64,000 nucleotides of DNA from Bacteroidales bacterium (GTDB lineage Bacteria > Bacteroidota > Bacteroidia > Bacteroidales > UBA10428). A program made the position numbers and the translations under genes. Each line of letters starts with the position of its first letter. Position 1 is the stretch's first letter. Below are positions 1 through 64,000 of this stretch, piece after piece. Location of the stretch: NCBI GenBank assembly GCA_016926235.1, contig JAFGOZ010000220.1:62001-126000 (forward strand). Reading direction: 5' to 3'. The notes beneath the pieces are model-generated. The model was not told the origin of the DNA. It saw nothing but the letters and a program-made list of their open reading frames with translations, and did not search any database.

Positions 1-434
1 GGGATATAGCAAAATCGAGCGGTATGCAGGGTGAACAGGACATAGAGGGTGAACAACTGGAAGAACTTAAAGGCCAGGATGATTTTTGTGAAGAACTCAA
101 TTATTTAAATGAAGAATATAAACTGCAATTATTGGGAACTGAAGATGTGAATGATGAAGCGGCATATGTTGTTGAAATTATAACTCCTGCAGGAAAAGCA
201 ATCACAAGCTATTTTAGCACTGAAAGCGGTTTCAAGTTAAAACAAACTATGACCGTGGTGACCCCTATGGGAACGATGGACCAGGTTGCTTTTTTTGATG
301 AATACAAGGAGTTTGGCGATTTCTTTGTTACTACCAAGGCACATCAAACTGTTGGACCCAATAATATAGAAATTGAATTGAAAAGTATAAAGTTTAATGA
401 AGGAATAGATGATAAGGTGTTTGAGATAGAATAA
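1..434 (+). CDS. C-terminal part of an exported LolA-like/insulinase-associated protein (5' truncated by window edge)
   Basis: The reading frame is open from base 3, well before the first ATG at 24, so this is the 3' end of a longer gene cut by the window edge. The visible part begins with a Gln/Glu-rich stretch and continues as a beta-rich domain with YVVEIITPAGK and a conserved pattern around TPMGTMDQ, ending in GIDDKVFEIE. That pattern resembles the lipoprotein-sorting (LolA-like) domain found at the C-terminus of some Bacteroidota M16 peptidases and outer-membrane lipoproteins. The family match is from memory of the pattern and is moderate. It lies 28 bases upstream of the next gene on the same strand, so they may be cotranscribed. 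Confidence 0.6.
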   Translation, partial: DIAKSSGMQGEQDIEGEQLEELKGQDDFCEELNYLNEEYKLQLLGTEDVNDEAAYVVEIITPAGKAITSYFSTESGFKLKQTMTVVTPMGTMDQVAFFDEYKEFGDFFVTTKAHQTVGPNNIEIELKSIKFNEGIDDKVFEIE

Positions 435-462
435 ATCATCTGATGAGGTCCGCAAAAGCGTA

Positions 463-975
463 ATGAAGGGTAAAATATATTTCTTAATATTAGGGCTCTT
501 TTTGAATATAATGATTTATTCTCAAAGGGAGCACCCCTTTTCTTTACAAACCGGTGCAGGTTATTATGAAGGATTTCATGCAGGACTACAATATTCCTAT
601 TTTTCAAGACATATAACATCTGCTTCTTTAGGCTTTGATAAAAATGTTTTTAGTACAGGAACATTAGTAACGTTCACTTTGGAGCACGATTATGGCTGGA
701 TACATAAAAATTCAAACCCGGAGGAATTTTCATGGACACTGCAGGGTAAAGCTTCTATATGGTACTTGGAGGATGAGTATTATAAATGGCATGTTTTGTC
801 CCTTTCCCTAACATTAAACAGGAATATCATTCTTGGACCTAAAGTATATCTTTCAATAGATGCCGGACCTTTGTTTAACATTGTTTTGGCAAATCATCGT
901 AAAACATTTGAAGAAGTGGGATGGCCAAATAGTGTGCGACCAAATGTTAGAATATTAGTGCATTATAGGTTATAA
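463..975 (+). CDS. hypothetical exported barrel-like protein
   Basis: This is a 170-residue protein that I do not recognise as a named family. The N-terminus is a signal peptide (MKGKIYFLILGLFLNIMIYSQ, cleaved near Gln21). The rest alternates polar and aromatic residues in short segments (AGYYEGFHAGLQYSYF, KVYLSIDAGPLFNIVL), as in small outer-membrane beta-barrels, and ends in VRILVHYRL. It sits two bases before the phosphodiesterase gene and 28 bases after the preceding one, which suggests a shared transcript. An outer-membrane location is inferred from composition only. Confidence 0.6.
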   Translation: MKGKIYFLILGLFLNIMIYSQREHPFSLQTGAGYYEGFHAGLQYSYFSRHITSASLGFDKNVFSTGTLVTFTLEHDYGWIHKNSNPEEFSWTLQGKASIWYLEDEYYKWHVLSLSLTLNRNIILGPKVYLSIDAGPLFNIVLANHRKTFEEVGWPNSVRPNVRILVHYRL

Positions 976-977
976 TC

Positions 978-1847
978 ATGGTAAAATATTCATTAATAGG
1001 AAGTTTCATAATTTGTATATTTCTTACTGCCTGTGAGAAAATATATTATTATCCCGATAAATCGGTTGATTTTGGAAGAACCCGATATATTGCTCACAGG
1101 GGAGGCGGGAATTCTCCATATCAGGAAAACACATATCTGGCAGTAAAATATGGACTGGAGCATGCTGATGGGGTAGAAGTAGATGTTCATATTAGCAAAG
1201 ACCGGACTGTTTGGCTTGCTCATTCTTCAAAGCTCGAAAGATGTGGTGATCTTAACCTTAGATGCATGCAAAAGGCCAGAGATGAGGAAATAATAAAATT
1301 AGATAGCTGCCTGGGAGATGATTTCACTTTTACACGGCTTGAAGACGTTTTTATGTTGCTCCAATACTATCCTGACAAATATATATCAATAGATGTTAAA
1401 GGTTTTGTTCCTTGTGAAGTGGAAGGACTTGGTGTTTTAGGAATAATGAATGTAGTTGCTGATCAGGTTATTCATTTAACTAAAAAATATAATTTGAGAG
1501 GCAGAGTGATGGTTGAATCAGGAGTAACAACATTTTTAAACTATGTGAAAAGGCATTCGGATGATGTGGATTGTTACCTGGTAGTATTAGGAGATTTTGA
1601 AAGAGGTATGTTATTATCACTTGAAGCTGGCTATGAGGGCATTTCATTCAAATTCAAATTTGATGAAGAAATTACTGCTGACCATGTTAAGCTTATCCAT
1701 AAAAAGGGTCTTAAAATTATGCTATGGGCGGTAGACGATAAACAGGAAATTATGGATGAAGCTATTTCTATATCTCCTGATTTTATTCAGATTAATGATT
1801 TAGGTCTTATTCAACCTGATAGAAATGATATGGATACTATACAATAA
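978..1847 (+). CDS. glycerophosphodiester phosphodiesterase family lipoprotein
   Basis: This is a 289-residue lipoprotein. A signal peptide ends in a lipobox at FLTAC (Cys about residue 19). The mature part has the GDPD signature: IAHRGGG near residue 38, the ENT segment, the metal-ligand motif EVDVHIS near residue 66 and LAHSS near residue 78. The C-terminal barrel strands KGLKIMLWAVDD and SPDFIQINDLG are also present. The family hydrolyses glycerophosphodiesters to glycerol 3-phosphate and an alcohol; the substrate here is unknown. The C-terminus is about the usual length for the family. It follows the barrel-like gene by two bases and is probably anchored in a membrane facing the periplasm. 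Confidence 0.85.
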   Translation: MVKYSLIGSFIICIFLTACEKIYYYPDKSVDFGRTRYIAHRGGGNSPYQENTYLAVKYGLEHADGVEVDVHISKDRTVWLAHSSKLERCGDLNLRCMQKARDEEIIKLDSCLGDDFTFTRLEDVFMLLQYYPDKYISIDVKGFVPCEVEGLGVLGIMNVVADQVIHLTKKYNLRGRVMVESGVTTFLNYVKRHSDDVDCYLVVLGDFERGMLLSLEAGYEGISFKFKFDEEITADHVKLIHKKGLKIMLWAVDDKQEIMDEAISISPDFIQINDLGLIQPDRNDMDTIQ

Positions 1848-2044
1848 GCAATTAATCCTGTAAAATCATCTATTAGTAATGCTTTTTTGTCTATTAATCA
1901 ACTTATTTTGTAAAAAATAAATATTAACTTCAAATATATTTTCGAATTAGAATCAAAATGTGTTAATTTATTATTTATACTTAAATAGTAGTTTTTATTA
2001 TATCGTATTTTTATAATGTTAATTAAACCAAAACAATGTATACC

Positions 2045-5000
2045 ATGAAAAAATTAGTTTTCGTATTTCTTTTTATAGTTGGATTATCCTTCCAACTTTA
2101 TCCGCAGGATAAAGATCATACTAAGGATGGGAGTTCATCAATTACTCCAATTTTAAAAGTTCAAGATGAAGATGTAAAAAAACCTTTTACGGGTAAAATA
2201 AACACGGAACCTGCAAGAGGTATTATTACAAGTAAAGAAAAAAGCACAAAGGCATTGTCCCTGCCTTTTGTTGAAACATTCGACACTGAAATACCTGCCG
2301 GATGGACAGTTATCGATGGAGGTACAAGCTCTGATACCTGGTTCTGGACTGCATATGCAAGGGGAAATACAAGTAATACTCTAGATGGTACACCGTTTGC
2401 TTTTGTTGACAGCGATGCAGCAGGGTCAAGCAATACTTTAAATGAGATTTTGGAAAGCCCTGAAATAAATACATTAGGATATGATACCATTTGGTTACAG
2501 TTTCTCCAATACTTTAACTGGATTTCCGGTTATGGTGCGGAAGTTGCTGACGTGGATGTTTGGGACGGTGTCCAGTGGGTAAATATTTTACGACAGAACT
2601 CCGCAGATGCTGGTATTTGGGCTAACCCCGATAGAAGACAAATAAATATTACAGATTATTCTAATGCCTCGTTAAAGGTACGATTTCATTACTATGATGC
2701 TGTGTACGACTATTATTGGGCTGTAGACAGCGTAATGATAACAGGGACCGTTTCTGTTCCATTAAATACAAGTGTTACTTCTATTAATGGTTTAGAAACC
2801 TACATGGAACCCGGGAACTATGAAGTTACTGCAGTTGTTGCCAATACAGGATTGGATAGCCTTACGAGCTTCAGGGTAGACTGGGCAGTTGACAATGGCA
2901 GTGGATATATGCTTCAGAGTCCGGTAATATGGTCAGATGATACACTTTATAAGGGAGAGATGATAGCTCTGACGCTTGGCTCATATATTTTTAATTCTGT
3001 AGGCGATTATAGTGTCAAGGTATGGCCTTCACTACCAAATGGACAGGCAGATACAGTTTATGTTGACGATACATGCATTTTTAATGTGACTATATATCCA
3101 TATTATACCGGGCCTTATCCATTTATAGAAAATTTTGATGCGAATGACCTGGTTGACAATTTCTGGCTTAACAATCAGGATAATGACCTTAACTGGGAAT
3201 TAAACTCAGGTTCAACCCCCTCTTCCGGTACAGGGCCGGATGAAGACCATACAACCGGATCGGGCTATTATATTTATACAGAAGCAAACAATGCCTATCC
3301 AAATGGTGAAGCTGACATTATTAGCCGGAGTTTTGACCTTTCGTCTCTTTCTATACCTCAACTCGAATTCTGGTATTATATGATGAATACAAATGCCGGT
3401 GAATATATGGGTACTTTACGCGTGGATGTTTATTCGCGTACAAGTGGCTGGCATAACAATGTATTTGTAAGAACAGGTCATCAATCGGAAGATTGGTTAA
3501 AAGCCACGGTCGACCTTTCATCTTTTGCAGATGATACTATAAAAATCCGTTTCAGGGGTATTACGGGTACTTGGTCCAGTGATTTTGCTATTGATGATAT
3601 AAAAATATATGAAAAGCCCCAGGTTGATATAGCTGTATACAACTGGTTATATCCTAAAAATGAAGTAGAGCTGGGCAGTTCTGTTAATATTTTAGTAATG
3701 CTTGAAAATACAGGTGTGGATACGATCAAGTCATTCCAGATGACATTTACGAATGATATGGGGGCAACCTGGAGTACACCGGAAGATGTAACCATGACCA
3801 TAAATCCGGGGCAAAGACGGCCATATACCTTCGTGACTGCAGCAGATTTTTCAGGTTATGGCAGTTATTATTGCTGTGCTAAGGCTATTTTAACAGGTGA
3901 CCTGAATGCAGATAATGACTCTGCCATCACGATGGTAACAAACTACAGGTTGATCAATACATTCCCTTACAGCCAGGGGTTTGAAGGCTCGCAATACTGG
4001 CATTCTGAAAGTAATGGATCTAATAATTCCTGGGAAATAGGAAATCCTGCCGGAGACTTTATTTATACCCTGCCTCCTTCAGGTGGCAGCAAATGCTGGA
4101 TGACGGACACAGTTGATTATTACAATAATTCAGAAGAATCTTATGTGATAAGCCCTGTATTTGATTTATCCGGTTTACAAAAACCTGTTTTCATGATGGA
4201 CTTGAATTTTGCAACGGAGAGTTATTGGGATTATGCAGTCCTAGAGTTCAGCACGGATATGGGATCAAACTGGGAAGTGGTTGGAACCTTTAATTCAGGT
4301 ACAAACTGGTATAACAATACAACACCGGTTGACCCGTATGGATGGTCTGGTATGCTTGGTTCATGGCAGACGAGTTCAAACAATTTGGATAGTTTGATAG
4401 GTGAAGATAGAGTATTATTAAGGGTTAAGTTTAAATCAAATGCTTTTACTACTTATGATGGCGTGGCTTTTGATAATGTTAAAATATTTGATTTACAGAA
4501 TGATTTGGAAATAGCCGATTGGATTGCGCCGGTACAGGATGATTGTGGATATTCTTCTGATGCCGTAACCATTCTTATTAAAAACAATGGTACAGTAGCA
4601 CAAACAGGTTTTAATGTAAGCTATACTGTTGACAGCGGTGCTACGGTAATAACAGAAACAGTGAGTGGCACCATTGAACCGGGAGAAACCCTTGAATATA
4701 CCTTTACTGCCCTTCCTGACCTGTCGCATGATACTTTGTATTGCATGGCAGTTGTTGCCCTGAATGATGACCAGGATGGAAATAATGATACGCTTATTGC
4801 GTATGTAGAAAAAGGCGAAGTAATTACTATCGGGTATGAACAGAATTTTGATGGCTTCATCTTCGGGAATTATCCAAACCAGGAGGGCTGGACCTGCAAT
4901 ACAACAGGAGGTTATTATTGGTTAGCTTATAATGGCCCAAATCCCTGGGGCTATGCTACAGGTTCAACCGGCGACCATACCACCGGCAGCAATAACTATG

Positions 5001-7738
5001 TAGCAGCGTTTGGTGGGTTAACAGCAACTTCAGGATTGGAAGCCAATTTCTATACACCATGCATGATATTTGAGGATACAGATACTATAGGGTTAAAATT
5101 CTTTTATCATATGTTTGGTGCTGATATGGGATCCCTTCATCTGGATTTATTAAATAATGGAGTATGGTTAAATGATATATGGAGTATTCATGGGCAGCAA
5201 CAAGATAGTATAAATGCTGCCTGGGACAGTGTTACTGTTTCCTTCCTCGGCACCGTTACCCGGGCAAGGATCAGAGCAATACGCGGATCTGGTTATAGCT
5301 CTGACATCTGGATTGACGATGTTTCATTAATTACTTCAACAGAATATGTTAATACAAATGACGTTGGCGTATCATCTATAAATAATCCAAAACGCAGTAT
5401 ACTGAATACTGACCCGATTGTCCCATCTGCCACAATAATAAATAATAGGTACAATTCTGTTTCATTTGATGTGATCATCCAGTCACAAACCTATCAGGAT
5501 ACAGTAACAGTCGCCAACCTTGAAGGATCGGCACAAACTGAAATAGTGTTTGATATCTTTCAACCAGTAGAAGGTGTTGACTCCATCCTATATGTGAAAA
5601 CGATGCTTGCTGGTGATAATAATCCATACAATGATTCAATGGCTATTGAATTTATCACTACAGATACTAGCTTGACCCCTGCTTATTGTTTTTTAACAGG
5701 TCCGGCAAACCCTGGCCCTGATGGACCTGCAATGTTTTACCTGGAATACCCGGAAGATTTCTTCCTGCTTGCCGATCAAGAGGCAATGGGTGATTTTATT
5801 TCCGCAGGCTCCTGGGTAGAAGGTAAATGGATAGCAGCGGGTTATAATACGAGAAACCTTTACGAAATGAACACGGAAACAGGTGAACGAACAGTATATG
5901 CAAATCTGGGTATCAATTTTGAAGGATTGGCCTACGACTGGACTACACATACATTATTCGGGCTCGCAAATATGAATGGGGACAATTACTACGAATTATA
6001 TGCTGTGGATATCCTTACGGCTGAACTTTCTCTTATCGGGACTTTAGATTCTTCCGGAATATTTATTAACCTGGCATGCAATCTTAGCGGAGAATTATAT
6101 GCAGCAAATATTGATGATGATTACCTTTATCAGATAAATCCTGTAACCGCTGAAGCTACAGCTATTGGATCTGGTTTGGGCCGCAATATTACTTATGCCC
6201 AGGATATGGAATTCAACCACTATAATGACTCACTAGTCATGCTGTCATATACAGGTGGTGGTGTTGGAGGTTTATGCTATTTGAATACTACAACCGGTAT
6301 TGCAGGCCCCTATATGAGTTCAGGTAGCGGCTATCCCGAAGTCGTAGGATTTGCTATTCCCTATGTAAATACTATTAGTGAAGCTAATATAATATCATAC
6401 AGTTTACCTGGTCAATTATCCGGTAAGATTGATCATGATGCTCACACTGTAACTATTACCATGCCAAAAGGAACAAATGTAACTAACCTCATTGCAAACT
6501 TTATTCTTTCCGAAGGAGCCGGTTCAACAGTTGGTGGCGTTCCGCAAACAAGTGGAGTTACTGCTAATAATTTCACCTCGCCTGTAACATATACAATAAC
6601 AAATGGAGCGGTTACACAGAACTGGGTTGTGACGATTACTACCCCGCAGGTTTCCTTCCTCTCTTACAGCCTCCCCGGTGAAGTATCCGCGGCTGAAATT
6701 GATGATGAAAACCAAACCATTGATGTTATTGTAGCGAAAGGCACTGATTTTTCAAGCCTGGTGGCTACCTTTACTCTTTCATCAGGTGCTGTGGCCAAAG
6801 TTAACAATTTGGTACAGGCAAGCGGGGTTACACCAAATGATTTTACCCTGCCTGTTGAGTATTATGTTGTAAATGGGGAAGATTCAATAGAATGGTATGT
6901 AACGGTAACCGAAGAGGTTTGGAATGGTACTGATATTTTAAGCTATAGTTTACCGTCTCAGGTTGGCTCTGCTATAATTGATAATGAAGAGCATACTATT
7001 GAATTAGATGTAGAACCCAGTTCTAATTTAAGTAACTTAATCGCCTCATTTACATTATCTAATGGTGCATATGCTACTATAGGTGCTACCTTACAGGAAA
7101 GCGGTATTACTGCAAATAACTTTACAACTACCGTTACCTACAGGGTAATTGCCGATAACGGAGACTTCCAGGATTGGGATATACTGGTTAACCGTATTCT
7201 TTATACAGGTAACAGTATCCTTACATTTGAAGTAGCTGGTCAGGTGGGTTCAGAAAGCATAAATAATGGATCAGGTACCGTTAGTGTTGATGTAGAATAT
7301 GGAACAGACATATCAGATTTAAGACCTGATAATGTAGTAATTTCAACGGGTGCAACAATAAGTCCATCCCGTACACTTAGGAGAGATTTCAGTGCGGGTC
7401 CGGTTGAATATACGGTTACATCTGAAAGTGGGTCTTCCAGGGTATGGAGTGTTACAATAACAGTACTTACAGGTGTAGAAGAAATGCAGAAGGATGTTGT
7501 TACTATATTTCCAATACCAGCTGATAATGAGTTAATTATTACTTGTGGTGATCTGAAGATTACCGGAATACGACTTTTAGATATTACAGGGAAGGTTGTA
7601 TATCAGGATTTAGTGAACCATTCTGTTAGCTCTGAAGTAAAAGTAAATGTTGCTGATTTAACCGAAGGAATATATTTGATTCAGTTGAATGCAGGAAGCA
7701 AGGTCATTACGCAGCAAGTTGAGATTATGCATAAATAA
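2045..7738 (+). CDS. giant T9SS-secreted adhesin-like protein with MAM/choice-of-anchor domains
   Basis: This protein of about 1900 residues has a signal peptide (MKKLVFVFLFIVGLSFQ). The start at 2045 is preferred over the in-frame ATG at 2036 because the signal peptide begins there. Four MAM or choice-of-anchor-J-like beta-sandwiches begin near residues 75, 355, 640 and 930 (FVETFDTEIPAGW, FIENFDAND, YSQGFEGS, YEQNFDGF). CARDB-like spacers separate them (VANTGLDSL, LENTGVDTI, IKNNGTVAQTG). A propeller-like region spans about 1205-1445. Four repeats resembling DUF5018 follow (ILSYSLPSQVGSAIID type), from about 1450 to 1810. The end is a type A sorting domain (FPIPADNELII, LLDITGKVVY, LTEGIYLIQL). 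It is exported by T9SS and probably attached to or released from the cell surface; ligand unknown. Confidence 0.85.
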   Translation: MKKLVFVFLFIVGLSFQLYPQDKDHTKDGSSSITPILKVQDEDVKKPFTGKINTEPARGIITSKEKSTKALSLPFVETFDTEIPAGWTVIDGGTSSDTWFWTAYARGNTSNTLDGTPFAFVDSDAAGSSNTLNEILESPEINTLGYDTIWLQFLQYFNWISGYGAEVADVDVWDGVQWVNILRQNSADAGIWANPDRRQINITDYSNASLKVRFHYYDAVYDYYWAVDSVMITGTVSVPLNTSVTSINGLETYMEPGNYEVTAVVANTGLDSLTSFRVDWAVDNGSGYMLQSPVIWSDDTLYKGEMIALTLGSYIFNSVGDYSVKVWPSLPNGQADTVYVDDTCIFNVTIYPYYTGPYPFIENFDANDLVDNFWLNNQDNDLNWELNSGSTPSSGTGPDEDHTTGSGYYIYTEANNAYPNGEADIISRSFDLSSLSIPQLEFWYYMMNTNAGEYMGTLRVDVYSRTSGWHNNVFVRTGHQSEDWLKATVDLSSFADDTIKIRFRGITGTWSSDFAIDDIKIYEKPQVDIAVYNWLYPKNEVELGSSVNILVMLENTGVDTIKSFQMTFTNDMGATWSTPEDVTMTINPGQRRPYTFVTAADFSGYGSYYCCAKAILTGDLNADNDSAITMVTNYRLINTFPYSQGFEGSQYWHSESNGSNNSWEIGNPAGDFIYTLPPSGGSKCWMTDTVDYYNNSEESYVISPVFDLSGLQKPVFMMDLNFATESYWDYAVLEFSTDMGSNWEVVGTFNSGTNWYNNTTPVDPYGWSGMLGSWQTSSNNLDSLIGEDRVLLRVKFKSNAFTTYDGVAFDNVKIFDLQNDLEIADWIAPVQDDCGYSSDAVTILIKNNGTVAQTGFNVSYTVDSGATVITETVSGTIEPGETLEYTFTALPDLSHDTLYCMAVVALNDDQDGNNDTLIAYVEKGEVITIGYEQNFDGFIFGNYPNQEGWTCNTTGGYYWLAYNGPNPWGYATGSTGDHTTGSNNYVAAFGGLTATSGLEANFYTPCMIFEDTDTIGLKFFYHMFGADMGSLHLDLLNNGVWLNDIWSIHGQQQDSINAAWDSVTVSFLGTVTRARIRAIRGSGYSSDIWIDDVSLITSTEYVNTNDVGVSSINNPKRSILNTDPIVPSATIINNRYNSVSFDVIIQSQTYQDTVTVANLEGSAQTEIVFDIFQPVEGVDSILYVKTMLAGDNNPYNDSMAIEFITTDTSLTPAYCFLTGPANPGPDGPAMFYLEYPEDFFLLADQEAMGDFISAGSWVEGKWIAAGYNTRNLYEMNTETGERTVYANLGINFEGLAYDWTTHTLFGLANMNGDNYYELYAVDILTAELSLIGTLDSSGIFINLACNLSGELYAANIDDDYLYQINPVTAEATAIGSGLGRNITYAQDMEFNHYNDSLVMLSYTGGGVGGLCYLNTTTGIAGPYMSSGSGYPEVVGFAIPYVNTISEANIISYSLPGQLSGKIDHDAHTVTITMPKGTNVTNLIANFILSEGAGSTVGGVPQTSGVTANNFTSPVTYTITNGAVTQNWVVTITTPQVSFLSYSLPGEVSAAEIDDENQTIDVIVAKGTDFSSLVATFTLSSGAVAKVNNLVQASGVTPNDFTLPVEYYVVNGEDSIEWYVTVTEEVWNGTDILSYSLPSQVGSAIIDNEEHTIELDVEPSSNLSNLIASFTLSNGAYATIGATLQESGITANNFTTTVTYRVIADNGDFQDWDILVNRILYTGNSILTFEVAGQVGSESINNGSGTVSVDVEYGTDISDLRPDNVVISTGATISPSRTLRRDFSAGPVEYTVTSESGSSRVWSVTITVLTGVEEMQKDVVTIFPIPADNELIITCGDLKITGIRLLDITGKVVYQDLVNHSVSSEVKVNVADLTEGIYLIQLNAGSKVITQQVEIMHK

Positions 7739-7752
7739 TAAATAGTAAAACA

Positions 7753-7793
7753 GAAAAAATAGGCTGATCGATTTGTTCAGCCTATTTTTTTTG
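7753..7793 (+). terminator. intrinsic terminator after the giant adhesin gene
   Basis: A hairpin has arms AATAGGCTGA and TCAGCCTATT with a nine-base loop, preceded by an A run and followed by an uninterrupted T run. It begins about 15 bases after the stop codon, so it should end transcription of the 2045-7738 gene. The A run also lets it work on the opposite strand. Confidence 0.9.
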
Positions 7794-7852
7794 TACAATA
7801 GGGTAATTGTTATTTAGAAAGCATACTTTTGTATAATTAAACGGTATTATTA

Positions 7853-8263
7853 GTGAAAACTTCTTTTTATATTTTTCTTTTGTCTTTTGGCATTACCTCC
7901 AGTTTGATCGGACAAAATTCAAACCCATCCGATTCACAGGATTGGATGAGGAATTCTGCCACATCAAATAACCTTATCGCTAGCAATACAATAAAGATCG
8001 AAAATGAAAAAGACGGAGATATTTCTATCTATCCCGTTCCTGCAATTAAAGAACTTTATATTGATTGTAGTGACAATGTAATAGTAAGAGTAAATTTAAT
8101 GGATATAACAGGTAAAGTTGTTTTGAGCCATAAGGTAACAGTATCTGATAATTCAAAAATTAAAATTGATATAAAAGATTTGTCAGCCGGAATATATTTT
8201 CTTCAAATGGAGTTAACAGATAAACAAATTACAAGGCGAATTCAAATCCTACAAAAACAGTAG
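7853..8263 (+). CDS. small exported protein consisting mainly of a T9SS type A sorting domain
   Basis: The protein has 136 residues and probably starts at GTG. The signal peptide is MKTSFYIFLLSFGITSSLIG. A linker of about 40 residues is rich in Ser, Asn and Asp. The remaining 75 residues or so are a type A sorting domain: IYPVPAIKELYI, LMDITGKVVLS, DLSAGIYFLQM, terminal RRIQILQKQ. This is closely similar to the tail of the preceding 1900-residue protein. No cargo domain is visible, so this is either a minimal T9SS substrate or the remnant of a larger gene. A lone TACTTTTG (-7 type box) lies at 7824-7831, but no matching TTTG was found at the right distance. Confidence 0.65.
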   Translation: MKTSFYIFLLSFGITSSLIGQNSNPSDSQDWMRNSATSNNLIASNTIKIENEKDGDISIYPVPAIKELYIDCSDNVIVRVNLMDITGKVVLSHKVTVSDNSKIKIDIKDLSAGIYFLQMELTDKQITRRIQILQKQ

Positions 8264-8435
8264 GATAATATTAACACCTTTTGCACTTTTAACGTTAGAA
8301 TATTCTAGCTTGCCAAATGTTTAATAAGTAGCCAATTGAGATGTTTTTTTCTTTTTATCATAACTATTTCTCAAAAATATTTCATTAATATTTCAAAAAT
8401 ATCTAAATTAGATGTCTAAGGATGAAAGCATAAGG

Positions 8436-8780
8436 ATGAAAAAGTTGATTGGAATTATAGCCTTTACAATTTTTATTTCTATTCAGCTAAATGCCCAAGA
8501 AGTAAAGATCGAAGTAAAAGGAGCAGGAACAGAAAAAGTGAACGGTATATATATGCCTGAAGGAAAATTCAATGGTAAGAGCATGTACGTTCATGGGGAA
8601 TACAGCATTATTTACAAAGGATGTCAAAGTAAATGGATGATTATAGGGCCAGATGGTAATTACTACCGAAATATGAATGATACTGAATTACCTCCTGACA
8701 GCGGATGGAAAAAAGGATGTGCTGAAAAAAGTACTCCCCCCTTTCCTCATTTAACCATAATGAAACTTGAAGATAATTAA
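8436..8780 (+). CDS. exported single-module protein related to the repeats of the next gene
   Basis: The signal peptide MKKLIGIIAFTIFISIQLNAQ argues for the ATG at 8436; an in-frame ATG at 8412 would add eight residues. The mature part is about 95 residues and carries one copy of the module repeated four times in the downstream protein: VNGIYMPEGKFNGKSMY, then YKGCQSKWMI, then a Pro/Trp-containing segment and a second Cys. There is no sorting domain, so it is probably periplasmic or released. It lies 18 bases before the next gene on the same strand and is probably cotranscribed. I do not recognise a named family; function unknown. Confidence 0.7.
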   Translation: MKKLIGIIAFTIFISIQLNAQEVKIEVKGAGTEKVNGIYMPEGKFNGKSMYVHGEYSIIYKGCQSKWMIIGPDGNYYRNMNDTELPPDSGWKKGCAEKSTPPFPHLTIMKLEDN

Positions 8781-8798
8781 ACATTAAACATACATACT

Positions 8799-11700
8799 AT
8801 GAAAAAGCTTATTTTATCATTATTTATCAATGGTATTTTTTTTACTCTGTTTGCTCAGCAGCAGATAGCTGTAATGGATGCTACATATACACCAGAACTA
8901 AATGGTGTTTATAAAGAAAATGGCACCTACAACGGAATGCCCAGATATACAAAAGACAATTTAGGAATTTACTATAAAGGTTGCAATACTAAATGGGCAA
9001 TACAAGACACCAATAATCTTGGGAGTTGCCCTTTATATAGTAGCGGTGAGGATTTGGGTGGGACTCTTCCTCCCACAGCTGCCTGGCATAGAGGAGGATA
9101 TTGGGGTATGAGAGAAGAACAAATCATGGTTGGTAAACCATCCAGTATTATTATTAGCCATGATTATTTTGTAGAGTCTTTGGCTAATGATGGTTCGATA
9201 AGCAATGATATCCCTGTTGTGATAAGATACTTTTATCGCCAGGGAGGTACTTTTACCGGAAGTAATGGAGATAACTTTGTGACCGGGAACAAAGTAAATG
9301 TATATAATTTACCAGCAGGGCTTGCTGCTGTTGTTACACGAACTTCAGATACAACCCTGGCACTTACAATAACCGGAAATGCTACCAATCATACTCCTAC
9401 AGATGATTCTCTTAACGTGGAGCTGGAGTTTCTTGATGGGGCATTCAGTCATGGAGATACTGCCCTGGTAGAGGATTATTTAATAACACATATCAGAATA
9501 TTTTTTAACAGGGAACAGGTAGTAGTAAGTGGTGCAGAAAATTTTCCTCAAATAAACGGAACATATATAGCAGATGGTTTTTATAATGGAGCAACCATGT
9601 ATAGAAAAGGTAATTATTGGTTAGGGAACAGAGGTTGCAATTCGACCTGGGTAATTATCTTAGGAAGAGGAAATATGCCATGGGGGTGTCCTTTCGCGCA
9701 TAGTGTTGTGGAATCTGTCAGGGTCCCTGAAACATGGTATGAATATGGAAGGGGTAATACGTCTTACCCTGTAACTGTAGCAATCCCTAATTCTTTAAGT
9801 TATTCCAAAGATATTTTTTCGGAGAACCTGATAAATGATGGATCAATAAATAATTCTGATACAGGATTAATATCTTTGACAGATCCTTTTGGCTTTACTT
9901 TTTCCGGATCAAATGGGGATAACTTCGTTTCCCTGGGAAGAGTGAATGTATATAATATGCCAACAGGTCTAACCGCTCAGATAAACAAAATTAACGATAC
10001 AACACTTACATTTATTATCACAGGCAACGCAGTAAGTCATGCGGCTGCAAATAGTGTTTATAATCTAACCCTGGAATTTCTTAATAGTGCGTTCACTAAT
10101 AATGATACTTCTGTGGTATCTAATTCAACAAAAGATGATATACAGGTTATTTTTAATCCTGAATACTATTTTGTTGGTAATGCCTCATCACATCCGGGTA
10201 CAAATGGAATATATTTATGTACAGGTACACACAATGGTTTAAGAATGTATAAAAAGAATAATTATTTTCTGGGTTACAGGAACTGTTATACAAAGTGGGT
10301 AATAAATAATGGCGGAGAGTCTTCAATAGATAATACATGCCCGATATATAGCACCATGCAGGATGATACCATACCGGGATCTTACGGATGGAAAAATGGG
10401 GGCAGAAATTATAATAGTGAAGATATTATAGTAGCGCCGATTAATTCAATATACTATTACAATAAGTCATTTGTCGAGTCAGAGCTAAATAATGGAAGTT
10501 TTAATGATACAATTTTAGTACAATATATTTATCCGATATTTGGCGTTTTATCAGGTTCAAACGGGGAGAATTTTGTTACTACTGGTAAAGTGACAGTAAC
10601 AAATTTACCAACTGGACTTACACTTGCAATGTATCGTACAAGCGACACAACCTTAAACGCAGTTTTAACAGGTACAACGCTGAATAGCAGAAACGATTTG
10701 CTTGATCTTTCCATATCTTTTCAGAATACGGCATTTACACATAATGATGCCTCCTTTGTAAAATTTGCCAGCAGAAATGATTTATGCATTCTTTCACATG
10801 AAAGGATCCTGGTTAAAGATGCGATTACAACTTCCGAAGTTAATGGAATATATAGGAAAACAGGATACATCAATGGGAGACCGTCCTATTCAAAGGGAAT
10901 TTATCGTTTAGGTTTTAGGGGATGTACCTCTCAATGGGTTATTACAAACTACAATAATGATTATTCATCGATGCGGGGTGTATGTCCACCTTACCGGACA
11001 ACCTTGTTCAGTGAATATCCATATGATAATGATAGATGGGAACAAAGATCGAATCCTAATGAGAAAATTGAGGTACATGCTATTAATGCATTGACATATT
11101 CTATTAATGGGTTTAAAGAATGCAGATTATACCACGATGGCAGGATCAGTAAAGAAGATACTTTGATTATAAGGTATTGCTATCCTGATAATAATGCAAC
11201 TTTTACCGGAACCAATGGTGAAGATTTTATTGCATTGGGTAAAGTGATTGTTCAGAATCTACCTGAAGGATTATCCATGCATTTAATACGTATAAATGAT
11301 ACTACAATTATTTCCGACATCACTGGTAAAGCTGTTGATCATAATACAGATGTTTCAGATCTTACAATACTATTTCAGAATAGTGCATTTTCGCATAATG
11401 ATACAAGTACTGTAATTAATTCAAGTAAGAAAGATCTTACAATAAATTTTATATCTGTATATACTGTTGCCAGTTCAGGAGCGGATTTTAATAATGTAAA
11501 TTCTGCTGTAAACAGCTCATTAGTGACAGATGGAGATATACTTATGCTGGCTGATGAAACATTTACAGTAGCAAATTTAACAATATCCAAAGATCTGGCT
11601 TTTATTGGTCAGGGTCCGGGACGTACTATCCTGCAACCCTCTGCAACGCCTGGTACTGGTAATAGCAGAATATTCTATTTAAATTGGGTTACTGTCGAAA

Positions 11701-14186
11701 TTGAAAATATGACTTTTAGAAATGCAAATTATTCCGGCAGTTATGGAGGAGCTATTTATAATTATTATAGTGACTTAACTCTTAAAAATTGTGAATTTTA
11801 TGATAACAGAAATGCATATACGAATGCCCGTGGAGGAGCTATATCTAGCCGATATTCAAATCTATATATTGAGAACTGTACATTCAATAATAACAGGGCT
11901 GAAGGGACCAATATAGCTGGAACATATGGCGGAGGAGCAATAAATATATACCATTCGGGTTCTGAATACCAGGCGCACATTGTGAATTCAACCTTTTATG
12001 GCAATTATAGCTACAACAACGGAGGAGGAATTCTCTGTTATGGTAATGTAGATATAATAAATACAACAATTGTTGGTGATACAGCTGTAAATTATGGTGG
12101 CGGGTACCATCGTGAGGGATATACAACAAATGCTTTAAATACAATTTTTGCTAACAATGTATGTACAACAGGTCCTGATTATTATAGTGATCTTTATGGG
12201 GATAATAATTTGATTTCAAATAGTGCAAATGCGAATATTTTAGGATCCAATAATCTGTTAAATGTTAATCCTGAGATTCAGCCTTTAGCAGATAATGGAG
12301 GCCCAACAAGAACATGTGCTATACCAACAACAAGTCCGGCTATAAATGCCGGATCGGATGCTGGTGCACCTTTATGCGACCAAAGAGGAGCAAACAGGCC
12401 GGATACTACCGATATTGGTGCATATGAATACAATGGGGTAGTACCTACAATAATCACAGCATCTTCATTTGGAGGTCCTTACATTGTTTCAAGAAATAGT
12501 TCGTTGGCTTTAGATGTTCCGTATACAATATCTGGTACTTTTAATGCTTCAAACTTATTCTATGCTTTTATTTCTGGTCCAGATACCTGTTGGGCAGGTG
12601 AAAAGGCTATTGGTGAATTAAATAGCACCAATGCCGGAACTATTGCTTCAATAATTGATACAATGGGACTTAAACCAGGTGTTTCCCAATACAAAGTGAG
12701 AGTGAAATCCACCGATCCTTCGATTATTGGATCAGAAAGTAATGTAATTACTATTACATACCTCGAGCAATATATATATCCTACTGATAGTCAAATAGTA
12801 AATATCACTGAAGATGGTGATACATTGAGGGTATTTGAAAGCATGCCCCCTGATTCAAGGGCTTGGATGTATGGCACTTCTCCTGGTTCTCACCCTACTT
12901 CAACGGGATGGTATACTTCATATTGTATTCCTAATTTTGCTGCAGCGGGCACATATTACATGGTTTGTGTATCTGTTTATGGTGCGGCACAGGTTGTTTC
13001 AAACGAGGTAGTAATACGGGTTGTTCAACCCGAGATCATTATTGATTCAATCAGCAATCCGCCATTCCATGTAACGGATGTTATTTCTGAGAGTGGTACG
13101 GTTTATTACACGGCTATTGGAAGGTATTCAGGTAATATTTTCAGTGCTTACCTCTCCGATAAAAACGGTAGTTTTGCCACCGAAACATTGATTGGCAGTG
13201 TAGGTTCTAATATCAGTGGAACAATTGGTATTAATATAAATGCAGGGATTGAGACGGGGACAGGATATAAAATAAGGGTGAAATCAATTAGCCCGGCTGT
13301 TACCAGTGCAGCCAGCGACAGCTTTATGATTGAATATGACACACTTGCACCAACACCGGTCCTGAGTTCTTCGTCAGGGAATTATGTAAATGACACCATT
13401 GAGATGGATATTGATTTTGGAGAATATGTTACTGGTTTTTCCATTAATGATTTAACATTAGATAATTGCACAGCCAGTGGCTTGTCAACTGATGATAATA
13501 TTCTGTACAGCATCAAATTAATTGCAGAAAATGAAGGTGTATTTACAGCCCAGGTTGATTCCGGAGCAGCTTACGATAAGGTTGGGTTGGCTAGTCTAAC
13601 TTCTGAAATATTTACACGTACATTTGATAATACACGTCCTTCAGTGCAGATACTCTCAGACGAGTCTGATACTACTGTTCTATGGCCATTCACAGTTGAA
13701 ATAAGGTTCAATGAGATCGTATCAGGATTTGAACTAGGAGATGTAAACGTATCTAATGGAACAGCTGTGAATTTTACAGAAACACAGAATGATAGAAGAT
13801 GGACAGTCGATATTAGGGCTGTCAATAAAGGTAATATCAACATCGATGTTAATTCTGGGGTAGCTACAGACAGGGCAGGAAATAGTAATACATCAGCAAC
13901 AAGATTTCGTATTTACTACGATGGCGATGTAGGAGTTAAAGAAGTAATAAAAGAAATACCAGTTCAAGTATATCCCAATCCTACAGATGGATTGATATTT
14001 GTAAAAAACAACGGTAACTATTCGATACATTTTACTTTAACTGATATTACAGGTAAAATATTATCAAGTAAACAAATGTATAGTGCTTTAAATGAAATAG
14101 ATATGGTTCACTATGCAAAAGGGATATATTTTGTACAATTAAGTTATGGTGAAACGGTTGAAAATATAAAGATCATACTTAAGTAG
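8799..14186 (+). CDS. giant T9SS-secreted protein with four repeated modules, beta-helix and Ig-like domains
   Basis: The protein has 1795 residues and a signal peptide (MKKLILSLFINGIFFTLFAQ). From about residue 25 to 885 there are four tandem units of about 215 residues. Each starts with a head of the pattern NGxY-xxG-xxNGxxxY-(10)-GC-xxxW-I (GCNTKWAI, GCNSTWVI, NCYTKWVI, GCTSQWVI) and continues with an Ig-like part (SGSNGENFV, NLPTGL, SDTTL, LEFLNSAF). Residues about 886-1210 look like a right-handed beta-helix (GGAIYNYYSDLTLKNCEF, YGGGAINIY) with the usual closing AINAGSDAGAP and DIGAYEY. Several Ig-like domains follow; two near 1510-1710 resemble bacterial Ig domains (FTRTFDNTRP). A type A sorting domain ends it (VYPNPTDGLIFV, DITGKIL, GIYFVQL). 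Confidence 0.85.
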   Translation: MKKLILSLFINGIFFTLFAQQQIAVMDATYTPELNGVYKENGTYNGMPRYTKDNLGIYYKGCNTKWAIQDTNNLGSCPLYSSGEDLGGTLPPTAAWHRGGYWGMREEQIMVGKPSSIIISHDYFVESLANDGSISNDIPVVIRYFYRQGGTFTGSNGDNFVTGNKVNVYNLPAGLAAVVTRTSDTTLALTITGNATNHTPTDDSLNVELEFLDGAFSHGDTALVEDYLITHIRIFFNREQVVVSGAENFPQINGTYIADGFYNGATMYRKGNYWLGNRGCNSTWVIILGRGNMPWGCPFAHSVVESVRVPETWYEYGRGNTSYPVTVAIPNSLSYSKDIFSENLINDGSINNSDTGLISLTDPFGFTFSGSNGDNFVSLGRVNVYNMPTGLTAQINKINDTTLTFIITGNAVSHAAANSVYNLTLEFLNSAFTNNDTSVVSNSTKDDIQVIFNPEYYFVGNASSHPGTNGIYLCTGTHNGLRMYKKNNYFLGYRNCYTKWVINNGGESSIDNTCPIYSTMQDDTIPGSYGWKNGGRNYNSEDIIVAPINSIYYYNKSFVESELNNGSFNDTILVQYIYPIFGVLSGSNGENFVTTGKVTVTNLPTGLTLAMYRTSDTTLNAVLTGTTLNSRNDLLDLSISFQNTAFTHNDASFVKFASRNDLCILSHERILVKDAITTSEVNGIYRKTGYINGRPSYSKGIYRLGFRGCTSQWVITNYNNDYSSMRGVCPPYRTTLFSEYPYDNDRWEQRSNPNEKIEVHAINALTYSINGFKECRLYHDGRISKEDTLIIRYCYPDNNATFTGTNGEDFIALGKVIVQNLPEGLSMHLIRINDTTIISDITGKAVDHNTDVSDLTILFQNSAFSHNDTSTVINSSKKDLTINFISVYTVASSGADFNNVNSAVNSSLVTDGDILMLADETFTVANLTISKDLAFIGQGPGRTILQPSATPGTGNSRIFYLNWVTVEIENMTFRNANYSGSYGGAIYNYYSDLTLKNCEFYDNRNAYTNARGGAISSRYSNLYIENCTFNNNRAEGTNIAGTYGGGAINIYHSGSEYQAHIVNSTFYGNYSYNNGGGILCYGNVDIINTTIVGDTAVNYGGGYHREGYTTNALNTIFANNVCTTGPDYYSDLYGDNNLISNSANANILGSNNLLNVNPEIQPLADNGGPTRTCAIPTTSPAINAGSDAGAPLCDQRGANRPDTTDIGAYEYNGVVPTIITASSFGGPYIVSRNSSLALDVPYTISGTFNASNLFYAFISGPDTCWAGEKAIGELNSTNAGTIASIIDTMGLKPGVSQYKVRVKSTDPSIIGSESNVITITYLEQYIYPTDSQIVNITEDGDTLRVFESMPPDSRAWMYGTSPGSHPTSTGWYTSYCIPNFAAAGTYYMVCVSVYGAAQVVSNEVVIRVVQPEIIIDSISNPPFHVTDVISESGTVYYTAIGRYSGNIFSAYLSDKNGSFATETLIGSVGSNISGTIGININAGIETGTGYKIRVKSISPAVTSAASDSFMIEYDTLAPTPVLSSSSGNYVNDTIEMDIDFGEYVTGFSINDLTLDNCTASGLSTDDNILYSIKLIAENEGVFTAQVDSGAAYDKVGLASLTSEIFTRTFDNTRPSVQILSDESDTTVLWPFTVEIRFNEIVSGFELGDVNVSNGTAVNFTETQNDRRWTVDIRAVNKGNINIDVNSGVATDRAGNSNTSATRFRIYYDGDVGVKEVIKEIPVQVYPNPTDGLIFVKNNGNYSIHFTLTDITGKILSSKQMYSALNEIDMVHYAKGIYFVQLSYGETVENIKIILK

Positions 14187-14213
14187 CTTTTTTACAAAAA
14201 TTGATATATTTGC

Positions 14214-14254
14214 AGAAAGGAGGAAAATAATTTTCCTCCTTTCTACTTTATTTT
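14214..14254 (+). terminator. perfect 14-bp hairpin terminator
   Basis: Arms AGAAAGGAGGAAAA (14214-14227) and TTTTCCTCCTTTCT (14231-14244) pair without mismatch around a TAA loop, followed by a T-rich stretch. It lies 27 bases after the stop of the secreted giant and 15 bases before the permease start. Termination of the giant is the likely role. The left arm contains AGGAGG, but the element is too far from the ATG to be read as a normal ribosome binding site. Confidence 0.8.
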
Positions 14255-14259
14255 AATAA

Positions 14260-15261
14260 ATGAGAGCGATAAGTGATAAGTATAAGAAGAGGATTGCATT
14301 GATTTTGGTGGTACTATCGGCAACTATCCTGGCTTCAGATTTTGTTTATAAAACAGTTAATGATATTACGTATTCAACTCGACAAAAGTGTATTCTTTAC
14401 CTGAAGTTGCCCAAAGCAGGATTTATTTTCTATGAGCAGTTTGTTGAGTTGTTTATGATTGTTGTAATAGGTATATTTTTTGCTGTATTGCTTGAGAGTT
14501 ATTTCAACCGGTATAAAAAGTTCTATCCTAAAAACCCTTTTACTGCATTTTTATATGCATCGCTTATTCCAGTTTGTGCTTGTACTACTTTGCCTTTGGT
14601 GAAATCGCTTAAAGATAAAATCGGGTTTACTACACTAATCACGTTTATTATTTCTGCACCCTTGCTTAGTCCCTATATTATTGTCCTTTCTTTTACGGTT
14701 TTGGGGGTGAAGTATGGTATTTTACGCATAGTGGCTTCTTTTATTCTTGCTTTTTCCACGGGTTTAATCCTTAATTTCTTCAATAAAAGGATGAAAACAA
14801 GTTTTGACTTATCAACCCTGCCTGCTCAAAAAAACAAACAAGCATGCCCTATCGGGAAAAATGATTTACTGACACAAACATATAATATTATTATAAGTGT
14901 GCTTCCTTTCATAGGTGTTGCTGCGGCATTTGGAATATTGACCGAGCTTTACATGCCTGTTGATTTTCTTAAAGAGTATAATTTTGACAAAGGTATGATA
15001 GGGTTGGTTTTATTGGTCCTGGTAGGCATTCCCATATATTATTGTCATGGGGCTGATGTGGTATTCCTGAAACCCCTGATACGTCATAGTGGCCTGCAAT
15101 TAGGATCAGCAATGGCATTTTCACTGACCTCGACAGCAGTATGTATTACTTCAGCTGTGCTCATGTTAAAATTCATGGGCAGAAGGATGACCATAATCCT
15201 TTTTTCATGTGTATTTATAATATCAATATTATTGGGGCTTTTAATAAATTGGTTGGCATAA
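14260..15261 (+). CDS. permease of the ArsP/YraQ (DUF318) family
   Basis: This is a 333-residue membrane protein with about eight hydrophobic segments. Its layout fits the PF03773-type permeases. The first half carries the conserved loop IPVCACTTLPLVKSL and the second half the related element in LVLVGIPIYYCHGADVVF, as expected for a protein with inverted repeats. A charged cytoplasmic loop with KNKQACPIGKN separates the halves. Some relatives export organoarsenicals or metals; many have no known substrate. The Cys pair in CAC and the lone Cys in the loop could bind a metal, which is inference. The neighbours do not suggest a substrate. A converging gene and a shared terminator lie downstream. 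Confidence 0.75.
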   Translation: MRAISDKYKKRIALILVVLSATILASDFVYKTVNDITYSTRQKCILYLKLPKAGFIFYEQFVELFMIVVIGIFFAVLLESYFNRYKKFYPKNPFTAFLYASLIPVCACTTLPLVKSLKDKIGFTTLITFIISAPLLSPYIIVLSFTVLGVKYGILRIVASFILAFSTGLILNFFNKRMKTSFDLSTLPAQKNKQACPIGKNDLLTQTYNIIISVLPFIGVAAAFGILTELYMPVDFLKEYNFDKGMIGLVLLVLVGIPIYYCHGADVVFLKPLIRHSGLQLGSAMAFSLTSTAVCITSAVLMLKFMGRRMTIILFSCVFIISILLGLLINWLA

Positions 15262-15331
15262 ATGATCCCTGATTTAAAAAATTTAATCATATTGCTACAT
15301 AAAGGTGTAATCATAAAAAGTTAATGCATTG

Positions 15332-15369
15332 AACAAAAAAAGCCCGGCAAAATACCAGGCTTTTTTGTT
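15332..15369. terminator. bidirectional terminator between the permease gene and asd
   Basis: AACAAAAAAAGCC and GGCTTTTTTGTT form a stem (one bulged A) around a short loop. It has A and T runs on both sides, so it can end transcription from the left (permease) and from the right (asd). Both genes converge on it. Confidence 0.85.
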
Positions 15370-15384
15370 AGAAATGGAAAATCT

Positions 15385-16392
15385 TTATAAAAGTTTGTTT
15401 TTTATCATATACTCAGCAATCTGAACTGCATTTAATGCAGCACCTTTTTTAATCTGATCCCCAACCACCCACATGGCAATACCTTTTGGATTGGTAATAT
15501 CTTTACGAATACGTCCAACATATACATCATCCTTGCCAGATACAAATAATGGCATAGGATAATCCTGTTTTGAAGGATCATCCTGCAATATTATCCCAGG
15601 AGCTTTGCTTAAAGCTACTTTAACCTGTTCAACAGTCAGTTCTTTTTCGGTTTCAAGCCATACTGCTTCAGAATGTGCCCTTATTACTGGTACCCTCACA
15701 CAAGTAGTACTTACAGATACATCTGAATGCATGATTTTACGAGTCTCATTCAGTGTCTTCATTTCTTCCTTGGTATAATCGTTATCCATAAACTTGTCAA
15801 CCTGCGGTATAACGTTGTATGCCAATTGATAAGGAAATTTACTTACCTCAGGGTTTTTGCCATTTAATAAAGCTTCCATTTGAGTAAGCAGCTCTTTCAT
15901 AGCTTCAGCTCCTGCACCACTGGCAGCCTGATAAGTAGCCAGATGTATGCGGGTAATATGAGAAAGGTCTTCAATTGGTTTTAATGCTACAACCAACTGA
16001 ATAGTAGTACAGTTAGGATTGGCAATAATATTACGGGGTCTGTTTTTGCAGTCTTCGGGATTAACTTCAGGCACTACCAAAGGTATGTCATTATCCATAC
16101 GGAAAGCACTTGAGTTGTCGATCATCACTGCGCCGTATTTTGTGATGGTAGGTGCGAACTCCACAGATGTACTGGCGCCGGCAGATGTCAGGGCAATGTC
16201 TATACCCTTAAAATCGTCGTTATGTTTTATTTCCTTTACGGTGATGTCTTTGCCCTTGAATGTATATGTTTTTCCTGCACTTCTGTGCGAACCAAACAAT
16301 ACCAATTCATCGAGCGGGAAATTTCTTTCCTCCAGCACCCTAAGGAACTCCTGTCCTACAGCGCCACTAGCACCTACAATAGCTACTCTCAT
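15385..16392 (-). CDS. asd: aspartate-semialdehyde dehydrogenase
   Basis: This 335-residue enzyme reduces aspartyl phosphate to aspartate semialdehyde, the branch point to lysine/diaminopimelate, threonine and methionine. The N-terminal Rossmann motif is [14 protein letters not shown]. The catalytic Cys is residue 128 in NPNCTT. Substrate-binding segments include [21 protein letters not shown] and the late segment [15 protein letters not shown] with the acid-base His. The length is typical of the shorter Gram-positive/Bacteroidota type. The gene stands alone, convergent with the permease gene and divergent from the lamin-tail giant. A 105-base gap upstream should hold its promoter, but I found no exact consensus match. 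Confidence 0.95.
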
Positions 16393-16497
16393 TTTTTAAA
16401 AGTTTTTTTAAGTTTTATAAAAAAGATTATTTTTGAACTGCAAAAATCGTAATTTTTTTATTACAATAAACACTGGAGGTGAAATAATTGGACTAGT

Positions 16498-19400
16498 TTG
16501 GCGCAAAAGATAGTAAAATCCGTATTTTACGTAAAATTGTCAGTATTTATAATTCTTATAGATATTGTCTTTTCTCTAAATGCACAGGAAAACCTGTTAT
16601 TCGATTTTGAGGATACTACATTAACAGGCTGGGTTCAATATCCTGATTCAGCCTGGATTTCTTCTGACATTGATCCGATTGATGGAGGTTATTCATTACA
16701 CCATATATTTGATCATCTGGAGGCAGGTCATGATCAGATAGCTTATCCGCTTACTAATCTGAGGCTTTCAGAAGATACTACTATATGGAGGTTTAGTTTG
16801 AAACATGCATATAATCCCTCATCCAGCAATAATTGGGCGTTTTTTCTTGTAAGCGATCAATCTGCCAATGAAATGTACCCTTCCGGGAGTGTAAATGGCT
16901 ATGCTGTAGGGGTTGATTATTCAGGGAGCGATGACCTGGTAAAGCTTTGGAGGATAAGTTCGGGTTCGGCAAGTGAAATAGTATCCTCGGGACTGGATTG
17001 GCAAAATAAAATTGGAACTTCACAGCATGCCGGCATTGAAGTTATTCGAACACCGGATGGGATATGGTACTTAAATTTTGATACTACTGGTTCATTTGAC
17101 CATTTTTTTCTACTTGGAGCCGCTGCTGATGATAATTATTTGGAAGCTTCCTATTTTGGAGTATATTATGAATATTCGGCCACCCAAGATCAGAAGTTAT
17201 GGATTGATGATATTTCAATTGAAGGAGCTTTTATTCAAGACACATTAGCACCAAATATAGATACGGTATGGATTGAAGATGAAAACAGATTACGATTGAA
17301 ATTCTCAGAGAAGTTATCTGATAGTTGTTTGATTGATACCAATTTTTTTGTGAATGAAGGCATTGGACACCCGGATTCAGTTATTATATTCTCATCAAGT
17401 GAGGCATTACTCTATTTTTCAAATGCTTTTAAAGATGAGTCATGGCATAATTTGTATGCTGCCAATATGTGTGATCCATATGGAAATTGTGCTGATACAA
17501 TTGTAGTTCCGTTTTACTATTATTCTATAAAGCCGAATAGTGTTGTTATCAATGAAATTATGGCAGATCCTGAGCCTGTAGTTGGATTACCTGAATTTGA
17601 GTACATTGAATTGTTTAATACATGCACACATCCGGTTAATTTATTGGGATGGTCAATAATAGTGGGTACCAGGACTCTTTATTTTACAGAAAGGGTTTTA
17701 TTACCTGATAGTTTTTTAACTATTTGTCATAAAGATGCAATGACCAGCTTTGAACCATTTGGAGAAGTTACAGGTTTGTTAACTTCTCTTTCCTCTTTGA
17801 CAAATTCCGGGACTACTATAACATTACGTAATGAAAAGGATGAAATAATAAATCAGGTTGAATACAATAAACAATGGTATAATGATCCTGATAAGGAAGA
17901 GGGTGGTTGGGCCCTGGAGAAAATAGATCCGGATAATAACTGTAGCGGATCTGCAAACTGGTGTGCTTCAGTTCATGCATCTGGTGGTACACCAGGAGAA
18001 ATAAATTCAGTGGACAGGGATAACATGGATACGATAGCACCTTATTTGGTTTCGATGGAATTGCTGGATACCAATATTCTTCAAATCATGTTCAATGAGT
18101 CCGTTACTGAAGGGTCAGCTAAGGTGATATCTCATTATGATTTAACAAATAAAGGCATGGCCGACTCTGTGCTTTACTATGGGAATTCAGTTCACCTCTA
18201 CTATTCAACAGGGTGGGTATCAGAAACACTATACAAGATTAATATATCCGACATTATGGATTTATGCGGTAATACCATGATATGGGATACGGCAGGTTTC
18301 TATTACTACCTTGCTAAACCTGATGACATTGTAATCAATGAGATAATGGCGGATCCTGAGCCGCTGGTTGGATTGCCAGAATATGAATACTTGGAACTGT
18401 ATAATCGATGCAAATACCCGGTATCATTAACTGGATGGAGGATTACTGTGGGAACAAAATCGCTCTCGTTACCTTCGCAAAATTTGTATCCTGACAGCTT
18501 TCTGATAATTTGTCATCCCGATGCTATTGATGAATTATCAGAATATGGTGTAACTGCAGGTATTCTATCATCACAGAGTATTTTAACTAATTCAGGGCAG
18601 GCTCTTTTATTACAAAATCATGATGGGGATACAATTGATCAGCTCTATTATTTACCTTCATGGTATCAGGATAATGATAAAGATGAAGGGGGATGGTCTA
18701 TTGAACGAATAGATCCTGATAATAATTGTGGGATATTAAGTAATTGGAAGGCTTCTACAGATCCATCAGGAGGGACCCCGGGAACAATAAATTCAGTTTA
18801 TCACCCGAATATTGATAAATTACCTCCAAATGTGACAGAAGTAAAGGTAGTGTCAAATAGTACTATCATTATAAGCTTCTCTGAAATTGATGAAGTGGAA
18901 GGATTATTGAACAATTATAATTATAAGGGGCTCTATGATCTTGGGTATCCCGATACTGTGTGCATTCATCAGGATGGTGTATTATTAGAGTTTCCCAAAA
19001 GATTTCAATTAAGTGTAAATCATACACTTATTATTTCAGGACTCATTGATATCTGCAACAATGCAATGCAGGTAGATACAATTCTTTTTAAGTATGAGAT
19101 GCCTGAAAAGTACCAGATACTTGTATCTGAAATAATGGCAGATCCTGATCCACAGGTAGGGTTGCCTGAAGTTGAATATATTGAGATATACAATAATTCA
19201 ACTATAAATACTAATTTAGGAGACTGGAAATTAAAAATTGGAAACTCAGTTATTGCTTTACCAGATTATATATTTTCTGCGGGTAGTTATCTTATTATCT
19301 GCGATAAATCGGATAGTGCATTATTTAGTTTATATGGACAAAAGATGGGCATCGCAAATTTTCCTGCTCTTATTAATACAGGCCAAACCATTGTATTAAT

Positions 19401-20751
19401 GAATCCAATGAACCAAATGGTACATGCGGTAAGTTATACTCCCGACTGGTACACAACAGAATATAAATCGGAGGGTGGATGGTCATTGGAAATGGTTGAT
19501 TTAAATAATCCTTGTGGGGATTCTGATAATTGGAAAGAGAGTGCGGATAGTAGAGGGGGTACACCAGGGAAAATAAATTCTGTAGCAGGTTTAAATCCCG
19601 ATCTTGACTTTCCTGTAATTACAAATGCAACTCTTATGGGAGATACGACACTTTTGGTACAGTTCAATGAATCATTGGATAGCATAAGTGTTTATGAACC
19701 AAATTCTTATTCTGTAAATAATACGATTGGAAATCCCAGAAAAATAATTCCGGTTTATCCCGATTTCACAGAAGTACTTTTATGGTTTGACAATTCTTTT
19801 ACTACCAATACATTATATACTCTTACTATTGAGGGAAAAGTATGTGACTGTGTGGGTAATACCATTACCGAAAAGCAGGAAATTCAATTTGCTATTCCGG
19901 ATTCGGCCGAACCTCTTGATTTAATAGTAAATGAGATACTCTTTGATCCAAAGGGAGATGGTGTTGATTTTGTTGAGATCTATAATAATTCAGACAAAAT
20001 ACTGGATATCAGCCATATGTTAATTGGGCGGAAAAGAGATAGCATCCTCGATTTAGCTGCACTTTCGGAGAAAAACAGGCTTATTTTTCCAAATGAATTT
20101 TTGGCATTAACAATCAATCCTGAGAAAGTTTTACAGGATTATTACTCATCTAATCCTACTGGGGTGCTGGAAGTAAATGACCTTCCCAATTTCAGTAATG
20201 AATCTGACGAAGTTGTATTATTGGCTAGAGATCTTTCGGTTCTGGATGCATTTGCATATTCAGCAGATATGCATTATCCCTTGTTAACAAATATTGAAGG
20301 GGTATCCCTCGAGAGGATTAGTTATGAGAGACAAACAAATGAAGCTTCTAATTGGCATTCTGCTGCCGAAACCGTTGGATTTGCCACTCCTGCATATGAA
20401 AACTCACAACACCTTGAAGATGGAGAAATAAGCGATGGATTTACCATAGAACCTGAGGTTTTTTCACCTGATAATGATGGCTTTTATGATTTGGTAAGGA
20501 TAGGATATAAACTGGATGAACCTGGCTGTAAGGTTACTATCCGGGTTTTTGATGGATCAGGAAGAAGGATTTGCATTGTTGCAGATAATGAATTATTGGG
20601 ATTGGAGGGTTATTTTATATGGGATGGCACAAATGACGAGGGACAGAAAGCAAAAATGGGTATATACATAGTATATATTGAGATGATCTCTTTAAAGGGA
20701 GAAGTCACAAAAATGAAGAAACCTTGTATAATTGGGGGAAAATTTAACTAG
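16498..20751 (+). CDS. exported protein with an array of lamin-tail domains and FlgD-like C-terminus
   Basis: The protein has 1417 residues. The start is TTG, because an in-frame stop lies at 16480-16482 and the signal peptide (VKLSVFIILIDIVFSLNAQ) begins soon after; GGAGGT lies 17 bases upstream. Residues about 33-250 look like a concanavalin-like sandwich (LLFDFEDTTLTGW). Lamin-tail domains begin near residues 350, 610, 875 and 1145, three of them with VINEIMADPEP or a close variant. Each of the first three has a later GGWxxE or GGW-like segment and a GGTPG motif. Big_5-like Ig domains alternate with them. The C-terminus (FSPDNDGFYDLVRI, YFIWDGTNDEGQK) resembles FlgD-like/type B sorting domains of T9SS cargo. 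Its last four bases overlap the convergent GH105 gene. Confidence 0.8.
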   Translation: MAQKIVKSVFYVKLSVFIILIDIVFSLNAQENLLFDFEDTTLTGWVQYPDSAWISSDIDPIDGGYSLHHIFDHLEAGHDQIAYPLTNLRLSEDTTIWRFSLKHAYNPSSSNNWAFFLVSDQSANEMYPSGSVNGYAVGVDYSGSDDLVKLWRISSGSASEIVSSGLDWQNKIGTSQHAGIEVIRTPDGIWYLNFDTTGSFDHFFLLGAAADDNYLEASYFGVYYEYSATQDQKLWIDDISIEGAFIQDTLAPNIDTVWIEDENRLRLKFSEKLSDSCLIDTNFFVNEGIGHPDSVIIFSSSEALLYFSNAFKDESWHNLYAANMCDPYGNCADTIVVPFYYYSIKPNSVVINEIMADPEPVVGLPEFEYIELFNTCTHPVNLLGWSIIVGTRTLYFTERVLLPDSFLTICHKDAMTSFEPFGEVTGLLTSLSSLTNSGTTITLRNEKDEIINQVEYNKQWYNDPDKEEGGWALEKIDPDNNCSGSANWCASVHASGGTPGEINSVDRDNMDTIAPYLVSMELLDTNILQIMFNESVTEGSAKVISHYDLTNKGMADSVLYYGNSVHLYYSTGWVSETLYKINISDIMDLCGNTMIWDTAGFYYYLAKPDDIVINEIMADPEPLVGLPEYEYLELYNRCKYPVSLTGWRITVGTKSLSLPSQNLYPDSFLIICHPDAIDELSEYGVTAGILSSQSILTNSGQALLLQNHDGDTIDQLYYLPSWYQDNDKDEGGWSIERIDPDNNCGILSNWKASTDPSGGTPGTINSVYHPNIDKLPPNVTEVKVVSNSTIIISFSEIDEVEGLLNNYNYKGLYDLGYPDTVCIHQDGVLLEFPKRFQLSVNHTLIISGLIDICNNAMQVDTILFKYEMPEKYQILVSEIMADPDPQVGLPEVEYIEIYNNSTINTNLGDWKLKIGNSVIALPDYIFSAGSYLIICDKSDSALFSLYGQKMGIANFPALINTGQTIVLMNPMNQMVHAVSYTPDWYTTEYKSEGGWSLEMVDLNNPCGDSDNWKESADSRGGTPGKINSVAGLNPDLDFPVITNATLMGDTTLLVQFNESLDSISVYEPNSYSVNNTIGNPRKIIPVYPDFTEVLLWFDNSFTTNTLYTLTIEGKVCDCVGNTITEKQEIQFAIPDSAEPLDLIVNEILFDPKGDGVDFVEIYNNSDKILDISHMLIGRKRDSILDLAALSEKNRLIFPNEFLALTINPEKVLQDYYSSNPTGVLEVNDLPNFSNESDEVVLLARDLSVLDAFAYSADMHYPLLTNIEGVSLERISYERQTNEASNWHSAAETVGFATPAYENSQHLEDGEISDGFTIEPEVFSPDNDGFYDLVRIGYKLDEPGCKVTIRVFDGSGRRICIVADNELLGLEGYFIWDGTNDEGQKAKMGIYIVYIEMISLKGEVTKMKKPCIIGGKFN

Positions 20752-22301
20752 TATAGCTCCAGTTCGTTGCATAAATCGAGGAATGGACTTACCCCTTTAA
20801 AGTCATTCGTACGGCGCAGAACGCCAATATAATAGTTATAACTCCCATCTGAAGAAGCCTCATTTAAAGTGCCTACCATCACTGTCATGGTAATATAAAA
20901 CAATCCATCGTCATCAAAATATACATGATTATTAAGTAATCCATCGTAAGCTTTTTTGGCATTATCCAGATATTTGGGTTCAATATACCCCATACGTACA
21001 CCTTTGGCAAGGCTGTATGCAAACATAGCAGTACCCGATGTTTCGAACCAGTTACCAGGTTCTCCCATTTTATCGGTTACCTGGTACCACATTCCTGTTT
21101 CAGGATCCTGAAATTTCACAATTGATTCAGCAAGGTTTTTAAAAATAACCATTACATATGCACGATTTGGATGATCGAGAGGGATATTATCAAGGCATCC
21201 TAATAAAGCCATCATATACCATCCTATACCTCTGCTCCAGAATGAGGGAGATGCACCTGTCTCAGGATTAGCCCATATTCGTTCTTTTGACTCATCCCAA
21301 CCATGGTATAGAAGACCGGTAGCCGTATCAAAAGCATGTTGATGCATCAAACGTATCTGTAGAATAGCTTCATCATAAAATTCAGGATCATTAAACGTTT
21401 TTGCATATTGTGTTGAAAATACATCAGCCATAAAAATGCCATCAAGCCACATCTGATGTGCATATACTTCTTTATGCCAATATCCTCCATCACTTGTTTT
21501 TGGTTGTTCTCTCAAATGCTGAATAAGTATTTCCGTTGCATTTTTATAGCGATCATCCTTTGTTAGGTTATAAAGGTCAATAAATAAGCGTCCTGCATTG
21601 ATGTCATCCAACCTGTACCGGTCTTTCCTGTAAACGCGGGGTTTAAAGTCTCCTTTGTCATCTATAAAGAGGTCTACCCAACTTTTTATATAATCCAGGT
21701 GATCCATGTTTTTTTTAAGTTCCATATACTTAAAAACCACATCTAAAAAATAGCCTGTTTCATAGTGCCACCGGCCAGCTGCTGCCCAGTTAAGGTTACC
21801 TGGTTCAGGGTAAAATGTGAAAATCGAGGACACAACCTTGTCTGCCATGCAGTTGATTGCCCCGTATTTTTCTATATAATCCGAATATTTAGTTAAAAAA
21901 CGATAAGTGATATTCTCATTACTGTCAAGCAGTGCAATCGTATCATTTGGCAGAGGATTAAAATTGATGTTGTTAGAATTGCCTGTTGTTAATGTATATG
22001 TTTTGTATGAAGAATTGTCAGAAAAATCTGAATGAAAATAAAACCACTGAGGTAATGTGTCAGAAACCGAATAAATACTGAATGGAACTTCTTCCCCGAG
22101 AGTTACATCAAATAATTGAATTTCATCAGGATTGGTAGTATTTAATCTTTCTGAAATGCTTTCCCAATCTATTTTTACCACGGCTCCAGGTGTGTCATTC
22201 CGGTAATTATGGTGAATATAAATGGCTATTTCTTTAGATGATATTGAATTGCAAAAACTTAAAACCAACAATCCCACAAACAAACAACGAATTTTCCTCA
22301 T
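20748..22301 (-). CDS. GH105-type unsaturated glucuronyl/rhamnogalacturonyl hydrolase, exported
   Basis: The protein has 517 residues and a signal peptide (MRKIRCLFVGLLVLSFCNSISS). Residues about 25-130 form a beta-rich N-terminal domain like those preceding catalytic domains in Bacteroidota glycan hydrolases (DUF4861-like; uncertain). From about residue 150 to the end it matches the alpha6/alpha6 barrel of GH88/GH105: GGYWHKEVYAHQMWLDG with the likely catalytic Asp, PSFWSRGIGWYMMALLG, GNWFETSGTAMFAYSLAKG. GH105 enzymes remove the unsaturated uronic acid left by polysaccharide lyases, as in pectin or ulvan breakdown. No SusC/SusD pair or lyase is nearby, so the substrate is not indicated by context. 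Confidence 0.85.
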   Translation of the reverse strand: MRKIRCLFVGLLVLSFCNSISSKEIAIYIHHNYRNDTPGAVVKIDWESISERLNTTNPDEIQLFDVTLGEEVPFSIYSVSDTLPQWFYFHSDFSDNSSYKTYTLTTGNSNNINFNPLPNDTIALLDSNENITYRFLTKYSDYIEKYGAINCMADKVVSSIFTFYPEPGNLNWAAAGRWHYETGYFLDVVFKYMELKKNMDHLDYIKSWVDLFIDDKGDFKPRVYRKDRYRLDDINAGRLFIDLYNLTKDDRYKNATEILIQHLREQPKTSDGGYWHKEVYAHQMWLDGIFMADVFSTQYAKTFNDPEFYDEAILQIRLMHQHAFDTATGLLYHGWDESKERIWANPETGASPSFWSRGIGWYMMALLGCLDNIPLDHPNRAYVMVIFKNLAESIVKFQDPETGMWYQVTDKMGEPGNWFETSGTAMFAYSLAKGVRMGYIEPKYLDNAKKAYDGLLNNHVYFDDDGLFYITMTVMVGTLNEASSDGSYNYYIGVLRRTNDFKGVSPFLDLCNELELY

Positions 22302-22470
22302 GATGTCTTAAAATCTTGAAATTTGCGCTAATATAAAAAAATATTTATTAATGGCTAAATATAACTACCCATACGTAATTAATTTAAATTCGTTCCAATA
22401 AAGTTTATAAACGTTACAGACATACTTAAATATTTTTACTACTTTTATTTTAAATTAAAATTCATATCCT

Positions 22471-23280
22471 ATGAAAGCGTTGATAATTTCTCTAATCATG
22501 ATTATTTCACCTTATTTTCAGCAAGATGAAGTGTATCATGTCATTAAAGTTGAAGGCACTATCTATATTGCCTCTACTAATGTTCAACTGAAACAAGGTG
22601 ACAAAATCAAACCGACTGATCAACTTCGGTTCGCCTCAGCTGATGCTTCTGCATTAGTTATTAGTAATACTCGTGGCAAATTTACGCTACAGATGCCTGA
22701 TGATGAAAATATTTTTGATGATTCACAGCTTTTTGCTATGGCAGATAACGCTGTATCTCCTGTAGCCGGAAGGCCTCAGCTAAGTACACGAAATGTCTTT
22801 ATGGCAGAAGTAAATAAATTGGAAGATTATTTCGGTGACGAAGATTTTAATATAATTGGTGATGAATTGACCATAAAGCTCAATAAGGCATCATACGCAC
22901 TGGATGACAACAACTATTTTCTTCTCAAATATAAAAATGGGGAGGAGTTTGTAACGAAAAAACCCGATGTTCAAAATAATTCTATTATTCTGAAGAGAAA
23001 TCAATATTTGGAAAAATCCGGCAAACTTGAATCTGTTGAAATATATCAGGTTGATAAATCCTCCGGATCAAATGAAAAAATTACAACAGTAAACCTTGTC
23101 TTTCTGAATAAAATGGATTTGGAGCAGGAATTTAAGATTATTGTTGACATATTAAAAGAACAGGGTGCAAATAAGAATGAGATAAACGATTATCTCCGCG
23201 ACTATTTTGTTGATATTTATGGAAAGACAGACATGAACAGTCTGATTATTCTTATCAATAAGATTAGTTCCGGTTCATAG
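22471..23280 (+). CDS. hypothetical exported protein
   Basis: This 269-residue protein is not recognised as a named family. A short hydrophobic N-terminus (ALIISLIMIISPYF) suggests export. Residues 22-75 (HVIKVEGTIYIA, LKQGDKIKPTDQLRF, ALVISNTRGKFTL) have the look of a FecR-like or SH3-like beta domain with the usual VxGxVxV, L..GD.I and L.F spacing. The C-terminal 60 residues are helical and charged (ILKEQGANKNEINDYLRDYF). It stands alone, convergent with the metallophosphoesterase gene eight bases away. Similarity to FecR is weak. Confidence 0.6.
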   Translation: MKALIISLIMIISPYFQQDEVYHVIKVEGTIYIASTNVQLKQGDKIKPTDQLRFASADASALVISNTRGKFTLQMPDDENIFDDSQLFAMADNAVSPVAGRPQLSTRNVFMAEVNKLEDYFGDEDFNIIGDELTIKLNKASYALDDNNYFLLKYKNGEEFVTKKPDVQNNSIILKRNQYLEKSGKLESVEIYQVDKSSGSNEKITTVNLVFLNKMDLEQEFKIIVDILKEQGANKNEINDYLRDYFVDIYGKTDMNSLIILINKISSGS

Positions 23281-23288
23281 AATGCAAT

Positions 23289-23939
23289 TTACCTAAATAA
23301 TTCTGTGGTAATATTGTTATTTTCAAGAACAGCATACGCATATTTGCCTTCCCGAAATGGTCCGGGATTAACAATGTATGTTGAGCCGATTTTATCAATG
23401 CCAACCCCTTCATGTATATGACCACAGAAACATACAAGGGGTTGAGTGTTTTCAATAAATTCTCTGATTTGTTTACTACCTACATGCATTCCATTCACTT
23501 TATCATTTATCGTTCCGAAGGGCGGTTGATGGGAAAGTAGTATAAAAGGTTTCTTTACAAGGTTATCCTCAAAAGTCATGTGTAAATAATCCCCCAGTTC
23601 TTCTTCAGTAAACTCAAAAGGAGTTTTTCCGGGACATGGCAAGGATCCTCCTACTCCAATAAATTGCATATTTAATACATTATGGTAGCGGCAATGCAAA
23701 CTAATACCCTCCTCAACAAGGTATCGGCTTACATCCGAATAATCACAATTACCCGGAACGGCCAATATGTGATTATTATTCTTTCTAATTATGTTTATTA
23801 TTGCTTCAACTTCATTTCTCCTGCCAAAATGAGTGATATCTCCTGAAAGTAAAACAAGATCGGCTTTGGCAACCTTCTCTTTTATCCTGTCGTAATTTGA
23901 TAAAGAGCCATGAATATCTGAAAGTATAATTATGTTCAT
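23289..23939 (-). CDS. metallophosphoesterase (calcineurin-like)
   Basis: This 216-residue cytoplasmic enzyme carries the full motif set of the family in order: DIHG at residues 8-11, GDITH near 33, GNCD near 62, SHQPP near 135 and GHIHEG near 173. These bind the two metal ions. The length and order resemble YfcE-type or Icc-related phosphodiesterases, but the substrate cannot be read from sequence. There are no clear operon partners: the neighbours are convergent on one side, and a tRNA on the opposite strand lies upstream. Confidence 0.85.
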   Translation of the reverse strand: MNIIILSDIHGSLSNYDRIKEKVAKADLVLLSGDITHFGRRNEVEAIINIIRKNNNHILAVPGNCDYSDVSRYLVEEGISLHCRYHNVLNMQFIGVGGSLPCPGKTPFEFTEEELGDYLHMTFEDNLVKKPFILLSHQPPFGTINDKVNGMHVGSKQIREFIENTQPLVCFCGHIHEGVGIDKIGSTYIVNPGPFREGKYAYAVLENNNITTELFR

Positions 23940-24004
23940 CTATATAATTTGTTGAATACCATTGCTATCAGTAAAGTTACAGAAATAAATAATTGGATAA
24001 TTCT

Positions 24005-24035
24005 TTTGCTACAAAAAATGATTTATTTACTTTTG
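24005..24035 (+). promoter_or_regulatory. Bacteroidota-type promoter of tRNA-Arg
   Basis: TTTG at 24005-24008 and TACTTTTG at 24028-24035 are separated by 19 bases. This matches the -33 TTTG / -7 TAnnTTTG consensus of the primary sigma factor in this phylum. The tRNA starts 16 bases after the -7 box. Confidence 0.75.
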
Positions 24036-24050
24036 TGATTCTAAAAATAT

Positions 24051-24125
24051 GGCCTCATAGTTCAAGGGATAGAACGGAAGTTTCCTAAACTTCAAATTCA
24101 GGTTCGAGTCCTGGTGAGGCTACCA
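24051..24125 (+). tRNA. tRNA-Arg (anticodon CCU)
   Basis: The acceptor stem GGCCTCA pairs with TGAGGCT (first pair G-U). The D stem is GTTC/GAAC. The anticodon stem GAAGT/ACTTC encloses the loop TTCCTAA, giving anticodon CCT. The T arm has the loop TTCGAGT. The discriminator A is followed by an encoded CCA at 24123-24125. All four arms fold and the length is standard. Confidence 0.95.
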
Positions 24126-24128
24126 AGA

Positions 24129-24158
24129 AAGGGAGGCGTAAAAGCCTCCTTTTTTGTT
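24129..24158 (+). terminator. terminator of tRNA-Arg
   Basis: GGGAGGC and GCCTCC(T) pair around GTAAAA, followed immediately by a T run. It starts five bases after the CCA end. No gene lies between it and the acidic protein starting at 24319; that gap is AT-rich with no other feature seen. Confidence 0.9.
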
Positions 24159-24318
24159 TCTTTAAAACAAGGGCGGAAATTTAAAATATTGTAATACAAT
24201 TAATTGTAGCGATGTTGTTTAATAAGGGTTTGTATCAGGGAAGAAAACTTCATATTTTTTAAAAAAAAATTTGTTGACTTGTTTGTTATTCAAATTTTAA
24301 ATTTATTTTTAAACCGTA

Positions 24319-24768
24319 ATGACACAAACAATGAAGAGAATAATAAAAGATTATAAATCAATAGATAGTGATTTGTTGGTGACGATTAATTCACTGTATC
24401 CCGATGGTATTGGTGAAGAAGATTTAATATCTTTTACAAATACGAAGGGCGAAACGATAAGGGCCATAGAAATAAAGACAGATGATACCATCTATTTGAT
24501 TAAAATGAGTAGCCAATTGGAACAAAAATTGGAAGAATTTTCCATTGAAGAGCCAAAAATAGATGATGATTTAGGTGATTATTTTGACATGGGATCTGCT
24601 CCAGATGATTTGCCTGCTGAAGAGGATGAAGAGGATGAAAAACCTAAGAACGGGAAGGCAGAATATGATGATGAAGATTTTGATGAAGAGGACCTGGATG
24701 ATATAGATGACGATATAGACGAGGATATTGCTGATGAAGAATACGATGAAGAGGATGATGACGAATAA
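24319..24768 (+). CDS. hypothetical protein with long acidic tail
   Basis: The protein has 149 residues. Residues 1-85 form a compact domain (MKRIIKDYKSIDSDLLVTIN, SFTNTKGETIRAIEIKTDDT, YLIKM). The last 60 residues or so are almost entirely Asp and Glu with a few aromatic residues. There is no signal peptide or membrane segment, so it is probably cytoplasmic. I have no function for it. The acidic tail could compete for basic surfaces of DNA- or RNA-binding proteins, which is speculation. The tail is written with few codons (GAT, GAA, GAG), so the opposite strand shows an artefactual open frame. Confidence 0.7.
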   Translation: MTQTMKRIIKDYKSIDSDLLVTINSLYPDGIGEEDLISFTNTKGETIRAIEIKTDDTIYLIKMSSQLEQKLEEFSIEEPKIDDDLGDYFDMGSAPDDLPAEEDEEDEKPKNGKAEYDDEDFDEEDLDDIDDDIDEDIADEEYDEEDDDE

Positions 24769-24860
24769 ATAATTCTTTATCTGCAATCTACCCTTTTAAT
24801 ACTCCACGAATTTTATTTGACAGGGATTTCCAATAAAAAGCAACCTTCATGATAAAGGGA

Positions 24861-25235
24861 TTAATTGGCTATGAAATTAATTGGAATTCTTAAAATAGCT
24901 TGATAATCTTCACCCGCTTCCAGGATATCTTCATCATCAGAATCATAATACCAGTTTATAACAAGTTTTTTATTTGTTTTATGTATTTCTTTAAATTCCT
25001 TTAACAAGTATAGAATCCATTTTGAAGAACTCGTATTGAAATAGGTAAGACGTATATCAAGTATAGTACTGTCAGCTGGTTTCTTAACATAATCAATTAA
25101 CTTATTGTATATAGGTTCAAAGAATTCATTAGGATCTTCTGGGGTTGAATTACCTTCAATATCCATCTTTCCTGAGGCAAAGTCAAACGATATCGTTGGC
25201 GTTTTTCTTGTTCCTTCAATGAAAATCTTCTCCAT
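24861..25235 (-). CDS. SiaC-like regulatory phosphoprotein (DUF1987)
   Basis: This is a 124-residue protein of the DUF1987/SiaC family. The conserved parts are the start KIFIEGTRKTPTISFDF, the segment LDIRLTYFNTSSSKWILY near residue 65, and the closing IPINFI region. In Pseudomonas, SiaC is phosphorylated on a Thr in the equivalent NTSS segment by SiaB, dephosphorylated by the SiaA PP2C phosphatase, and controls the diguanylate cyclase SiaD. Here no SiaB or cyclase is adjacent; a TPR-SpoIIE phosphatase lies about 6 kb away. The gene has its own upstream region shared with the divergent MFS gene. Confidence 0.8.
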   Translation of the reverse strand: MEKIFIEGTRKTPTISFDFASGKMDIEGNSTPEDPNEFFEPIYNKLIDYVKKPADSTILDIRLTYFNTSSSKWILYLLKEFKEIHKTNKKLVINWYYDSDDEDILEAGEDYQAILRIPINFIAN

Positions 25236-25435
25236 CTATAAGCTTTTTAGCAAGTACATCAAAAATAATCAGAATTCAAATTAAATAAAATGATTGTCCT
25301 TATTTATTTATGATGATATTTGTCACCAACACGCAGACTCATTTTATCTAACAATGTTAAATATACAATTAAAATTTTTAAAACAAATAGAGAAGCAAAA
25401 AAAATTAACAATTAAGAACAATAAGCATGTGGGTG

Positions 25436-25465
25436 GTTGAAGTAATTTTCTTTTTTTTAGTTTTG
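25436..25465 (+). promoter_or_regulatory. probable promoter of the MFS transporter gene
   Basis: TAGTTTTG at 25458-25465 fits the -7 box TAnnTTTG, with a partial -33 element GTTG at 25436-25439 (spacing 18). Transcription would begin near 25472. That leaves almost no leader for the TTG at 25480 but a normal one for the ATG at 25513. Confidence 0.5.
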
Positions 25466-25512
25466 TAAAGTCAAAAAAATTGGCTAAAGCTTATTATTCA
25501 AATAAAATAGCA

Positions 25513-26676
25513 ATGGAAAGGAAAGGCTTTCAACTGGGGAAGGTATTAACAATTTCGTTTGCACATATTTCCCATGATATTTATGCGTCATTTTTATCTC
25601 CGGTAACCTATATTCTAATAGATAAGTTTGCTCTTTCAAACCTGGCTATAGGATTTTTATCGGTTTGCCAGAGGTTGCCTATGCTTGCTAATCCATTCCT
25701 TGGTATTATTTCGGAGAGGGTTAAGTCCAGATACTTTGTTATTCTTACACCGGCAATTACTGCAATAGTTATGAGTTTAATGGGTGTTGCACCATGGTTT
25801 GGTATAATTGCATTATTGGTTTTTGTATCCGGTGCCAGTTCAGCCTTTTTTCATGTTCCTTCACCGGTGATGATTAAAAAAGTTAGCGCTGATCGTATTG
25901 GTATGGGCATGAGTTTTTATATGACAGCAGGAAACCTGGCACGTATGATTGGTCCCCTGGTTTTTGTTGCAACTGTCAAAATGTGGGGTTTTGAGAACAC
26001 ATGGTATCTTATACCGTTTGGAGTTGCCGTATCGGTATTTCTCTATTTTACATTAAAAGATGTGGAAATACGAACCCGTTTTCATAAAGAAGAACAGAAA
26101 AATAATAATCATTACTGGCAAACCTTCAAGAAGTTTTTGCCTTTATTTACTACATTGATTGGAATAACGTTTTTCTCAGGTTTTATGAAGACTGCATTAT
26201 CGTTCTATTTACCGTTATATTTAAAAGAGCAGGGAGCCGGTTTATGGTTTTCATCCGGTTTTTCACTGGCTGTTTTGTATGGTTCCAGTGCTTTGGGCAC
26301 ATTGCTTTCAGGAACACTTTCAGATATGCTTGGAAGAAGAAATGTAATTCTTTCAGCACTCATGCTTTCTCCTTTCCTTTTGTATTTATTTACATTTGTA
26401 AAGGGCTTTTGGGTACTTCCGTTTCTCGTTTTATTGGGGTTGGTCTTGTTTTCTCCCATGCCGGTGCTTATGGCCATTATTCATGAGCAGAAATCAGACA
26501 GCCTTCCTTTTCTCAATGGTGTTTTTATGACCATTAATTTTGTGGTGAATTCTTTAGTGACACTATTAATCGGTTTTGGGTCCGACTTTCTGGGATTCCG
26601 TTATGCATATCAGATTGCGGCGGGGATAGGGTTTATTGCTATTCTTTTTGGATTCAGGATCTCAAAAACGATTTAG
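25513..26676 (+). CDS. MFS transporter, fosmidomycin-resistance (Fsr)-like
   Basis: This protein of about 387 residues has twelve predicted membrane segments. The N-terminus GKVLTISFAHISHDIYASFL and the loop VSGASSAFFHVPSPVMIKK followed by MTAGNLARMIGPL match the Fsr branch of the major facilitator superfamily. The second half has the MFS loop GTLSDMLGRRNVI. Efflux of a drug or metabolite is the family role; the substrate here is unknown. I chose the ATG at 25513 over the in-frame TTG at 25480 because of the promoter position and because family members begin shortly before the GKVL segment. The stop overlaps the stop of the convergent FISUMP gene. Confidence 0.8.
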   Translation: MERKGFQLGKVLTISFAHISHDIYASFLSPVTYILIDKFALSNLAIGFLSVCQRLPMLANPFLGIISERVKSRYFVILTPAITAIVMSLMGVAPWFGIIALLVFVSGASSAFFHVPSPVMIKKVSADRIGMGMSFYMTAGNLARMIGPLVFVATVKMWGFENTWYLIPFGVAVSVFLYFTLKDVEIRTRFHKEEQKNNNHYWQTFKKFLPLFTTLIGITFFSGFMKTALSFYLPLYLKEQGAGLWFSSGFSLAVLYGSSALGTLLSGTLSDMLGRRNVILSALMLSPFLLYLFTFVKGFWVLPFLVLLGLVLFSPMPVLMAIIHEQKSDSLPFLNGVFMTINFVVNSLVTLLIGFGSDFLGFRYAYQIAAGIGFIAILFGFRISKTI

Positions 26677-28043
26677 TCCATCACACATCTGACAGAATAC
26701 GCATGATTTTTTAAAAACCAATCATTTGTGGAAAGATCAGATGCTGTTGAACCCCAAATGGCTTTTTGTATCACATGGTCACTATCTGTAGATGATTCTG
26801 TTGAAGTCATAAAATGTGTTTGAATACCAAGTCCAAACCATAAGTTTCCATCGCCATCATTGGGATTTCTAATCCCAGCAGGAAGTGCCGTAAATCCGCT
26901 TGTATTGGTTCCAGTATTATCATTGCCCCAATGAGCAGGTCCTGCCTCTCTCATTTTAACTCCGGCAACATCAGCGCCACCCAAAAAATTGATAAGAATA
27001 TCCCATTCAGCATCACTGGGCAGATGCCAACCATCCGGGCAAACACCTTGTATTCCGCTAGGGATACTGTTGCTGCTTGGCTGATTATGCATCGCAGCCG
27101 CCCATGTGTATAAATATCCATACGTTGATGCATTGGTGGAATTATCTTCATATGCAAAATAATATTCCGTTGAATAATCACCCCAGATATCGCTATTCCC
27201 TGTGCCATCTTCAAGATTGGTTCTTTCTGAATATTTTGTTGTTTTTAAATTTTCGGCCATCCATACCTGGGTTCCTATTCTTACTGTATTATATTCGTTG
27301 TTATCAATATCAGTTAATTTATGTGTTAATATTGTTGAACTGGTGCTATAACCAAATTTTCCAGCACTATTTCTAGCGTAAGCCCGTATATAATAATTTG
27401 TATTTGGGTCAAGGCCATTAATAGTATTAGTAAAGGTTGTTGAGTTGCCGGTCTGCTCAATATGTGGGCTTGATGAGGTTGGATTAGGATTTCTACTCCA
27501 GCATATTCCAGTAAGAGTAATAACATCTCCTCCATCTTCCAGTACTTCACAGGAAATCGTTACACTTCTATCGGTTAAATTTGAATAATCAATAGATACA
27601 GAAGGAGCTACTATGCCAATCGTACTAAATTCTGTAGGAGGGCTGTAAACAGTAGTATTCCCAAAGTGCGCATATGCCCAAACATAATATTTGGTGCCTG
27701 GGCTTAAATCAAATAGTTCGCTGGTAAATGACCCATCTTCATTATGGTCATATTTCCCTTCATTTGCTCGGGTATCGACTATTAGTGCTATATTTGCTCT
27801 TGGATCGGTACTCCATATATGTCCTACTTGGGATATCTCCTGATCTTCTGAACAATAGATATATGTTTTTATAGTAGCGCTTCGGTAGGATGAGTCCAGG
27901 ACTATCGGATCAGTTACTTTAATTTTATTTCCTTCTTCTGGTGTATCAGGTTTGTCGATTTCGCAAGAACATACTGCCAAGATAAGCGCTAAAATCAATA
28001 AATAGCAGTTCTTTTTTCCAAGCAAAAAATATTTTATTTTCAT
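26673..28043 (-). CDS. FISUMP-domain lipoprotein with fibronectin-like repeats
   Basis: The protein has 456 residues. A lipoprotein signal ends at AVCSC. Two fibronectin type III-like domains follow (about 40-145 with LSPGTKYYVWAYA, 145-240 with LDPNTNYYIRAYARN). The C-terminal half (about 245-456) is a Fibrobacter succinogenes major paralogous domain: DIDNNEYNTVRIGTQVWMAE, YGYLYTWAAAM, CPDGWHLPSDAEWDIL and the final SVRCVMD. The domain resembles C-type-lectin-like surface modules. It is the last of three genes on one strand (caspase, barrel protein, this one), 32 bases after the barrel gene, and is probably surface-exposed. Confidence 0.85.
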   Translation of the reverse strand: MKIKYFLLGKKNCYLLILALILAVCSCEIDKPDTPEEGNKIKVTDPIVLDSSYRSATIKTYIYCSEDQEISQVGHIWSTDPRANIALIVDTRANEGKYDHNEDGSFTSELFDLSPGTKYYVWAYAHFGNTTVYSPPTEFSTIGIVAPSVSIDYSNLTDRSVTISCEVLEDGGDVITLTGICWSRNPNPTSSSPHIEQTGNSTTFTNTINGLDPNTNYYIRAYARNSAGKFGYSTSSTILTHKLTDIDNNEYNTVRIGTQVWMAENLKTTKYSERTNLEDGTGNSDIWGDYSTEYYFAYEDNSTNASTYGYLYTWAAAMHNQPSSNSIPSGIQGVCPDGWHLPSDAEWDILINFLGGADVAGVKMREAGPAHWGNDNTGTNTSGFTALPAGIRNPNDGDGNLWFGLGIQTHFMTSTESSTDSDHVIQKAIWGSTASDLSTNDWFLKNHAYSVRCVMD

Positions 28044-28075
28044 AATATACGATGGTTTTCAAATAAGCATTTTGT

Positions 28076-28978
28076 TTAAAATATTTTAAATCCTAAGGTG
28101 GCTGTCCCTTCAAACCAGTTAAAATGTGGGGTTGAAACTCCGAGGCCGAAATAGAATTTTTTGTAATTTACGATGAGCCCGCATTCCAATTCCATCCCAT
28201 TAATATTTTCTTCTTCCTCTGAAACAAGTGCATGTCCTGTTAAAGTATTGGGATATCTATATTCATTAATTTCCCAGAATAATTCATAGGTTGAGAAACC
28301 GGCTCCAACATAACAACCCAGATTTTTATGCGGCATAAATAGTATTCCGGCTGAGGCAATAAATCTTTTGAATTCATCATTGCCGTTAAAGAAATAATAT
28401 CCATTGATATCGTAATCTAATACACGATTTAACTGTCGATCATACGTATAATCTGCTTTATCAAAATAGTTTTGATTCAACCTGCCGGAAAAATACCCTC
28501 CAAATTTGCCTTTTGTCACTCCAATGGTTATTCCAAAAGGAGCATAAACAGAACCATTGAGTCCTGCATACATGCCAAGTTTCCCTGGTTCAGTATGTGT
28601 TTTAGGTGTTTTTGTTTTTTCTTCAGTTGTTTTTTCTTCTTTCCCTGTAATTGTTGCCCTGACATCAAATACAACATTACCTCCAAAGTCAGGTATCTCT
28701 TTTAAGGCTTCCCACTCTATTGATTTTTTATTTCCTCCTTTTACATTTTCCCCAACATCACCTGAAACATAACTTAAAGGGCCTTTAAATGTTTTACCTC
28801 CATCGGTACTTACATACAGGGTGACATTTGCTAATTGGTCGGATTTTAATCCTGAAAGGCTGTAGGTGACTAGTAATTTGTCTCCTGTCTGACTGAATTC
28901 GACATTATTAATTTTTTGGCTAAATACTACTGTACTGCCAATAATCAGTAAAGCTAAGATGGTAAATATTTTCTTCAT
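28076..28978 (-). CDS. exported protein with Ig-like N-terminus and outer-membrane barrel C-terminus
   Basis: The protein has 300 residues and a signal peptide (MKKIFTILALLIIGSTVVFSQ). Residues about 22-110 form a beta-sandwich (KLLVTYSLSG, VTLYVSTDGGKTFKGPL). A Lys/Thr/Glu-rich linker follows (about 112-130). The last 165 residues or so have the alternating aromatic pattern of an outer-membrane barrel (GKFGGYFSGRLNQNYF, KFYFGLGVSTPHFNWF) and end in GFKIF, with a C-terminal Phe. I do not know a specific function. It begins six bases after the caspase gene and precedes the FISUMP gene, so the three are likely one operon acting at the envelope. Confidence 0.7.
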   Translation of the reverse strand: MKKIFTILALLIIGSTVVFSQKINNVEFSQTGDKLLVTYSLSGLKSDQLANVTLYVSTDGGKTFKGPLSYVSGDVGENVKGGNKKSIEWEALKEIPDFGGNVVFDVRATITGKEEKTTEEKTKTPKTHTEPGKLGMYAGLNGSVYAPFGITIGVTKGKFGGYFSGRLNQNYFDKADYTYDRQLNRVLDYDINGYYFFNGNDEFKRFIASAGILFMPHKNLGCYVGAGFSTYELFWEINEYRYPNTLTGHALVSEEEENINGMELECGLIVNYKKFYFGLGVSTPHFNWFEGTATLGFKIF

Positions 28979-28984
28979 AAGTTC

Positions 28985-30751
28985 CTAATATTCAACTAAT
29001 ACATAATCTTTATTCCCATTAAACTGGGGAGTTTGCTGTCCGGCAATTTTTTTGGATGTTTCAACAACATTATCCTGTATATATTTTTCCAGTTCTCCGG
29101 TAGTTATTTTTTTGTCTTTGTTTGTATCGGCTTCTCCTCTTAGGCCCAAACACATATAGTAAGTAAAAAGCCCGGTTTCACTTTGGTCAAATGCCAAAGA
29201 TATTTCATCGGATGAGGATGAGTTAAACACGGCAAAATTTGGATTGGTGAGCCAGGGTTCCCTCATTTTGGGTTTGATCTTTACGGCTTTCATACCCAGG
29301 AGGTTTTCCGATTCTATTTTTTCACTTTGTTTGGACACCCCGCTAAAACAAGCATCCATGAAAACAATACTATTTCTTGCTCCCAGGTCTTCCAGGTTGG
29401 CATAGAATTTATCCATATTATAGCCCTGGCTGCTAAGTCTTTCGGTTTTTCCGTCCGAAGGCATCAGGTATATTTCTTCTCCGTTGGTTGAGGGGATACC
29501 ATGACCTGAATAAAATACAAACACATCAGTTTGTCCCTTTATGATGGTTTTTTGTAATTCTCCATATGTTGGGTTAAAAACATCATCGAAGAAGAAACCT
29601 TTTGCTTCCTGGTTGGTAAAAGTCACAACTTGTTTAATGCCCAATGTGTTTTTAAAATAATCTGCTATTATTTTTGCGTCATTGGCAGCGTATGGTGCCG
29701 GAGGCAGTTCTGTGTACTTTTCAATCCCGATGACTACGGCTACCGCATTATTTCTTTTACAATTGGAAAGAGGGGCTTGTTCTATATTCTTTATTTTGCC
29801 AACGTTGGCAGTAAATTTGTTGGAAGTATATTCAAAACGTGCCACCTGTTTTTGCAGTTTTTCAACATCTGCTTTTACTTCTACAATATTGTTTTCAGGA
29901 GGTTTCTGGTTCATGGCGACTGGCATCTGTAAGTCCATTATGCCACCTATATTCCGGTCAACTGTTAAAGTTAAAAATAAAGGTAAGTTGTCCATATTTC
30001 CAACCCTTTTGTTGGGGCTAACAGTAATCCAGAAATCTTTTACTTCCCCAACGGCTATATTCCCAATGATACCTTTATTGTTTTCGACATATACATTCTG
30101 GTCAGTTGAATTTATGATAAAGGTTACGTTCTGGGCTACATTCTTACCAATGTTTTGAATGTATACTTTTAACTTAACCATTTCGCCCGGTTGTATCTGA
30201 CCGTCTTCTGTTATAGCCCCTGTGCCTTCACCTACATCAATTACCTCGTATCCTGAAAAAGCAAGTTCGGGTTTTTGATATTCAAGGGTATTAAGAACCA
30301 GATAGGCAGGATCCATATCGTATCCAAAATGCTCAAGTACGTTAATTTTTAGTTTATGCTCGTTTGATTTCAGGTTGAAACCGGCAGTGATCGGAATGTT
30401 TATGTCAATAGTTTGATCAGGATAAAGGAATTTGATCTCTTTTTCCTTTTCAAATTGGAATTCAGGATCATCCTTTTCATCTGTAATTTTTACCTTCAGA
30501 CCCTGGGCTTTCCCTTTACCTTTGTTTGTGATGCTAAGTTTAAGCTCGGCGGTTTCTTCGGCTTCCAGTATTCCGTTGCCATTTTTATCATCAAATTGCA
30601 TGTTTACGAATAGGTTGGGAGGGAGCCCACGTTCATATTCGGTTTTAAAAGTGAATTGTTTGGCATCTGACTGGCCGCTAATTTCTTCCTGACTCTGTAT
30701 GGGTTTACATACCAATCCTGTCAGTAGTATAAAGAATATAAATTTTCTCAT
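28985..30751 (-). CDS. caspase-family (C14) protein with CARDB-like N-terminal domains
   Basis: The protein has 588 residues and a signal peptide (MRKFIFFILLTGLVCKPIQS). Residues about 45-290 hold two CARDB/NPCBM-like beta domains (FDDKNGNGILEAEET, LSITNKGKGKA, YIQNIGKNVAQN). The caspase domain covers about 335-588: AVVIGIEKYTEL, catalytic His417 in YSGHGIP and Cys468 in FMDACFSG. An EF-hand-like loop, DTNKDKKITTGE, sits near residue 548. Bacterial members are metacaspase-like proteases; substrate and trigger are unknown here. Being exported, it probably acts in the periplasm or on the surface, unlike cytoplasmic metacaspases. It is the first gene of the operon with the barrel and FISUMP genes. 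Confidence 0.85.
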   Translation of the reverse strand: MRKFIFFILLTGLVCKPIQSQEEISGQSDAKQFTFKTEYERGLPPNLFVNMQFDDKNGNGILEAEETAELKLSITNKGKGKAQGLKVKITDEKDDPEFQFEKEKEIKFLYPDQTIDINIPITAGFNLKSNEHKLKINVLEHFGYDMDPAYLVLNTLEYQKPELAFSGYEVIDVGEGTGAITEDGQIQPGEMVKLKVYIQNIGKNVAQNVTFIINSTDQNVYVENNKGIIGNIAVGEVKDFWITVSPNKRVGNMDNLPLFLTLTVDRNIGGIMDLQMPVAMNQKPPENNIVEVKADVEKLQKQVARFEYTSNKFTANVGKIKNIEQAPLSNCKRNNAVAVVIGIEKYTELPPAPYAANDAKIIADYFKNTLGIKQVVTFTNQEAKGFFFDDVFNPTYGELQKTIIKGQTDVFVFYSGHGIPSTNGEEIYLMPSDGKTERLSSQGYNMDKFYANLEDLGARNSIVFMDACFSGVSKQSEKIESENLLGMKAVKIKPKMREPWLTNPNFAVFNSSSSDEISLAFDQSETGLFTYYMCLGLRGEADTNKDKKITTGELEKYIQDNVVETSKKIAGQQTPQFNGNKDYVLVEY

Positions 30752-30884
30752 AGCGGTTGGGTTTTATTTTAAGGCTAAATTATGAAAAATATAATTGGAT
30801 GTCAAGGATTAATTCATATTCGTAAAGATAGGTTTTATATTAGTAACTAACGTCCGCTTAAATGGTTATGTTGGGGAAAAGCAA

Positions 30885-32945
30885 TCACTCAACTCTTATC
30901 CCGATCACGAGTATATCATCTATCTGGTCATATCCTTCGCGCCACTTTTCAATGCTTTCATTCAGTAATTCTTTTTGCTCGCTCATCGGTTTCTCCTGTA
31001 TGGAAAGAAGAAGTTCCTTGAACTGAGGGGCTTTAAACTTTTTGCCCAGTGCACCACCAAACTGGTCTACATATCCGTCAGAAAACATATACAATGTATC
31101 ACCGGGTTTCACCTTTATTACCTGGTTTGTAAACGGATCAAGCGAAAGGTGGATACCAATAGGCATACGGTCGGCTTTTAATTCTTCAAGTTGTCCGTCA
31201 CGGATGTGATAAAGCGGATTATAAGCTCCGGAGTATTCTACTTCATGGGTTTTACAATCAAGGGAAACCAAAGCCATATCCATTCCATCTTTTTGTTCGC
31301 CGGCTTTGCCTGTCTGATGTAACGCCTTGATTATATAATCCCTTAATTCATGTAAGATTTGATTGGCATGTTTAATACCAGGTTTATTTACAATCTCATT
31401 TAAAAATACTACCCCTAACATACTCATAAATGCGCCAGGCACACCATGTCCGGTACAATCCGCTGCAACAACGATGGTTTTATCTCCTTTTTGCGTCATC
31501 CAGAAATAATCACCACTTACAATATCTCTTGGTTTATAAAGAATGAAATGTTCGGGCAGGATCTGTTCACGTAATTCCCTTGGAGGGAGTATTGCAGTTT
31601 GAATACGACTTGCGTAATGAATGCTTGCAGTAATTTCGTCCCGTTGGGCTTGTATTTCAGCTTTTTGCTTGGAAAGTAAAATATTTGCCTTGTGTTTTAT
31701 TCTATAATTACGATACATTATCCAGGCCAGGATGATCATGAATGTAAGGCCAAATATAAAGAAGACATTAATCATTTTTTGTTTACGCTTTTCAATCAAG
31801 CGATTAAACTCTTGCTCCTTTTGTTTCTTCTCAAATTCTCTTTGCATCTCAACCTGGGTGAATTTTTTGATGCTTTCTTCACTATTTATTTTATCATAAG
31901 CCCTTTTATATAAAACATGGTTTTCATATGCCTTTTTAAAGTCGTTCAGTTTATAGAAAGCTTCGCTTAATTCTTTTGCTGAGCGCATTACAATGTCATA
32001 AGAGTGTATTTCCTTTCCTATATCCATAGCCCTTTCAAGGTATTTCAACGCCTCTTTCCATTCCCACATTCCATTATAGAATATTCCTATGCTAAGATAT
32101 GTTTCAGCTGCACCTTGCCTGTCTTCAATATCTTCAAAAAGGTTAAGGCTTTTCAGATAATAATACAATGCAGTGTCCTGGCTTCCTTTGCTGTCATATA
32201 TAAATGCAATATTACTGTAAGTAGAGGCAATGTCTTTTGCGTTATCGTAACGCTGGTTTATTTCTATGCTTTGTTGATAATAGTGTAAAGCAGTATCAAA
32301 GGATAATTTTTTTTCATATACAGCACCAATATTTATATAGCAGCTTGCTATACCTGGTTCATTTTCAGCTTCTTGTTCTATCTTCAGGCTTTTGTTAAGT
32401 TGATCCAATGCCTGATTGTAGTCATCCAGTCGTAAATAGAGGGTGCCAATGTTATTTAGTGAAGAAGCAATACCTTCATCATCTTTAATTTCTTCTCTTA
32501 GCTGAAGGCTTATTATATGGTTTTTTAGAGATTCTGCATAATCGGCCATACGGAAATAAATATTCCCTATGCGATTATATCCCAGGGCTTCTGATTTTTT
32601 ATCACCTTCTAATTTACATATATCTATATATTTTATATATTGTTCAATTGCATTAAAACTACTATCTTGTGCTTCATAAATTTCTGCAAGAACTTTATAA
32701 AAGACAGGGTGAGGTTTTTTATTATCAAGACTTTCAGAAAGTCTGATCCCTTCTCTTACAAACAATAGCAGGGAATCGTTTGGAAAATCCAGGTCTGCTT
32801 CGATAATGTTTTCCAGGGCAGATATTTTCTGCTCAGGCTTTTGTGTTGATAAATAAATATTAATCAAGCTATCGGCAACTGATTGACTATGAAGGCGTAA
32901 TGTTATAAAAACGAAAGGGAGAATTTTTAACAGCTTAAATTTCAT
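30885..32945 (-). CDS. TPR-repeat membrane protein with SpoIIE-type PP2C phosphatase domain
   Basis: The protein has 686 residues and a signal peptide or N-terminal membrane segment. At least six TPR-type repeats span about residues 60-345 (YNRIGNIYFRMADYAESLKN, SLNNIGTLYLRLDDYNQAL). A coiled-coil stretch (EFEKKQKEQEFNRLIEKRK) precedes one membrane segment near 395-412 (VFFIFGLTFMIILAWIM). A second coiled coil then leads into the SpoIIE/PP2C domain (about 455-686) with SGDYFW, the metal-binding AADCTGHGVPGAFMS and YSDGYVDQFGG. The TPR part faces the periplasm and the phosphatase the cytoplasm. Such proteins act in partner-switching control; the SiaC-like protein about 6 kb away is a possible substrate, by inference. 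Confidence 0.9.
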   Translation of the reverse strand: MKFKLLKILPFVFITLRLHSQSVADSLINIYLSTQKPEQKISALENIIEADLDFPNDSLLLFVREGIRLSESLDNKKPHPVFYKVLAEIYEAQDSSFNAIEQYIKYIDICKLEGDKKSEALGYNRIGNIYFRMADYAESLKNHIISLQLREEIKDDEGIASSLNNIGTLYLRLDDYNQALDQLNKSLKIEQEAENEPGIASCYINIGAVYEKKLSFDTALHYYQQSIEINQRYDNAKDIASTYSNIAFIYDSKGSQDTALYYYLKSLNLFEDIEDRQGAAETYLSIGIFYNGMWEWKEALKYLERAMDIGKEIHSYDIVMRSAKELSEAFYKLNDFKKAYENHVLYKRAYDKINSEESIKKFTQVEMQREFEKKQKEQEFNRLIEKRKQKMINVFFIFGLTFMIILAWIMYRNYRIKHKANILLSKQKAEIQAQRDEITASIHYASRIQTAILPPRELREQILPEHFILYKPRDIVSGDYFWMTQKGDKTIVVAADCTGHGVPGAFMSMLGVVFLNEIVNKPGIKHANQILHELRDYIIKALHQTGKAGEQKDGMDMALVSLDCKTHEVEYSGAYNPLYHIRDGQLEELKADRMPIGIHLSLDPFTNQVIKVKPGDTLYMFSDGYVDQFGGALGKKFKAPQFKELLLSIQEKPMSEQKELLNESIEKWREGYDQIDDILVIGIRVE

Positions 32946-33034
32946 GTATTAAATAAATCGTTATCCTGTTTAAAAATATAAATTTAGGGTTTTATTTTAT
33001 AAAGTTAATAAATAAGTTGATGTAATTATAAACC

Positions 33035-33721
33035 ATGAAAAAACTTAGCATAAAGGAATGGGCAGTTGAAGACAGGCCCAGGGAGAAATTATTGCAAAAA
33101 GGAACAGGTTCATTATCTGACGCTGAACTGCTCGCAATACTTATCGGATCGGGAAACAGGGATGAATCGGCAGTAGATGTTTCGAAAAGGATATTGGAAA
33201 GTGCAAGCAATAATTTAAATGAATTGGGTAAATTAAGTATTAATGACCTAAAGAGGCAAAAAGGTATTGGAGAAGCTAAAGCAATAACAATAATAGCTGC
33301 CCTTGAATTGGGGCGAAGAAGAAAGATCGCAGACATCCTGGAAAAAAAGAAAATTACTGCAAGCAAGGATGTTTTTGAATTATTTCAGCCTTTATTGGGC
33401 GATATGCCTCATGAAGAATTTTGGGTATTATTTTTAAACAGGGCCAATAACATTATTGAAAAAATGAGGATTAGCATGGGAGGAGTCGCAGGTACTGTTA
33501 TTGATGTGAAAATTATCCTGAAATTTGCGCTTGAAAAACTGGCTTCTTCTATTATTCTATGCCACAACCATCCATCGGGCAATATTCAGCCAAGTAAATC
33601 AGATATAGACATCTCAAAAAAGCTGAAAGAAGCAGCAAGCCTTATGGATATTAATGTTCTCGATCATATTATTATTGCCGATACCAAGTATCTGAGTATG
33701 GCGGATGAAGGGATGTTCTAA
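33035..33721 (+). CDS. radC: RadC family JAB-domain protein
   Basis: The protein has 228 residues, typical for the family. An N-terminal helix-hairpin-helix-like part (KQKGIGEAKAITIIAALELGRR) is followed by the JAB domain with the zinc ligands HNHPSGNIQPSKSD near residues 176-188. The conserved start WAVEDRPREKLL and the segment GTGSLSDAELLAILIGSG are present. RadC was once assigned to DNA repair, but its biochemical role is unsettled. The gene runs convergently into the DUF3108 gene, with four bases between stops, and is divergent from the TPR-SpoIIE gene. Confidence 0.93.
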   Translation: MKKLSIKEWAVEDRPREKLLQKGTGSLSDAELLAILIGSGNRDESAVDVSKRILESASNNLNELGKLSINDLKRQKGIGEAKAITIIAALELGRRRKIADILEKKKITASKDVFELFQPLLGDMPHEEFWVLFLNRANNIIEKMRISMGGVAGTVIDVKIILKFALEKLASSIILCHNHPSGNIQPSKSDIDISKKLKEAASLMDINVLDHIIIADTKYLSMADEGMF

Positions 33722-33725
33722 TAAT

Positions 33726-34484
33726 TTAGTATTTCAATCCTTCATACTCAATAACATCGCATTTTATTGAACCTACTTTCAGGTCAAATTTTACACGAAC
33801 AGGCAACAGGTTTGGGTCGTCTGAAATCCAGATAGTCATATCATCTTCATTTTCAAATATTCTGCCAGTCCCTACTTTTGGTACAAATTTTAAACATTTA
33901 TAAGTTCCCATTTTTGTAGTAATGGTTTCTTTTCCTTTGTAGGTAATGTCAAACGGGAATACTTCGTTGTCAAAAAAAGTAACAATTTTGACCACATCAC
34001 CAACCTTTATTTTGTTTCTGTCAATTCTGCGAACTTTGTATAAAGCAGTTACCATGTCCAAGATACCTGGAGGCACTTCGTGAACTTCGTTTTTATTATT
34101 AACAACCGTGTTATTTGTTCTGTTAAAAGTATGCTCTTCTAATTTTTTATAATCACCTTCTTTAATATTTCTGACTGATTTTATGGGTAAACCCGTTTCA
34201 ATTTCAAAAAAACTTTCATAGATATCTCTCACCTTGTAAAGTGCATCAGCCACTCCTGTTGTTTTAGCAAAAGCTTTGGCATGGTAAATCTCTTTTCCAT
34301 CCATGGTTTCCTTCTCCAGGGTTACAAGGGCCTGTCCTCCTGTAATAGGGCCATAGAATATCACATATAGGAATTTTTCTCCCTCTACATATCCATTTTC
34401 ACCCATAAAGCTTTCCTGTGAAGTAGCTCTTCCAAGCAATGATAGGACAAAGCCTATAACCAATATGAATTTAATCTTTAACAT
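33726..34484 (-). CDS. DUF3108 domain-containing exported protein
   Basis: The protein has about 252 residues. I placed the start at the ATG at 34484, where a signal peptide begins (MLKIKFILVIGFVLSLLGRATS); an in-frame ATG at 34520 adds 12 residues with no signal character. The mature part has the DUF3108 pattern: GEKFLYVIFYGPITGGQALV near the start, DALYKVRDIYESFFEIETG, then DMVTALYKVR and MTIWISDDPNLLPVRVKF. Proteins of this family are periplasmic or exported with unknown function. It follows tsaB by about 90 bases on the same strand. Confidence 0.8.
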   Translation of the reverse strand: MLKIKFILVIGFVLSLLGRATSQESFMGENGYVEGEKFLYVIFYGPITGGQALVTLEKETMDGKEIYHAKAFAKTTGVADALYKVRDIYESFFEIETGLPIKSVRNIKEGDYKKLEEHTFNRTNNTVVNNKNEVHEVPPGILDMVTALYKVRRIDRNKIKVGDVVKIVTFFDNEVFPFDITYKGKETITTKMGTYKCLKFVPKVGTGRIFENEDDMTIWISDDPNLLPVRVKFDLKVGSIKCDVIEYEGLKY

Positions 34485-34574
34485 AATACTTAGTTTTGAT
34501 AACGGTAATTCAAATTCCATGCCGTTATATTTGGTACTTAAAAATACACTTTTATTTGAGATTGCAGTATCTGA

Positions 34575-35282
34575 TTATTTAAATAATTTGTTTTTTGGGA
34601 TTGTGGTTTGAAAATCTTTGAGGTAGAATGGTTCAAAGTAGGCAACATCCTCAAATTTTTTCATTTGAAAAGCCTTTTCTGCAAATATTGCCATTTTTTG
34701 TGAGGAAGCATGTATTTCATCAAGGAATAAAGCATTTGGATGGGTTATTACATCTTTACATTTCTTACTACCATTTCCAAAGAAAATAACTTTATTATTA
34801 TCCAGGATCTCAGAGTAACTATCAGGAGTGATAATATCAGCTGAGGTTTTAATGATTTCTTTATAAGAAGAATCATAAAAAGCGCTGTATACTTCCATCC
34901 TTCTTGCATCAAGCATTGGGCATAATAATAAATCCTTTTCATTTTGTAATTCTTTCGGGATCAATTTCAATACATCCCAGGAGAGTGATTGAAGAGTGTT
35001 TATGCCAATTAAAGGTACAGAGGCTCCATAGCATATACCTTTACATACAGAAACTCCTATTCGCAAGCCGGTGTAAGATCCCGGCCCCATACTTACAGCT
35101 ACGGCGTCAAGTTTTACAGGGCTAATGGCGTGTTTTTTAAGTATGTCTTCAATGAATACACTTACATGTGACGCATGCGTTTTTTCTTCGGATGATTCTC
35201 TTAATTCAATAGTTTTGCCATCTTGAATAAGTCCTATGGAGCATATTTCAGTTGCAGTTTCGATACATAAGATCAGCGCCAC
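34575..35282 (-). CDS. tsaB: tRNA threonylcarbamoyladenosine biosynthesis protein TsaB
   Basis: The protein has 235 residues; the start codon is GTG. The ASKHA-fold N-terminus shows LCIETATEICSIGLI, then HASHVSVFIEDILKK and the diagnostic SMGPGSYTGLRIGVSVCKG near residue 64. The C-terminal half is less conserved (PFYLKDF near the end). TsaB works with TsaD and TsaE to transfer threonylcarbamoyl to adenosine 37 of tRNAs reading ANN codons. It lacks the metal-binding site of TsaD, as expected. It heads a minus-strand pair with the DUF3108 gene. Confidence 0.93.
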   Translation of the reverse strand: MALILCIETATEICSIGLIQDGKTIELRESSEEKTHASHVSVFIEDILKKHAISPVKLDAVAVSMGPGSYTGLRIGVSVCKGICYGASVPLIGINTLQSLSWDVLKLIPKELQNEKDLLLCPMLDARRMEVYSAFYDSSYKEIIKTSADIITPDSYSEILDNNKVIFFGNGSKKCKDVITHPNALFLDEIHASSQKMAIFAEKAFQMKKFEDVAYFEPFYLKDFQTTIPKNKLFK

Positions 35283-35401
35283 AATTCGATTCTTTTAGGA
35301 TTAAAATTTTTCGAAGATATTAATATTTTGTGCATAAATAGTCCTTTTATTTAATGAAATTTTTATCAATGCTTTTTAATTTTACCTAAATTATTTTCAT
35401 C

Positions 35402-36121
35402 TTGGAAAAGCAGATTTACCTCCAAAGTATTGGCAGCATTCTCCTGAAAAAAAGCAATAAAGCTAAGCGGATGGCTATAAGGATAAGGGAACATCAAGGT
35501 GTATATGTTACCATACCTTACCTCATGAGCTTTAAAAGCGCTGAGGAATTTGTTTACCAGAAATATGACTGGATAAAATTTAATCTTGAAAAGATGAGAA
35601 AAATGGAAGCTAAACCTTCTGTTTTTTCTGAAGAACTTGATTTTAAAACGTTTTATCATACATTGTCTGTAATCAAGGCACAGGTTAAGCTTCCAACTGC
35701 ACATATTCATAATCGTAAAATTCAGATTGCCTGCCCGGAGGAACGTAACATTGAGGATAAAGACATTCAGGAGTTTATTAAAAAGGTGATAATATTTACT
35801 TTACGAAAAGAAGCCAGGTATTATTTGCCTTTACGTGTAAAACAACTTGCTGAAGTAAAAAAACTTCAGGTAAATAAAGTCTTTGTAAAAAATATCCAAA
35901 CACGTTGGGGAAGTTGCTCCGGAGTAAATAATATAAATCTCAATATTCATTTAATGCGCTTGCCCCATCACTTAATTGATTATGTTATATTGCATGAACT
36001 GAGCCATACAATTCATAAAAACCACGGTAAAGGATTTTGGGATTTTTTAAATATACTTACAGGAGGTAATGCGAAAAAACTGGAAAAAGAAATGAGAAAT
36101 TACAGGATTGCTGTATTTTAA
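35402..36121 (+). CDS. YgjP-like (DUF45) metallopeptidase family protein
   Basis: The protein has 239 residues and probably starts at TTG. The zinc motif is LHELSHTIHKNHGKGFWDFL near residues 200-218 (HELSH plus a downstream His). It is preceded by the family segment TRWGSCSGVNNINLNIHLMRLP and YVILHEL. The N-terminal half carries RMAIRIREHQGVYVTIPY. This is the YgjP/WHH branch of gluzincin-like proteins, thought to be cytoplasmic; in E. coli YgjP was reported as a UTP pyrophosphatase, so proteolysis should not be assumed. Its stop overlaps that of the convergent gene by four bases. Confidence 0.85.
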   Translation: MEKQIYLQSIGSILLKKSNKAKRMAIRIREHQGVYVTIPYLMSFKSAEEFVYQKYDWIKFNLEKMRKMEAKPSVFSEELDFKTFYHTLSVIKAQVKLPTAHIHNRKIQIACPEERNIEDKDIQEFIKKVIIFTLRKEARYYLPLRVKQLAEVKKLQVNKVFVKNIQTRWGSCSGVNNINLNIHLMRLPHHLIDYVILHELSHTIHKNHGKGFWDFLNILTGGNAKKLEKEMRNYRIAVF

Positions 36122-36972
36122 CCTTTCACGTTCTTTATTAAAATTTCATCGAGGCTATTCACATATTCAATGGCTTTAGGAGTACCAAATAGCTTTTCAA
36201 ATTCTTTCAAAACAAATGCTTTAATATCCGTTACCCAGTCAAGATAAGACAGTGTAGATATTTTACCGAGCTCTCTTTTCTCAAAGAATCGTTTCAAAAC
36301 ATTGATTATGGCATGGTAAGCCTTATAAGCTTTAATGGCGGTTGCAAGTTCTTCTGCAAGGTGGTTTTCAATAAATTTAATTTCAGAAGGCAATATTTCA
36401 TATGTGGCCTCATAAAAATTTATAAACCGGTTATCCCAGTTAATAAAATGAATTAGATAATTTGATATTCTGAAAACATCTTTATCATTTTCGTGATCAA
36501 TGGATTTTAAGAATATTCGGTTAAGCTCATCAAGGTATTGCTTTTTAATATTTTCATCCAATACTGTTGTAATCTCAGATACATGTCTTGTATACTCAAC
36601 ACTAAAATTACTTAGGCTAAAGTTTTCATTATTAAAGGGATCCTGAAACCTGATGATTTTTGTTAGTACGTGAACTTCATCTTGTAGCAGGTGGAAAATA
36701 GGGAATAATTCTTCTGTAAGTGATTTTTCCAAAAGCATATCTGACATATAGCCAGCCAATAAAAGGTCGTTTAATTCTTTATTGTATTTGGATATCCTGT
36801 CAATATCGCTTCTGTATATACTCAGATGTTCATTGATTTTGCTTTTAATTTGTGCTTTGCGCGCATTTACAATAATCTGGATATATAAGGGATAAAACCT
36901 CTCATTTTGAAAGATTTTGGCCTTTGCTCTTTTATTTAAATAATGTTTTACTGTTATTTTCCTGTTTTCCAT
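36118..36972 (-). CDS. unrecognised protein with N-terminus resembling an integrase arm-binding domain
   Basis: The protein has 284 residues. The first 45 (VKHYLNKRAKAKIFQNERF, YPLYIQIIVNARKAQIKSKI) resemble the three-stranded arm-binding domain at the start of Bacteroidota tyrosine recombinases. The remaining 240 residues are helical with many charged and aromatic residues. I do not see the recombinase catalytic motifs (R...HxxR...Y) in the rest. No signal peptide or membrane segment is present. Either a domain-sharing DNA-binding protein or a chance resemblance is possible. It stands alone, divergent from nothing close upstream, and its stop overlaps the neighbouring gene. Confidence 0.55.
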   Translation of the reverse strand: MENRKITVKHYLNKRAKAKIFQNERFYPLYIQIIVNARKAQIKSKINEHLSIYRSDIDRISKYNKELNDLLLAGYMSDMLLEKSLTEELFPIFHLLQDEVHVLTKIIRFQDPFNNENFSLSNFSVEYTRHVSEITTVLDENIKKQYLDELNRIFLKSIDHENDKDVFRISNYLIHFINWDNRFINFYEATYEILPSEIKFIENHLAEELATAIKAYKAYHAIINVLKRFFEKRELGKISTLSYLDWVTDIKAFVLKEFEKLFGTPKAIEYVNSLDEILIKNVKG

Positions 36973-37133
36973 TTAAAGCAGGTTTTCGCTTATCAGCGTT
37001 TATAATCATCTACTCTTACAAAATACAAAATGTTTCAATTTATACAAAATTGAAGAATTATTTTTTTAAAATAGTTTCAAAGATATATAAAATTTAATTT
37101 TAATCACTTTTTACATAAATATCATAAAATTTA

Positions 37134-38234
37134 TTATTTCTGCCGGGATAACCGTAGTTTGCATTTTATTGGATAATGGTCTGAATATTGATCTTTAATT
37201 GTTTCAAAGCTTGATGATTCAAAGTCATTAGAATGCAAGATATAATCAATACGATAGGATGGAAGTTTCCCTATATAGGTATTGCCAATCCCTCTTCCTG
37301 ATTCAATAAACGCATCGTAAAATCCTTTTTTAAGAATTTGATAGGTAAAGGATATTGGTGTGTCATTGAAATCACCACATATTATTACAGGATATGGCGA
37401 ATCTATAGCATGTTCCTTAATCCTTTTTGCTTGTTTAGCCCTTATAATAAATGCATCTCTCAACCTGACTGAAATATCTTTTATCCCTTGCAACTGTTGT
37501 TCGCTATACTTAAATTTTATTGTATCTATTAAAGCATAGTTTGCGGCTCCAAGTTTAATGGATTGCAGGTGGTTATTGTATATTCTTATGGTATCGTTAT
37601 CAATAACGACATCACAGTAAATACTTGCATTAAAAGTATTTTCAAATGGTATTACTCCTCTTTTAACGATAGGATAAGAGCTAAAAAATGCAAGTCCCAT
37701 AAAATTTTTATTATTGTCTGAGTAATGTCCGTAATAGTGGTGGTAGGGAGTGTTTGACATCATTTTTTCAATGTTCTTGAAATTGAATTCATTCTTACTA
37801 TCCGTAAGGAATTCCTGCAAGCATATTATCTGTGGATTTTCTTTTTGAATGAGTTTTAAAATCTTTATTCCGGCTGAATCGGATTTTGTCCATTTGTATA
37901 TGTTAAATGCTCTTATATTATACGAAAGTAAATTAAAAGAAGCTGAGTCAGGAACACCTGATTTCTTGATAGGCAACTGAATAACCCTGCCCGAATATCC
38001 TAATCCAAGTAATAGGATTGTAAGTGGAATTATGACAACCTTTTGTTTATGTGACACAAACCAAAGTATGGCGCTTATAACATTTAGGAATAACAAATAA
38101 GGAAATGCCAGCCCGAATAATGCCATCCACCATACTTTTTCAGGATTAACATGTACTGATAAATATGAAATTGCCAAAGCAAATACGAGCAAGTAAGTAA
38201 TATAAAGTAATATTTTATAAATAAAAGTCCTCAA
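37134..38234 (-). CDS. membrane-anchored endonuclease/exonuclease/phosphatase (EEP) family protein
   Basis: The protein has 366 residues; the start is TTG, since no in-frame ATG precedes the first membrane segment. Three hydrophobic segments (about 8-27, 33-58, 65-85) anchor it. The C-terminal domain has the EEP motifs: NLLSYNIRAFN, ICLQEF (metal-binding Glu) near 142, VIICGDFNDTP near 287, YRIDYILHS and YSDHYPIKCKL at the end. The superfamily includes DNases, sphingomyelinases and phosphatases; substrate unknown. The domain probably faces the periplasm. The 218-base gap to the next gene holds the divergent promoter region; nothing else was seen in it. Confidence 0.85.
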   Translation of the reverse strand: MRTFIYKILLYITYLLVFALAISYLSVHVNPEKVWWMALFGLAFPYLLFLNVISAILWFVSHKQKVVIIPLTILLLGLGYSGRVIQLPIKKSGVPDSASFNLLSYNIRAFNIYKWTKSDSAGIKILKLIQKENPQIICLQEFLTDSKNEFNFKNIEKMMSNTPYHHYYGHYSDNNKNFMGLAFFSSYPIVKRGVIPFENTFNASIYCDVVIDNDTIRIYNNHLQSIKLGAANYALIDTIKFKYSEQQLQGIKDISVRLRDAFIIRAKQAKRIKEHAIDSPYPVIICGDFNDTPISFTYQILKKGFYDAFIESGRGIGNTYIGKLPSYRIDYILHSNDFESSSFETIKDQYSDHYPIKCKLRLSRQK

Positions 38235-38452
38235 ACTTTAGAAGTCAATAATATTAATAAAAATAACAATCCAATGTATCTTTTTATTTCAGCTAATTCC
38301 TTATTAAAGTTACTTTATAATTGGTTTTTAGTTAATTGTGCATAAAATTAACATATATTTAAGGAAGTTTTTGTCGTGTAAAGTTTCAAAATTGAAATAG
38401 TTTTCAACTTTAGTTAATAAAATACCAAATAAATAGCATAGTAAAGATTCTT

Positions 38453-39256
38453 ATGAACAAGGAATTGCATAATTACAGGCTGTATGGCAGATCAATAATT
38501 GAAATTATTGTTTTACATGGGGGGCCAGGTGCTCCAGGTAATGTTGCTCCTCTGGCACGTGAACTCTCCAAAAAATGGGGTGTATTGGAGCCGTTTCAAA
38601 ATGCCGGCAATGTTATCGGTCAAATACAGGAGTTACATGAGATGATTTGTGAAAAGTGCAACAAACCAATAGTACTGATTGGCCATTCATGGGGGGCCTG
38701 GCTGGCTTTTATGTTTTCAGGAATTTATCCTGATAAAATTAAAAAGCTGATATTAATTGGTGCCGGCCCTTTTGAAGAACATTATGCAACAGATATTCTT
38801 GAAACGCGTTTGAAAAGGATGACTGAAAAGGAAAGAGATTTTGCTGTAAAATTGATGGATTCTATGCAATATGGAGGTAATAGTAAAGATGTGGCTACTT
38901 TTGAAAAATTTGGGAAGTTTATGTCGAGGGCAGATGCATATGACAGGATCTATGAAGAAAATGAGATTGTAGAATATCAACCGGATATTTTTTACAAAGT
39001 TTGGTCAGAAGCAATTATACTAAGACGAACTGGTATTTTGCTGCAGTATGGAGAAAAAATTTCATGTCCTGTTGTAGCTATTCATGGAGACTATGACCCA
39101 CATCCTGCTGATGGGGTTAGATATCCCTTAAGCAATGTTATAAAAGATTTCACTTTTCTTGTCATCGAAAAATGCGGACACGAACCATGGAACGAAAGAC
39201 AGGCTAAAGATTTATTTTTCAATACGTTGATAGAACAAATTGAAAAAGTAACTTAA
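38453..39256 (+). CDS. alpha/beta hydrolase
   Basis: This 267-residue cytoplasmic protein has the oxyanion segment LHGGPGAPGN near residue 22. The nucleophile elbow is GHSWGAW with Ser79, the likely acid is Asp in HGDYDPHP near 208, and the catalytic His is in KCGHEPW near 244. A cap of about 100 residues sits between strands 6 and 7. The HGGPG motif is typical of proline iminopeptidase-like and related hydrolases, but the rest does not fix a substrate. The gene is convergent with carB, with about 20 bases between stops. Confidence 0.85.
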   Translation: MNKELHNYRLYGRSIIEIIVLHGGPGAPGNVAPLARELSKKWGVLEPFQNAGNVIGQIQELHEMICEKCNKPIVLIGHSWGAWLAFMFSGIYPDKIKKLILIGAGPFEEHYATDILETRLKRMTEKERDFAVKLMDSMQYGGNSKDVATFEKFGKFMSRADAYDRIYEENEIVEYQPDIFYKVWSEAIILRRTGILLQYGEKISCPVVAIHGDYDPHPADGVRYPLSNVIKDFTFLVIEKCGHEPWNERQAKDLFFNTLIEQIEKVT

Positions 39257-39278
39257 CACGGTTTATGACAGATTAGGC

Positions 39279-42200
39279 TTAATATTCATTCCAGCTTTTT
39301 ATTGAAATCTCTTCTCGCGAAATAGTACAAATAGCATGAAGATAAGCACTTGCCAAACGTGCGTTTGTTACCAGTGGGATATTAAAGTCTACAGATGCCC
39401 TGCGAATGGTATAGTCATTATCCAATTCTGAAGGTGTTAAGTCTTTAGGGATATTAATAACCAGATCAATCATTTTTGTCTGGAGATATTCCAGGGTATT
39501 AGGTTTTTTATTTGTGTCCGGCCAGTTCAACATGGTAGATTCAATACCATTTAATTTAAGAAATTCATGTGTACCTTTGGTTGCAAACAGGTTATAACCC
39601 TTTTCGATAAGAAGCCTGCAGTTTGGTAATAATTCTACCTTTGAACGCATTGGGCCTGTGGAAAGCAATATATTCTTTTTAGGTATTGTATATCCTACAG
39701 ACAGCATTGATTTTAGTATGGCTTCATAATAATTGTCACCAATACATCCTACTTCGCCTGTACTTGACATATCTACACCAAGTATTGGATCAGCTTTGAG
39801 TAATCGGTGGAAACTAAACTGAGGTGCCTTAACACCAATATGATCAAGGTCAAATATGGACTTGCCAGGTTTTTCAACAGGAAGGTCAAGCATTACTTTT
39901 GTAGCAATCTCAATCAAATTGACTTTAAGTACTTTTGAAACAAAAGGGAAACTACGGGATGCCCGCAGGTTACATTCGATTACCTTGATTTCATTATCCT
40001 TTGCCAGAAACTGAATATTGAAAGGCCCTGAAATTTGAAGGGCTTCAGCAATTTTTCTGGTTATGCGTTTTATTCTTCTGACAGTTTCAAAATATAGTTT
40101 TTGTGGCGGGAAAACCATAGTGGCATCACCGGAGTGTACACCGGCAAATTCTACGTGTTCACTTATAGCGTATGCAAATAACTCACCATTTTTGGCAACA
40201 GCATCGATCTCAATTTCTTTTGCCTGCTGAATAAATTCTGACACTACCACCGGATATTGTTTTGAAACTTTCGCTGCCAGACCCAGGAAATGCTCTAATT
40301 CATCCTTATTGGACACAACATTCATGGCTGCTCCTGATAGCACATAAGAGGGGCGAATCAATACGGGGAATCCAACATTATCTACAAATTCATATATATC
40401 TTTAATATTTGTTAATTCTTTCCATTGAGGCTGATCAATGTGCAGTTGATCGAGCATTGAAGAAAATTTATGTCTGTTTTCAGCGTTGTCAATTGATTTC
40501 GCTGAAGTCCCAAGGATATTTACTTTTTCTGCATCAAGCCGCGTTGCCAGGTTATTTGGTATTTGTCCTCCGGTTGAAATAATTACTCCTTTAGGTGCTT
40601 CAAGATCTACAATGTCCATTACCCGTTCAAACGTAAGTTCATCAAAATACAGCCTGTCACATACGTCATAATCCGTACTTACTGTTTCAGGATTATAGTT
40701 AATCATAATGGAACGAAAATTGTTATTGTTCAAAGTATATACAGCATTTACACCACACCAGTCAAACTCTACACTGCTTCCAATGCGGTAGGCACCTGAA
40801 CCAAGTACAATCACAGATTTACCATCTTGTGGAAAATCAATGTCATGTTCATTACCACTGTATGTAACATACAAATAGTTGGTTTGTGCAGGGAATTCTG
40901 CAGCCAGGGTATCTATTTGTTTTATAAATGGAACTATATTTCGGCTTTTCCTGTGAGCTCTTACTTTTAAAAGTTCCTGGTGCATATTTTCGTCCCGGTC
41001 TTTAAAGACAAAGCGGGCAATCTGAAAGTCTGAGAAGCCTTTCTGTTTTGCTTCTAAAAGTAAATCGTCAGGAAGTACATCCAGGCTGTTGTATTTTGAC
41101 ATTTCGTTTTTAAGGACATGCAAGCCTTTTAATTTTTGCAGGAACCATTTATCGATTTTGGTAAAGTCGTGTATCTGGTCTATGGTATAACCCTTTTCAA
41201 ATGCCTTTTCTATAACGAAAATTCGCATATCCGTAGGTTCAATCAATTCTTTTTCAATATTATCAAATTCCAGGTCATGGTTACCTACAAATCCGTGCAT
41301 ACTCTGGCCTATCATTCGAAGACCTTTTTGTATCACTTCTTCAAAGCTTCTGCCAATAGCCATTACTTCACCAACACTCTTCATGCTGCTTCCGATTTGT
41401 TTTGAGACACCTATAAATTTATTAAGGTCCCAACGAGGTATTTTGCATACTATATAGTCAAGTGCAGGTTCAAAAAAGGCTGGAGTAGTTTTGGTTATGG
41501 AGTTTTTAAGTTCATGAAGGCCATAACCTAAACCGAGCTTTGCTGCAACAAAAGCCAAAGGATAACCTGTTGCCTTTGATGCAAGGGCAGATGACCTGGA
41601 AAGACGCGCATTCACCTCTATTACACGGTAATCCTCAGAATTAGGATCCAATGCATATTGAATATTACATTCACCTATAATCCCTATATGCCGGATTACA
41701 GCAATTGAATATTGTCTGAGTTTGTGATATTCGCTATTAGTAAGTGTTTGTGAAGGAGCTACAACAATACTTTCACCCGTATGTATTCCCAAAGGGTCAA
41801 AGTTCTCCATATTACATACAGTGATACAATTGTCATATTTGTCTCTTACTACTTCATATTCAACTTCTTTCCATCCTTTTAATGATTCTTCTACTAATAT
41901 CTGATTGGAATAAGAGAACGCTTTGGGTGCAAGCTTTCGCAGCTCATCTTCATTGGAGCAAAATCCGCTGCCCTGACCCCCCAAAGCATACGCAGCACGT
42001 ATTATAATAGGATACCCAAGTTTATCCGCAGCTATTACAGCATCTTCTAAATTGTTAACAGCAACACTACGGGCAGTTTTTATATTGATTTCATTTAATT
42101 TCTGAATGAAAATATCACGGTCTTCTGTATCTATTATTGCCTGGACAGGGGTTCCTAAAACTTCGACATTATTATTTTTAAGAATATTCTGCTCATGCAA

Positions 42201-42497
42201 TGCAATACCGCAATTAAGAGCTGTTTGTCCCCCAAATGCTAATAAGATACCATCAGGTTTTTCTTTCTGAATAACTTTTTCAACAAAAAAGGGTGTCACT
42301 GGAAGAAAATAGATTTTATCAGCAATACCCTCTGAAGTTTGAACGGTAGCAATATTAGGATTTATCAGTACCGTTTCGACCCCCTCTTCTTTTAGTGCTT
42401 TTAAAGCTTGTGACCCGGAATAATCAAATTCGCCAGCCTCTCCGATTTTAAGTGCACCCGAACCTAAAATTATGACTTTTTTGTGTTTTATTTTCAT
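39279..42497 (-). CDS. carB: carbamoyl-phosphate synthase large subunit
   Basis: The protein has about 1072 residues, full length. The start is taken at the ATG at 42497; a TTG one codon earlier is possible. Both homologous halves are present: the first with LGSGALKIGEAGEFDYSG and the ATP-grasp segment EYEVVRDKYDNCITVCNMEN, the second with VLGSGAYRIGSSVEFDWCG and EIEIDAVAKNGELF. The last 140 residues form the allosteric domain (LFATKGTHEFLK). It makes carbamoyl phosphate for arginine and pyrimidines with the small subunit, which is not in this window. It is divergent from argR, consistent with arginine-linked control. Confidence 0.95.
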   Translation of the reverse strand: MKIKHKKVIILGSGALKIGEAGEFDYSGSQALKALKEEGVETVLINPNIATVQTSEGIADKIYFLPVTPFFVEKVIQKEKPDGILLAFGGQTALNCGIALHEQNILKNNNVEVLGTPVQAIIDTEDRDIFIQKLNEINIKTARSVAVNNLEDAVIAADKLGYPIIIRAAYALGGQGSGFCSNEDELRKLAPKAFSYSNQILVEESLKGWKEVEYEVVRDKYDNCITVCNMENFDPLGIHTGESIVVAPSQTLTNSEYHKLRQYSIAVIRHIGIIGECNIQYALDPNSEDYRVIEVNARLSRSSALASKATGYPLAFVAAKLGLGYGLHELKNSITKTTPAFFEPALDYIVCKIPRWDLNKFIGVSKQIGSSMKSVGEVMAIGRSFEEVIQKGLRMIGQSMHGFVGNHDLEFDNIEKELIEPTDMRIFVIEKAFEKGYTIDQIHDFTKIDKWFLQKLKGLHVLKNEMSKYNSLDVLPDDLLLEAKQKGFSDFQIARFVFKDRDENMHQELLKVRAHRKSRNIVPFIKQIDTLAAEFPAQTNYLYVTYSGNEHDIDFPQDGKSVIVLGSGAYRIGSSVEFDWCGVNAVYTLNNNNFRSIMINYNPETVSTDYDVCDRLYFDELTFERVMDIVDLEAPKGVIISTGGQIPNNLATRLDAEKVNILGTSAKSIDNAENRHKFSSMLDQLHIDQPQWKELTNIKDIYEFVDNVGFPVLIRPSYVLSGAAMNVVSNKDELEHFLGLAAKVSKQYPVVVSEFIQQAKEIEIDAVAKNGELFAYAISEHVEFAGVHSGDATMVFPPQKLYFETVRRIKRITRKIAEALQISGPFNIQFLAKDNEIKVIECNLRASRSFPFVSKVLKVNLIEIATKVMLDLPVEKPGKSIFDLDHIGVKAPQFSFHRLLKADPILGVDMSSTGEVGCIGDNYYEAILKSMLSVGYTIPKKNILLSTGPMRSKVELLPNCRLLIEKGYNLFATKGTHEFLKLNGIESTMLNWPDTNKKPNTLEYLQTKMIDLVINIPKDLTPSELDNDYTIRRASVDFNIPLVTNARLASAYLHAICTISREEISIKSWNEY

Positions 42498-42523
42498 CAA
42501 AAATTGGTTAGAATAAATTCGTG

Positions 42524-42531
42524 CAAAACTA
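42524..42531 (-). promoter_or_regulatory. possible -7 box of the carB promoter
   Basis: Read on the minus strand this is TAGTTTTG, a match to TAnnTTTG, 27 bases before the carB start. No TTTG was found at the usual distance upstream, so this is only a half match. Confidence 0.4.
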
Positions 42532-42553
42532 ATAAAATATTTAGTATTTTTTG

Positions 42554-42585
42554 TTTGATGGTTTCAATTATTTTGAATAAATTTG
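42554..42585 (+). promoter_or_regulatory. argR promoter
   Basis: TTTG at 42554-42557 and TAAATTTG at 42578-42585 are separated by 20 bases, a full match to the -33/-7 consensus of this phylum. The ATG of argR follows 18 bases after the -7 box, so the leader is short. It lies inside the 106-base region shared with carB. Confidence 0.8.
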
Positions 42586-42603
42586 CAGCGGTGTTGAATA
42601 AAA

Positions 42604-43089
42604 ATGCAAGACGTGAAAAAGAAAACCAAAAGACTCCTGACTATTAAAGAAATCATATTGAAAAAGAAGATTTCCAGTCAGGACGAATTGTTGCAAATCC
42701 TTAGAAAGAAAGGATTTGATTATACTCAGGCTACTCTTTCACGTGACCTTAAGTTCCTTAAAATAACCAAGATATTTGATTCGGAAAAAGGGTATATTTA
42801 TTCATTTATGGATGAAATAAATAAGCCTGAAAAGAAAATAGGGAAGGAAGATATCCAGGTGCATGGTTTTCAACGTTTTGATTTTGCCAATAATCTCGGG
42901 GTAGTAAAAACTTTGCCTGGTTTTGCAAGTAGCATTGCCATTGCCATTGACAGTTACAATTCATATGAGATAGTTGGGACAATAGCGGGCGATGATACCA
43001 TTCTCATTATCCCCCGTGATAATATCACGAAAAATGATATAATAAATGTGCTTATTCAGATTATACCCGAATTAAAGGGGAAATTATAA
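42604..43089 (+). CDS. argR: arginine repressor ArgR
   Basis: The protein has 161 residues. The N-terminal winged helix (about 10-70) shows TIKEIILKKKISSQDELLQI and YTQATLSRDLKFLKITKI, the recognition helix pattern of the family. A linker leads to the C-terminal oligomerisation/arginine-binding domain with VVKTLPGFASSIAIAID and GTIAGDDTILIIPRD. ArgR binds DNA as a hexamer when arginine is present. The gene lies between divergent carB and the argG operon, the expected targets. I could not identify a convincing ARG-box palindrome by eye. Confidence 0.92.
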   Translation: MQDVKKKTKRLLTIKEIILKKKISSQDELLQILRKKGFDYTQATLSRDLKFLKITKIFDSEKGYIYSFMDEINKPEKKIGKEDIQVHGFQRFDFANNLGVVKTLPGFASSIAIAIDSYNSYEIVGTIAGDDTILIIPRDNITKNDIINVLIQIIPELKGKL

Positions 43090-43214
43090 TTATTCTGCCG
43101 GCATAATGCTTTATATTGAACATAATAGGCGATAGCCGGTATTTTTTGTTTCAGACATTAAATTTTATAATTATACAAAAAGAATTAATTTTTAACAATA
43201 TAAATACAAACAAG

Positions 43215-44453
43215 ATGAGCAAAGAAAAGGTGGTTTTGGCATATAGTGGCGGATTGGATACATCCGTTATACTTAAGTGGCTTATTGATAAAGGCTATGA
43301 AGTGATTGCCTATGTGGCAGATGTTGGGCAGGATGATGATTATGAGGCTGTGAAAGAAAAAGCCCTAAAAATTGGAGCATCAAAAGTATACATTGAAGAC
43401 CTGAAAGAAGAATTTGTTACGGATTATATTTTCCCGGCTATAAAAGCTGGAGCTATATATGAAAACAGGTACCTGCTGGGAACGGCATTGGCTCGCCCTT
43501 TAATAGCAAAACGACATATTGAGATAGCAGAAAAAGAAGGTGCTGCATATGTATCTCATGGTGCAACGGGTAAAGGTAATGACCAAGTTCGTTTTGAGCT
43601 CACCTTTTATGCATTAAATCCGAAGATAAAGGTTTTGGCTCCATGGAAAATGCAGGAATTTTTGGATCAGTTTAAAGGACGCACTGACATGATCAATTAC
43701 GCTGAAAAAAACAATATACCTATCAAAGCATCATTAAAAAAGCCGTATAGCGAAGATGATAATTTACTTCATATAAGCCATGAAGCAGGCGTATTGGAAG
43801 ATCCAAAATTTAAACCTGAAAAAGATATGCTTACTAAAATGGTTTGGCCCCAGGATGCACCTGATAAGGAAACACATATCTCCATCCAATTTAAAGACGG
43901 TGTCCCTGTGAAGGTTGAAAACCTGGATGATAAAACAATTAAAACCAAACCATTGGAATTATTCTTATACCTGAACAAACTAGGTGGAGACAATGGTATT
44001 GGATTGCTTGATATGGTTGAGAACCGGTTTGTAGGCATTAAGTCACGGGGTGTTTATGAAACTCCGGCTGGAACAATCCTTCATGCTGCACATTTTGATA
44101 TTGAGGGTATCGCAATGGACAGGGAAGTTATGCGCCTGAAAAATATGCTTTCTCCCAAATTTGCTGAATTGGTATACAATGGATTCTGGTTTAGTCCTGA
44201 GATGGATTTCCTCATGGCCGCTATTAATAAGAGCCAGGAATTAATTGACGGAATTGTATATCTTACCCTGTACAAAGGAAATGTATTGATTGATGGAAGG
44301 GAATCACCTACCTCATTATACAACCAGGATTTATCAAGCATGGATATTGCGGGTGGATTTGACCAAAAAGACAGTGCCGGATTTATTAAAATTAATGCAA
44401 TCCGTTTGATGGCACATAATGCAATTTTACGTAAATCAAAAAAACAAAAATGA
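43215..44453 (+). CDS. argG: argininosuccinate synthase
   Basis: The protein has about 412 residues. The start at 43215 fits the family N-terminus [17 protein letters not shown]; the open frame extends 33 codons upstream without family likeness. The ATP-pyrophosphatase P-loop is AYSGGLDTS, followed by [12 protein letters not shown], the conserved [15 protein letters not shown] and the C-terminal [13 protein letters not shown]. It condenses citrulline and aspartate with ATP. It is the first gene of a five-gene run in which each stop overlaps the next start as ATGA. The 125-base leader carries a GC-rich CCGGC...GCCGG pair (43097-43101 and 43134-43138 region), possibly a hairpin. Confidence 0.95.
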
Positions 44454-44899
44454 CAGATAAACCAACAAAGTCAGTAGGCTATTTTAAAAACCGGTTCAAT
44501 TGTTCCCAATCTGTTTTTGCAACCTTTGCGGAAGATTTGGGGATAGATGTTGACAGCGCATTAAAAATAGCTTGTGGTTTAGGGGCAGGCATTGGCAGGA
44601 TGCAAAAAACCTGCGGGGCAGTTACAGGGGCTATATTGGCCCTTGGGCTTAAGTATGGCAAGGGATTACATGATGATGAGTCAAAAAAGGCAAAAGCTTA
44701 CCTGATGGCTATGAAGTTTATTGAAGAGTTTACTGCGCTTCACAAATCAACTGAATGTTTGGAATTAATTGGTCATGATATGAAAACTGAGGTAGGGATG
44801 AAGGCCATTGATGAGAATAACTTATTTGTTAATGTTTGTGCTAAGCTTGTGAAGGATGCGACTACTATTACAGAAAAACTTTTGAAAGAACAGGAATGA
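44450..44899 (+). CDS. C_GCAxxG_C_C family protein
   Basis: This 149-residue protein has Cys residues in the spacing that names the family: NCSQSVF near residue 20, [20 protein letters not shown] near 43-62, then TECLEL and NVCAKLV later. The Gly-rich Cys region suggests a metal or redox cofactor site. The family has no established biochemical role, although members are often predicted to be redox-active. The gene starts inside the stop of argG and ends inside the start of argH (ATGA overlaps), so it is translationally coupled to both and probably needed in similar amounts. A link to arginine synthesis is inferred from context only. Confidence 0.85.
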
Positions 44900-46227
44900 A
44901 GCTCTGGGATAAAGGATATAGCGTAGATAAACTCATCGAAGATTTTACGGTAGGCAAAGACCGTGAGATGGATCTTTTCTTGGCAAAATATGATGTACAA
45001 GGATCGCTGGCTCATATTGCCATGCTCGAATCGATAGGTCTTATTACACATGATGAATATATTTTATTACAAAATGGGTTGAAAGAGATCTATGGATCGA
45101 TTGAAAAAGGACAATTTACAATAGAAGAGGGGGTCGAAGATGTACATTCGCAGGTTGAGTTTATGCTAACTAAAAAATTGGGTGATGCAGGAAAGAAAAT
45201 TCATAGCGGGCGGTCACGCAATGACCAGGTGCTGGTTGATATTAAGCTTTTTCTCCGTGATGAAGTGAATGAGATAGCCGAATTAGTTGAAGGATTTTTT
45301 AATAGGTTACTAGAATTAAGTAATACATACCAGACTGTTTTAATGCCGGGTTACACACATTTTCAGGTTGCTATGCCTTCATCATTCGGACTTTGGTTTG
45401 GTGCCTATGCTGAAGCTCTGGCAGACGATATGCACATAGTTTTGGCAGCATACAAAATAATAAATCAAAACCCTTTGGGTTCAGGTGCTGGTTATGGCTC
45501 ATCATTTCCATTAAACAGAACAAAGACTACCGAACTGCTTGGATTTGATGACATGAATTACAATGTTGTTTATGCACAGATGGGTCGTGGAAAGGCTGAA
45601 AAGGTTATGGCATATGCAATGGCTTCCATAGGCGCTACTTTGGCTAAACTTGCCATGGATGTTTGTTTATTTATGAGCCAGAATTTTGGGTTTGTGAGTT
45701 TCCCTGATGAATACACAACTGGTTCAAGCATTATGCCACATAAAAAGAATCCGGATGTGTTTGAACTTGTGAGGGCAAAAGGGAACAAACTGCAAGCCCT
45801 TCCTAATGAGATTACCATGATGACAAGTAATCTTCCGGTGGGATATCATCGGGATATGCAACTATTAAAAGAAAACCTTTTTCCTGCATTTTTTGATTTG
45901 AAGATGTGCTTGACAGTTATGGATGCTGCATTTTCTAAGATAAAAGTAAATGATAAGATCATCGAAGATGAAAAATATCTTTACCTTTTTAGTGTAGAAG
46001 AGGTAAATAAACTAGTGTTGGAAGGAATTCCTTTTCGGGATGCATATCGGCAGGTAGCTGACCAGATTGAAAACAAAAAATTTAAACCCGATAAAAAAGT
46101 AAAACATACTCATGAGGGAAGCATAGGAAATTTATGTAACAGTGAAATACAAAGTAAGATGAATACTGTTATAGGGGATTTTAAATTTCATATTTACCAG
46201 AAAGCAATAGATAAGCTATTGGCATGA
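44896..46227 (+). CDS. argH: argininosuccinate lyase
   Basis: This 443-residue member of the fumarase/aspartase superfamily splits argininosuccinate into arginine and fumarate. Family segments in order: KIHSGRSRNDQVLVD near 100, MPGYTHFQVAMPSSFG near 148, LGSGAGYGSSFPLNR and the signature GSSIMPHKKNPDVFE near 275 with the catalytic Ser. The N-terminus LWDKGYSVDKLIEDFTVGKD is usual for members in this phylum. It overlaps the flanking genes by ATGA at both ends. Confidence 0.95.
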   Translation: MKLWDKGYSVDKLIEDFTVGKDREMDLFLAKYDVQGSLAHIAMLESIGLITHDEYILLQNGLKEIYGSIEKGQFTIEEGVEDVHSQVEFMLTKKLGDAGKKIHSGRSRNDQVLVDIKLFLRDEVNEIAELVEGFFNRLLELSNTYQTVLMPGYTHFQVAMPSSFGLWFGAYAEALADDMHIVLAAYKIINQNPLGSGAGYGSSFPLNRTKTTELLGFDDMNYNVVYAQMGRGKAEKVMAYAMASIGATLAKLAMDVCLFMSQNFGFVSFPDEYTTGSSIMPHKKNPDVFELVRAKGNKLQALPNEITMMTSNLPVGYHRDMQLLKENLFPAFFDLKMCLTVMDAAFSKIKVNDKIIEDEKYLYLFSVEEVNKLVLEGIPFRDAYRQVADQIENKKFKPDKKVKHTHEGSIGNLCNSEIQSKMNTVIGDFKFHIYQKAIDKLLA

Positions 46228-46943
46228 TTTTCAATAAAATGGAAAATACGAACAAAAATAACAGGGCAAAAGTAGTATTTCGTATTGAAATAGCTACTTT
46301 ATTAGATGAGAAAGGTACCTTAAACCTTAAAAAAATGGAGAGGTTGGCTATGTTGGTTACCAATCTTAATAATAGTGGTGTCCATCCACTTATTGTTTCT
46401 TCGGGTGCCATATTTTTAGGAAGCTATAAGTTGAAAAGGCTTGGCCTGCCTGACACCCTTACTGAAAAACAGGCCATTGCGGCAATTGGGCAGGCAGAAC
46501 TTATACGTTACTACCAGGATTGCTTTTCAATCTTTCATCAGTTTGTGGCCCAGGTTCTGCTAACCAGTGATGTTATTAATCATCCGGAAAGGAACAAAAA
46601 TGCTAAAAATACATTCTTTGACCTTCTCGATAAAAACATTATTCCGGTGATCAATGAAAACGATTCTGTTTCTACGGATGATATTGAACTGGATGATAAT
46701 TATCCACTTGCATTGAATGTGGCTGCTATTGTGGATGCTGAATTTATAATATTGAAACTGGTTGAAAACGGGAAATTTTTGCTTCTGCGTAAAAACCAGC
46801 CAGATAATCATTTAATTATTGGAGAGACAGAACTCATTGAAAACTTGCATGAACAATTGGCAGATTATGTACCGGGAAAACCGGCAGATAAAAATGCTTT
46901 TCCTTTGTCAGTCAAGGGGATTAATAATAAAATAGCGATATGA
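46224..46943 (+). CDS. degenerate glutamate 5-kinase paralog (probable pseudokinase subunit)
   Basis: The protein has 239 residues and is clearly related to the next gene, ProB, along its length: VSSGAIFLG, LTEKQAIAAIGQAELIRYYQ, QFVAQVLLTSD, NIIPVINENDSVSTDDIELDD. The glutamate-side motifs (VSSG, INEND) are kept. The ATP-side motifs are not: KIGTSS becomes RIEIAT, the SDIDGLY segment becomes LVENGKF, and the late FGTGGMVTK segment is missing. It is therefore unlikely to be an active kinase but could bind glutamate or proline and regulate its partner. It overlaps argH and proB by ATGA. The frame is intact, so it is not an ordinary pseudogene. Confidence 0.75.
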   Translation: MIFNKMENTNKNNRAKVVFRIEIATLLDEKGTLNLKKMERLAMLVTNLNNSGVHPLIVSSGAIFLGSYKLKRLGLPDTLTEKQAIAAIGQAELIRYYQDCFSIFHQFVAQVLLTSDVINHPERNKNAKNTFFDLLDKNIIPVINENDSVSTDDIELDDNYPLALNVAAIVDAEFIILKLVENGKFLLLRKNQPDNHLIIGETELIENLHEQLADYVPGKPADKNAFPLSVKGINNKIAI

Positions 46944-47737
46944 TGAGGAAGAGTTTAATAAACAAAAAAAGATTAGTAATTAAAATTGGGACTTCATCTT
47001 TAACCTATCCAAATGGCAGGCTGAATTTTCATCGAATAGAGAAATTTGCGAATGTTTTATCTGCCATTCATAAAGATGGACGCGATGTTATCCTTGTGTC
47101 GTCAGGTTCAATAGCAGTAGGAGCTGGCAGGATGGGTATGGATAAGAAACCTCAGAGACTGGCTGAGAAACAAGCATTAGCAGCAATTGGTCAGGCTGAA
47201 CTCATAAAGATATACCAGAAGTTTTTTGATGAATATGACCAGTTTGTTGCACAGGTACTTCTTACAAAGGATGGGATTATCAATCCGGTGCGAAGGAATA
47301 ATGCCAGAAATACGCTAAAAGCCCTCACGGATATGAATATTATACCCATCATCAATGAAAATGATACGGTGGCTACCCAGGAAATTGAATTTGGGGATAA
47401 TGATACGTTAAGCGCTGATGTAGCTGTTTTGGCTGGTGCAGACCTGCTTATTATGTTATCTGATATTGATGGATTATACTCTTCTGATCCACGTAAAGAT
47501 CCCAATGCAAAAATTATTCCGATGGTTATGGAGATTTCAAATGAAATGGAAGAAAGTGCTAAAGGGGCCGGAACATCTTTTGGAACGGGTGGTATGGTGA
47601 CAAAAATAACAGCTGCTAAGGTTTGCAGGACTGAAGGAATTGATACGGTGATTATAAATGGCAACAATCCTGATAATATATACAAGCTGCTTTCGGGGGA
47701 GGAAATTGGCACCCTGTTTGTTGCGAATGGAAAATAA
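46940..47737 (+). CDS. proB: glutamate 5-kinase, short form without PUA domain
   Basis: The protein has 265 residues. It phosphorylates glutamate in the first step of proline synthesis. The amino-acid kinase motifs are all present: VIKIGTSSLT with Lys15, VSSGSIAVGAGRM, IINENDTVATQE, FGDNDTLSADVA, MLSDIDGLYSSDP and FGTGGMVTKI. Many ProB proteins are about 370 residues because of a C-terminal PUA domain; here the protein stops after the kinase domain, as in some other Bacteroidota. It follows the degenerate paralog with an ATGA overlap. proA is not in the window after it. Confidence 0.92.
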   Translation: MMRKSLINKKRLVIKIGTSSLTYPNGRLNFHRIEKFANVLSAIHKDGRDVILVSSGSIAVGAGRMGMDKKPQRLAEKQALAAIGQAELIKIYQKFFDEYDQFVAQVLLTKDGIINPVRRNNARNTLKALTDMNIIPIINENDTVATQEIEFGDNDTLSADVAVLAGADLLIMLSDIDGLYSSDPRKDPNAKIIPMVMEISNEMEESAKGAGTSFGTGGMVTKITAAKVCRTEGIDTVIINGNNPDNIYKLLSGEEIGTLFVANGK

Positions 47738-47783
47738 ATTTATTCTTCCGATTATTTATTTTTGAATTTTGACCCCTGACTCT

Positions 47784-47823
47784 CTGTCCGCCATATCTAA
47801 CAGTTGGCGGCGAAAACGGACAG
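47784..47823. repeat. GC-rich structured element between proB and the next gene
   Basis: CTGTCCG at 47784-47790 is complementary to CGGACAG at 47817-47823, and an inner CCGCCA/TGGCGG pair lies at 47788-47793 and 47805-47810. The two pairings overlap by a few bases and could be alternatives. The local GC content is much higher than the surrounding AT-rich DNA. No T run follows, so it is not a standard terminator. Confidence 0.5.
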
Positions 47824-47896
47824 TATTCTCATTTCATTTTGTAATTTCAACAAAAATCTATAACTTGTTTATAGTAATAATTTAACAGATTTAAAT

Positions 47897-48373
47897 ATGC
47901 GATACATATTTTTAGCTTTATTTTGTATAGGTTTGATGCAGTATGCAACAGCCCAGAATACACTTGATGAGAAATATGGTTTCAGGGACATAAAGCTGGA
48001 TGCTTCATTTACTGATTTTGAAGACCTGAAGCTTATCAATGAAAGTAATGGGGTATCATACTATATTAAGGATTATGAAGATTTAAAGGAAGAAGGGTTT
48101 GAAATGCAACAAATTACATATGGGTTTTATAATAGTAAGTTGTATTTTATTGTAATACAAACCATTGGAGAAAAAAATGGGAAAAAATTGCTTGATTATC
48201 TTAATAAGGAATATGGCGAAGGTCAGCTAAACCACAACATTGCCGATAGTTATACATGGTTTGCCAAGAAAGCAGGATTGGTCTATGAATATAAAGAGAT
48301 ACCTGAGATAGCAGAAACCTACCTTTATAGCAAAAGTATGTTAATTGAGAAAAGAAAATCCGGTAAACAATAA
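47897..48373 (+). CDS. hypothetical exported protein
   Basis: The protein has 158 residues and a signal peptide (MRYIFLALFCIGLMQYATAQ). The mature part begins with LDEKYGFRDIKLDASFTDF and has YGFYNSKLYFIVIQTIG and LNKEYGEGQ. This is the pattern of small periplasmic proteins that track substrate strain or sequence variation, but I do not recognise a family. It stands alone, convergent with the second caspase-family gene, with three bases between stops. Confidence 0.65.
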   Translation: MRYIFLALFCIGLMQYATAQNTLDEKYGFRDIKLDASFTDFEDLKLINESNGVSYYIKDYEDLKEEGFEMQQITYGFYNSKLYFIVIQTIGEKNGKKLLDYLNKEYGEGQLNHNIADSYTWFAKKAGLVYEYKEIPEIAETYLYSKSMLIEKRKSGKQ

Positions 48374-48376
48374 AGA

Positions 48377-49765
48377 TTATTTGTCAAATCTCCATTCTCT
48401 CCATTCGTCACCAACTGCAGGGCTTATGTTTGTTTGGGGATTTTGTTCCTTATCATTTACCATTACAGACTTTAGGCTTACTTGTTCTTTTACATAGTCG
48501 GAAAGTTCTCCATAAGTAAGCTTTCCTTTGCTTTCCTGGAGTTTCTTTAGTATAAAGTAGGTAAACATACCGTGGCCTTTTTCTTTATATGGCAGGGACG
48601 ATTGCTCATCGCTACTGGCAGCATATACAATTAATTTACCTTGTAGTTGTTCTTCTTTTGGCTTTACTTTTACAGCTCTTGCCGATAGCAATCCCTGGTT
48701 GCGGGCTCCACCACTAAAGCAAGCATCAAGAAATACTGTGATTCGCTTACTGGGATATTCCGTTAGTTTAGTATACACATCTTTCAATTTCAGTGCAAAT
48801 TGGAGGTCTTTAGCACTTACGTCTACAGGCATTATATGGGGTTCTTTGGTAACTTCATCGGGGTAACCGTGGCCTGCATAAAAGAAGAAAACATCTGCAT
48901 TGCCATTGGCATTTTTTATGAGAAGGTTCATCTTGTTTAATGCCCTGTGCATAGTTACGGCATTGGCATTTACTTCGAAAACAATATTGTCATCGGGTAT
49001 ACCTAAAACTTTGATTGCATAATCTTTAAAAATTCTTGCGTCACTTTCAGCAAATTCAACATTGGATTCACTTTCTAAGCCGGTTTGATATGAACTATAA
49101 TCCTCATTTCCAAATATAAGAGCATACCGGTTCAGGTTTTTAGATGGGCCTTCGGGAATGTTCATATCCACGTCAGACACTACCCTTGTGCGCGTTGCAG
49201 CCGGTATATCATTGGTTTGTACATTTGTGGCTACAAGCTGGTTATTGCCTTCAACTGCTGCAACTTCAAAATCATCAACGGTAACAAATTTATCTGCCTC
49301 GATACGGCTTGTAAGATCTTTGTCAGTCAGGGTAAATTCCTTCTTATCTGCCTCAATTAGTTGATCCTGTCCTTCTTTAAAGGATAATAATTTAAGCGAA
49401 TTGATACCATATGCAACCGAAGCATCAAATTCCACAAAATAGGATTTGCCGGATTTTACCTCTAAAACAAGTTTATCCTTATCTTTACTTCCATCCACAA
49501 CTCTTAAAAAGAATTTTCCTTCTACAAATCGCTTTGCGACTATCCATTCAGATTTTGGATTTGAAGAGGCCGCTGTATTTATGCCCTTAAATTTCTCAAT
49601 ATATTCATCATTGAAATATACTTTATATGAAACGCCGGCATTTGTTGATTTAGCAATGCGGTGTATGTAAATAACAGCATAATCATCAGAAATATCTCTG
49701 GCACCTATGAAAAGCACCATACAAGCCAAACTTAAGAAATACGAAATCTTCCTGATAGTTTTCAT
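48377..49765 (-). CDS. caspase-family (C14) exported protein, second copy
   Basis: The protein has 462 residues and an N-terminal signal sequence (ISYFLSLACMVLFIGARD). Residues about 30-140 form a beta-rich domain (YIHRIAKSTNAGVSYKVYF, KSYFVEFDASVAYG) resembling DUF2846-type periplasmic domains, followed by a linker. The caspase domain is at about 215-462: YALIFGNEDYSSY, catalytic His299 in YAGHGYP and Cys349 in FLDACFSGG. It lacks the CARDB-like domains and the EF-hand-like loop of the 29-30.7 kb protein, so the two share only the protease part. Downstream of the lipoprotein gene and its terminator, it is probably transcribed alone. Confidence 0.85.
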   Translation of the reverse strand: MKTIRKISYFLSLACMVLFIGARDISDDYAVIYIHRIAKSTNAGVSYKVYFNDEYIEKFKGINTAASSNPKSEWIVAKRFVEGKFFLRVVDGSKDKDKLVLEVKSGKSYFVEFDASVAYGINSLKLLSFKEGQDQLIEADKKEFTLTDKDLTSRIEADKFVTVDDFEVAAVEGNNQLVATNVQTNDIPAATRTRVVSDVDMNIPEGPSKNLNRYALIFGNEDYSSYQTGLESESNVEFAESDARIFKDYAIKVLGIPDDNIVFEVNANAVTMHRALNKMNLLIKNANGNADVFFFYAGHGYPDEVTKEPHIMPVDVSAKDLQFALKLKDVYTKLTEYPSKRITVFLDACFSGGARNQGLLSARAVKVKPKEEQLQGKLIVYAASSDEQSSLPYKEKGHGMFTYFILKKLQESKGKLTYGELSDYVKEQVSLKSVMVNDKEQNPQTNISPAVGDEWREWRFDK

Positions 49766-49832
49766 GGTAATTCAATTTTATTATTTCTAAAACAAAGGTA
49801 ATGAATAAGATGGAGGTTTCAAACAGCTATGA

Positions 49833-49868
49833 TAAAAAAAAAGCTGCTCCAAAATAGAAGCAGCTTTG
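49833..49868 (-). terminator. terminator downstream of the lipoprotein gene
   Basis: On the minus strand AAAGCTGCTT and AGCAGCTTT pair around TCTATTTTGG-type loop sequence and are followed by a long T run. It starts about 17 bases past the lipoprotein stop codon and before the second caspase gene. Confidence 0.85.
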
Positions 49869-49884
49869 TAATAAGATAGTTATT

Positions 49885-50313
49885 TTACTTCTTAAGTTTA
49901 CCCAGGCGTGCTGTAACTTTTACTTTTGTTGTTACAAAAATTACAGGGATACCTGTTTTCTTTGATTCATACGTTGGGTAAAGAATAACATCATATCCGG
50001 GATTGTCTTGATAAATGTTATACAGAGCATAGAGGTTAACCATACCGTTCATGTAGTTACCAATTATTGGTAAAGAAAGAGTTCCGGCAGGAGCATTTAT
50101 TTCACCATATTTTTTAGAGAATAACCTGGCAAAATCGATTCCAACGATTTTTACCTGAGTAGCTTCGCCAGTAACCTGGTCTGAGTATTCAAAATCAGAA
50201 GCCGTGAATTCAATGTAGCTGGCAGCTTCTTTCATTGACCTGGTTGATGTTGAGCAACTCATAAGAACTGCTGAACAAACAGCAATTAATGCAAATACAC
50301 GAAATTTTCTCAT
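49885..50313 (-). CDS. small lipoprotein, function unknown
   Basis: The protein has 142 residues. The lipobox is AVLMSCS with the lipidated Cys near residue 20. The mature part contains YIEFTASDFEYSDQVTGEA, IVGIDFARLF, a Gly/Asn segment (IIGNYMNGMVNLYALYN) and GYDVILYPTYESK. This resembles small Bacteroidota lipoproteins of unknown role with a similar IYP-like core. It follows the histidine kinase gene on the same strand but is separated from it by a 31-base palindrome, and it ends at a strong terminator. Confidence 0.75.
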   Translation of the reverse strand: MRKFRVFALIAVCSAVLMSCSTSTRSMKEAASYIEFTASDFEYSDQVTGEATQVKIVGIDFARLFSKKYGEINAPAGTLSLPIIGNYMNGMVNLYALYNIYQDNPGYDVILYPTYESKKTGIPVIFVTTKVKVTARLGKLKK

Positions 50314-50417
50314 TGTATTAAGTTTTAGTTAAACATAGGGTATTTTATAGTACTAAATTATGGGTTTTTTGCAAATATTAAAAGAATAATAGAAAAAAAA
50401 GGGATTTTAATATCAAC

Positions 50418-50448
50418 AATATTAAGTGTAAATTTTACACTTAATATT
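50418..50448. repeat. perfect 31-bp palindrome
   Basis: Two 15-base arms, AATATTAAGTGTAAA and TTTACACTTAATATT, are exactly inverted around a single T. It overlaps the stop codon of the histidine kinase and lies 105-135 bases upstream of the lipoprotein start, both on the minus strand. It could be a terminator stem (a T run comes only about 20 bases later on the minus strand) or a dimeric-regulator operator. Confidence 0.85.
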
Positions 50449-53125
50449 ATTTTAAATGCTTACTGATTCTTGATAATAGTGCATCCGGATCTATTGGTTT
50501 TGCAATAAAATCAGTACACCCGGCATTAAAACATTTGGTCCTGTCTTCATCCATAGCAAACGCAGTTTGTGCGAGGATAGGTATTTTTTCTTCTATTTCT
50601 TTTATTTTTCTTGTAGTTTCGTAGCCATCCATATCGGGAAGTTGAATATCCATCAGTATTAGGTTGACCTTGTTGTTTTTAACGATTTCAATGGCATCGA
50701 ATCCATTACTGGCCATGAGCAATTTTACTCCTGTATCGCTTACTACTTCTGCTAAATACTGTTGACTTATATTGTCATCTTCCACAATGAGAATTGAATA
50801 TTGTGACCAGTCGTACCTGTCGTCAAGAGCAGGTTCGCTGGATGAGGCAGGGGCTATATCTTGTCGTCGGTAGGGTATAGTGAAATAAAATGTTGAACCA
50901 ACTCCCTGGATGGATTCGACCCAAATTTTGCCATGCAATAATTCTACCAGTCCTTTAGAGATGGCCAGGCCCAAACCCGGACCTCCATATCTCCTGGTTG
51001 AAAATTCTTCAGATTGACGGAACCTGTCAAAAATAATATCCTGTTTTTCTGGTGAGATGCCTATTCCTGTATCTTTCACAAAAAACTGAACTTCATCATT
51101 TTCAATACTGCAACCTACAAGTACTTCTCCCTGTTTTGTAAATTTTATTGCATTGTCAATCAGGTTTATTAAAATCTGTTTAAGCTTAACACTATCAGTT
51201 AGTATGTTCCCTTCACTAGTCCTGAACTGCTTTTTTATATATAGTGTTATGTCTTTGGCATCTTCTTCATTCAATTTTGAGAAAAAGAAGCTATACATTT
51301 CATCCAGCACATGGTTTAATGAAACGGCTGTTTCTGTAACTGACATTTGCGCAGACTCGATTTTTGAAATATCCAATATTTCATCAATAATCTGCAGAAG
51401 ATCTCGTGTACGTTCACGTATTATTTTTGTAAATTGTTTTCTCTTGTCTTCTTCTAGGTTAGGATTATCAATAAGTTTTGAAAATCCTATAATGCTGTTC
51501 ATAGGAGTTCTTATTTCATGGCTCATATTTGCCAGAAAAGCCGATTTTAGCTGATCTGCTTCTTCAGCTTTTTCTTTAGCTTTTATAAGTTCCTTTTCAT
51601 ATTCTTTTTGGTTGGTTATGTCTTTGGAAAAGAGTACAGCTTTTGAAACTTTGTTTTCTTCATCAAATATCGGGAAAATATGGTTTTCATATGAAAAGCC
51701 ATCTACTTTATCTTCAAATTCAATTTTACTCTTCTCAGAGAATGTATATTCAACCTGCTTCCTTCTATTTTCAGCAATTTCTTTATCAAAAAGGTCATAA
51801 TATGAGGAACCAATTAATTCTTCAGCTTTGGTGCTGGTCAATTCCAGTATGGTTTCGTTAAAGTCAAGTATAATGCCATCTTTGTTTATTAATATAATGC
51901 CGTCAACAGATGAATTTAATATTACCCTTGTAGTTCCTTCACTTTCACGTAAGGCATCCTGGGCTTTTTTAATACTTGTAATATCCTCAATAATACCATC
52001 AAAATATGCAATTTCTCCTTCACTATCCATTATAGCTTTACCCGTATCCCTTACCCATATTACCTTTCCGTCCTTTCTTTTAAAGCGGAGTTCATTACTA
52101 TGAATGCTTGAAGACATTATCCAGCTTTGCAATTGCATTTCCCTGTCAGATTCATTATAAAATGCTTTACTGGCGGTTGTACCCAATAATTCTTCTGTGT
52201 TGCTATAACCAAGGATAGATACAAGTGCCGGGTTTGCAAATAAAAAATCACCGTCTTTTGTAGTCCTGTATACACCTAATGGTAATTGGTTTGTCAGTGA
52301 TTTATATTTTTCTTCACTTAATTTCAAATCATTAAGTGCTTGCTTAAATACAGTGATATCCTCTATTATACCATCGAAGTATAAGATTCTTCCATTTTCA
52401 TTTTTAATAGCTTGTCCCGTGTCCCTTACCCAAATTACTTCTCCACTTTTCTTAGTGACTTGATGCTCAGAGATATGAACTCCGTCAGTTTTTATCCATT
52501 CTTTCAACAATTCTTCTCTTTTATTTTTATCGACGAAGACACTGCCTACATATATTTGAGATAATTCTTCAAAACTCGAATAACCAAGAATGTTAACAAG
52601 AGCAGGATTTGCATATAGGATTTGTCCGTCTTCTGTTGTGCGATATACTCCCAGTGGTAATTGCCCCGTAAGTGTTTTATATTTTTCTTTACTTTCAATA
52701 AAAGCAAGCTCAGTATTTTTGTACCTGGTAATGTCCTGAACAAACCCGTGTACAGATTCTACTTTTCCATCTGTGATAAAGGGGTCGCCTATTATCCGTA
52801 TCCACGTTTTATTGCCATTTCTGCGATAAAAATAGAAATCCATATCAAAGGTTATTCCTTCATTGATTGCAAGTAGCAGGGCGTTATTAAAAACTCCTTT
52901 TTCCTCTTCTCTTAACAAGTTGGTTATATCATCAATAGAAGGTTGCTTCTGTATATCCAGCTCAAAAATTTCGTACATTTCATCTGTCCAGGATATAATA
53001 TTTGCATTATGGTCAATTTCCCATCTCCCGGTTTGTGTTATCCTTTGGATGTTGTCAAGCAATGACTGTAATCTTTGGACCGTAACTTTATAATCCTCAA
53101 TATATTTCTTTGATTCTTCCATCAT
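50447..53125 (-). CDS. multi-PAS hybrid histidine kinase
   Basis: The protein has 892 residues and no membrane segment, so it is probably cytoplasmic. There are four PAS domains: about 20-130, 145-265, 270-390 and 395-510. The second and third are near-duplicates, each with LPLGVYRTT, a segment like FANPALVSILGYS and the VIWVRDTG motif. HisKA follows with the phospho-acceptor His near residue 533 in MSHEIRTPMNS. The ATPase has ILINLIDNAIKF, VKDTGIGISPEKQ and GGPGLGLAIS. A receiver domain ends it (LIVEDDNISQQYL, LILMDIQLPDMDGYETT with the phospho-Asp near 823). The signal and output are unknown; no separate response regulator is adjacent. Confidence 0.93.
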   Translation of the reverse strand: MMEESKKYIEDYKVTVQRLQSLLDNIQRITQTGRWEIDHNANIISWTDEMYEIFELDIQKQPSIDDITNLLREEEKGVFNNALLLAINEGITFDMDFYFYRRNGNKTWIRIIGDPFITDGKVESVHGFVQDITRYKNTELAFIESKEKYKTLTGQLPLGVYRTTEDGQILYANPALVNILGYSSFEELSQIYVGSVFVDKNKREELLKEWIKTDGVHISEHQVTKKSGEVIWVRDTGQAIKNENGRILYFDGIIEDITVFKQALNDLKLSEEKYKSLTNQLPLGVYRTTKDGDFLFANPALVSILGYSNTEELLGTTASKAFYNESDREMQLQSWIMSSSIHSNELRFKRKDGKVIWVRDTGKAIMDSEGEIAYFDGIIEDITSIKKAQDALRESEGTTRVILNSSVDGIILINKDGIILDFNETILELTSTKAEELIGSSYYDLFDKEIAENRRKQVEYTFSEKSKIEFEDKVDGFSYENHIFPIFDEENKVSKAVLFSKDITNQKEYEKELIKAKEKAEEADQLKSAFLANMSHEIRTPMNSIIGFSKLIDNPNLEEDKRKQFTKIIRERTRDLLQIIDEILDISKIESAQMSVTETAVSLNHVLDEMYSFFFSKLNEEDAKDITLYIKKQFRTSEGNILTDSVKLKQILINLIDNAIKFTKQGEVLVGCSIENDEVQFFVKDTGIGISPEKQDIIFDRFRQSEEFSTRRYGGPGLGLAISKGLVELLHGKIWVESIQGVGSTFYFTIPYRRQDIAPASSSEPALDDRYDWSQYSILIVEDDNISQQYLAEVVSDTGVKLLMASNGFDAIEIVKNNKVNLILMDIQLPDMDGYETTRKIKEIEEKIPILAQTAFAMDEDRTKCFNAGCTDFIAKPIDPDALLSRISKHLK

Positions 53126-53277
53126 TTTACACTTTTTTAATATAAAGCGTTAAATCAGATAATTATATCTTTGAGTATACGGATAATTTAAATATACGGT
53201 TTTATTTTCATATACCTGATAAAGTGTATTGGAATTATGACCAATGTTACAGAATTTTACGTAAACGATTGATAAAT

Positions 53278-53311
53278 AAAAATGGCTGACAAATCTATTG
53301 TCAGCCATTTG
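53278..53311 (-). terminator. terminator after the YfhO gene
   Basis: ATGGCTGACA and TGTCAGCCAT pair around a seven-base loop, and a T-rich tail follows on the minus strand. It lies 23 bases past the YfhO stop and should end the polysaccharide-cluster transcript. Confidence 0.85.
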
Positions 53312-53333
53312 TTATAACTTACGTATCCTTGTG

Positions 53334-55862
53334 TTATTTTTCTTCTGTCTCAGTTTTTGGTTTTAAGCTTTTATATATTTCAAACCCGAAACCGAGTAAA
53401 AGGAGCAAAATCATGGCAATTGAACTTGCTTTGGATATTTTGTTACCCGTGTAGTATGATTTTGGTTCAAACTTAAATTCAATAATATGATTTCCTTCCG
53501 GGATAATCATTCCGCGCAATACATAATTGATCCTGAAATATTCAGAAGGGTTACCATCTATAAAGGCATCCCATCCTTTATCATAATAGATTTCAGAGAA
53601 TACAGCCATTTGTTCTTTATTAGAATTGGACTGATATTTAAGATAGTTTGGCTGATATTCCAATAGTGCAATTTGTGCCGTGCTATCATAATTGGCTTTA
53701 AAATCATCAATGATACCGGAGAATCGGTTATCAATAACAGCGGTTAATGCCGGATTAATGCTATACAAAGCTTTATTCTCAGCATCTGCATTTTCTACCA
53801 TTTGATAATTTTTTACAAACCATGCATTGCCAAGAACATGTTTATTAATTAAAGGGCTCGCCTCAGGATTATATATAATGTATCTTGTATTAAGCATGTT
53901 CAGGGTTTTTAGCTTTGCCATAGTGCTATTTAATATTGCCATGGTGCTATCAAGGCTTAGTTTCGGAGGAAGGCTGTTAAAAGTATTACTTAATAGCTGA
54001 ATATCATTGTATATATGATTTTCAATTAATTCCTGGTAGCGCTTCATCTTCGCTCCATGATATCCACCAATAGATTTATGGTAGTATGAGGTTGAGGCAT
54101 CATTAAAAGTACTTACAGCCAGGTTGAGTACCCTGTAGTTCGGGTCTTTGTCAGCTAGTATATATTCATCAGCTTTTGTTGGAGTAAATATATTTTTCAC
54201 ATCTTTTTTAGTAATAAAATCCTCATTACTTATATACCTCTTATCTACAGGCCACATATCAAAAAGAATGAATGCGCCTGTTAGTACCAAGGCGTGATTT
54301 AATTTCAGTTTTTGTTTTATAAACAGGTAAATTATCACGAACGCAATTACAACAAAAACCAGGGAACGAAATGCATCAGCACTTAGCAAATGCTGTCGGT
54401 CAGCTTTTAATGCATCGACAAACTGAGTTGCTCCTTGTGATAAATAATATTCATCAGAGCCACCTGTAAAGTCGAAGAACATACCAGGGAAAAGGGCAAA
54501 GAAAAGACAAATACCGCCTACAATGTAAAAGGAATATTTTAAAGATTTTAACAGGTCTTTAGCAGGTATCTTATTCTCAAAAACCTCCTTTAAGGCTAAA
54601 ATTCCTAGCAAGGGTATTGTTAATTCTGCAATGACAAGTGTCATTGATACGGTCCGGAATTTATTATAGCCTGGGAAATGATCTAGGAAAAAGTTGGTTA
54701 GCCAGGGCAAATTTCTTCCCCATGCTAAGAGAATTGAAAAGATGGAGGCAATGACCAGCCACCATTTTGCTGGTCCTTTTAAAATGAACAAACCAAGTAC
54801 AAAAAGAAAAATCACTATAGCTCCAACATAAACCGGACCTGAAGTTCCAGGTTGCGCTCCCCAATACAAAGGCAATTGTTTTATAGCTTTTTTTGCATAA
54901 GCAGCTCCCTGACTTTGTTTTATTAGTTCATAGGTTGCAGAATTAGTGCCAAGTTCACCATCAGCGCTTCCTCCTCCATTGAAGTTAGGTATCAATAAGG
55001 TAAATGTTTCACCAATACCATAGCTCCAGTCTGTTGCATATGTTTTATCCAAACCTGTTGTTTTATCTTCTTTATCATCTGTAAGTTCTGATTTACTGCG
55101 CATAGAGTATTTGCCATATTCATATGTAGTCCAGAGGGTAGTTGCATTTACACCGATGGCAATCATAACTGCAAATAAAAGTAATGCACTGCCTGAAATA
55201 AATTGTTTTATTCTCTTTTCCTTAATCCCAAATACTAAATGAACCAAATACAGAATAAGAATTGTAAGCAGGGTATAGTAAGTTATTTGCAGGTGATTGT
55301 TCTTTATTTGAAGGGCCAGGAACAGGGCGCAGATTGAAGCTCCCAGTATCTGTTTTCGCGTAAGGCTCAGCACTACACCTCCTATAATTGCAGGCATATA
55401 TCCAATTGCTATTGCTTTAGCTGTATGCCCGGCATAAATAATTATGAAAAAGTATGATGAAAAAGCAAAGGCAATAGCCCCAACAATACTTAACCATGGA
55501 TTTACACGAAATGCCAGTAAAAGTATGTAGAAACCCAAAAGGTAAAGAAATATGAATTCTACAGGGCGTGGACCGACTTTTAATAATGCATCAATTGTGG
55601 GCACAAAAATCTGAGGTGCAGAGAAAGTAATAAGATACGAGGGCATACCGCCGAACATACTGTTTGTCCATAATGGATTTTGTTTATGTTCAGCAATATA
55701 TTTGGAAATTTCCTGCCTCATTCCCTCGGCTGTCTGGTTATCATGGCCACTAAAGGTTTTGCCTTCAAGCACCGGACTAAAATATATATATGAGATTGTT
55801 ATAAATATAACAATAGCCAGAAAATGAGGCCATAATTCTTTAAGTTTTTTAAAATCTGCCAT
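53334..55862 (-). CDS. YfhO family membrane protein
   Basis: This 842-residue protein has about 11-13 predicted membrane segments. The start MADFKKLKELWPHFLAIVIF and the periplasmic loop EGKTFSGHDNQ followed by NPLWTNSMFGGMPSYL fit the YfhO family (PF09586). Later parts include GGYHGAKMKRYQEL and a soluble C-terminal beta domain with the closing membrane segment IAMILLLLLGFGFEIY. YfhO is involved in glycosylation of lipoteichoic acid in Bacillus; in Bacteroidota it is linked to surface glycan processing. Here it is the last gene of the duplicated cassette and the intact copy; a short N-terminal remnant of a second copy lies at 57753-57941. Confidence 0.88.
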   Translation of the reverse strand: MADFKKLKELWPHFLAIVIFITISYIYFSPVLEGKTFSGHDNQTAEGMRQEISKYIAEHKQNPLWTNSMFGGMPSYLITFSAPQIFVPTIDALLKVGPRPVEFIFLYLLGFYILLLAFRVNPWLSIVGAIAFAFSSYFFIIIYAGHTAKAIAIGYMPAIIGGVVLSLTRKQILGASICALFLALQIKNNHLQITYYTLLTILILYLVHLVFGIKEKRIKQFISGSALLLFAVMIAIGVNATTLWTTYEYGKYSMRSKSELTDDKEDKTTGLDKTYATDWSYGIGETFTLLIPNFNGGGSADGELGTNSATYELIKQSQGAAYAKKAIKQLPLYWGAQPGTSGPVYVGAIVIFLFVLGLFILKGPAKWWLVIASIFSILLAWGRNLPWLTNFFLDHFPGYNKFRTVSMTLVIAELTIPLLGILALKEVFENKIPAKDLLKSLKYSFYIVGGICLFFALFPGMFFDFTGGSDEYYLSQGATQFVDALKADRQHLLSADAFRSLVFVVIAFVIIYLFIKQKLKLNHALVLTGAFILFDMWPVDKRYISNEDFITKKDVKNIFTPTKADEYILADKDPNYRVLNLAVSTFNDASTSYYHKSIGGYHGAKMKRYQELIENHIYNDIQLLSNTFNSLPPKLSLDSTMAILNSTMAKLKTLNMLNTRYIIYNPEASPLINKHVLGNAWFVKNYQMVENADAENKALYSINPALTAVIDNRFSGIIDDFKANYDSTAQIALLEYQPNYLKYQSNSNKEQMAVFSEIYYDKGWDAFIDGNPSEYFRINYVLRGMIIPEGNHIIEFKFEPKSYYTGNKISKASSIAMILLLLLGFGFEIYKSLKPKTETEEK

Positions 55863-55886
55863 TTATATAATTATTAAAATTGATTT

Positions 55887-56457
55887 TCAATTTCCAAATT
55901 TAATCAACTTTCCGTAACCATTGGAATAAAAGTGAAACTTATTAAAATTTTGACGGAACGGGTGGGTTGATGAATCATTAATTAAAATACATTCGGGTTC
56001 AACTGTTATTGATCTTATTTGCTTTATCTTTTTGTATTCGAGTTGTATAGAAATAATAATAGGCAATAATCTGATCTTATGTGTTTGAGGAAGTAATAGA
56101 AGACCTTTTTTGCCAAATATGGACCGGGTTTGATGCAATAAAGTCGAGAAACTGGTTTTTAAACTCAATAATAATATCTTTCTTTTTTTTCGGGAGCCTG
56201 ATGAATTATAATCATATTTTATCCAGTCACTTCCCAGAAGATCGAATCTATGCTGGAGGTACATATAGTTAAATGTTCAGTAACTTCCAGGGGATTGGTC
56301 GAAACATCTATTTCTTCCAGGTTAAATAAAGGTTTAAATGCCTTGTGTTCTGCATTATTGTTTTTTATATCCAGATTTGTGTCATTTTTTTTTGCTTTTT
56401 AAGAATCTTGTTACGCTGTTTTTTATGCAGGTATCTTTCAATTAATGAGAGTCTCGG
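55887..56457 (-). pseudogene. decayed heparinase II/III-like gene (copy A)
   Basis: Fragments of the intact gene at 57960-60167 can be read in order on the minus strand: RLSL near 56452, LEEIDVSTNPLEVTEHLT near 56325-56265, MYLQHRFDLLGSDWIKYDYN from 56264, EFKNQFLDFIASNP near 56165-56125, IIAYYY near 56065-56050, and FYSNGYGKLIKFGN at the end. They correspond to residues near 1, 64-85, 82-100, 212-230, 250-255 and 722-735 of the intact protein. The reading frame changes between them, there are internal stops, and about 450 residues are missing between the fragments near 250 and 722. The initiator Met has been replaced (CCG). Confidence 0.85.
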
Positions 56458-56491
56458 GATTTATAAAAATAGGGAAATATAGAAATGTCGT

Positions 56492-57694
56492 TTATTTATT
56501 CGTGAATTTATTAAGAATCTTTTCTACATGTTTGTCCCATGTATATTTCTTAACTACTTTTTTCAGCGCATTGTTGCCCAGTATTTTCAATTTATCCTTT
56601 TCTTGCACTAGCACTTCAATAGCATTAGTTAGCTCTTCCACATTACCTGGCTCAACAAGAATTGAGTCAACATCATGATCCAGTATCTCACCGACCTGTT
56701 CCAGGTTGCTTGCAATGATAGCTTTACCCATGGCCATATATTCAAACAGTTTGGTAGGGCTGCCAAAAAACTTGCTTCCGTCTACATTGTTAATATGGGG
56801 CGACAATAGTATGTCGCATGCAGCAAGGTGTTGAGGAGCCTGATTTTGAGGTATTAAACCGGTAAAAACTACATTTTCATTGCCAGGGGATTCAGATATT
56901 AGTTTTTTTACCTGCCCTGAAAGATTTCCATCTCCAATCAATAAAAACCTGATATTACTATTCTTGTTTCTTTCATAGTATTTTTTGATTGCTTTAGCCA
57001 TCTCGATAACTCCGTGCCATTGGCTGAATGTTCCTATAAATCCAACAACGATTTCTTTCCCGAAGTTATATTTTTCCCGAACGGAATCCCCCGAAATGGA
57101 TGGCGAAAATTTCTCCGGGGAAACACCATTTGGATTTACAATAATCTTACTTTCAGGGAATCCCCTCTGTACTAACTCTTCTTTTAGGTTATCTGAAACC
57201 ACAACAATCCATTTGGCAGTATGTAGATTATTTTTTTCAATTATACTTACCATTGGAAGCAAGAAAATGTATTTTACCATTTTTTTAAAAAAACTAAATA
57301 CAGGATTGCCTTTGGCGCCCCAATGTTTTATTTTCCATATTTCAGATGAGTTGTATTCAATAATCAGGGGCACATTATATTTTTTTGATAACGAAGCAGC
57401 CGAATAGGAGCATTTTGTCAACCTGTGATATATTGCATCGAATTGATTAATTTGTTTCCGGAGTTTTTTAATGATCGTACGATTATAAATGAGTTCTCTG
57501 ATATCAATTGGTAGCACTTTACTTTTTATTGGCGGGATAACCTCAACGGGCACTTCAACTTCAGGCAAACTTGAGTTGCTAACTACTTTCAGATCAGTTT
57601 TTTTTGCCATCGAATTGATTACCCCGGCAGTATGGCCCACCAAGCCCCCTGAATTGCCAAAGAAAAACAATGTACGCAGATAAAGGATTTTCAT
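56492..57694 (-). CDS. glycosyltransferase family 4 (intact copy A)
   Basis: The protein has 400 residues. The N-terminal Rossmann half starts MKILYLRTLFFFGNSGGLVG. The C-terminal half has the GT4 features VVGFIGTFSQWHGVIEMAKAI, FLLIGDGNLSGQVKKL and the donor-binding loop SPTKLFEYMAMGKAIIAS with the E(x7)E-type Glu before LVEPGN. There is no signal peptide; it probably acts on the cytoplasmic face of the membrane. GT4 enzymes are retaining; the sugar is unknown. A shortened homolog lies at 60151-60699. It is followed by the decayed heparinase and then intact YfhO. Confidence 0.9.
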   Translation of the reverse strand: MKILYLRTLFFFGNSGGLVGHTAGVINSMAKKTDLKVVSNSSLPEVEVPVEVIPPIKSKVLPIDIRELIYNRTIIKKLRKQINQFDAIYHRLTKCSYSAASLSKKYNVPLIIEYNSSEIWKIKHWGAKGNPVFSFFKKMVKYIFLLPMVSIIEKNNLHTAKWIVVVSDNLKEELVQRGFPESKIIVNPNGVSPEKFSPSISGDSVREKYNFGKEIVVGFIGTFSQWHGVIEMAKAIKKYYERNKNSNIRFLLIGDGNLSGQVKKLISESPGNENVVFTGLIPQNQAPQHLAACDILLSPHINNVDGSKFFGSPTKLFEYMAMGKAIIASNLEQVGEILDHDVDSILVEPGNVEELTNAIEVLVQEKDKLKILGNNALKKVVKKYTWDKHVEKILNKFTNK

Positions 57695-57752
57695 GATATT
57701 ATAGTTTGTTATAGTTAATCAACAAAACATAAACACGCGTTATTTAATCATT

Positions 57753-57941
57753 TTAATAATCCGCATTTATGAGATTAATGAAATCAGATGATTCTTTATC
57801 CATCCATAATGATGTTAAATTATTTTGTCCCGTAACGACTTTCCCTTCAATAGCTGCGCTGAAGTATACCATTGAGATTCCAATAAATATTGCTATCGCA
57901 ATAAGGTGTGGCGAAACTTGTTTTAAATATTTTAAAAGCAT
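57753..57941 (-). pseudogene. N-terminal remnant of a second YfhO-family gene (copy B)
   Basis: The open frame of 62 codons aligns with the start of the intact YfhO: HLIAIAIFIGISMVYFSAAI against HFLAIVIFITISYIYFSPVL, then EGKVVTGQNNLT against EGKTFSGHDNQT. After about residue 47 the likeness ends and the frame soon stops; the remaining 780 residues or so are absent. It follows the intact heparinase gene by 18 bases, the same position that intact YfhO has after the decayed heparinase. A functional one-segment membrane peptide cannot be excluded. Confidence 0.8.
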
Positions 57942-57959
57942 AATATAGTAGTTAATTTA

Positions 57960-60167
57960 TTATACTCCATTAAGTTTAATTAACTTTCCGTAACCATTCG
58001 AAAAATAATTAAAATTGTTGTAATTTACGTTAAATTCAATATCCGAGAAATCTTTAATTATAATACGGTCATCAGTTATTATAAAGTACCTGGCATGGAC
58101 ATAGTTTCTGTAAGATAAAAGAAATCCCAGGCTTTGATCTGTTTTTTCAATTACTTCACAATGATGTTGCTGTATAAGTTTAAATAAATCCCTTTTGTCC
58201 CCTGTGAAATTGTTTTGTTCTTCATTGCCGAACTGAACAGTATTATGCACTTTTGTACTCCTGAAATAGTTTCTCATTTCAGGGATCGGGGTGTAAAGAT
58301 AGGTTCCGGGATCAAATATCACGTCTTTTCCATCAATATAAAGGTCAAAGGATAGTTTGTCATTATGTCCGTGCCCCCCTTTTTTATTATGTCCTGTTGG
58401 ACCTGCTGAAATCGCAAGATATAACAAATCTGACCGAAAAATATACAAACCAAAATCAGGAAAACATTTGAATTGTAAATTATCGTATAAAGGTTGGTTA
58501 ATTTCAGCATCAGGTTTAAAAACGCTTTCTTTCGAGAATGCCCAGGAAGTTTTATGATGTTTTTTTATTACAAAGGTTTTTGGAATTGCAGTAATTTCCG
58601 ATTGATAATTTTGTAAGAAGCATTTTATTAAAGAATATTCGAGTGTACATGCAGGATTATACTCAAAGTTGCTGAAAATTCCTTTAAATGAAGACAATAA
58701 TGCAGAATGGTTAATTTGGTCTTCATCCCAAAAATTTTCATTTCCACTTGAATACTGATAAATAGTCTTTTCGTATGCACTTAAATTCAGATATTTTTTC
58801 CAGTTATTTCCAATGAATTCTCCGACAGGCGAAAACCTGAATAACCGTCCGCTGTCATTATCACCTATTTGTGCAATACGGCCGTTCTGTTTTGTCAGGT
58901 TATAAGTAAAATCAGCTGCATTTCTTAATATTTGTATAAACCATCCGGGGAGAATTTCATTTTGGTTTAACCATTTTTGTTGTTTTGGTTTCTTCAAAGG
59001 AGGGTTAGCATGCCAGCAGGTTCTTTTGTAATTACCAAGCAGGCTCCTAATTTTTTCAGCATTTCCAAGAATTATAGCCGAAGGATAAATGATTAACTCA
59101 GAACTTAGCCGGTGATAACTGGTTGAAGCTTCGTAATTGCTGCCATCCTCATTAAATTGTACTTTGGTTTGGTGGATTAATTCCTGGATGGAAAATGCCA
59201 GCCAGCTTTTAACCTTATCATTTTTGTATAGATAGAGTGCAATGAAGAAAAGCCCTGAAATATTGGAAAGATAGTGATTAGAAACAATTACTTCGCTGAA
59301 TTCCAGGTTGTTTGCAATATGGATGCCATGTTCATAGATAGTATTTGAAAATAATTGTTTAAAAGAATTATCAAGAATCCGGGCCTCATCTATCTGAGAG
59401 AGAATGTCGTAGGCAATAATAAGGTTTGCAGCTCTTATGGCCACATCCATGGTGCAAGTCCAACATACGCCCATACGGGGTGGGTTTGTTGCTGTAAAAT
59501 CCAGCACCTGGTTTCTAAATTCTCCAATGATTTCATTCTTCATCTCAGGAAGTACAAGGGCAAAAAATGCCATCTGTGAAAGATGTTGCATGCGTGCCAA
59601 TTCCCATGGTACTTTTAAATCACATCCGGGTTTGTTGAGTCCTCGCTGATCTTTATACCATAGGTTCTCCTTCCATCTAAATCCCGATTTATAATCTTTC
59701 TGCCAATCGATTGGGATATAATCCTGAGAGATCAATGTCCATATTTTTTTACTCTTTTCAGTATGGTTCTTATTCAGAATTTTCTCAAGCCAACCCCCTT
59801 TTTCATCAAACACAAGATCTTTAAGGTTCATGTCGAATTTTATTCCATCCAATCCTGGAACTTCGGAACTATGGTTGTTCCTTATCCATCCGCTGCCCAA
59901 TAAATCGTAGCGATGATCCATGTACATTTTACATAGAAATTCGGCAACCTCCTTTTTAATATCACTTACATTAATTTTATCCAGTTTAATAAACGATCCT
60001 TCAATTATTGGGAAGTTATGTTTTTCACGGGTATCAGAATGGAGATCTTTATAGCGGTCATGCTTATTATTATACTTTTCCAGAAATAGGTGGTATGCCC
60101 GTCTGATTATTAGTTTTGGAGGAGTATGGCGAAAAACTTCAATAATTGTTTTAAGAGATAATCTCAT
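57960..60167 (-). CDS. heparinase II/III family protein (intact copy B)
   Basis: The protein has 735 residues. The N-terminal alpha-helical part (about 75-430) includes MYMDHRYDLLGSGWIRN, GLDGIKFDMNLKDLVFDEKG and IVSNHYLSNISGLFFIAL. The C-terminal beta-sandwich has GGHGHNDKLSFDLYIDGKD near residue 600, FDPGTYLYTP and YFRSTKVHNTVQFGNE. The name refers to a lyase fold, but members in surface-polysaccharide clusters next to two-domain oxidoreductases are of unproven activity and may modify uronate-containing polymers. There is no signal peptide. The start overlaps the end of the truncated glycosyltransferase by 17 bases. A decayed copy lies at 55887-56457. Confidence 0.9.
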   Translation of the reverse strand: MRLSLKTIIEVFRHTPPKLIIRRAYHLFLEKYNNKHDRYKDLHSDTREKHNFPIIEGSFIKLDKINVSDIKKEVAEFLCKMYMDHRYDLLGSGWIRNNHSSEVPGLDGIKFDMNLKDLVFDEKGGWLEKILNKNHTEKSKKIWTLISQDYIPIDWQKDYKSGFRWKENLWYKDQRGLNKPGCDLKVPWELARMQHLSQMAFFALVLPEMKNEIIGEFRNQVLDFTATNPPRMGVCWTCTMDVAIRAANLIIAYDILSQIDEARILDNSFKQLFSNTIYEHGIHIANNLEFSEVIVSNHYLSNISGLFFIALYLYKNDKVKSWLAFSIQELIHQTKVQFNEDGSNYEASTSYHRLSSELIIYPSAIILGNAEKIRSLLGNYKRTCWHANPPLKKPKQQKWLNQNEILPGWFIQILRNAADFTYNLTKQNGRIAQIGDNDSGRLFRFSPVGEFIGNNWKKYLNLSAYEKTIYQYSSGNENFWDEDQINHSALLSSFKGIFSNFEYNPACTLEYSLIKCFLQNYQSEITAIPKTFVIKKHHKTSWAFSKESVFKPDAEINQPLYDNLQFKCFPDFGLYIFRSDLLYLAISAGPTGHNKKGGHGHNDKLSFDLYIDGKDVIFDPGTYLYTPIPEMRNYFRSTKVHNTVQFGNEEQNNFTGDKRDLFKLIQQHHCEVIEKTDQSLGFLLSYRNYVHARYFIITDDRIIIKDFSDIEFNVNYNNFNYFSNGYGKLIKLNGV

Positions 60168-60699
60168 AAAGTCTTGATATTATTTTTGATGTATTGATAT
60201 CACAGGTATATTTTTCCAAACCTATTTTACAGGCATTGTGGGCAACCTTCTTTTGTTTCTCAGGATCAAATTCATGTATAGCATCAGCTAATTGTTCCGG
60301 ATTTCCGCGTTCAACAAGCATAGCATCGGGGGGAAAATTAATTAAAGTTGGTTGTTTTAAATTATAATTTTCGATTATTATTGTTGAGGGGAGTAATAAA
60401 ATATACTTTATAAGTTTAGTAAATATAAAAAGGGGGGAATTTGATTTTGCTGCCCAGTTTTTTATTTTTCGCAATATTCTGAAATTGTACAATAACTCTT
60501 TGTATTTATTTGGCAAAAATGGAGTTTTAAGCGGCCTTATCAGGTTAAGGTAGTGGCTTGTTTTTGCCAATTGGTCGTTTGAAAATACCGTTAATGTATG
60601 TTTCTTACTATGAGAGTTATTAACACCGGCTGTATGCCCTACAGATCCCCCTGCAATTAAATTTAAAAGATAGACTGTTCGTAGATAAAGGATTTTCAT
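60151..60699 (-). pseudogene. internally deleted glycosyltransferase (copy B)
   Basis: The frame of 182 codons keeps both ends of the GT4 gene at 56492-57694: MKILYLRTVYLLNLIAGGSV, VGHTAGVNNSHSKKH, KNWAAKSNSP, IKYILLLPSTIIIENYN, then MLVERGNPEQLADAI and the C-terminus. About 45 residues are missing after ILRK and about 170 after ENYN, including the donor-sugar site. Both deletions leave the frame open, so a protein could still be made, but it could not be an active GT4 enzyme. Its first codons are nearly identical to those of the intact copy. It overlaps the heparinase start by 17 bases, so translation through it may still help expression of that gene. Confidence 0.8.
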
Positions 60700-60711
60700 A
60701 AACCAGTACTA

Positions 60712-62844
60712 TTATTCTTTTATTGCTTCTAGTGTTACTTTAGTAGTTTGTAGCATATCCCATAATTCGATAGGCCAGCTGCTATCATCTCCGCTCAAAG
60801 CAGATTGAAGTCTTTCAAGTTCTTCTAAATGTCCTTTTTGACTAACTGAAGTTGAAACCTCTTTCACCTTTAGCCCATATCCTTTCATTGTCTTAAAGTC
60901 TTCCATTATTATAGTTTTTTCATCAAAGTGAACCTCCATATATTCTTTGGGCAGGGCTCGGCTTCCCAAAGCAAAATATTGGATACAACATACAGAACCG
61001 TCTTTGTATTTGAGGGTAATAGTTTTATTATCAGATTCTGAAAAATAATCAGTCTTTGGAGCAAGGCTATCCACGCTTATAGTCAATATTTCAGAATTAG
61101 TGAATGATGTCATGAGATCAATGATATGACAACATTCTCCTACAATCCTTCCTCCATCTTCATGTACCCAGTGCTCTTTGGGTAAATAACCGGCATTCAT
61201 TCTATAATAGATGAACAATGGATTTACCCTCTTATCGGTATGCTTTTTTATTTCAGTGGTATATTTGCTGAATCTTCTGTTGAAACCGGTCATCAACACC
61301 GGGGCGCTGTTATTATTATAATAAAATTCTTCAATTTGTATTAGTTCTTCATAGTTTGTTGTCAGTGGTTTTTCTACAAAAACATGTTTCCCGGCGTTAA
61401 GACATTTAAGTACGAGTTCTCCGTGATTTTTATGCCTTGTACAAATCATCATCAAATCTACATCTTTGTCTGATAGAGCGTCTTCAATATTTGTTGTTGC
61501 ATAATTGGCACCAAATTGTTTTGCTACTGTTTTTGCTTTTATCCCGGTGCGATTAACAACACAATGCAACTTATATTTATCGGACAACTTCTGAATATTC
61601 GGAAGATGGATATTAGTTGCAAAACTTCCTGCTCCGACTAAAGCGATATTAATTATATTATTCTTGCATTTTATTCCATTTCTAATTATCATTTTTTGAT
61701 TATTAGAATGTTCTTCAATATCATTGTTGTTTTCTTCATATTTAAGTAAAACTATTAATGGTTTGTGTGGTTTTTTAAATTCCTCAAATGCTTCTTCTAC
61801 CTTGTTAATAGGGAAAACCCCTTGAATTAATTTGTCAACCTTGACACCTTCTGTAGTTAGCAACCTTAAATATTCAAGCATATTTCGATTTTCTGTCCAT
61901 CTCACATAGGCATAGGGATAATCGTTCCCCTTTTCCTCATAATTTTTGTCATATCTTCCGGGACCATAGGATGTAGAAATTTGAAAATCAAGTTCTTTAG
62001 AATATATATCTGCTCTGTTTATTTCCATTTTTGAAACCCCGACCAATATGACTTTACCTTTCTTTTTACACATCTGAAAAGCCTGCGAAAGGGGTTCGCT
62101 GCTTGATGTAGCTGCCGTAAATATAGCAGCATCAACTCCATAACCTCCTGTCCAATTTCCAATAGTTTTAACGGGGTTCTCTTCAGAGGAATTGATAGCT
62201 AGTTCTGCTCCAAGTTCTATTGCTAATTTAAGCCTATTTTCATCAATATCTATTGCAGCAACTCTAATACCGGAGTATTTTAACATTTGAATTGTAAGCA
62301 GGCCTAAAATACCTGCACCTGTAACTACACAATACTCGCCAAAACTAAGATTTGCCCTTCGTACACCTTGCATTGCAATACCTCCTAAAGTAACTGTTGA
62401 AGCTGATTGAAAATCCAGTTTTTCGGGCATAAGCATTACAAGATTCTCCGGCGCTACTATATATTCTGCATGATTGGCATACCCACCTCCGGCAACTGCA
62501 ACCCGATCCCCTGCTTTATATTTAGATACTTCTTTCCCTATTGCAACAACAATGCCCGAAACAGAATATCCGGTAGCACTTCCGCCATCTAAAAGACCTT
62601 TAACCTTTTTATAAGTATTTACTATGCCCATCGCTTTCACATCTTGTAAAACAGAAATTGCTTTCTCAGGCTTTTCCATAACCCTCTTGTATAAGGGTTT
62701 CCCGCTGTCTTTTACCCCACTGGATTCAGTTCCCGCAGAAATGCAAGAAAAAAATACCTTAACTAAAACCTGTCCTTTCTCAACAACAGGTGCCGGAATA
62801 TCTTCTGATAAAACTTTTCCTTTTTTTACAATTGCTTGTTTCAT
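60712..62844 (-). CDS. two-domain oxidoreductase: zinc-type alcohol dehydrogenase fused to Gfo/Idh/MocA
   Basis: The protein has 710 residues. The first part (about 1-365) is a medium-chain dehydrogenase: CISAGTESSGVKDSG, ATGYSVSGIVVAIG, the NAD site VVTGAGILGLLTIQML near residue 168 and GVDAAIFTAATSS. A linker rich in Asn and Glu (about 368-395) leads to a Gfo/Idh/MocA domain with IALVGAGSFATNIHLPNI, GKHVFVEKPLTTN near 490 and GGRIVGECCHIIDLM near 570. Such fusions recur next to heparinase II/III genes in O-antigen and exopolysaccharide clusters, and probably oxidise or epimerise a nucleotide sugar; the exact reaction is not known. It is directly upstream of the cassette and downstream of the SGNH-like gene. 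Confidence 0.9.
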   Translation of the reverse strand: MKQAIVKKGKVLSEDIPAPVVEKGQVLVKVFFSCISAGTESSGVKDSGKPLYKRVMEKPEKAISVLQDVKAMGIVNTYKKVKGLLDGGSATGYSVSGIVVAIGKEVSKYKAGDRVAVAGGGYANHAEYIVAPENLVMLMPEKLDFQSASTVTLGGIAMQGVRRANLSFGEYCVVTGAGILGLLTIQMLKYSGIRVAAIDIDENRLKLAIELGAELAINSSEENPVKTIGNWTGGYGVDAAIFTAATSSSEPLSQAFQMCKKKGKVILVGVSKMEINRADIYSKELDFQISTSYGPGRYDKNYEEKGNDYPYAYVRWTENRNMLEYLRLLTTEGVKVDKLIQGVFPINKVEEAFEEFKKPHKPLIVLLKYEENNNDIEEHSNNQKMIIRNGIKCKNNIINIALVGAGSFATNIHLPNIQKLSDKYKLHCVVNRTGIKAKTVAKQFGANYATTNIEDALSDKDVDLMMICTRHKNHGELVLKCLNAGKHVFVEKPLTTNYEELIQIEEFYYNNNSAPVLMTGFNRRFSKYTTEIKKHTDKRVNPLFIYYRMNAGYLPKEHWVHEDGGRIVGECCHIIDLMTSFTNSEILTISVDSLAPKTDYFSESDNKTITLKYKDGSVCCIQYFALGSRALPKEYMEVHFDEKTIIMEDFKTMKGYGLKVKEVSTSVSQKGHLEELERLQSALSGDDSSWPIELWDMLQTTKVTLEAIKE

Positions 62845-62848
62845 TAGT

Positions 62849-63754
62849 TTAATTTTTAATGGAATATATTACTTTTCCTGTAGTAATTTCTTTCTTTACA
62901 ATTTTTGCAATAGAATCATTAAAGTGAAATGGATCCTCAAAATTATCTTTATTCTTTGTTATATCATTTGGATAATCAAAATCGTAAACAGTTCCAGTAC
63001 CCGCTAAATCTTCTTTAAATTTAAATTCGTATTTTTCCAAATGAAAATCTTTCACTCTTTTTTGCAATTCAATATGAGTTGGAGGAATATAAAAAATTAA
63101 TTTTATTCCATTCGTTTTGCAGTATTCAGAGATATGTGCAAGTTCTCTGGAATAATAATCCGGATAGGCGTATTTTTCGTAAAACATTTTTGCCCTGTTT
63201 AGCTGAAAATCCCAAAAATCTTTCTTTGACATATTGGGCTTATTTCTTTCTATTTTGTCTTTTACAAAAAGATTCTTGATAATTAGAAGAGAAGATTCAA
63301 AAACGTACTTATTTGTAGAATATGAGAAAAAATTAGCTGTTCTTTCTAAAGTTTCCTCTACCCAAAAACTCTTATTAAAAGCATTGTAAAGGTTAAAATT
63401 AATACCAATAATAACAGTATCCAGTTCAACAGTTTTTGATGCAAACCAAAACGTCTGAATAATTTCTTTTATGCTTCCTCCGCCATATGATAGATTGCTC
63501 CATTCAGAAGGGTTAAACTGCTTTGCAAGTGCATTAGTTCTTGAATCTCCCAAAAGAATATTATGGGTCGGAGCGTTTTGAAAATGCAATATCTGATACA
63601 AATGAGGCTCAACAGAGCACGCTATATCAGATTTTTTATCTATACTAATAACCGAATAACCGTAATAACTGTAAGGGTCTATCAACAATATCAGCACCAA
63701 ATAAGTACAGAAAGGAGTAATAAAAAAGAGAGATTTTTTAATAAATTTCCACAT
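62849..63754 (-). CDS. membrane-anchored SGNH-like protein (polysaccharide acylation partner)
   Basis: The protein has about 301 residues. I placed the start at the ATG at 63754 because the longer open frame overlaps the upstream acyltransferase gene in another frame. One N-terminal membrane segment (KSLFFITPFCTYLVLILLI) is followed by an extracytoplasmic domain with ILLGDSRTNAL (block I of SGNH hydrolases, Ser in GDSR) near residue 70, the glycine segment SYGGGS, and DPFHFND near the end, providing the Asp and His. The layout resembles AlgJ/AlgX or DltD-like proteins that accompany MBOAT acyltransferases. It starts eight bases after the MBOAT stop, supporting a two-gene acylation unit. Confidence 0.75.
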   Translation of the reverse strand: MWKFIKKSLFFITPFCTYLVLILLIDPYSYYGYSVISIDKKSDIACSVEPHLYQILHFQNAPTHNILLGDSRTNALAKQFNPSEWSNLSYGGGSIKEIIQTFWFASKTVELDTVIIGINFNLYNAFNKSFWVEETLERTANFFSYSTNKYVFESSLLIIKNLFVKDKIERNKPNMSKKDFWDFQLNRAKMFYEKYAYPDYYSRELAHISEYCKTNGIKLIFYIPPTHIELQKRVKDFHLEKYEFKFKEDLAGTGTVYDFDYPNDITKNKDNFEDPFHFNDSIAKIVKKEITTGKVIYSIKN

Positions 63755-63762
63755 AAATTTAA

Positions 63763-64000
63763 TCAGAATTGAAAATAAATAAAATCTTGTTGAACTCCAT
63801 TCATAGCAAAACACGAGATAATTAAAGCGTAATACAGTCCCCAGCGAAGCATTTTGGGAATGCGAATGCCACTTATTTCTAATGCATATTCTCTGTTTCT
63901 GTTAATCCACTCAATGAAGATGAAAATTATTAGAAAGAAAAATAAATACCAGATGTGCTTACCAGGATAAATTGAGCCAATATCTTTAACAGGAGATGTA
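63763..64000 (-). CDS. C-terminal part of an MBOAT-family O-acyltransferase (5' cut by window edge)
   Basis: An open frame enters from the window edge and ends at the TGA complement at 63763-63765. It encodes SIYPGKHIWYLFFFLIIFIF, then WINRNREYALEISG, then RWGLYYALIISCFAMNG, and ends in QQDFIYFQF. Two membrane segments and the terminal FIYFQF are characteristic of AlgI-like MBOAT enzymes, which move acetyl groups across the membrane to polysaccharides. The catalytic His lies outside the window. It begins the polysaccharide cluster and pairs with the SGNH-like gene. Confidence 0.8.
   Translation of the reverse strand, partial: TSPVKDIGSIYPGKHIWYLFFFLIIFIFIEWINRNREYALEISGIRIPKMLRWGLYYALIISCFAMNGVQQDFIYFQF

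Follow-up and report, generated by a model that had tools for sequence, protein, structure and literature searches.

How do two sets of the same three genes, neither of them whole, come to lie side by side in one bacterial genome? On the minus strand of the window (the whole stretch of DNA analysed here, 64,000 nucleotides), a search of open reading frames and families found a GT4 glycosyltransferase (GT), a heparinase-like protein (HEP) and a YfhO protein twice, in identical order. The original prediction explained the pattern by duplication and reciprocal loss, and the question raised by the locus is whether duplication or the merger of two already diverged gene sets accounts better for what is left of them.

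Layout and state of the two gene sets

Read along the minus strand, the order is the 62849-63814 protein, OXR, the GT_B remnant, HEP_B, the YfhO_B stub, GT_A, the HEP_A remnant and YfhO_A. The features are as follows.

60712..62844, minus strand: OXR, fused ADH / GFO-IDH-MocA oxidoreductase, intact, adjoining GT_B on its upstream side (Pfam)
60151..60699, minus strand: GT_B, GT4 remnant of 182 open codons with two large internal losses
57960..60167, minus strand: HEP_B, heparinase II/III-like, intact, 735 aa (Hepar_II_III_N and _C)
57753..57941, minus strand: YfhO_B, N-terminal YfhO stub of 62 residues (alignment to YfhO_A)
56492..57694, minus strand: GT_A, GT4 glycosyltransferase, intact, 400 aa (GT4 models)
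about 55887..56491, minus strand: HEP_A, heparinase-like remnant broken up over three frames, with ~23% of the gene still to be recognised
53334..55862, minus strand: YfhO_A, YfhO family membrane protein, intact, 842 aa (Pfam YfhO)

The 62849-63814 protein, provisionally labelled SGNH, is unassigned and had no Pfam or NCBIfam match. Base composition singles out neither cassette copy as foreign. Coordinates and gene calls bore out the layout originally described, with the GT4-heparinase-YfhO order occurring twice: copy A holds an intact GT4 (GT_A, 400 aa), an intact YfhO (YfhO_A, 842 aa) and a fragmented heparinase, and copy B an intact heparinase (HEP_B, 735 aa), an internally deleted GT4 and only the N-terminus of YfhO (62 residues).

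The three complete genes are well preserved. GT_A matched both the N- and the C-terminal GT4 domain models above cut-off and keeps 59 of the 60 family columns conserved at the 97% level, and no NCBIfam equivalog among the matches listed for it reached its cut-off. In HEP_B both Pfam domains scored above gathering, and of the 79 columns conserved at the 97% level it keeps 78; it falls short of HepC, the heparin-sulfate lyase NCBIfam equivalog giving 41 bits against a curated cut-off of 700. YfhO_A reached 34.9 bits with the Pfam YfhO model (cut-off 28.5).

A Pfam search at E 0.001 gave no family for the two remnant ORFs, and they were recognised by comparison with their counterparts and relatives. 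GT_B, which matches GT_A above chance (E 7e-21 when the window was searched), is a single open frame of 182 codons corresponding to GT_A residues 1 to ~79, ~120-161 and ~340-397; since the stretches of GT_A between these blocks are absent, ~40 and ~180 codons have been lost. HEP_A consists of four recognisable pieces in three frames, with 168 alignable residues compared with the 735 of HEP_B, and HEP relatives match it with E values as low as 2e-17, though the database searched was just 711 bases long. The alignment of YfhO_B with YfhO_A runs to about residue 57.

What remains of the decayed genes is still fairly conserved. Of the 34 columns that 90% or more of the family conserve, the parts left in GT_B keep 25 (GT_A keeps 31), and of the 16 at the 97% level they keep 12. 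The recognisable pieces of HEP_A keep 22 of 24 columns (HEP_B 23 of 24) and 15 of 16 at the 97% level, values that run too high, since the alignment was limited to recognisable pieces, which favours conserved ones. GT_B is nevertheless unlikely to work as a GT4, because the conserved FFGSPTKLFEYMAMGK stretch has been lost.

Each copy is thus without what the other keeps, YfhO_B having perhaps been truncated from the start; equally, a diverged homologue adjoins the gene that it would have displaced. Here the claim that exactly one working copy of each gene survives holds as a description of the gene states. It tells less about history than was supposed: complementarity is weak evidence, because when each of the three pairs loses one member at random, 6 of the 8 possible outcomes combine genes of both cassettes, and YfhO_B was perhaps never a full gene.

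An open frame in the glycosyltransferase remnant

GT_B overlaps the start of HEP_B by 17 bases, and the remnant may be more than debris if translational coupling to HEP_B has held its frame open, an idea compatible with either history that we consider rather unlikely. There is no stop in 182 codons spanning two large losses, and in a neutral simulation at ~22–26% residue change only ~7–14% of runs stayed stop-free; HEP_A, in contrast, has no such open frame. This makes a frame still open after so much change look slightly unusual, in line with coupling. However, the evidence is post hoc and weak, as the test was made after the pattern had been seen, and the loss of the conserved stretch from GT_B also speaks against a retained role.

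Divergence of the copies and age of the decay

The base-by-base comparison put forward with the original prediction turned out against a recent duplication. Matching stretches of the two copies are only ~62–72% identical in DNA, and when the copies are aligned codon by codon the DNA identity is 55–56%. We also asked how often the codon is identical where aligned positions encode one amino acid in both sequences, taking the expectation from codon usage in the window. GT_A and GT_B share the codon at 36 of 79 positions (35.7 expected) and the YfhO pair at 11 of 25 (expected share 0.44). HEP_A and HEP_B do so at 33 of 63, a slight, non-significant excess over the 27.6 expected (P ~0.09) that is similar in size to that of HEP_B against a Maribellus HEP. 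As congener controls, the HEPs of Maribellus sp. CM-23 and M. luteus (L004 and L005) gave shares of 0.94 and 0.89. The other control comparisons gave values close to those of the window copies: 0.48 for the HEPs (0.46 expected) and 0.44 for the GTs of L010 (Maribellus maritimus) and L011, 0.43 and 0.42 for GT_A against L010 and L011, 0.43 for HEP_B against L010, 0.47 for HEP_B against L004b (0.43 expected, P 0.07), and 0.39 between the two adjacent HEPs of L004. Because their codon sharing resembles such controls, the distance between the copies is roughly that expected between genes from separate genera. They do not share synonymous codons well above the codon-usage expectation, as recent duplicates should, and synonymous sites between them are at or near saturation.

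A recent local duplication followed by reciprocal loss would explain why the two copies agree in gene order and orientation and complement each other in what they keep. We regard it as extremely improbable, given the 62–72% identity and a codon sharing at background (GT, YfhO) or near it (HEP) when congeners reach 0.89–0.94; unless the pairs are misaligned, the synonymous sites contradict it. The complementary decay on which the claim of reciprocal loss was built stands, and a recent duplication as its cause does not, in view of the saturation and of the GT_A gap described below. An assembly error uniting the loci of two organisms is also highly improbable. The window's proteins do come from one contig of 266,654 bases, but the copies are too diverged for strains of one species and the remnants are much shortened.

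Saturation also bears on timing. The remnants keep most conserved positions despite a codon sharing close to expectation, so the copies diverged long before decaying; sequence free of constraint since saturation would have lost far more, which would place the decay much later than the divergence.

Kinship of the copies

Refutation had been expected from phylogenies placing the copies in unrelated clades, and the trees decided for neither outcome. A quick tree placed GT_A with L010/L011 and their kin, and the clear split of the GT copies into different clades that it indicated was dropped once a tree uniting the copies came out better in the AU test. In the careful GT tree (42 rows) GT_A and GT_B were joined weakly (56/73), and their union had an AU p of 0.689. 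For HEP_A with HEP_B the AU p was 0.797 on the quick and 0.447 on the careful tree. HEP_B was placed with Prolixibacteraceae rows in the quick tree and with P0054 only (90/80) in the careful one, and HEP_A stayed unplaced. A likeness of HEP_A to L010/L011 seen by eye was likewise dropped, scores favouring L007, P0003 and L008. The trees neither confirm nor reject sisterhood of the copies.

Other characters can be read alongside them. We counted rare residues shared by the two copies and compared the counts with those of other members of the families (136 for GT, 69 for HEP). At a 10% cut-off the GT copies share 4 and the HEP copies 4, with 8–11 family members sharing more; at 15% the numbers are 5 and 4, with 15–27 members sharing more. 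At 25% the HEP copies share 10 (10 and 17 of the 69 members share more) and the GT copies 14, which ranks them near the top, only 4 and 1 of the 136 members sharing more. A one-residue gap near the start of GT_A is common to P0122, P0123, P0125, P0129, L004, L010 and L011 (P0123 and P0129 being identical to L010 and L011); in total 8 of 138 rows carry it, GT_A included, and GT_B and 129 other rows are without it. The N-terminus of YfhO_A scores 139, 129 and 123 with YfhOs of other genomes against 122 with YfhO_B, whereas the best score of YfhO_B is with YfhO_A itself (122; best of 40 others, 111).

These characters bear on an old duplication in place, in which GT-HEP-YfhO (or GT-HEP together with only the 5' end of YfhO) was doubled in tandem, both copies worked and diverged to saturation, and the later loss of one copy per gene changed the order GT-HEP-YfhO to HEP-GT-YfhO, a reading that we consider possible and somewhat doubtful. 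It would fit the weak sisterhood of the GT copies, its survival in the AU tests and the best match of YfhO_B to YfhO_A. It sits less well with copies that share fewer rare residues than many other pairs do at the 10–15% cut-offs, and with the gap present in GT_A and absent from GT_B; as the gap occurs in other genomes, the duplication must predate it, or the gap arose in parallel.

Related loci and genomic distribution

Of 345 loci found, 80 were kept for a comparison of neighbourhoods, some of them ending at HEP and hence unable to show a neighbour. Judged from match borders, HEP is preceded on its own strand by a GT no more than 300 bases away in 24 of the 80, and a GT follows it within 300 bases in three (L004, L010 and L011). 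Sixteen are Bacteroidota by record title, and 10 of these contain YfhO in the fetched stretch. YfhO directly follows HEP on the same strand in none of these 10 and in both window copies, a coincidence that duplication explains more simply. OXR relatives are present in many other HEP loci.

The examination of the locus in related genomes that had been proposed also showed the order surviving in the window elsewhere. The Maribellus maritimus locus (L010) has the same three genes in the order HEP-GT-YfhO, with OXR upstream, which is also in keeping with the ancient duplication. Its proteins are 42–53% identical to those of the window; unlike in the window, the scan detected no GT, HEP or YfhO remnant there, and HEP and GT overlap. 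Maribellus sp. CM-23 and M. luteus resemble the window in having two diverged HEPs next to each other (40–41% identical within each genome) with GT, OXR and YfhO nearby, and differ from it in that both HEPs are full-length open frames. These side-by-side HEPs lie at L004 6743-11127 and L005 6734-11193; taken as one clade, they were not clearly rejected by the AU test (p 0.096). We also scanned the 80 loci for pieces of GT, HEP or YfhO outside frames of at least 280 codons, with the outermost 200 bases of each contig excluded. Apart from hits in L008 and L018, which cover an intact HEP, such pieces turned up in L065 alone, at two GT places.

HEP is sporadic among relatives of the window's genome. 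A sample of 393 genomes of the order contained one with a match (E 1e-60), and two families had 5 among 140 (one match partial) and 1 among 173 genomes (E 1e-40); the searches were built around known holders, and these are among the genomes counted. YfhO, on the other hand, is mostly single near the window's relatives, though not single in every Bacteroidota genome: it was matched in 162 of 173 genomes of one family (E 1e-60; 156 once, six twice), once each in the five nearest genomes (G001–G005) and once in G010, and G006 had no match. Two matches were found on one contig in each of G008 and G009, and the distant genomes G007 and G012 had five matches on three contigs and three on two, respectively. 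In G007, a Flavobacteriaceae MAG, the YfhO relatives on three contigs (L136, L140 and L144) are possibly several YfhO genes; G007 and G012 being distant, their multiple matches leave the weighing of the readings as it was. Since near relatives mostly hold one YfhO, long retention of two would be unusual there, and this counts against the ancient duplication: saturation implies that the copies coexisted for long, yet YfhO is single in 156 of the 162 genomes and in G001–G005. The CarB of the window is 71–74% identical to that of 5 of the 12 genomes searched (three Maribellus, a Prolixibacteraceae MAG and the Bacteroidetes MAG B6_G9), and best matches in the remaining seven are only 41–45%, which points to Bacteroidales.

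We also considered YfhO as a standing border of polysaccharide loci and rejected it. In 11 of 12 genomes picked from the YfhO matches of one Bacteroidales family (L119–L130), the nearest frame upstream of YfhO reads as a PepD-like peptidase (translations judged by eye), unlike in the Maribellus polysaccharide loci; neither the window nor the first 80 loci gave a match to this protein.

Other features of the window

Outside the cassettes, two very long proteins (2036-7738 and 8799-14186) carry a C-terminal Por_Secre_tail sorting domain, one with MAM and one with Big_12 Ig-like domains, and a 1417-aa ORF (16498-20751) has four lamin-tail domain stretches and an Ig-like match. A caspase-domain (Peptidase_C14) protein at 48377-49765 has ~210 residues ahead of the domain. 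A 115-nt direct repeat of 74% identity (52205-52319 and 52580-52694) lies inside the ORF of a PAS-rich histidine kinase and probably reflects repeated PAS domains.

Origin of the two gene sets

Two copies in the same order, their states, their near-saturation divergence and the mild decay of conserved positions in the remnants are what is observed. Beyond them, we lean towards import over ancient duplication: a diverged cassette would have been imported beside a resident one, followed by overlapping loss, in a mosaic exopolysaccharide locus caught in the middle of a merger. We give this account about an even chance. It is favoured over a very old duplication because YfhO is mostly single, HEP is sporadic and adjacent diverged HEPs occur in related loci. 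The small number of rare residues shared at the stricter cut-offs, the gap that GT_A has in common with GTs of other genomes and the greater closeness of the YfhO_A N-terminus to YfhOs elsewhere point the same way. Against import, the trees do not separate the copies, both copies have the HEP-YfhO adjacency that the 10 comparable loci lack, neither copy stands out as foreign in base composition, a single clade of the adjacent Maribellus HEPs is not clearly rejected, YfhO_B scores best with YfhO_A, the GT copies rank high for shared residues at the 25% cut-off, HEP shows a slight codon excess, and YfhO is not single in every genome. A donor was not found among the relatives compared, the best being 48% identical to HEP_B and 53–55% to GT_A.

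Under import, GT_A-HEP_A-YfhO_A would be the resident block, an assignment that is itself conjectural, and a diverged block with matching gene order (GT_B, HEP_B and the 5' end of YfhO_B) would have been inserted immediately upstream. Its source would be another member of the same broad group, and OXR possibly arrived with it. A single copy of each gene would then have been enough, the incoming GT and the resident HEP decaying largely through deletions, and the outcome would be the chimeric set HEP_B-GT_A-YfhO_A. The fuller proposition, that two diverged GT-HEP-YfhO cassettes fuse by alternating loss into HEP-GT-YfhO with one remnant kept open for coupling, we advance only tentatively and think improbable on balance.

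Function and relation to known systems

The survivors HEP_B, GT_A and YfhO_A are predicted to act together in surface polysaccharide synthesis. From family knowledge, sugar transfer on the inner side of the membrane would fall to the GT4, and cleavage of polymer beyond the cytoplasm to the heparinase-like protein. One study reports that YfhO is needed for teichoic acid glycosylation in Bacillus subtilis, as is a homologue in Listeria (PMC5836110), and in a figure legend on Kiritimatiellae yfhO is named in a gene list together with GT4 and GT2 glycosyltransferases (PMC7356697).

Two known patterns of operon evolution invite comparison with the locus. A 2003 study of mosaic operons reportedly described operon genes with different histories, in which residents had been replaced in place by diverged homologues. 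The window would be similar in combining genes of differing history and a diverged homologue in place of a resident; it differs in that remnants of what was displaced can still be seen next to the surviving genes, and in that the different histories are deduced here from divergence and not from resolved trees. In tandem duplication-random loss, alternating losses from two same-order copies produce a new gene order. Two same-order copies with alternating losses are also what the window contains, but they are at synonymous saturation, which excludes a fresh duplicate, and a common local origin is no more than putative. Among the matches listed in a literature search, the four papers on this process were mitochondrial by title, and no title or abstract opening described such a bacterial locus; we make no claim of absence.

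This is one locus, and loss of surplus genes is not surprising in loci of this kind. Mosaic operons are usually recognised only once the displaced genes are gone, whereas here survivors and debris stand together. If the proposed history is true, the window is a snapshot of gene-order change in a bacterial operon, and the resulting HEP-GT-YfhO order exists without visible remnants in Maribellus maritimus. The locus lets one ask how a second polysaccharide cassette integrates, which copies win and how gene order changes.
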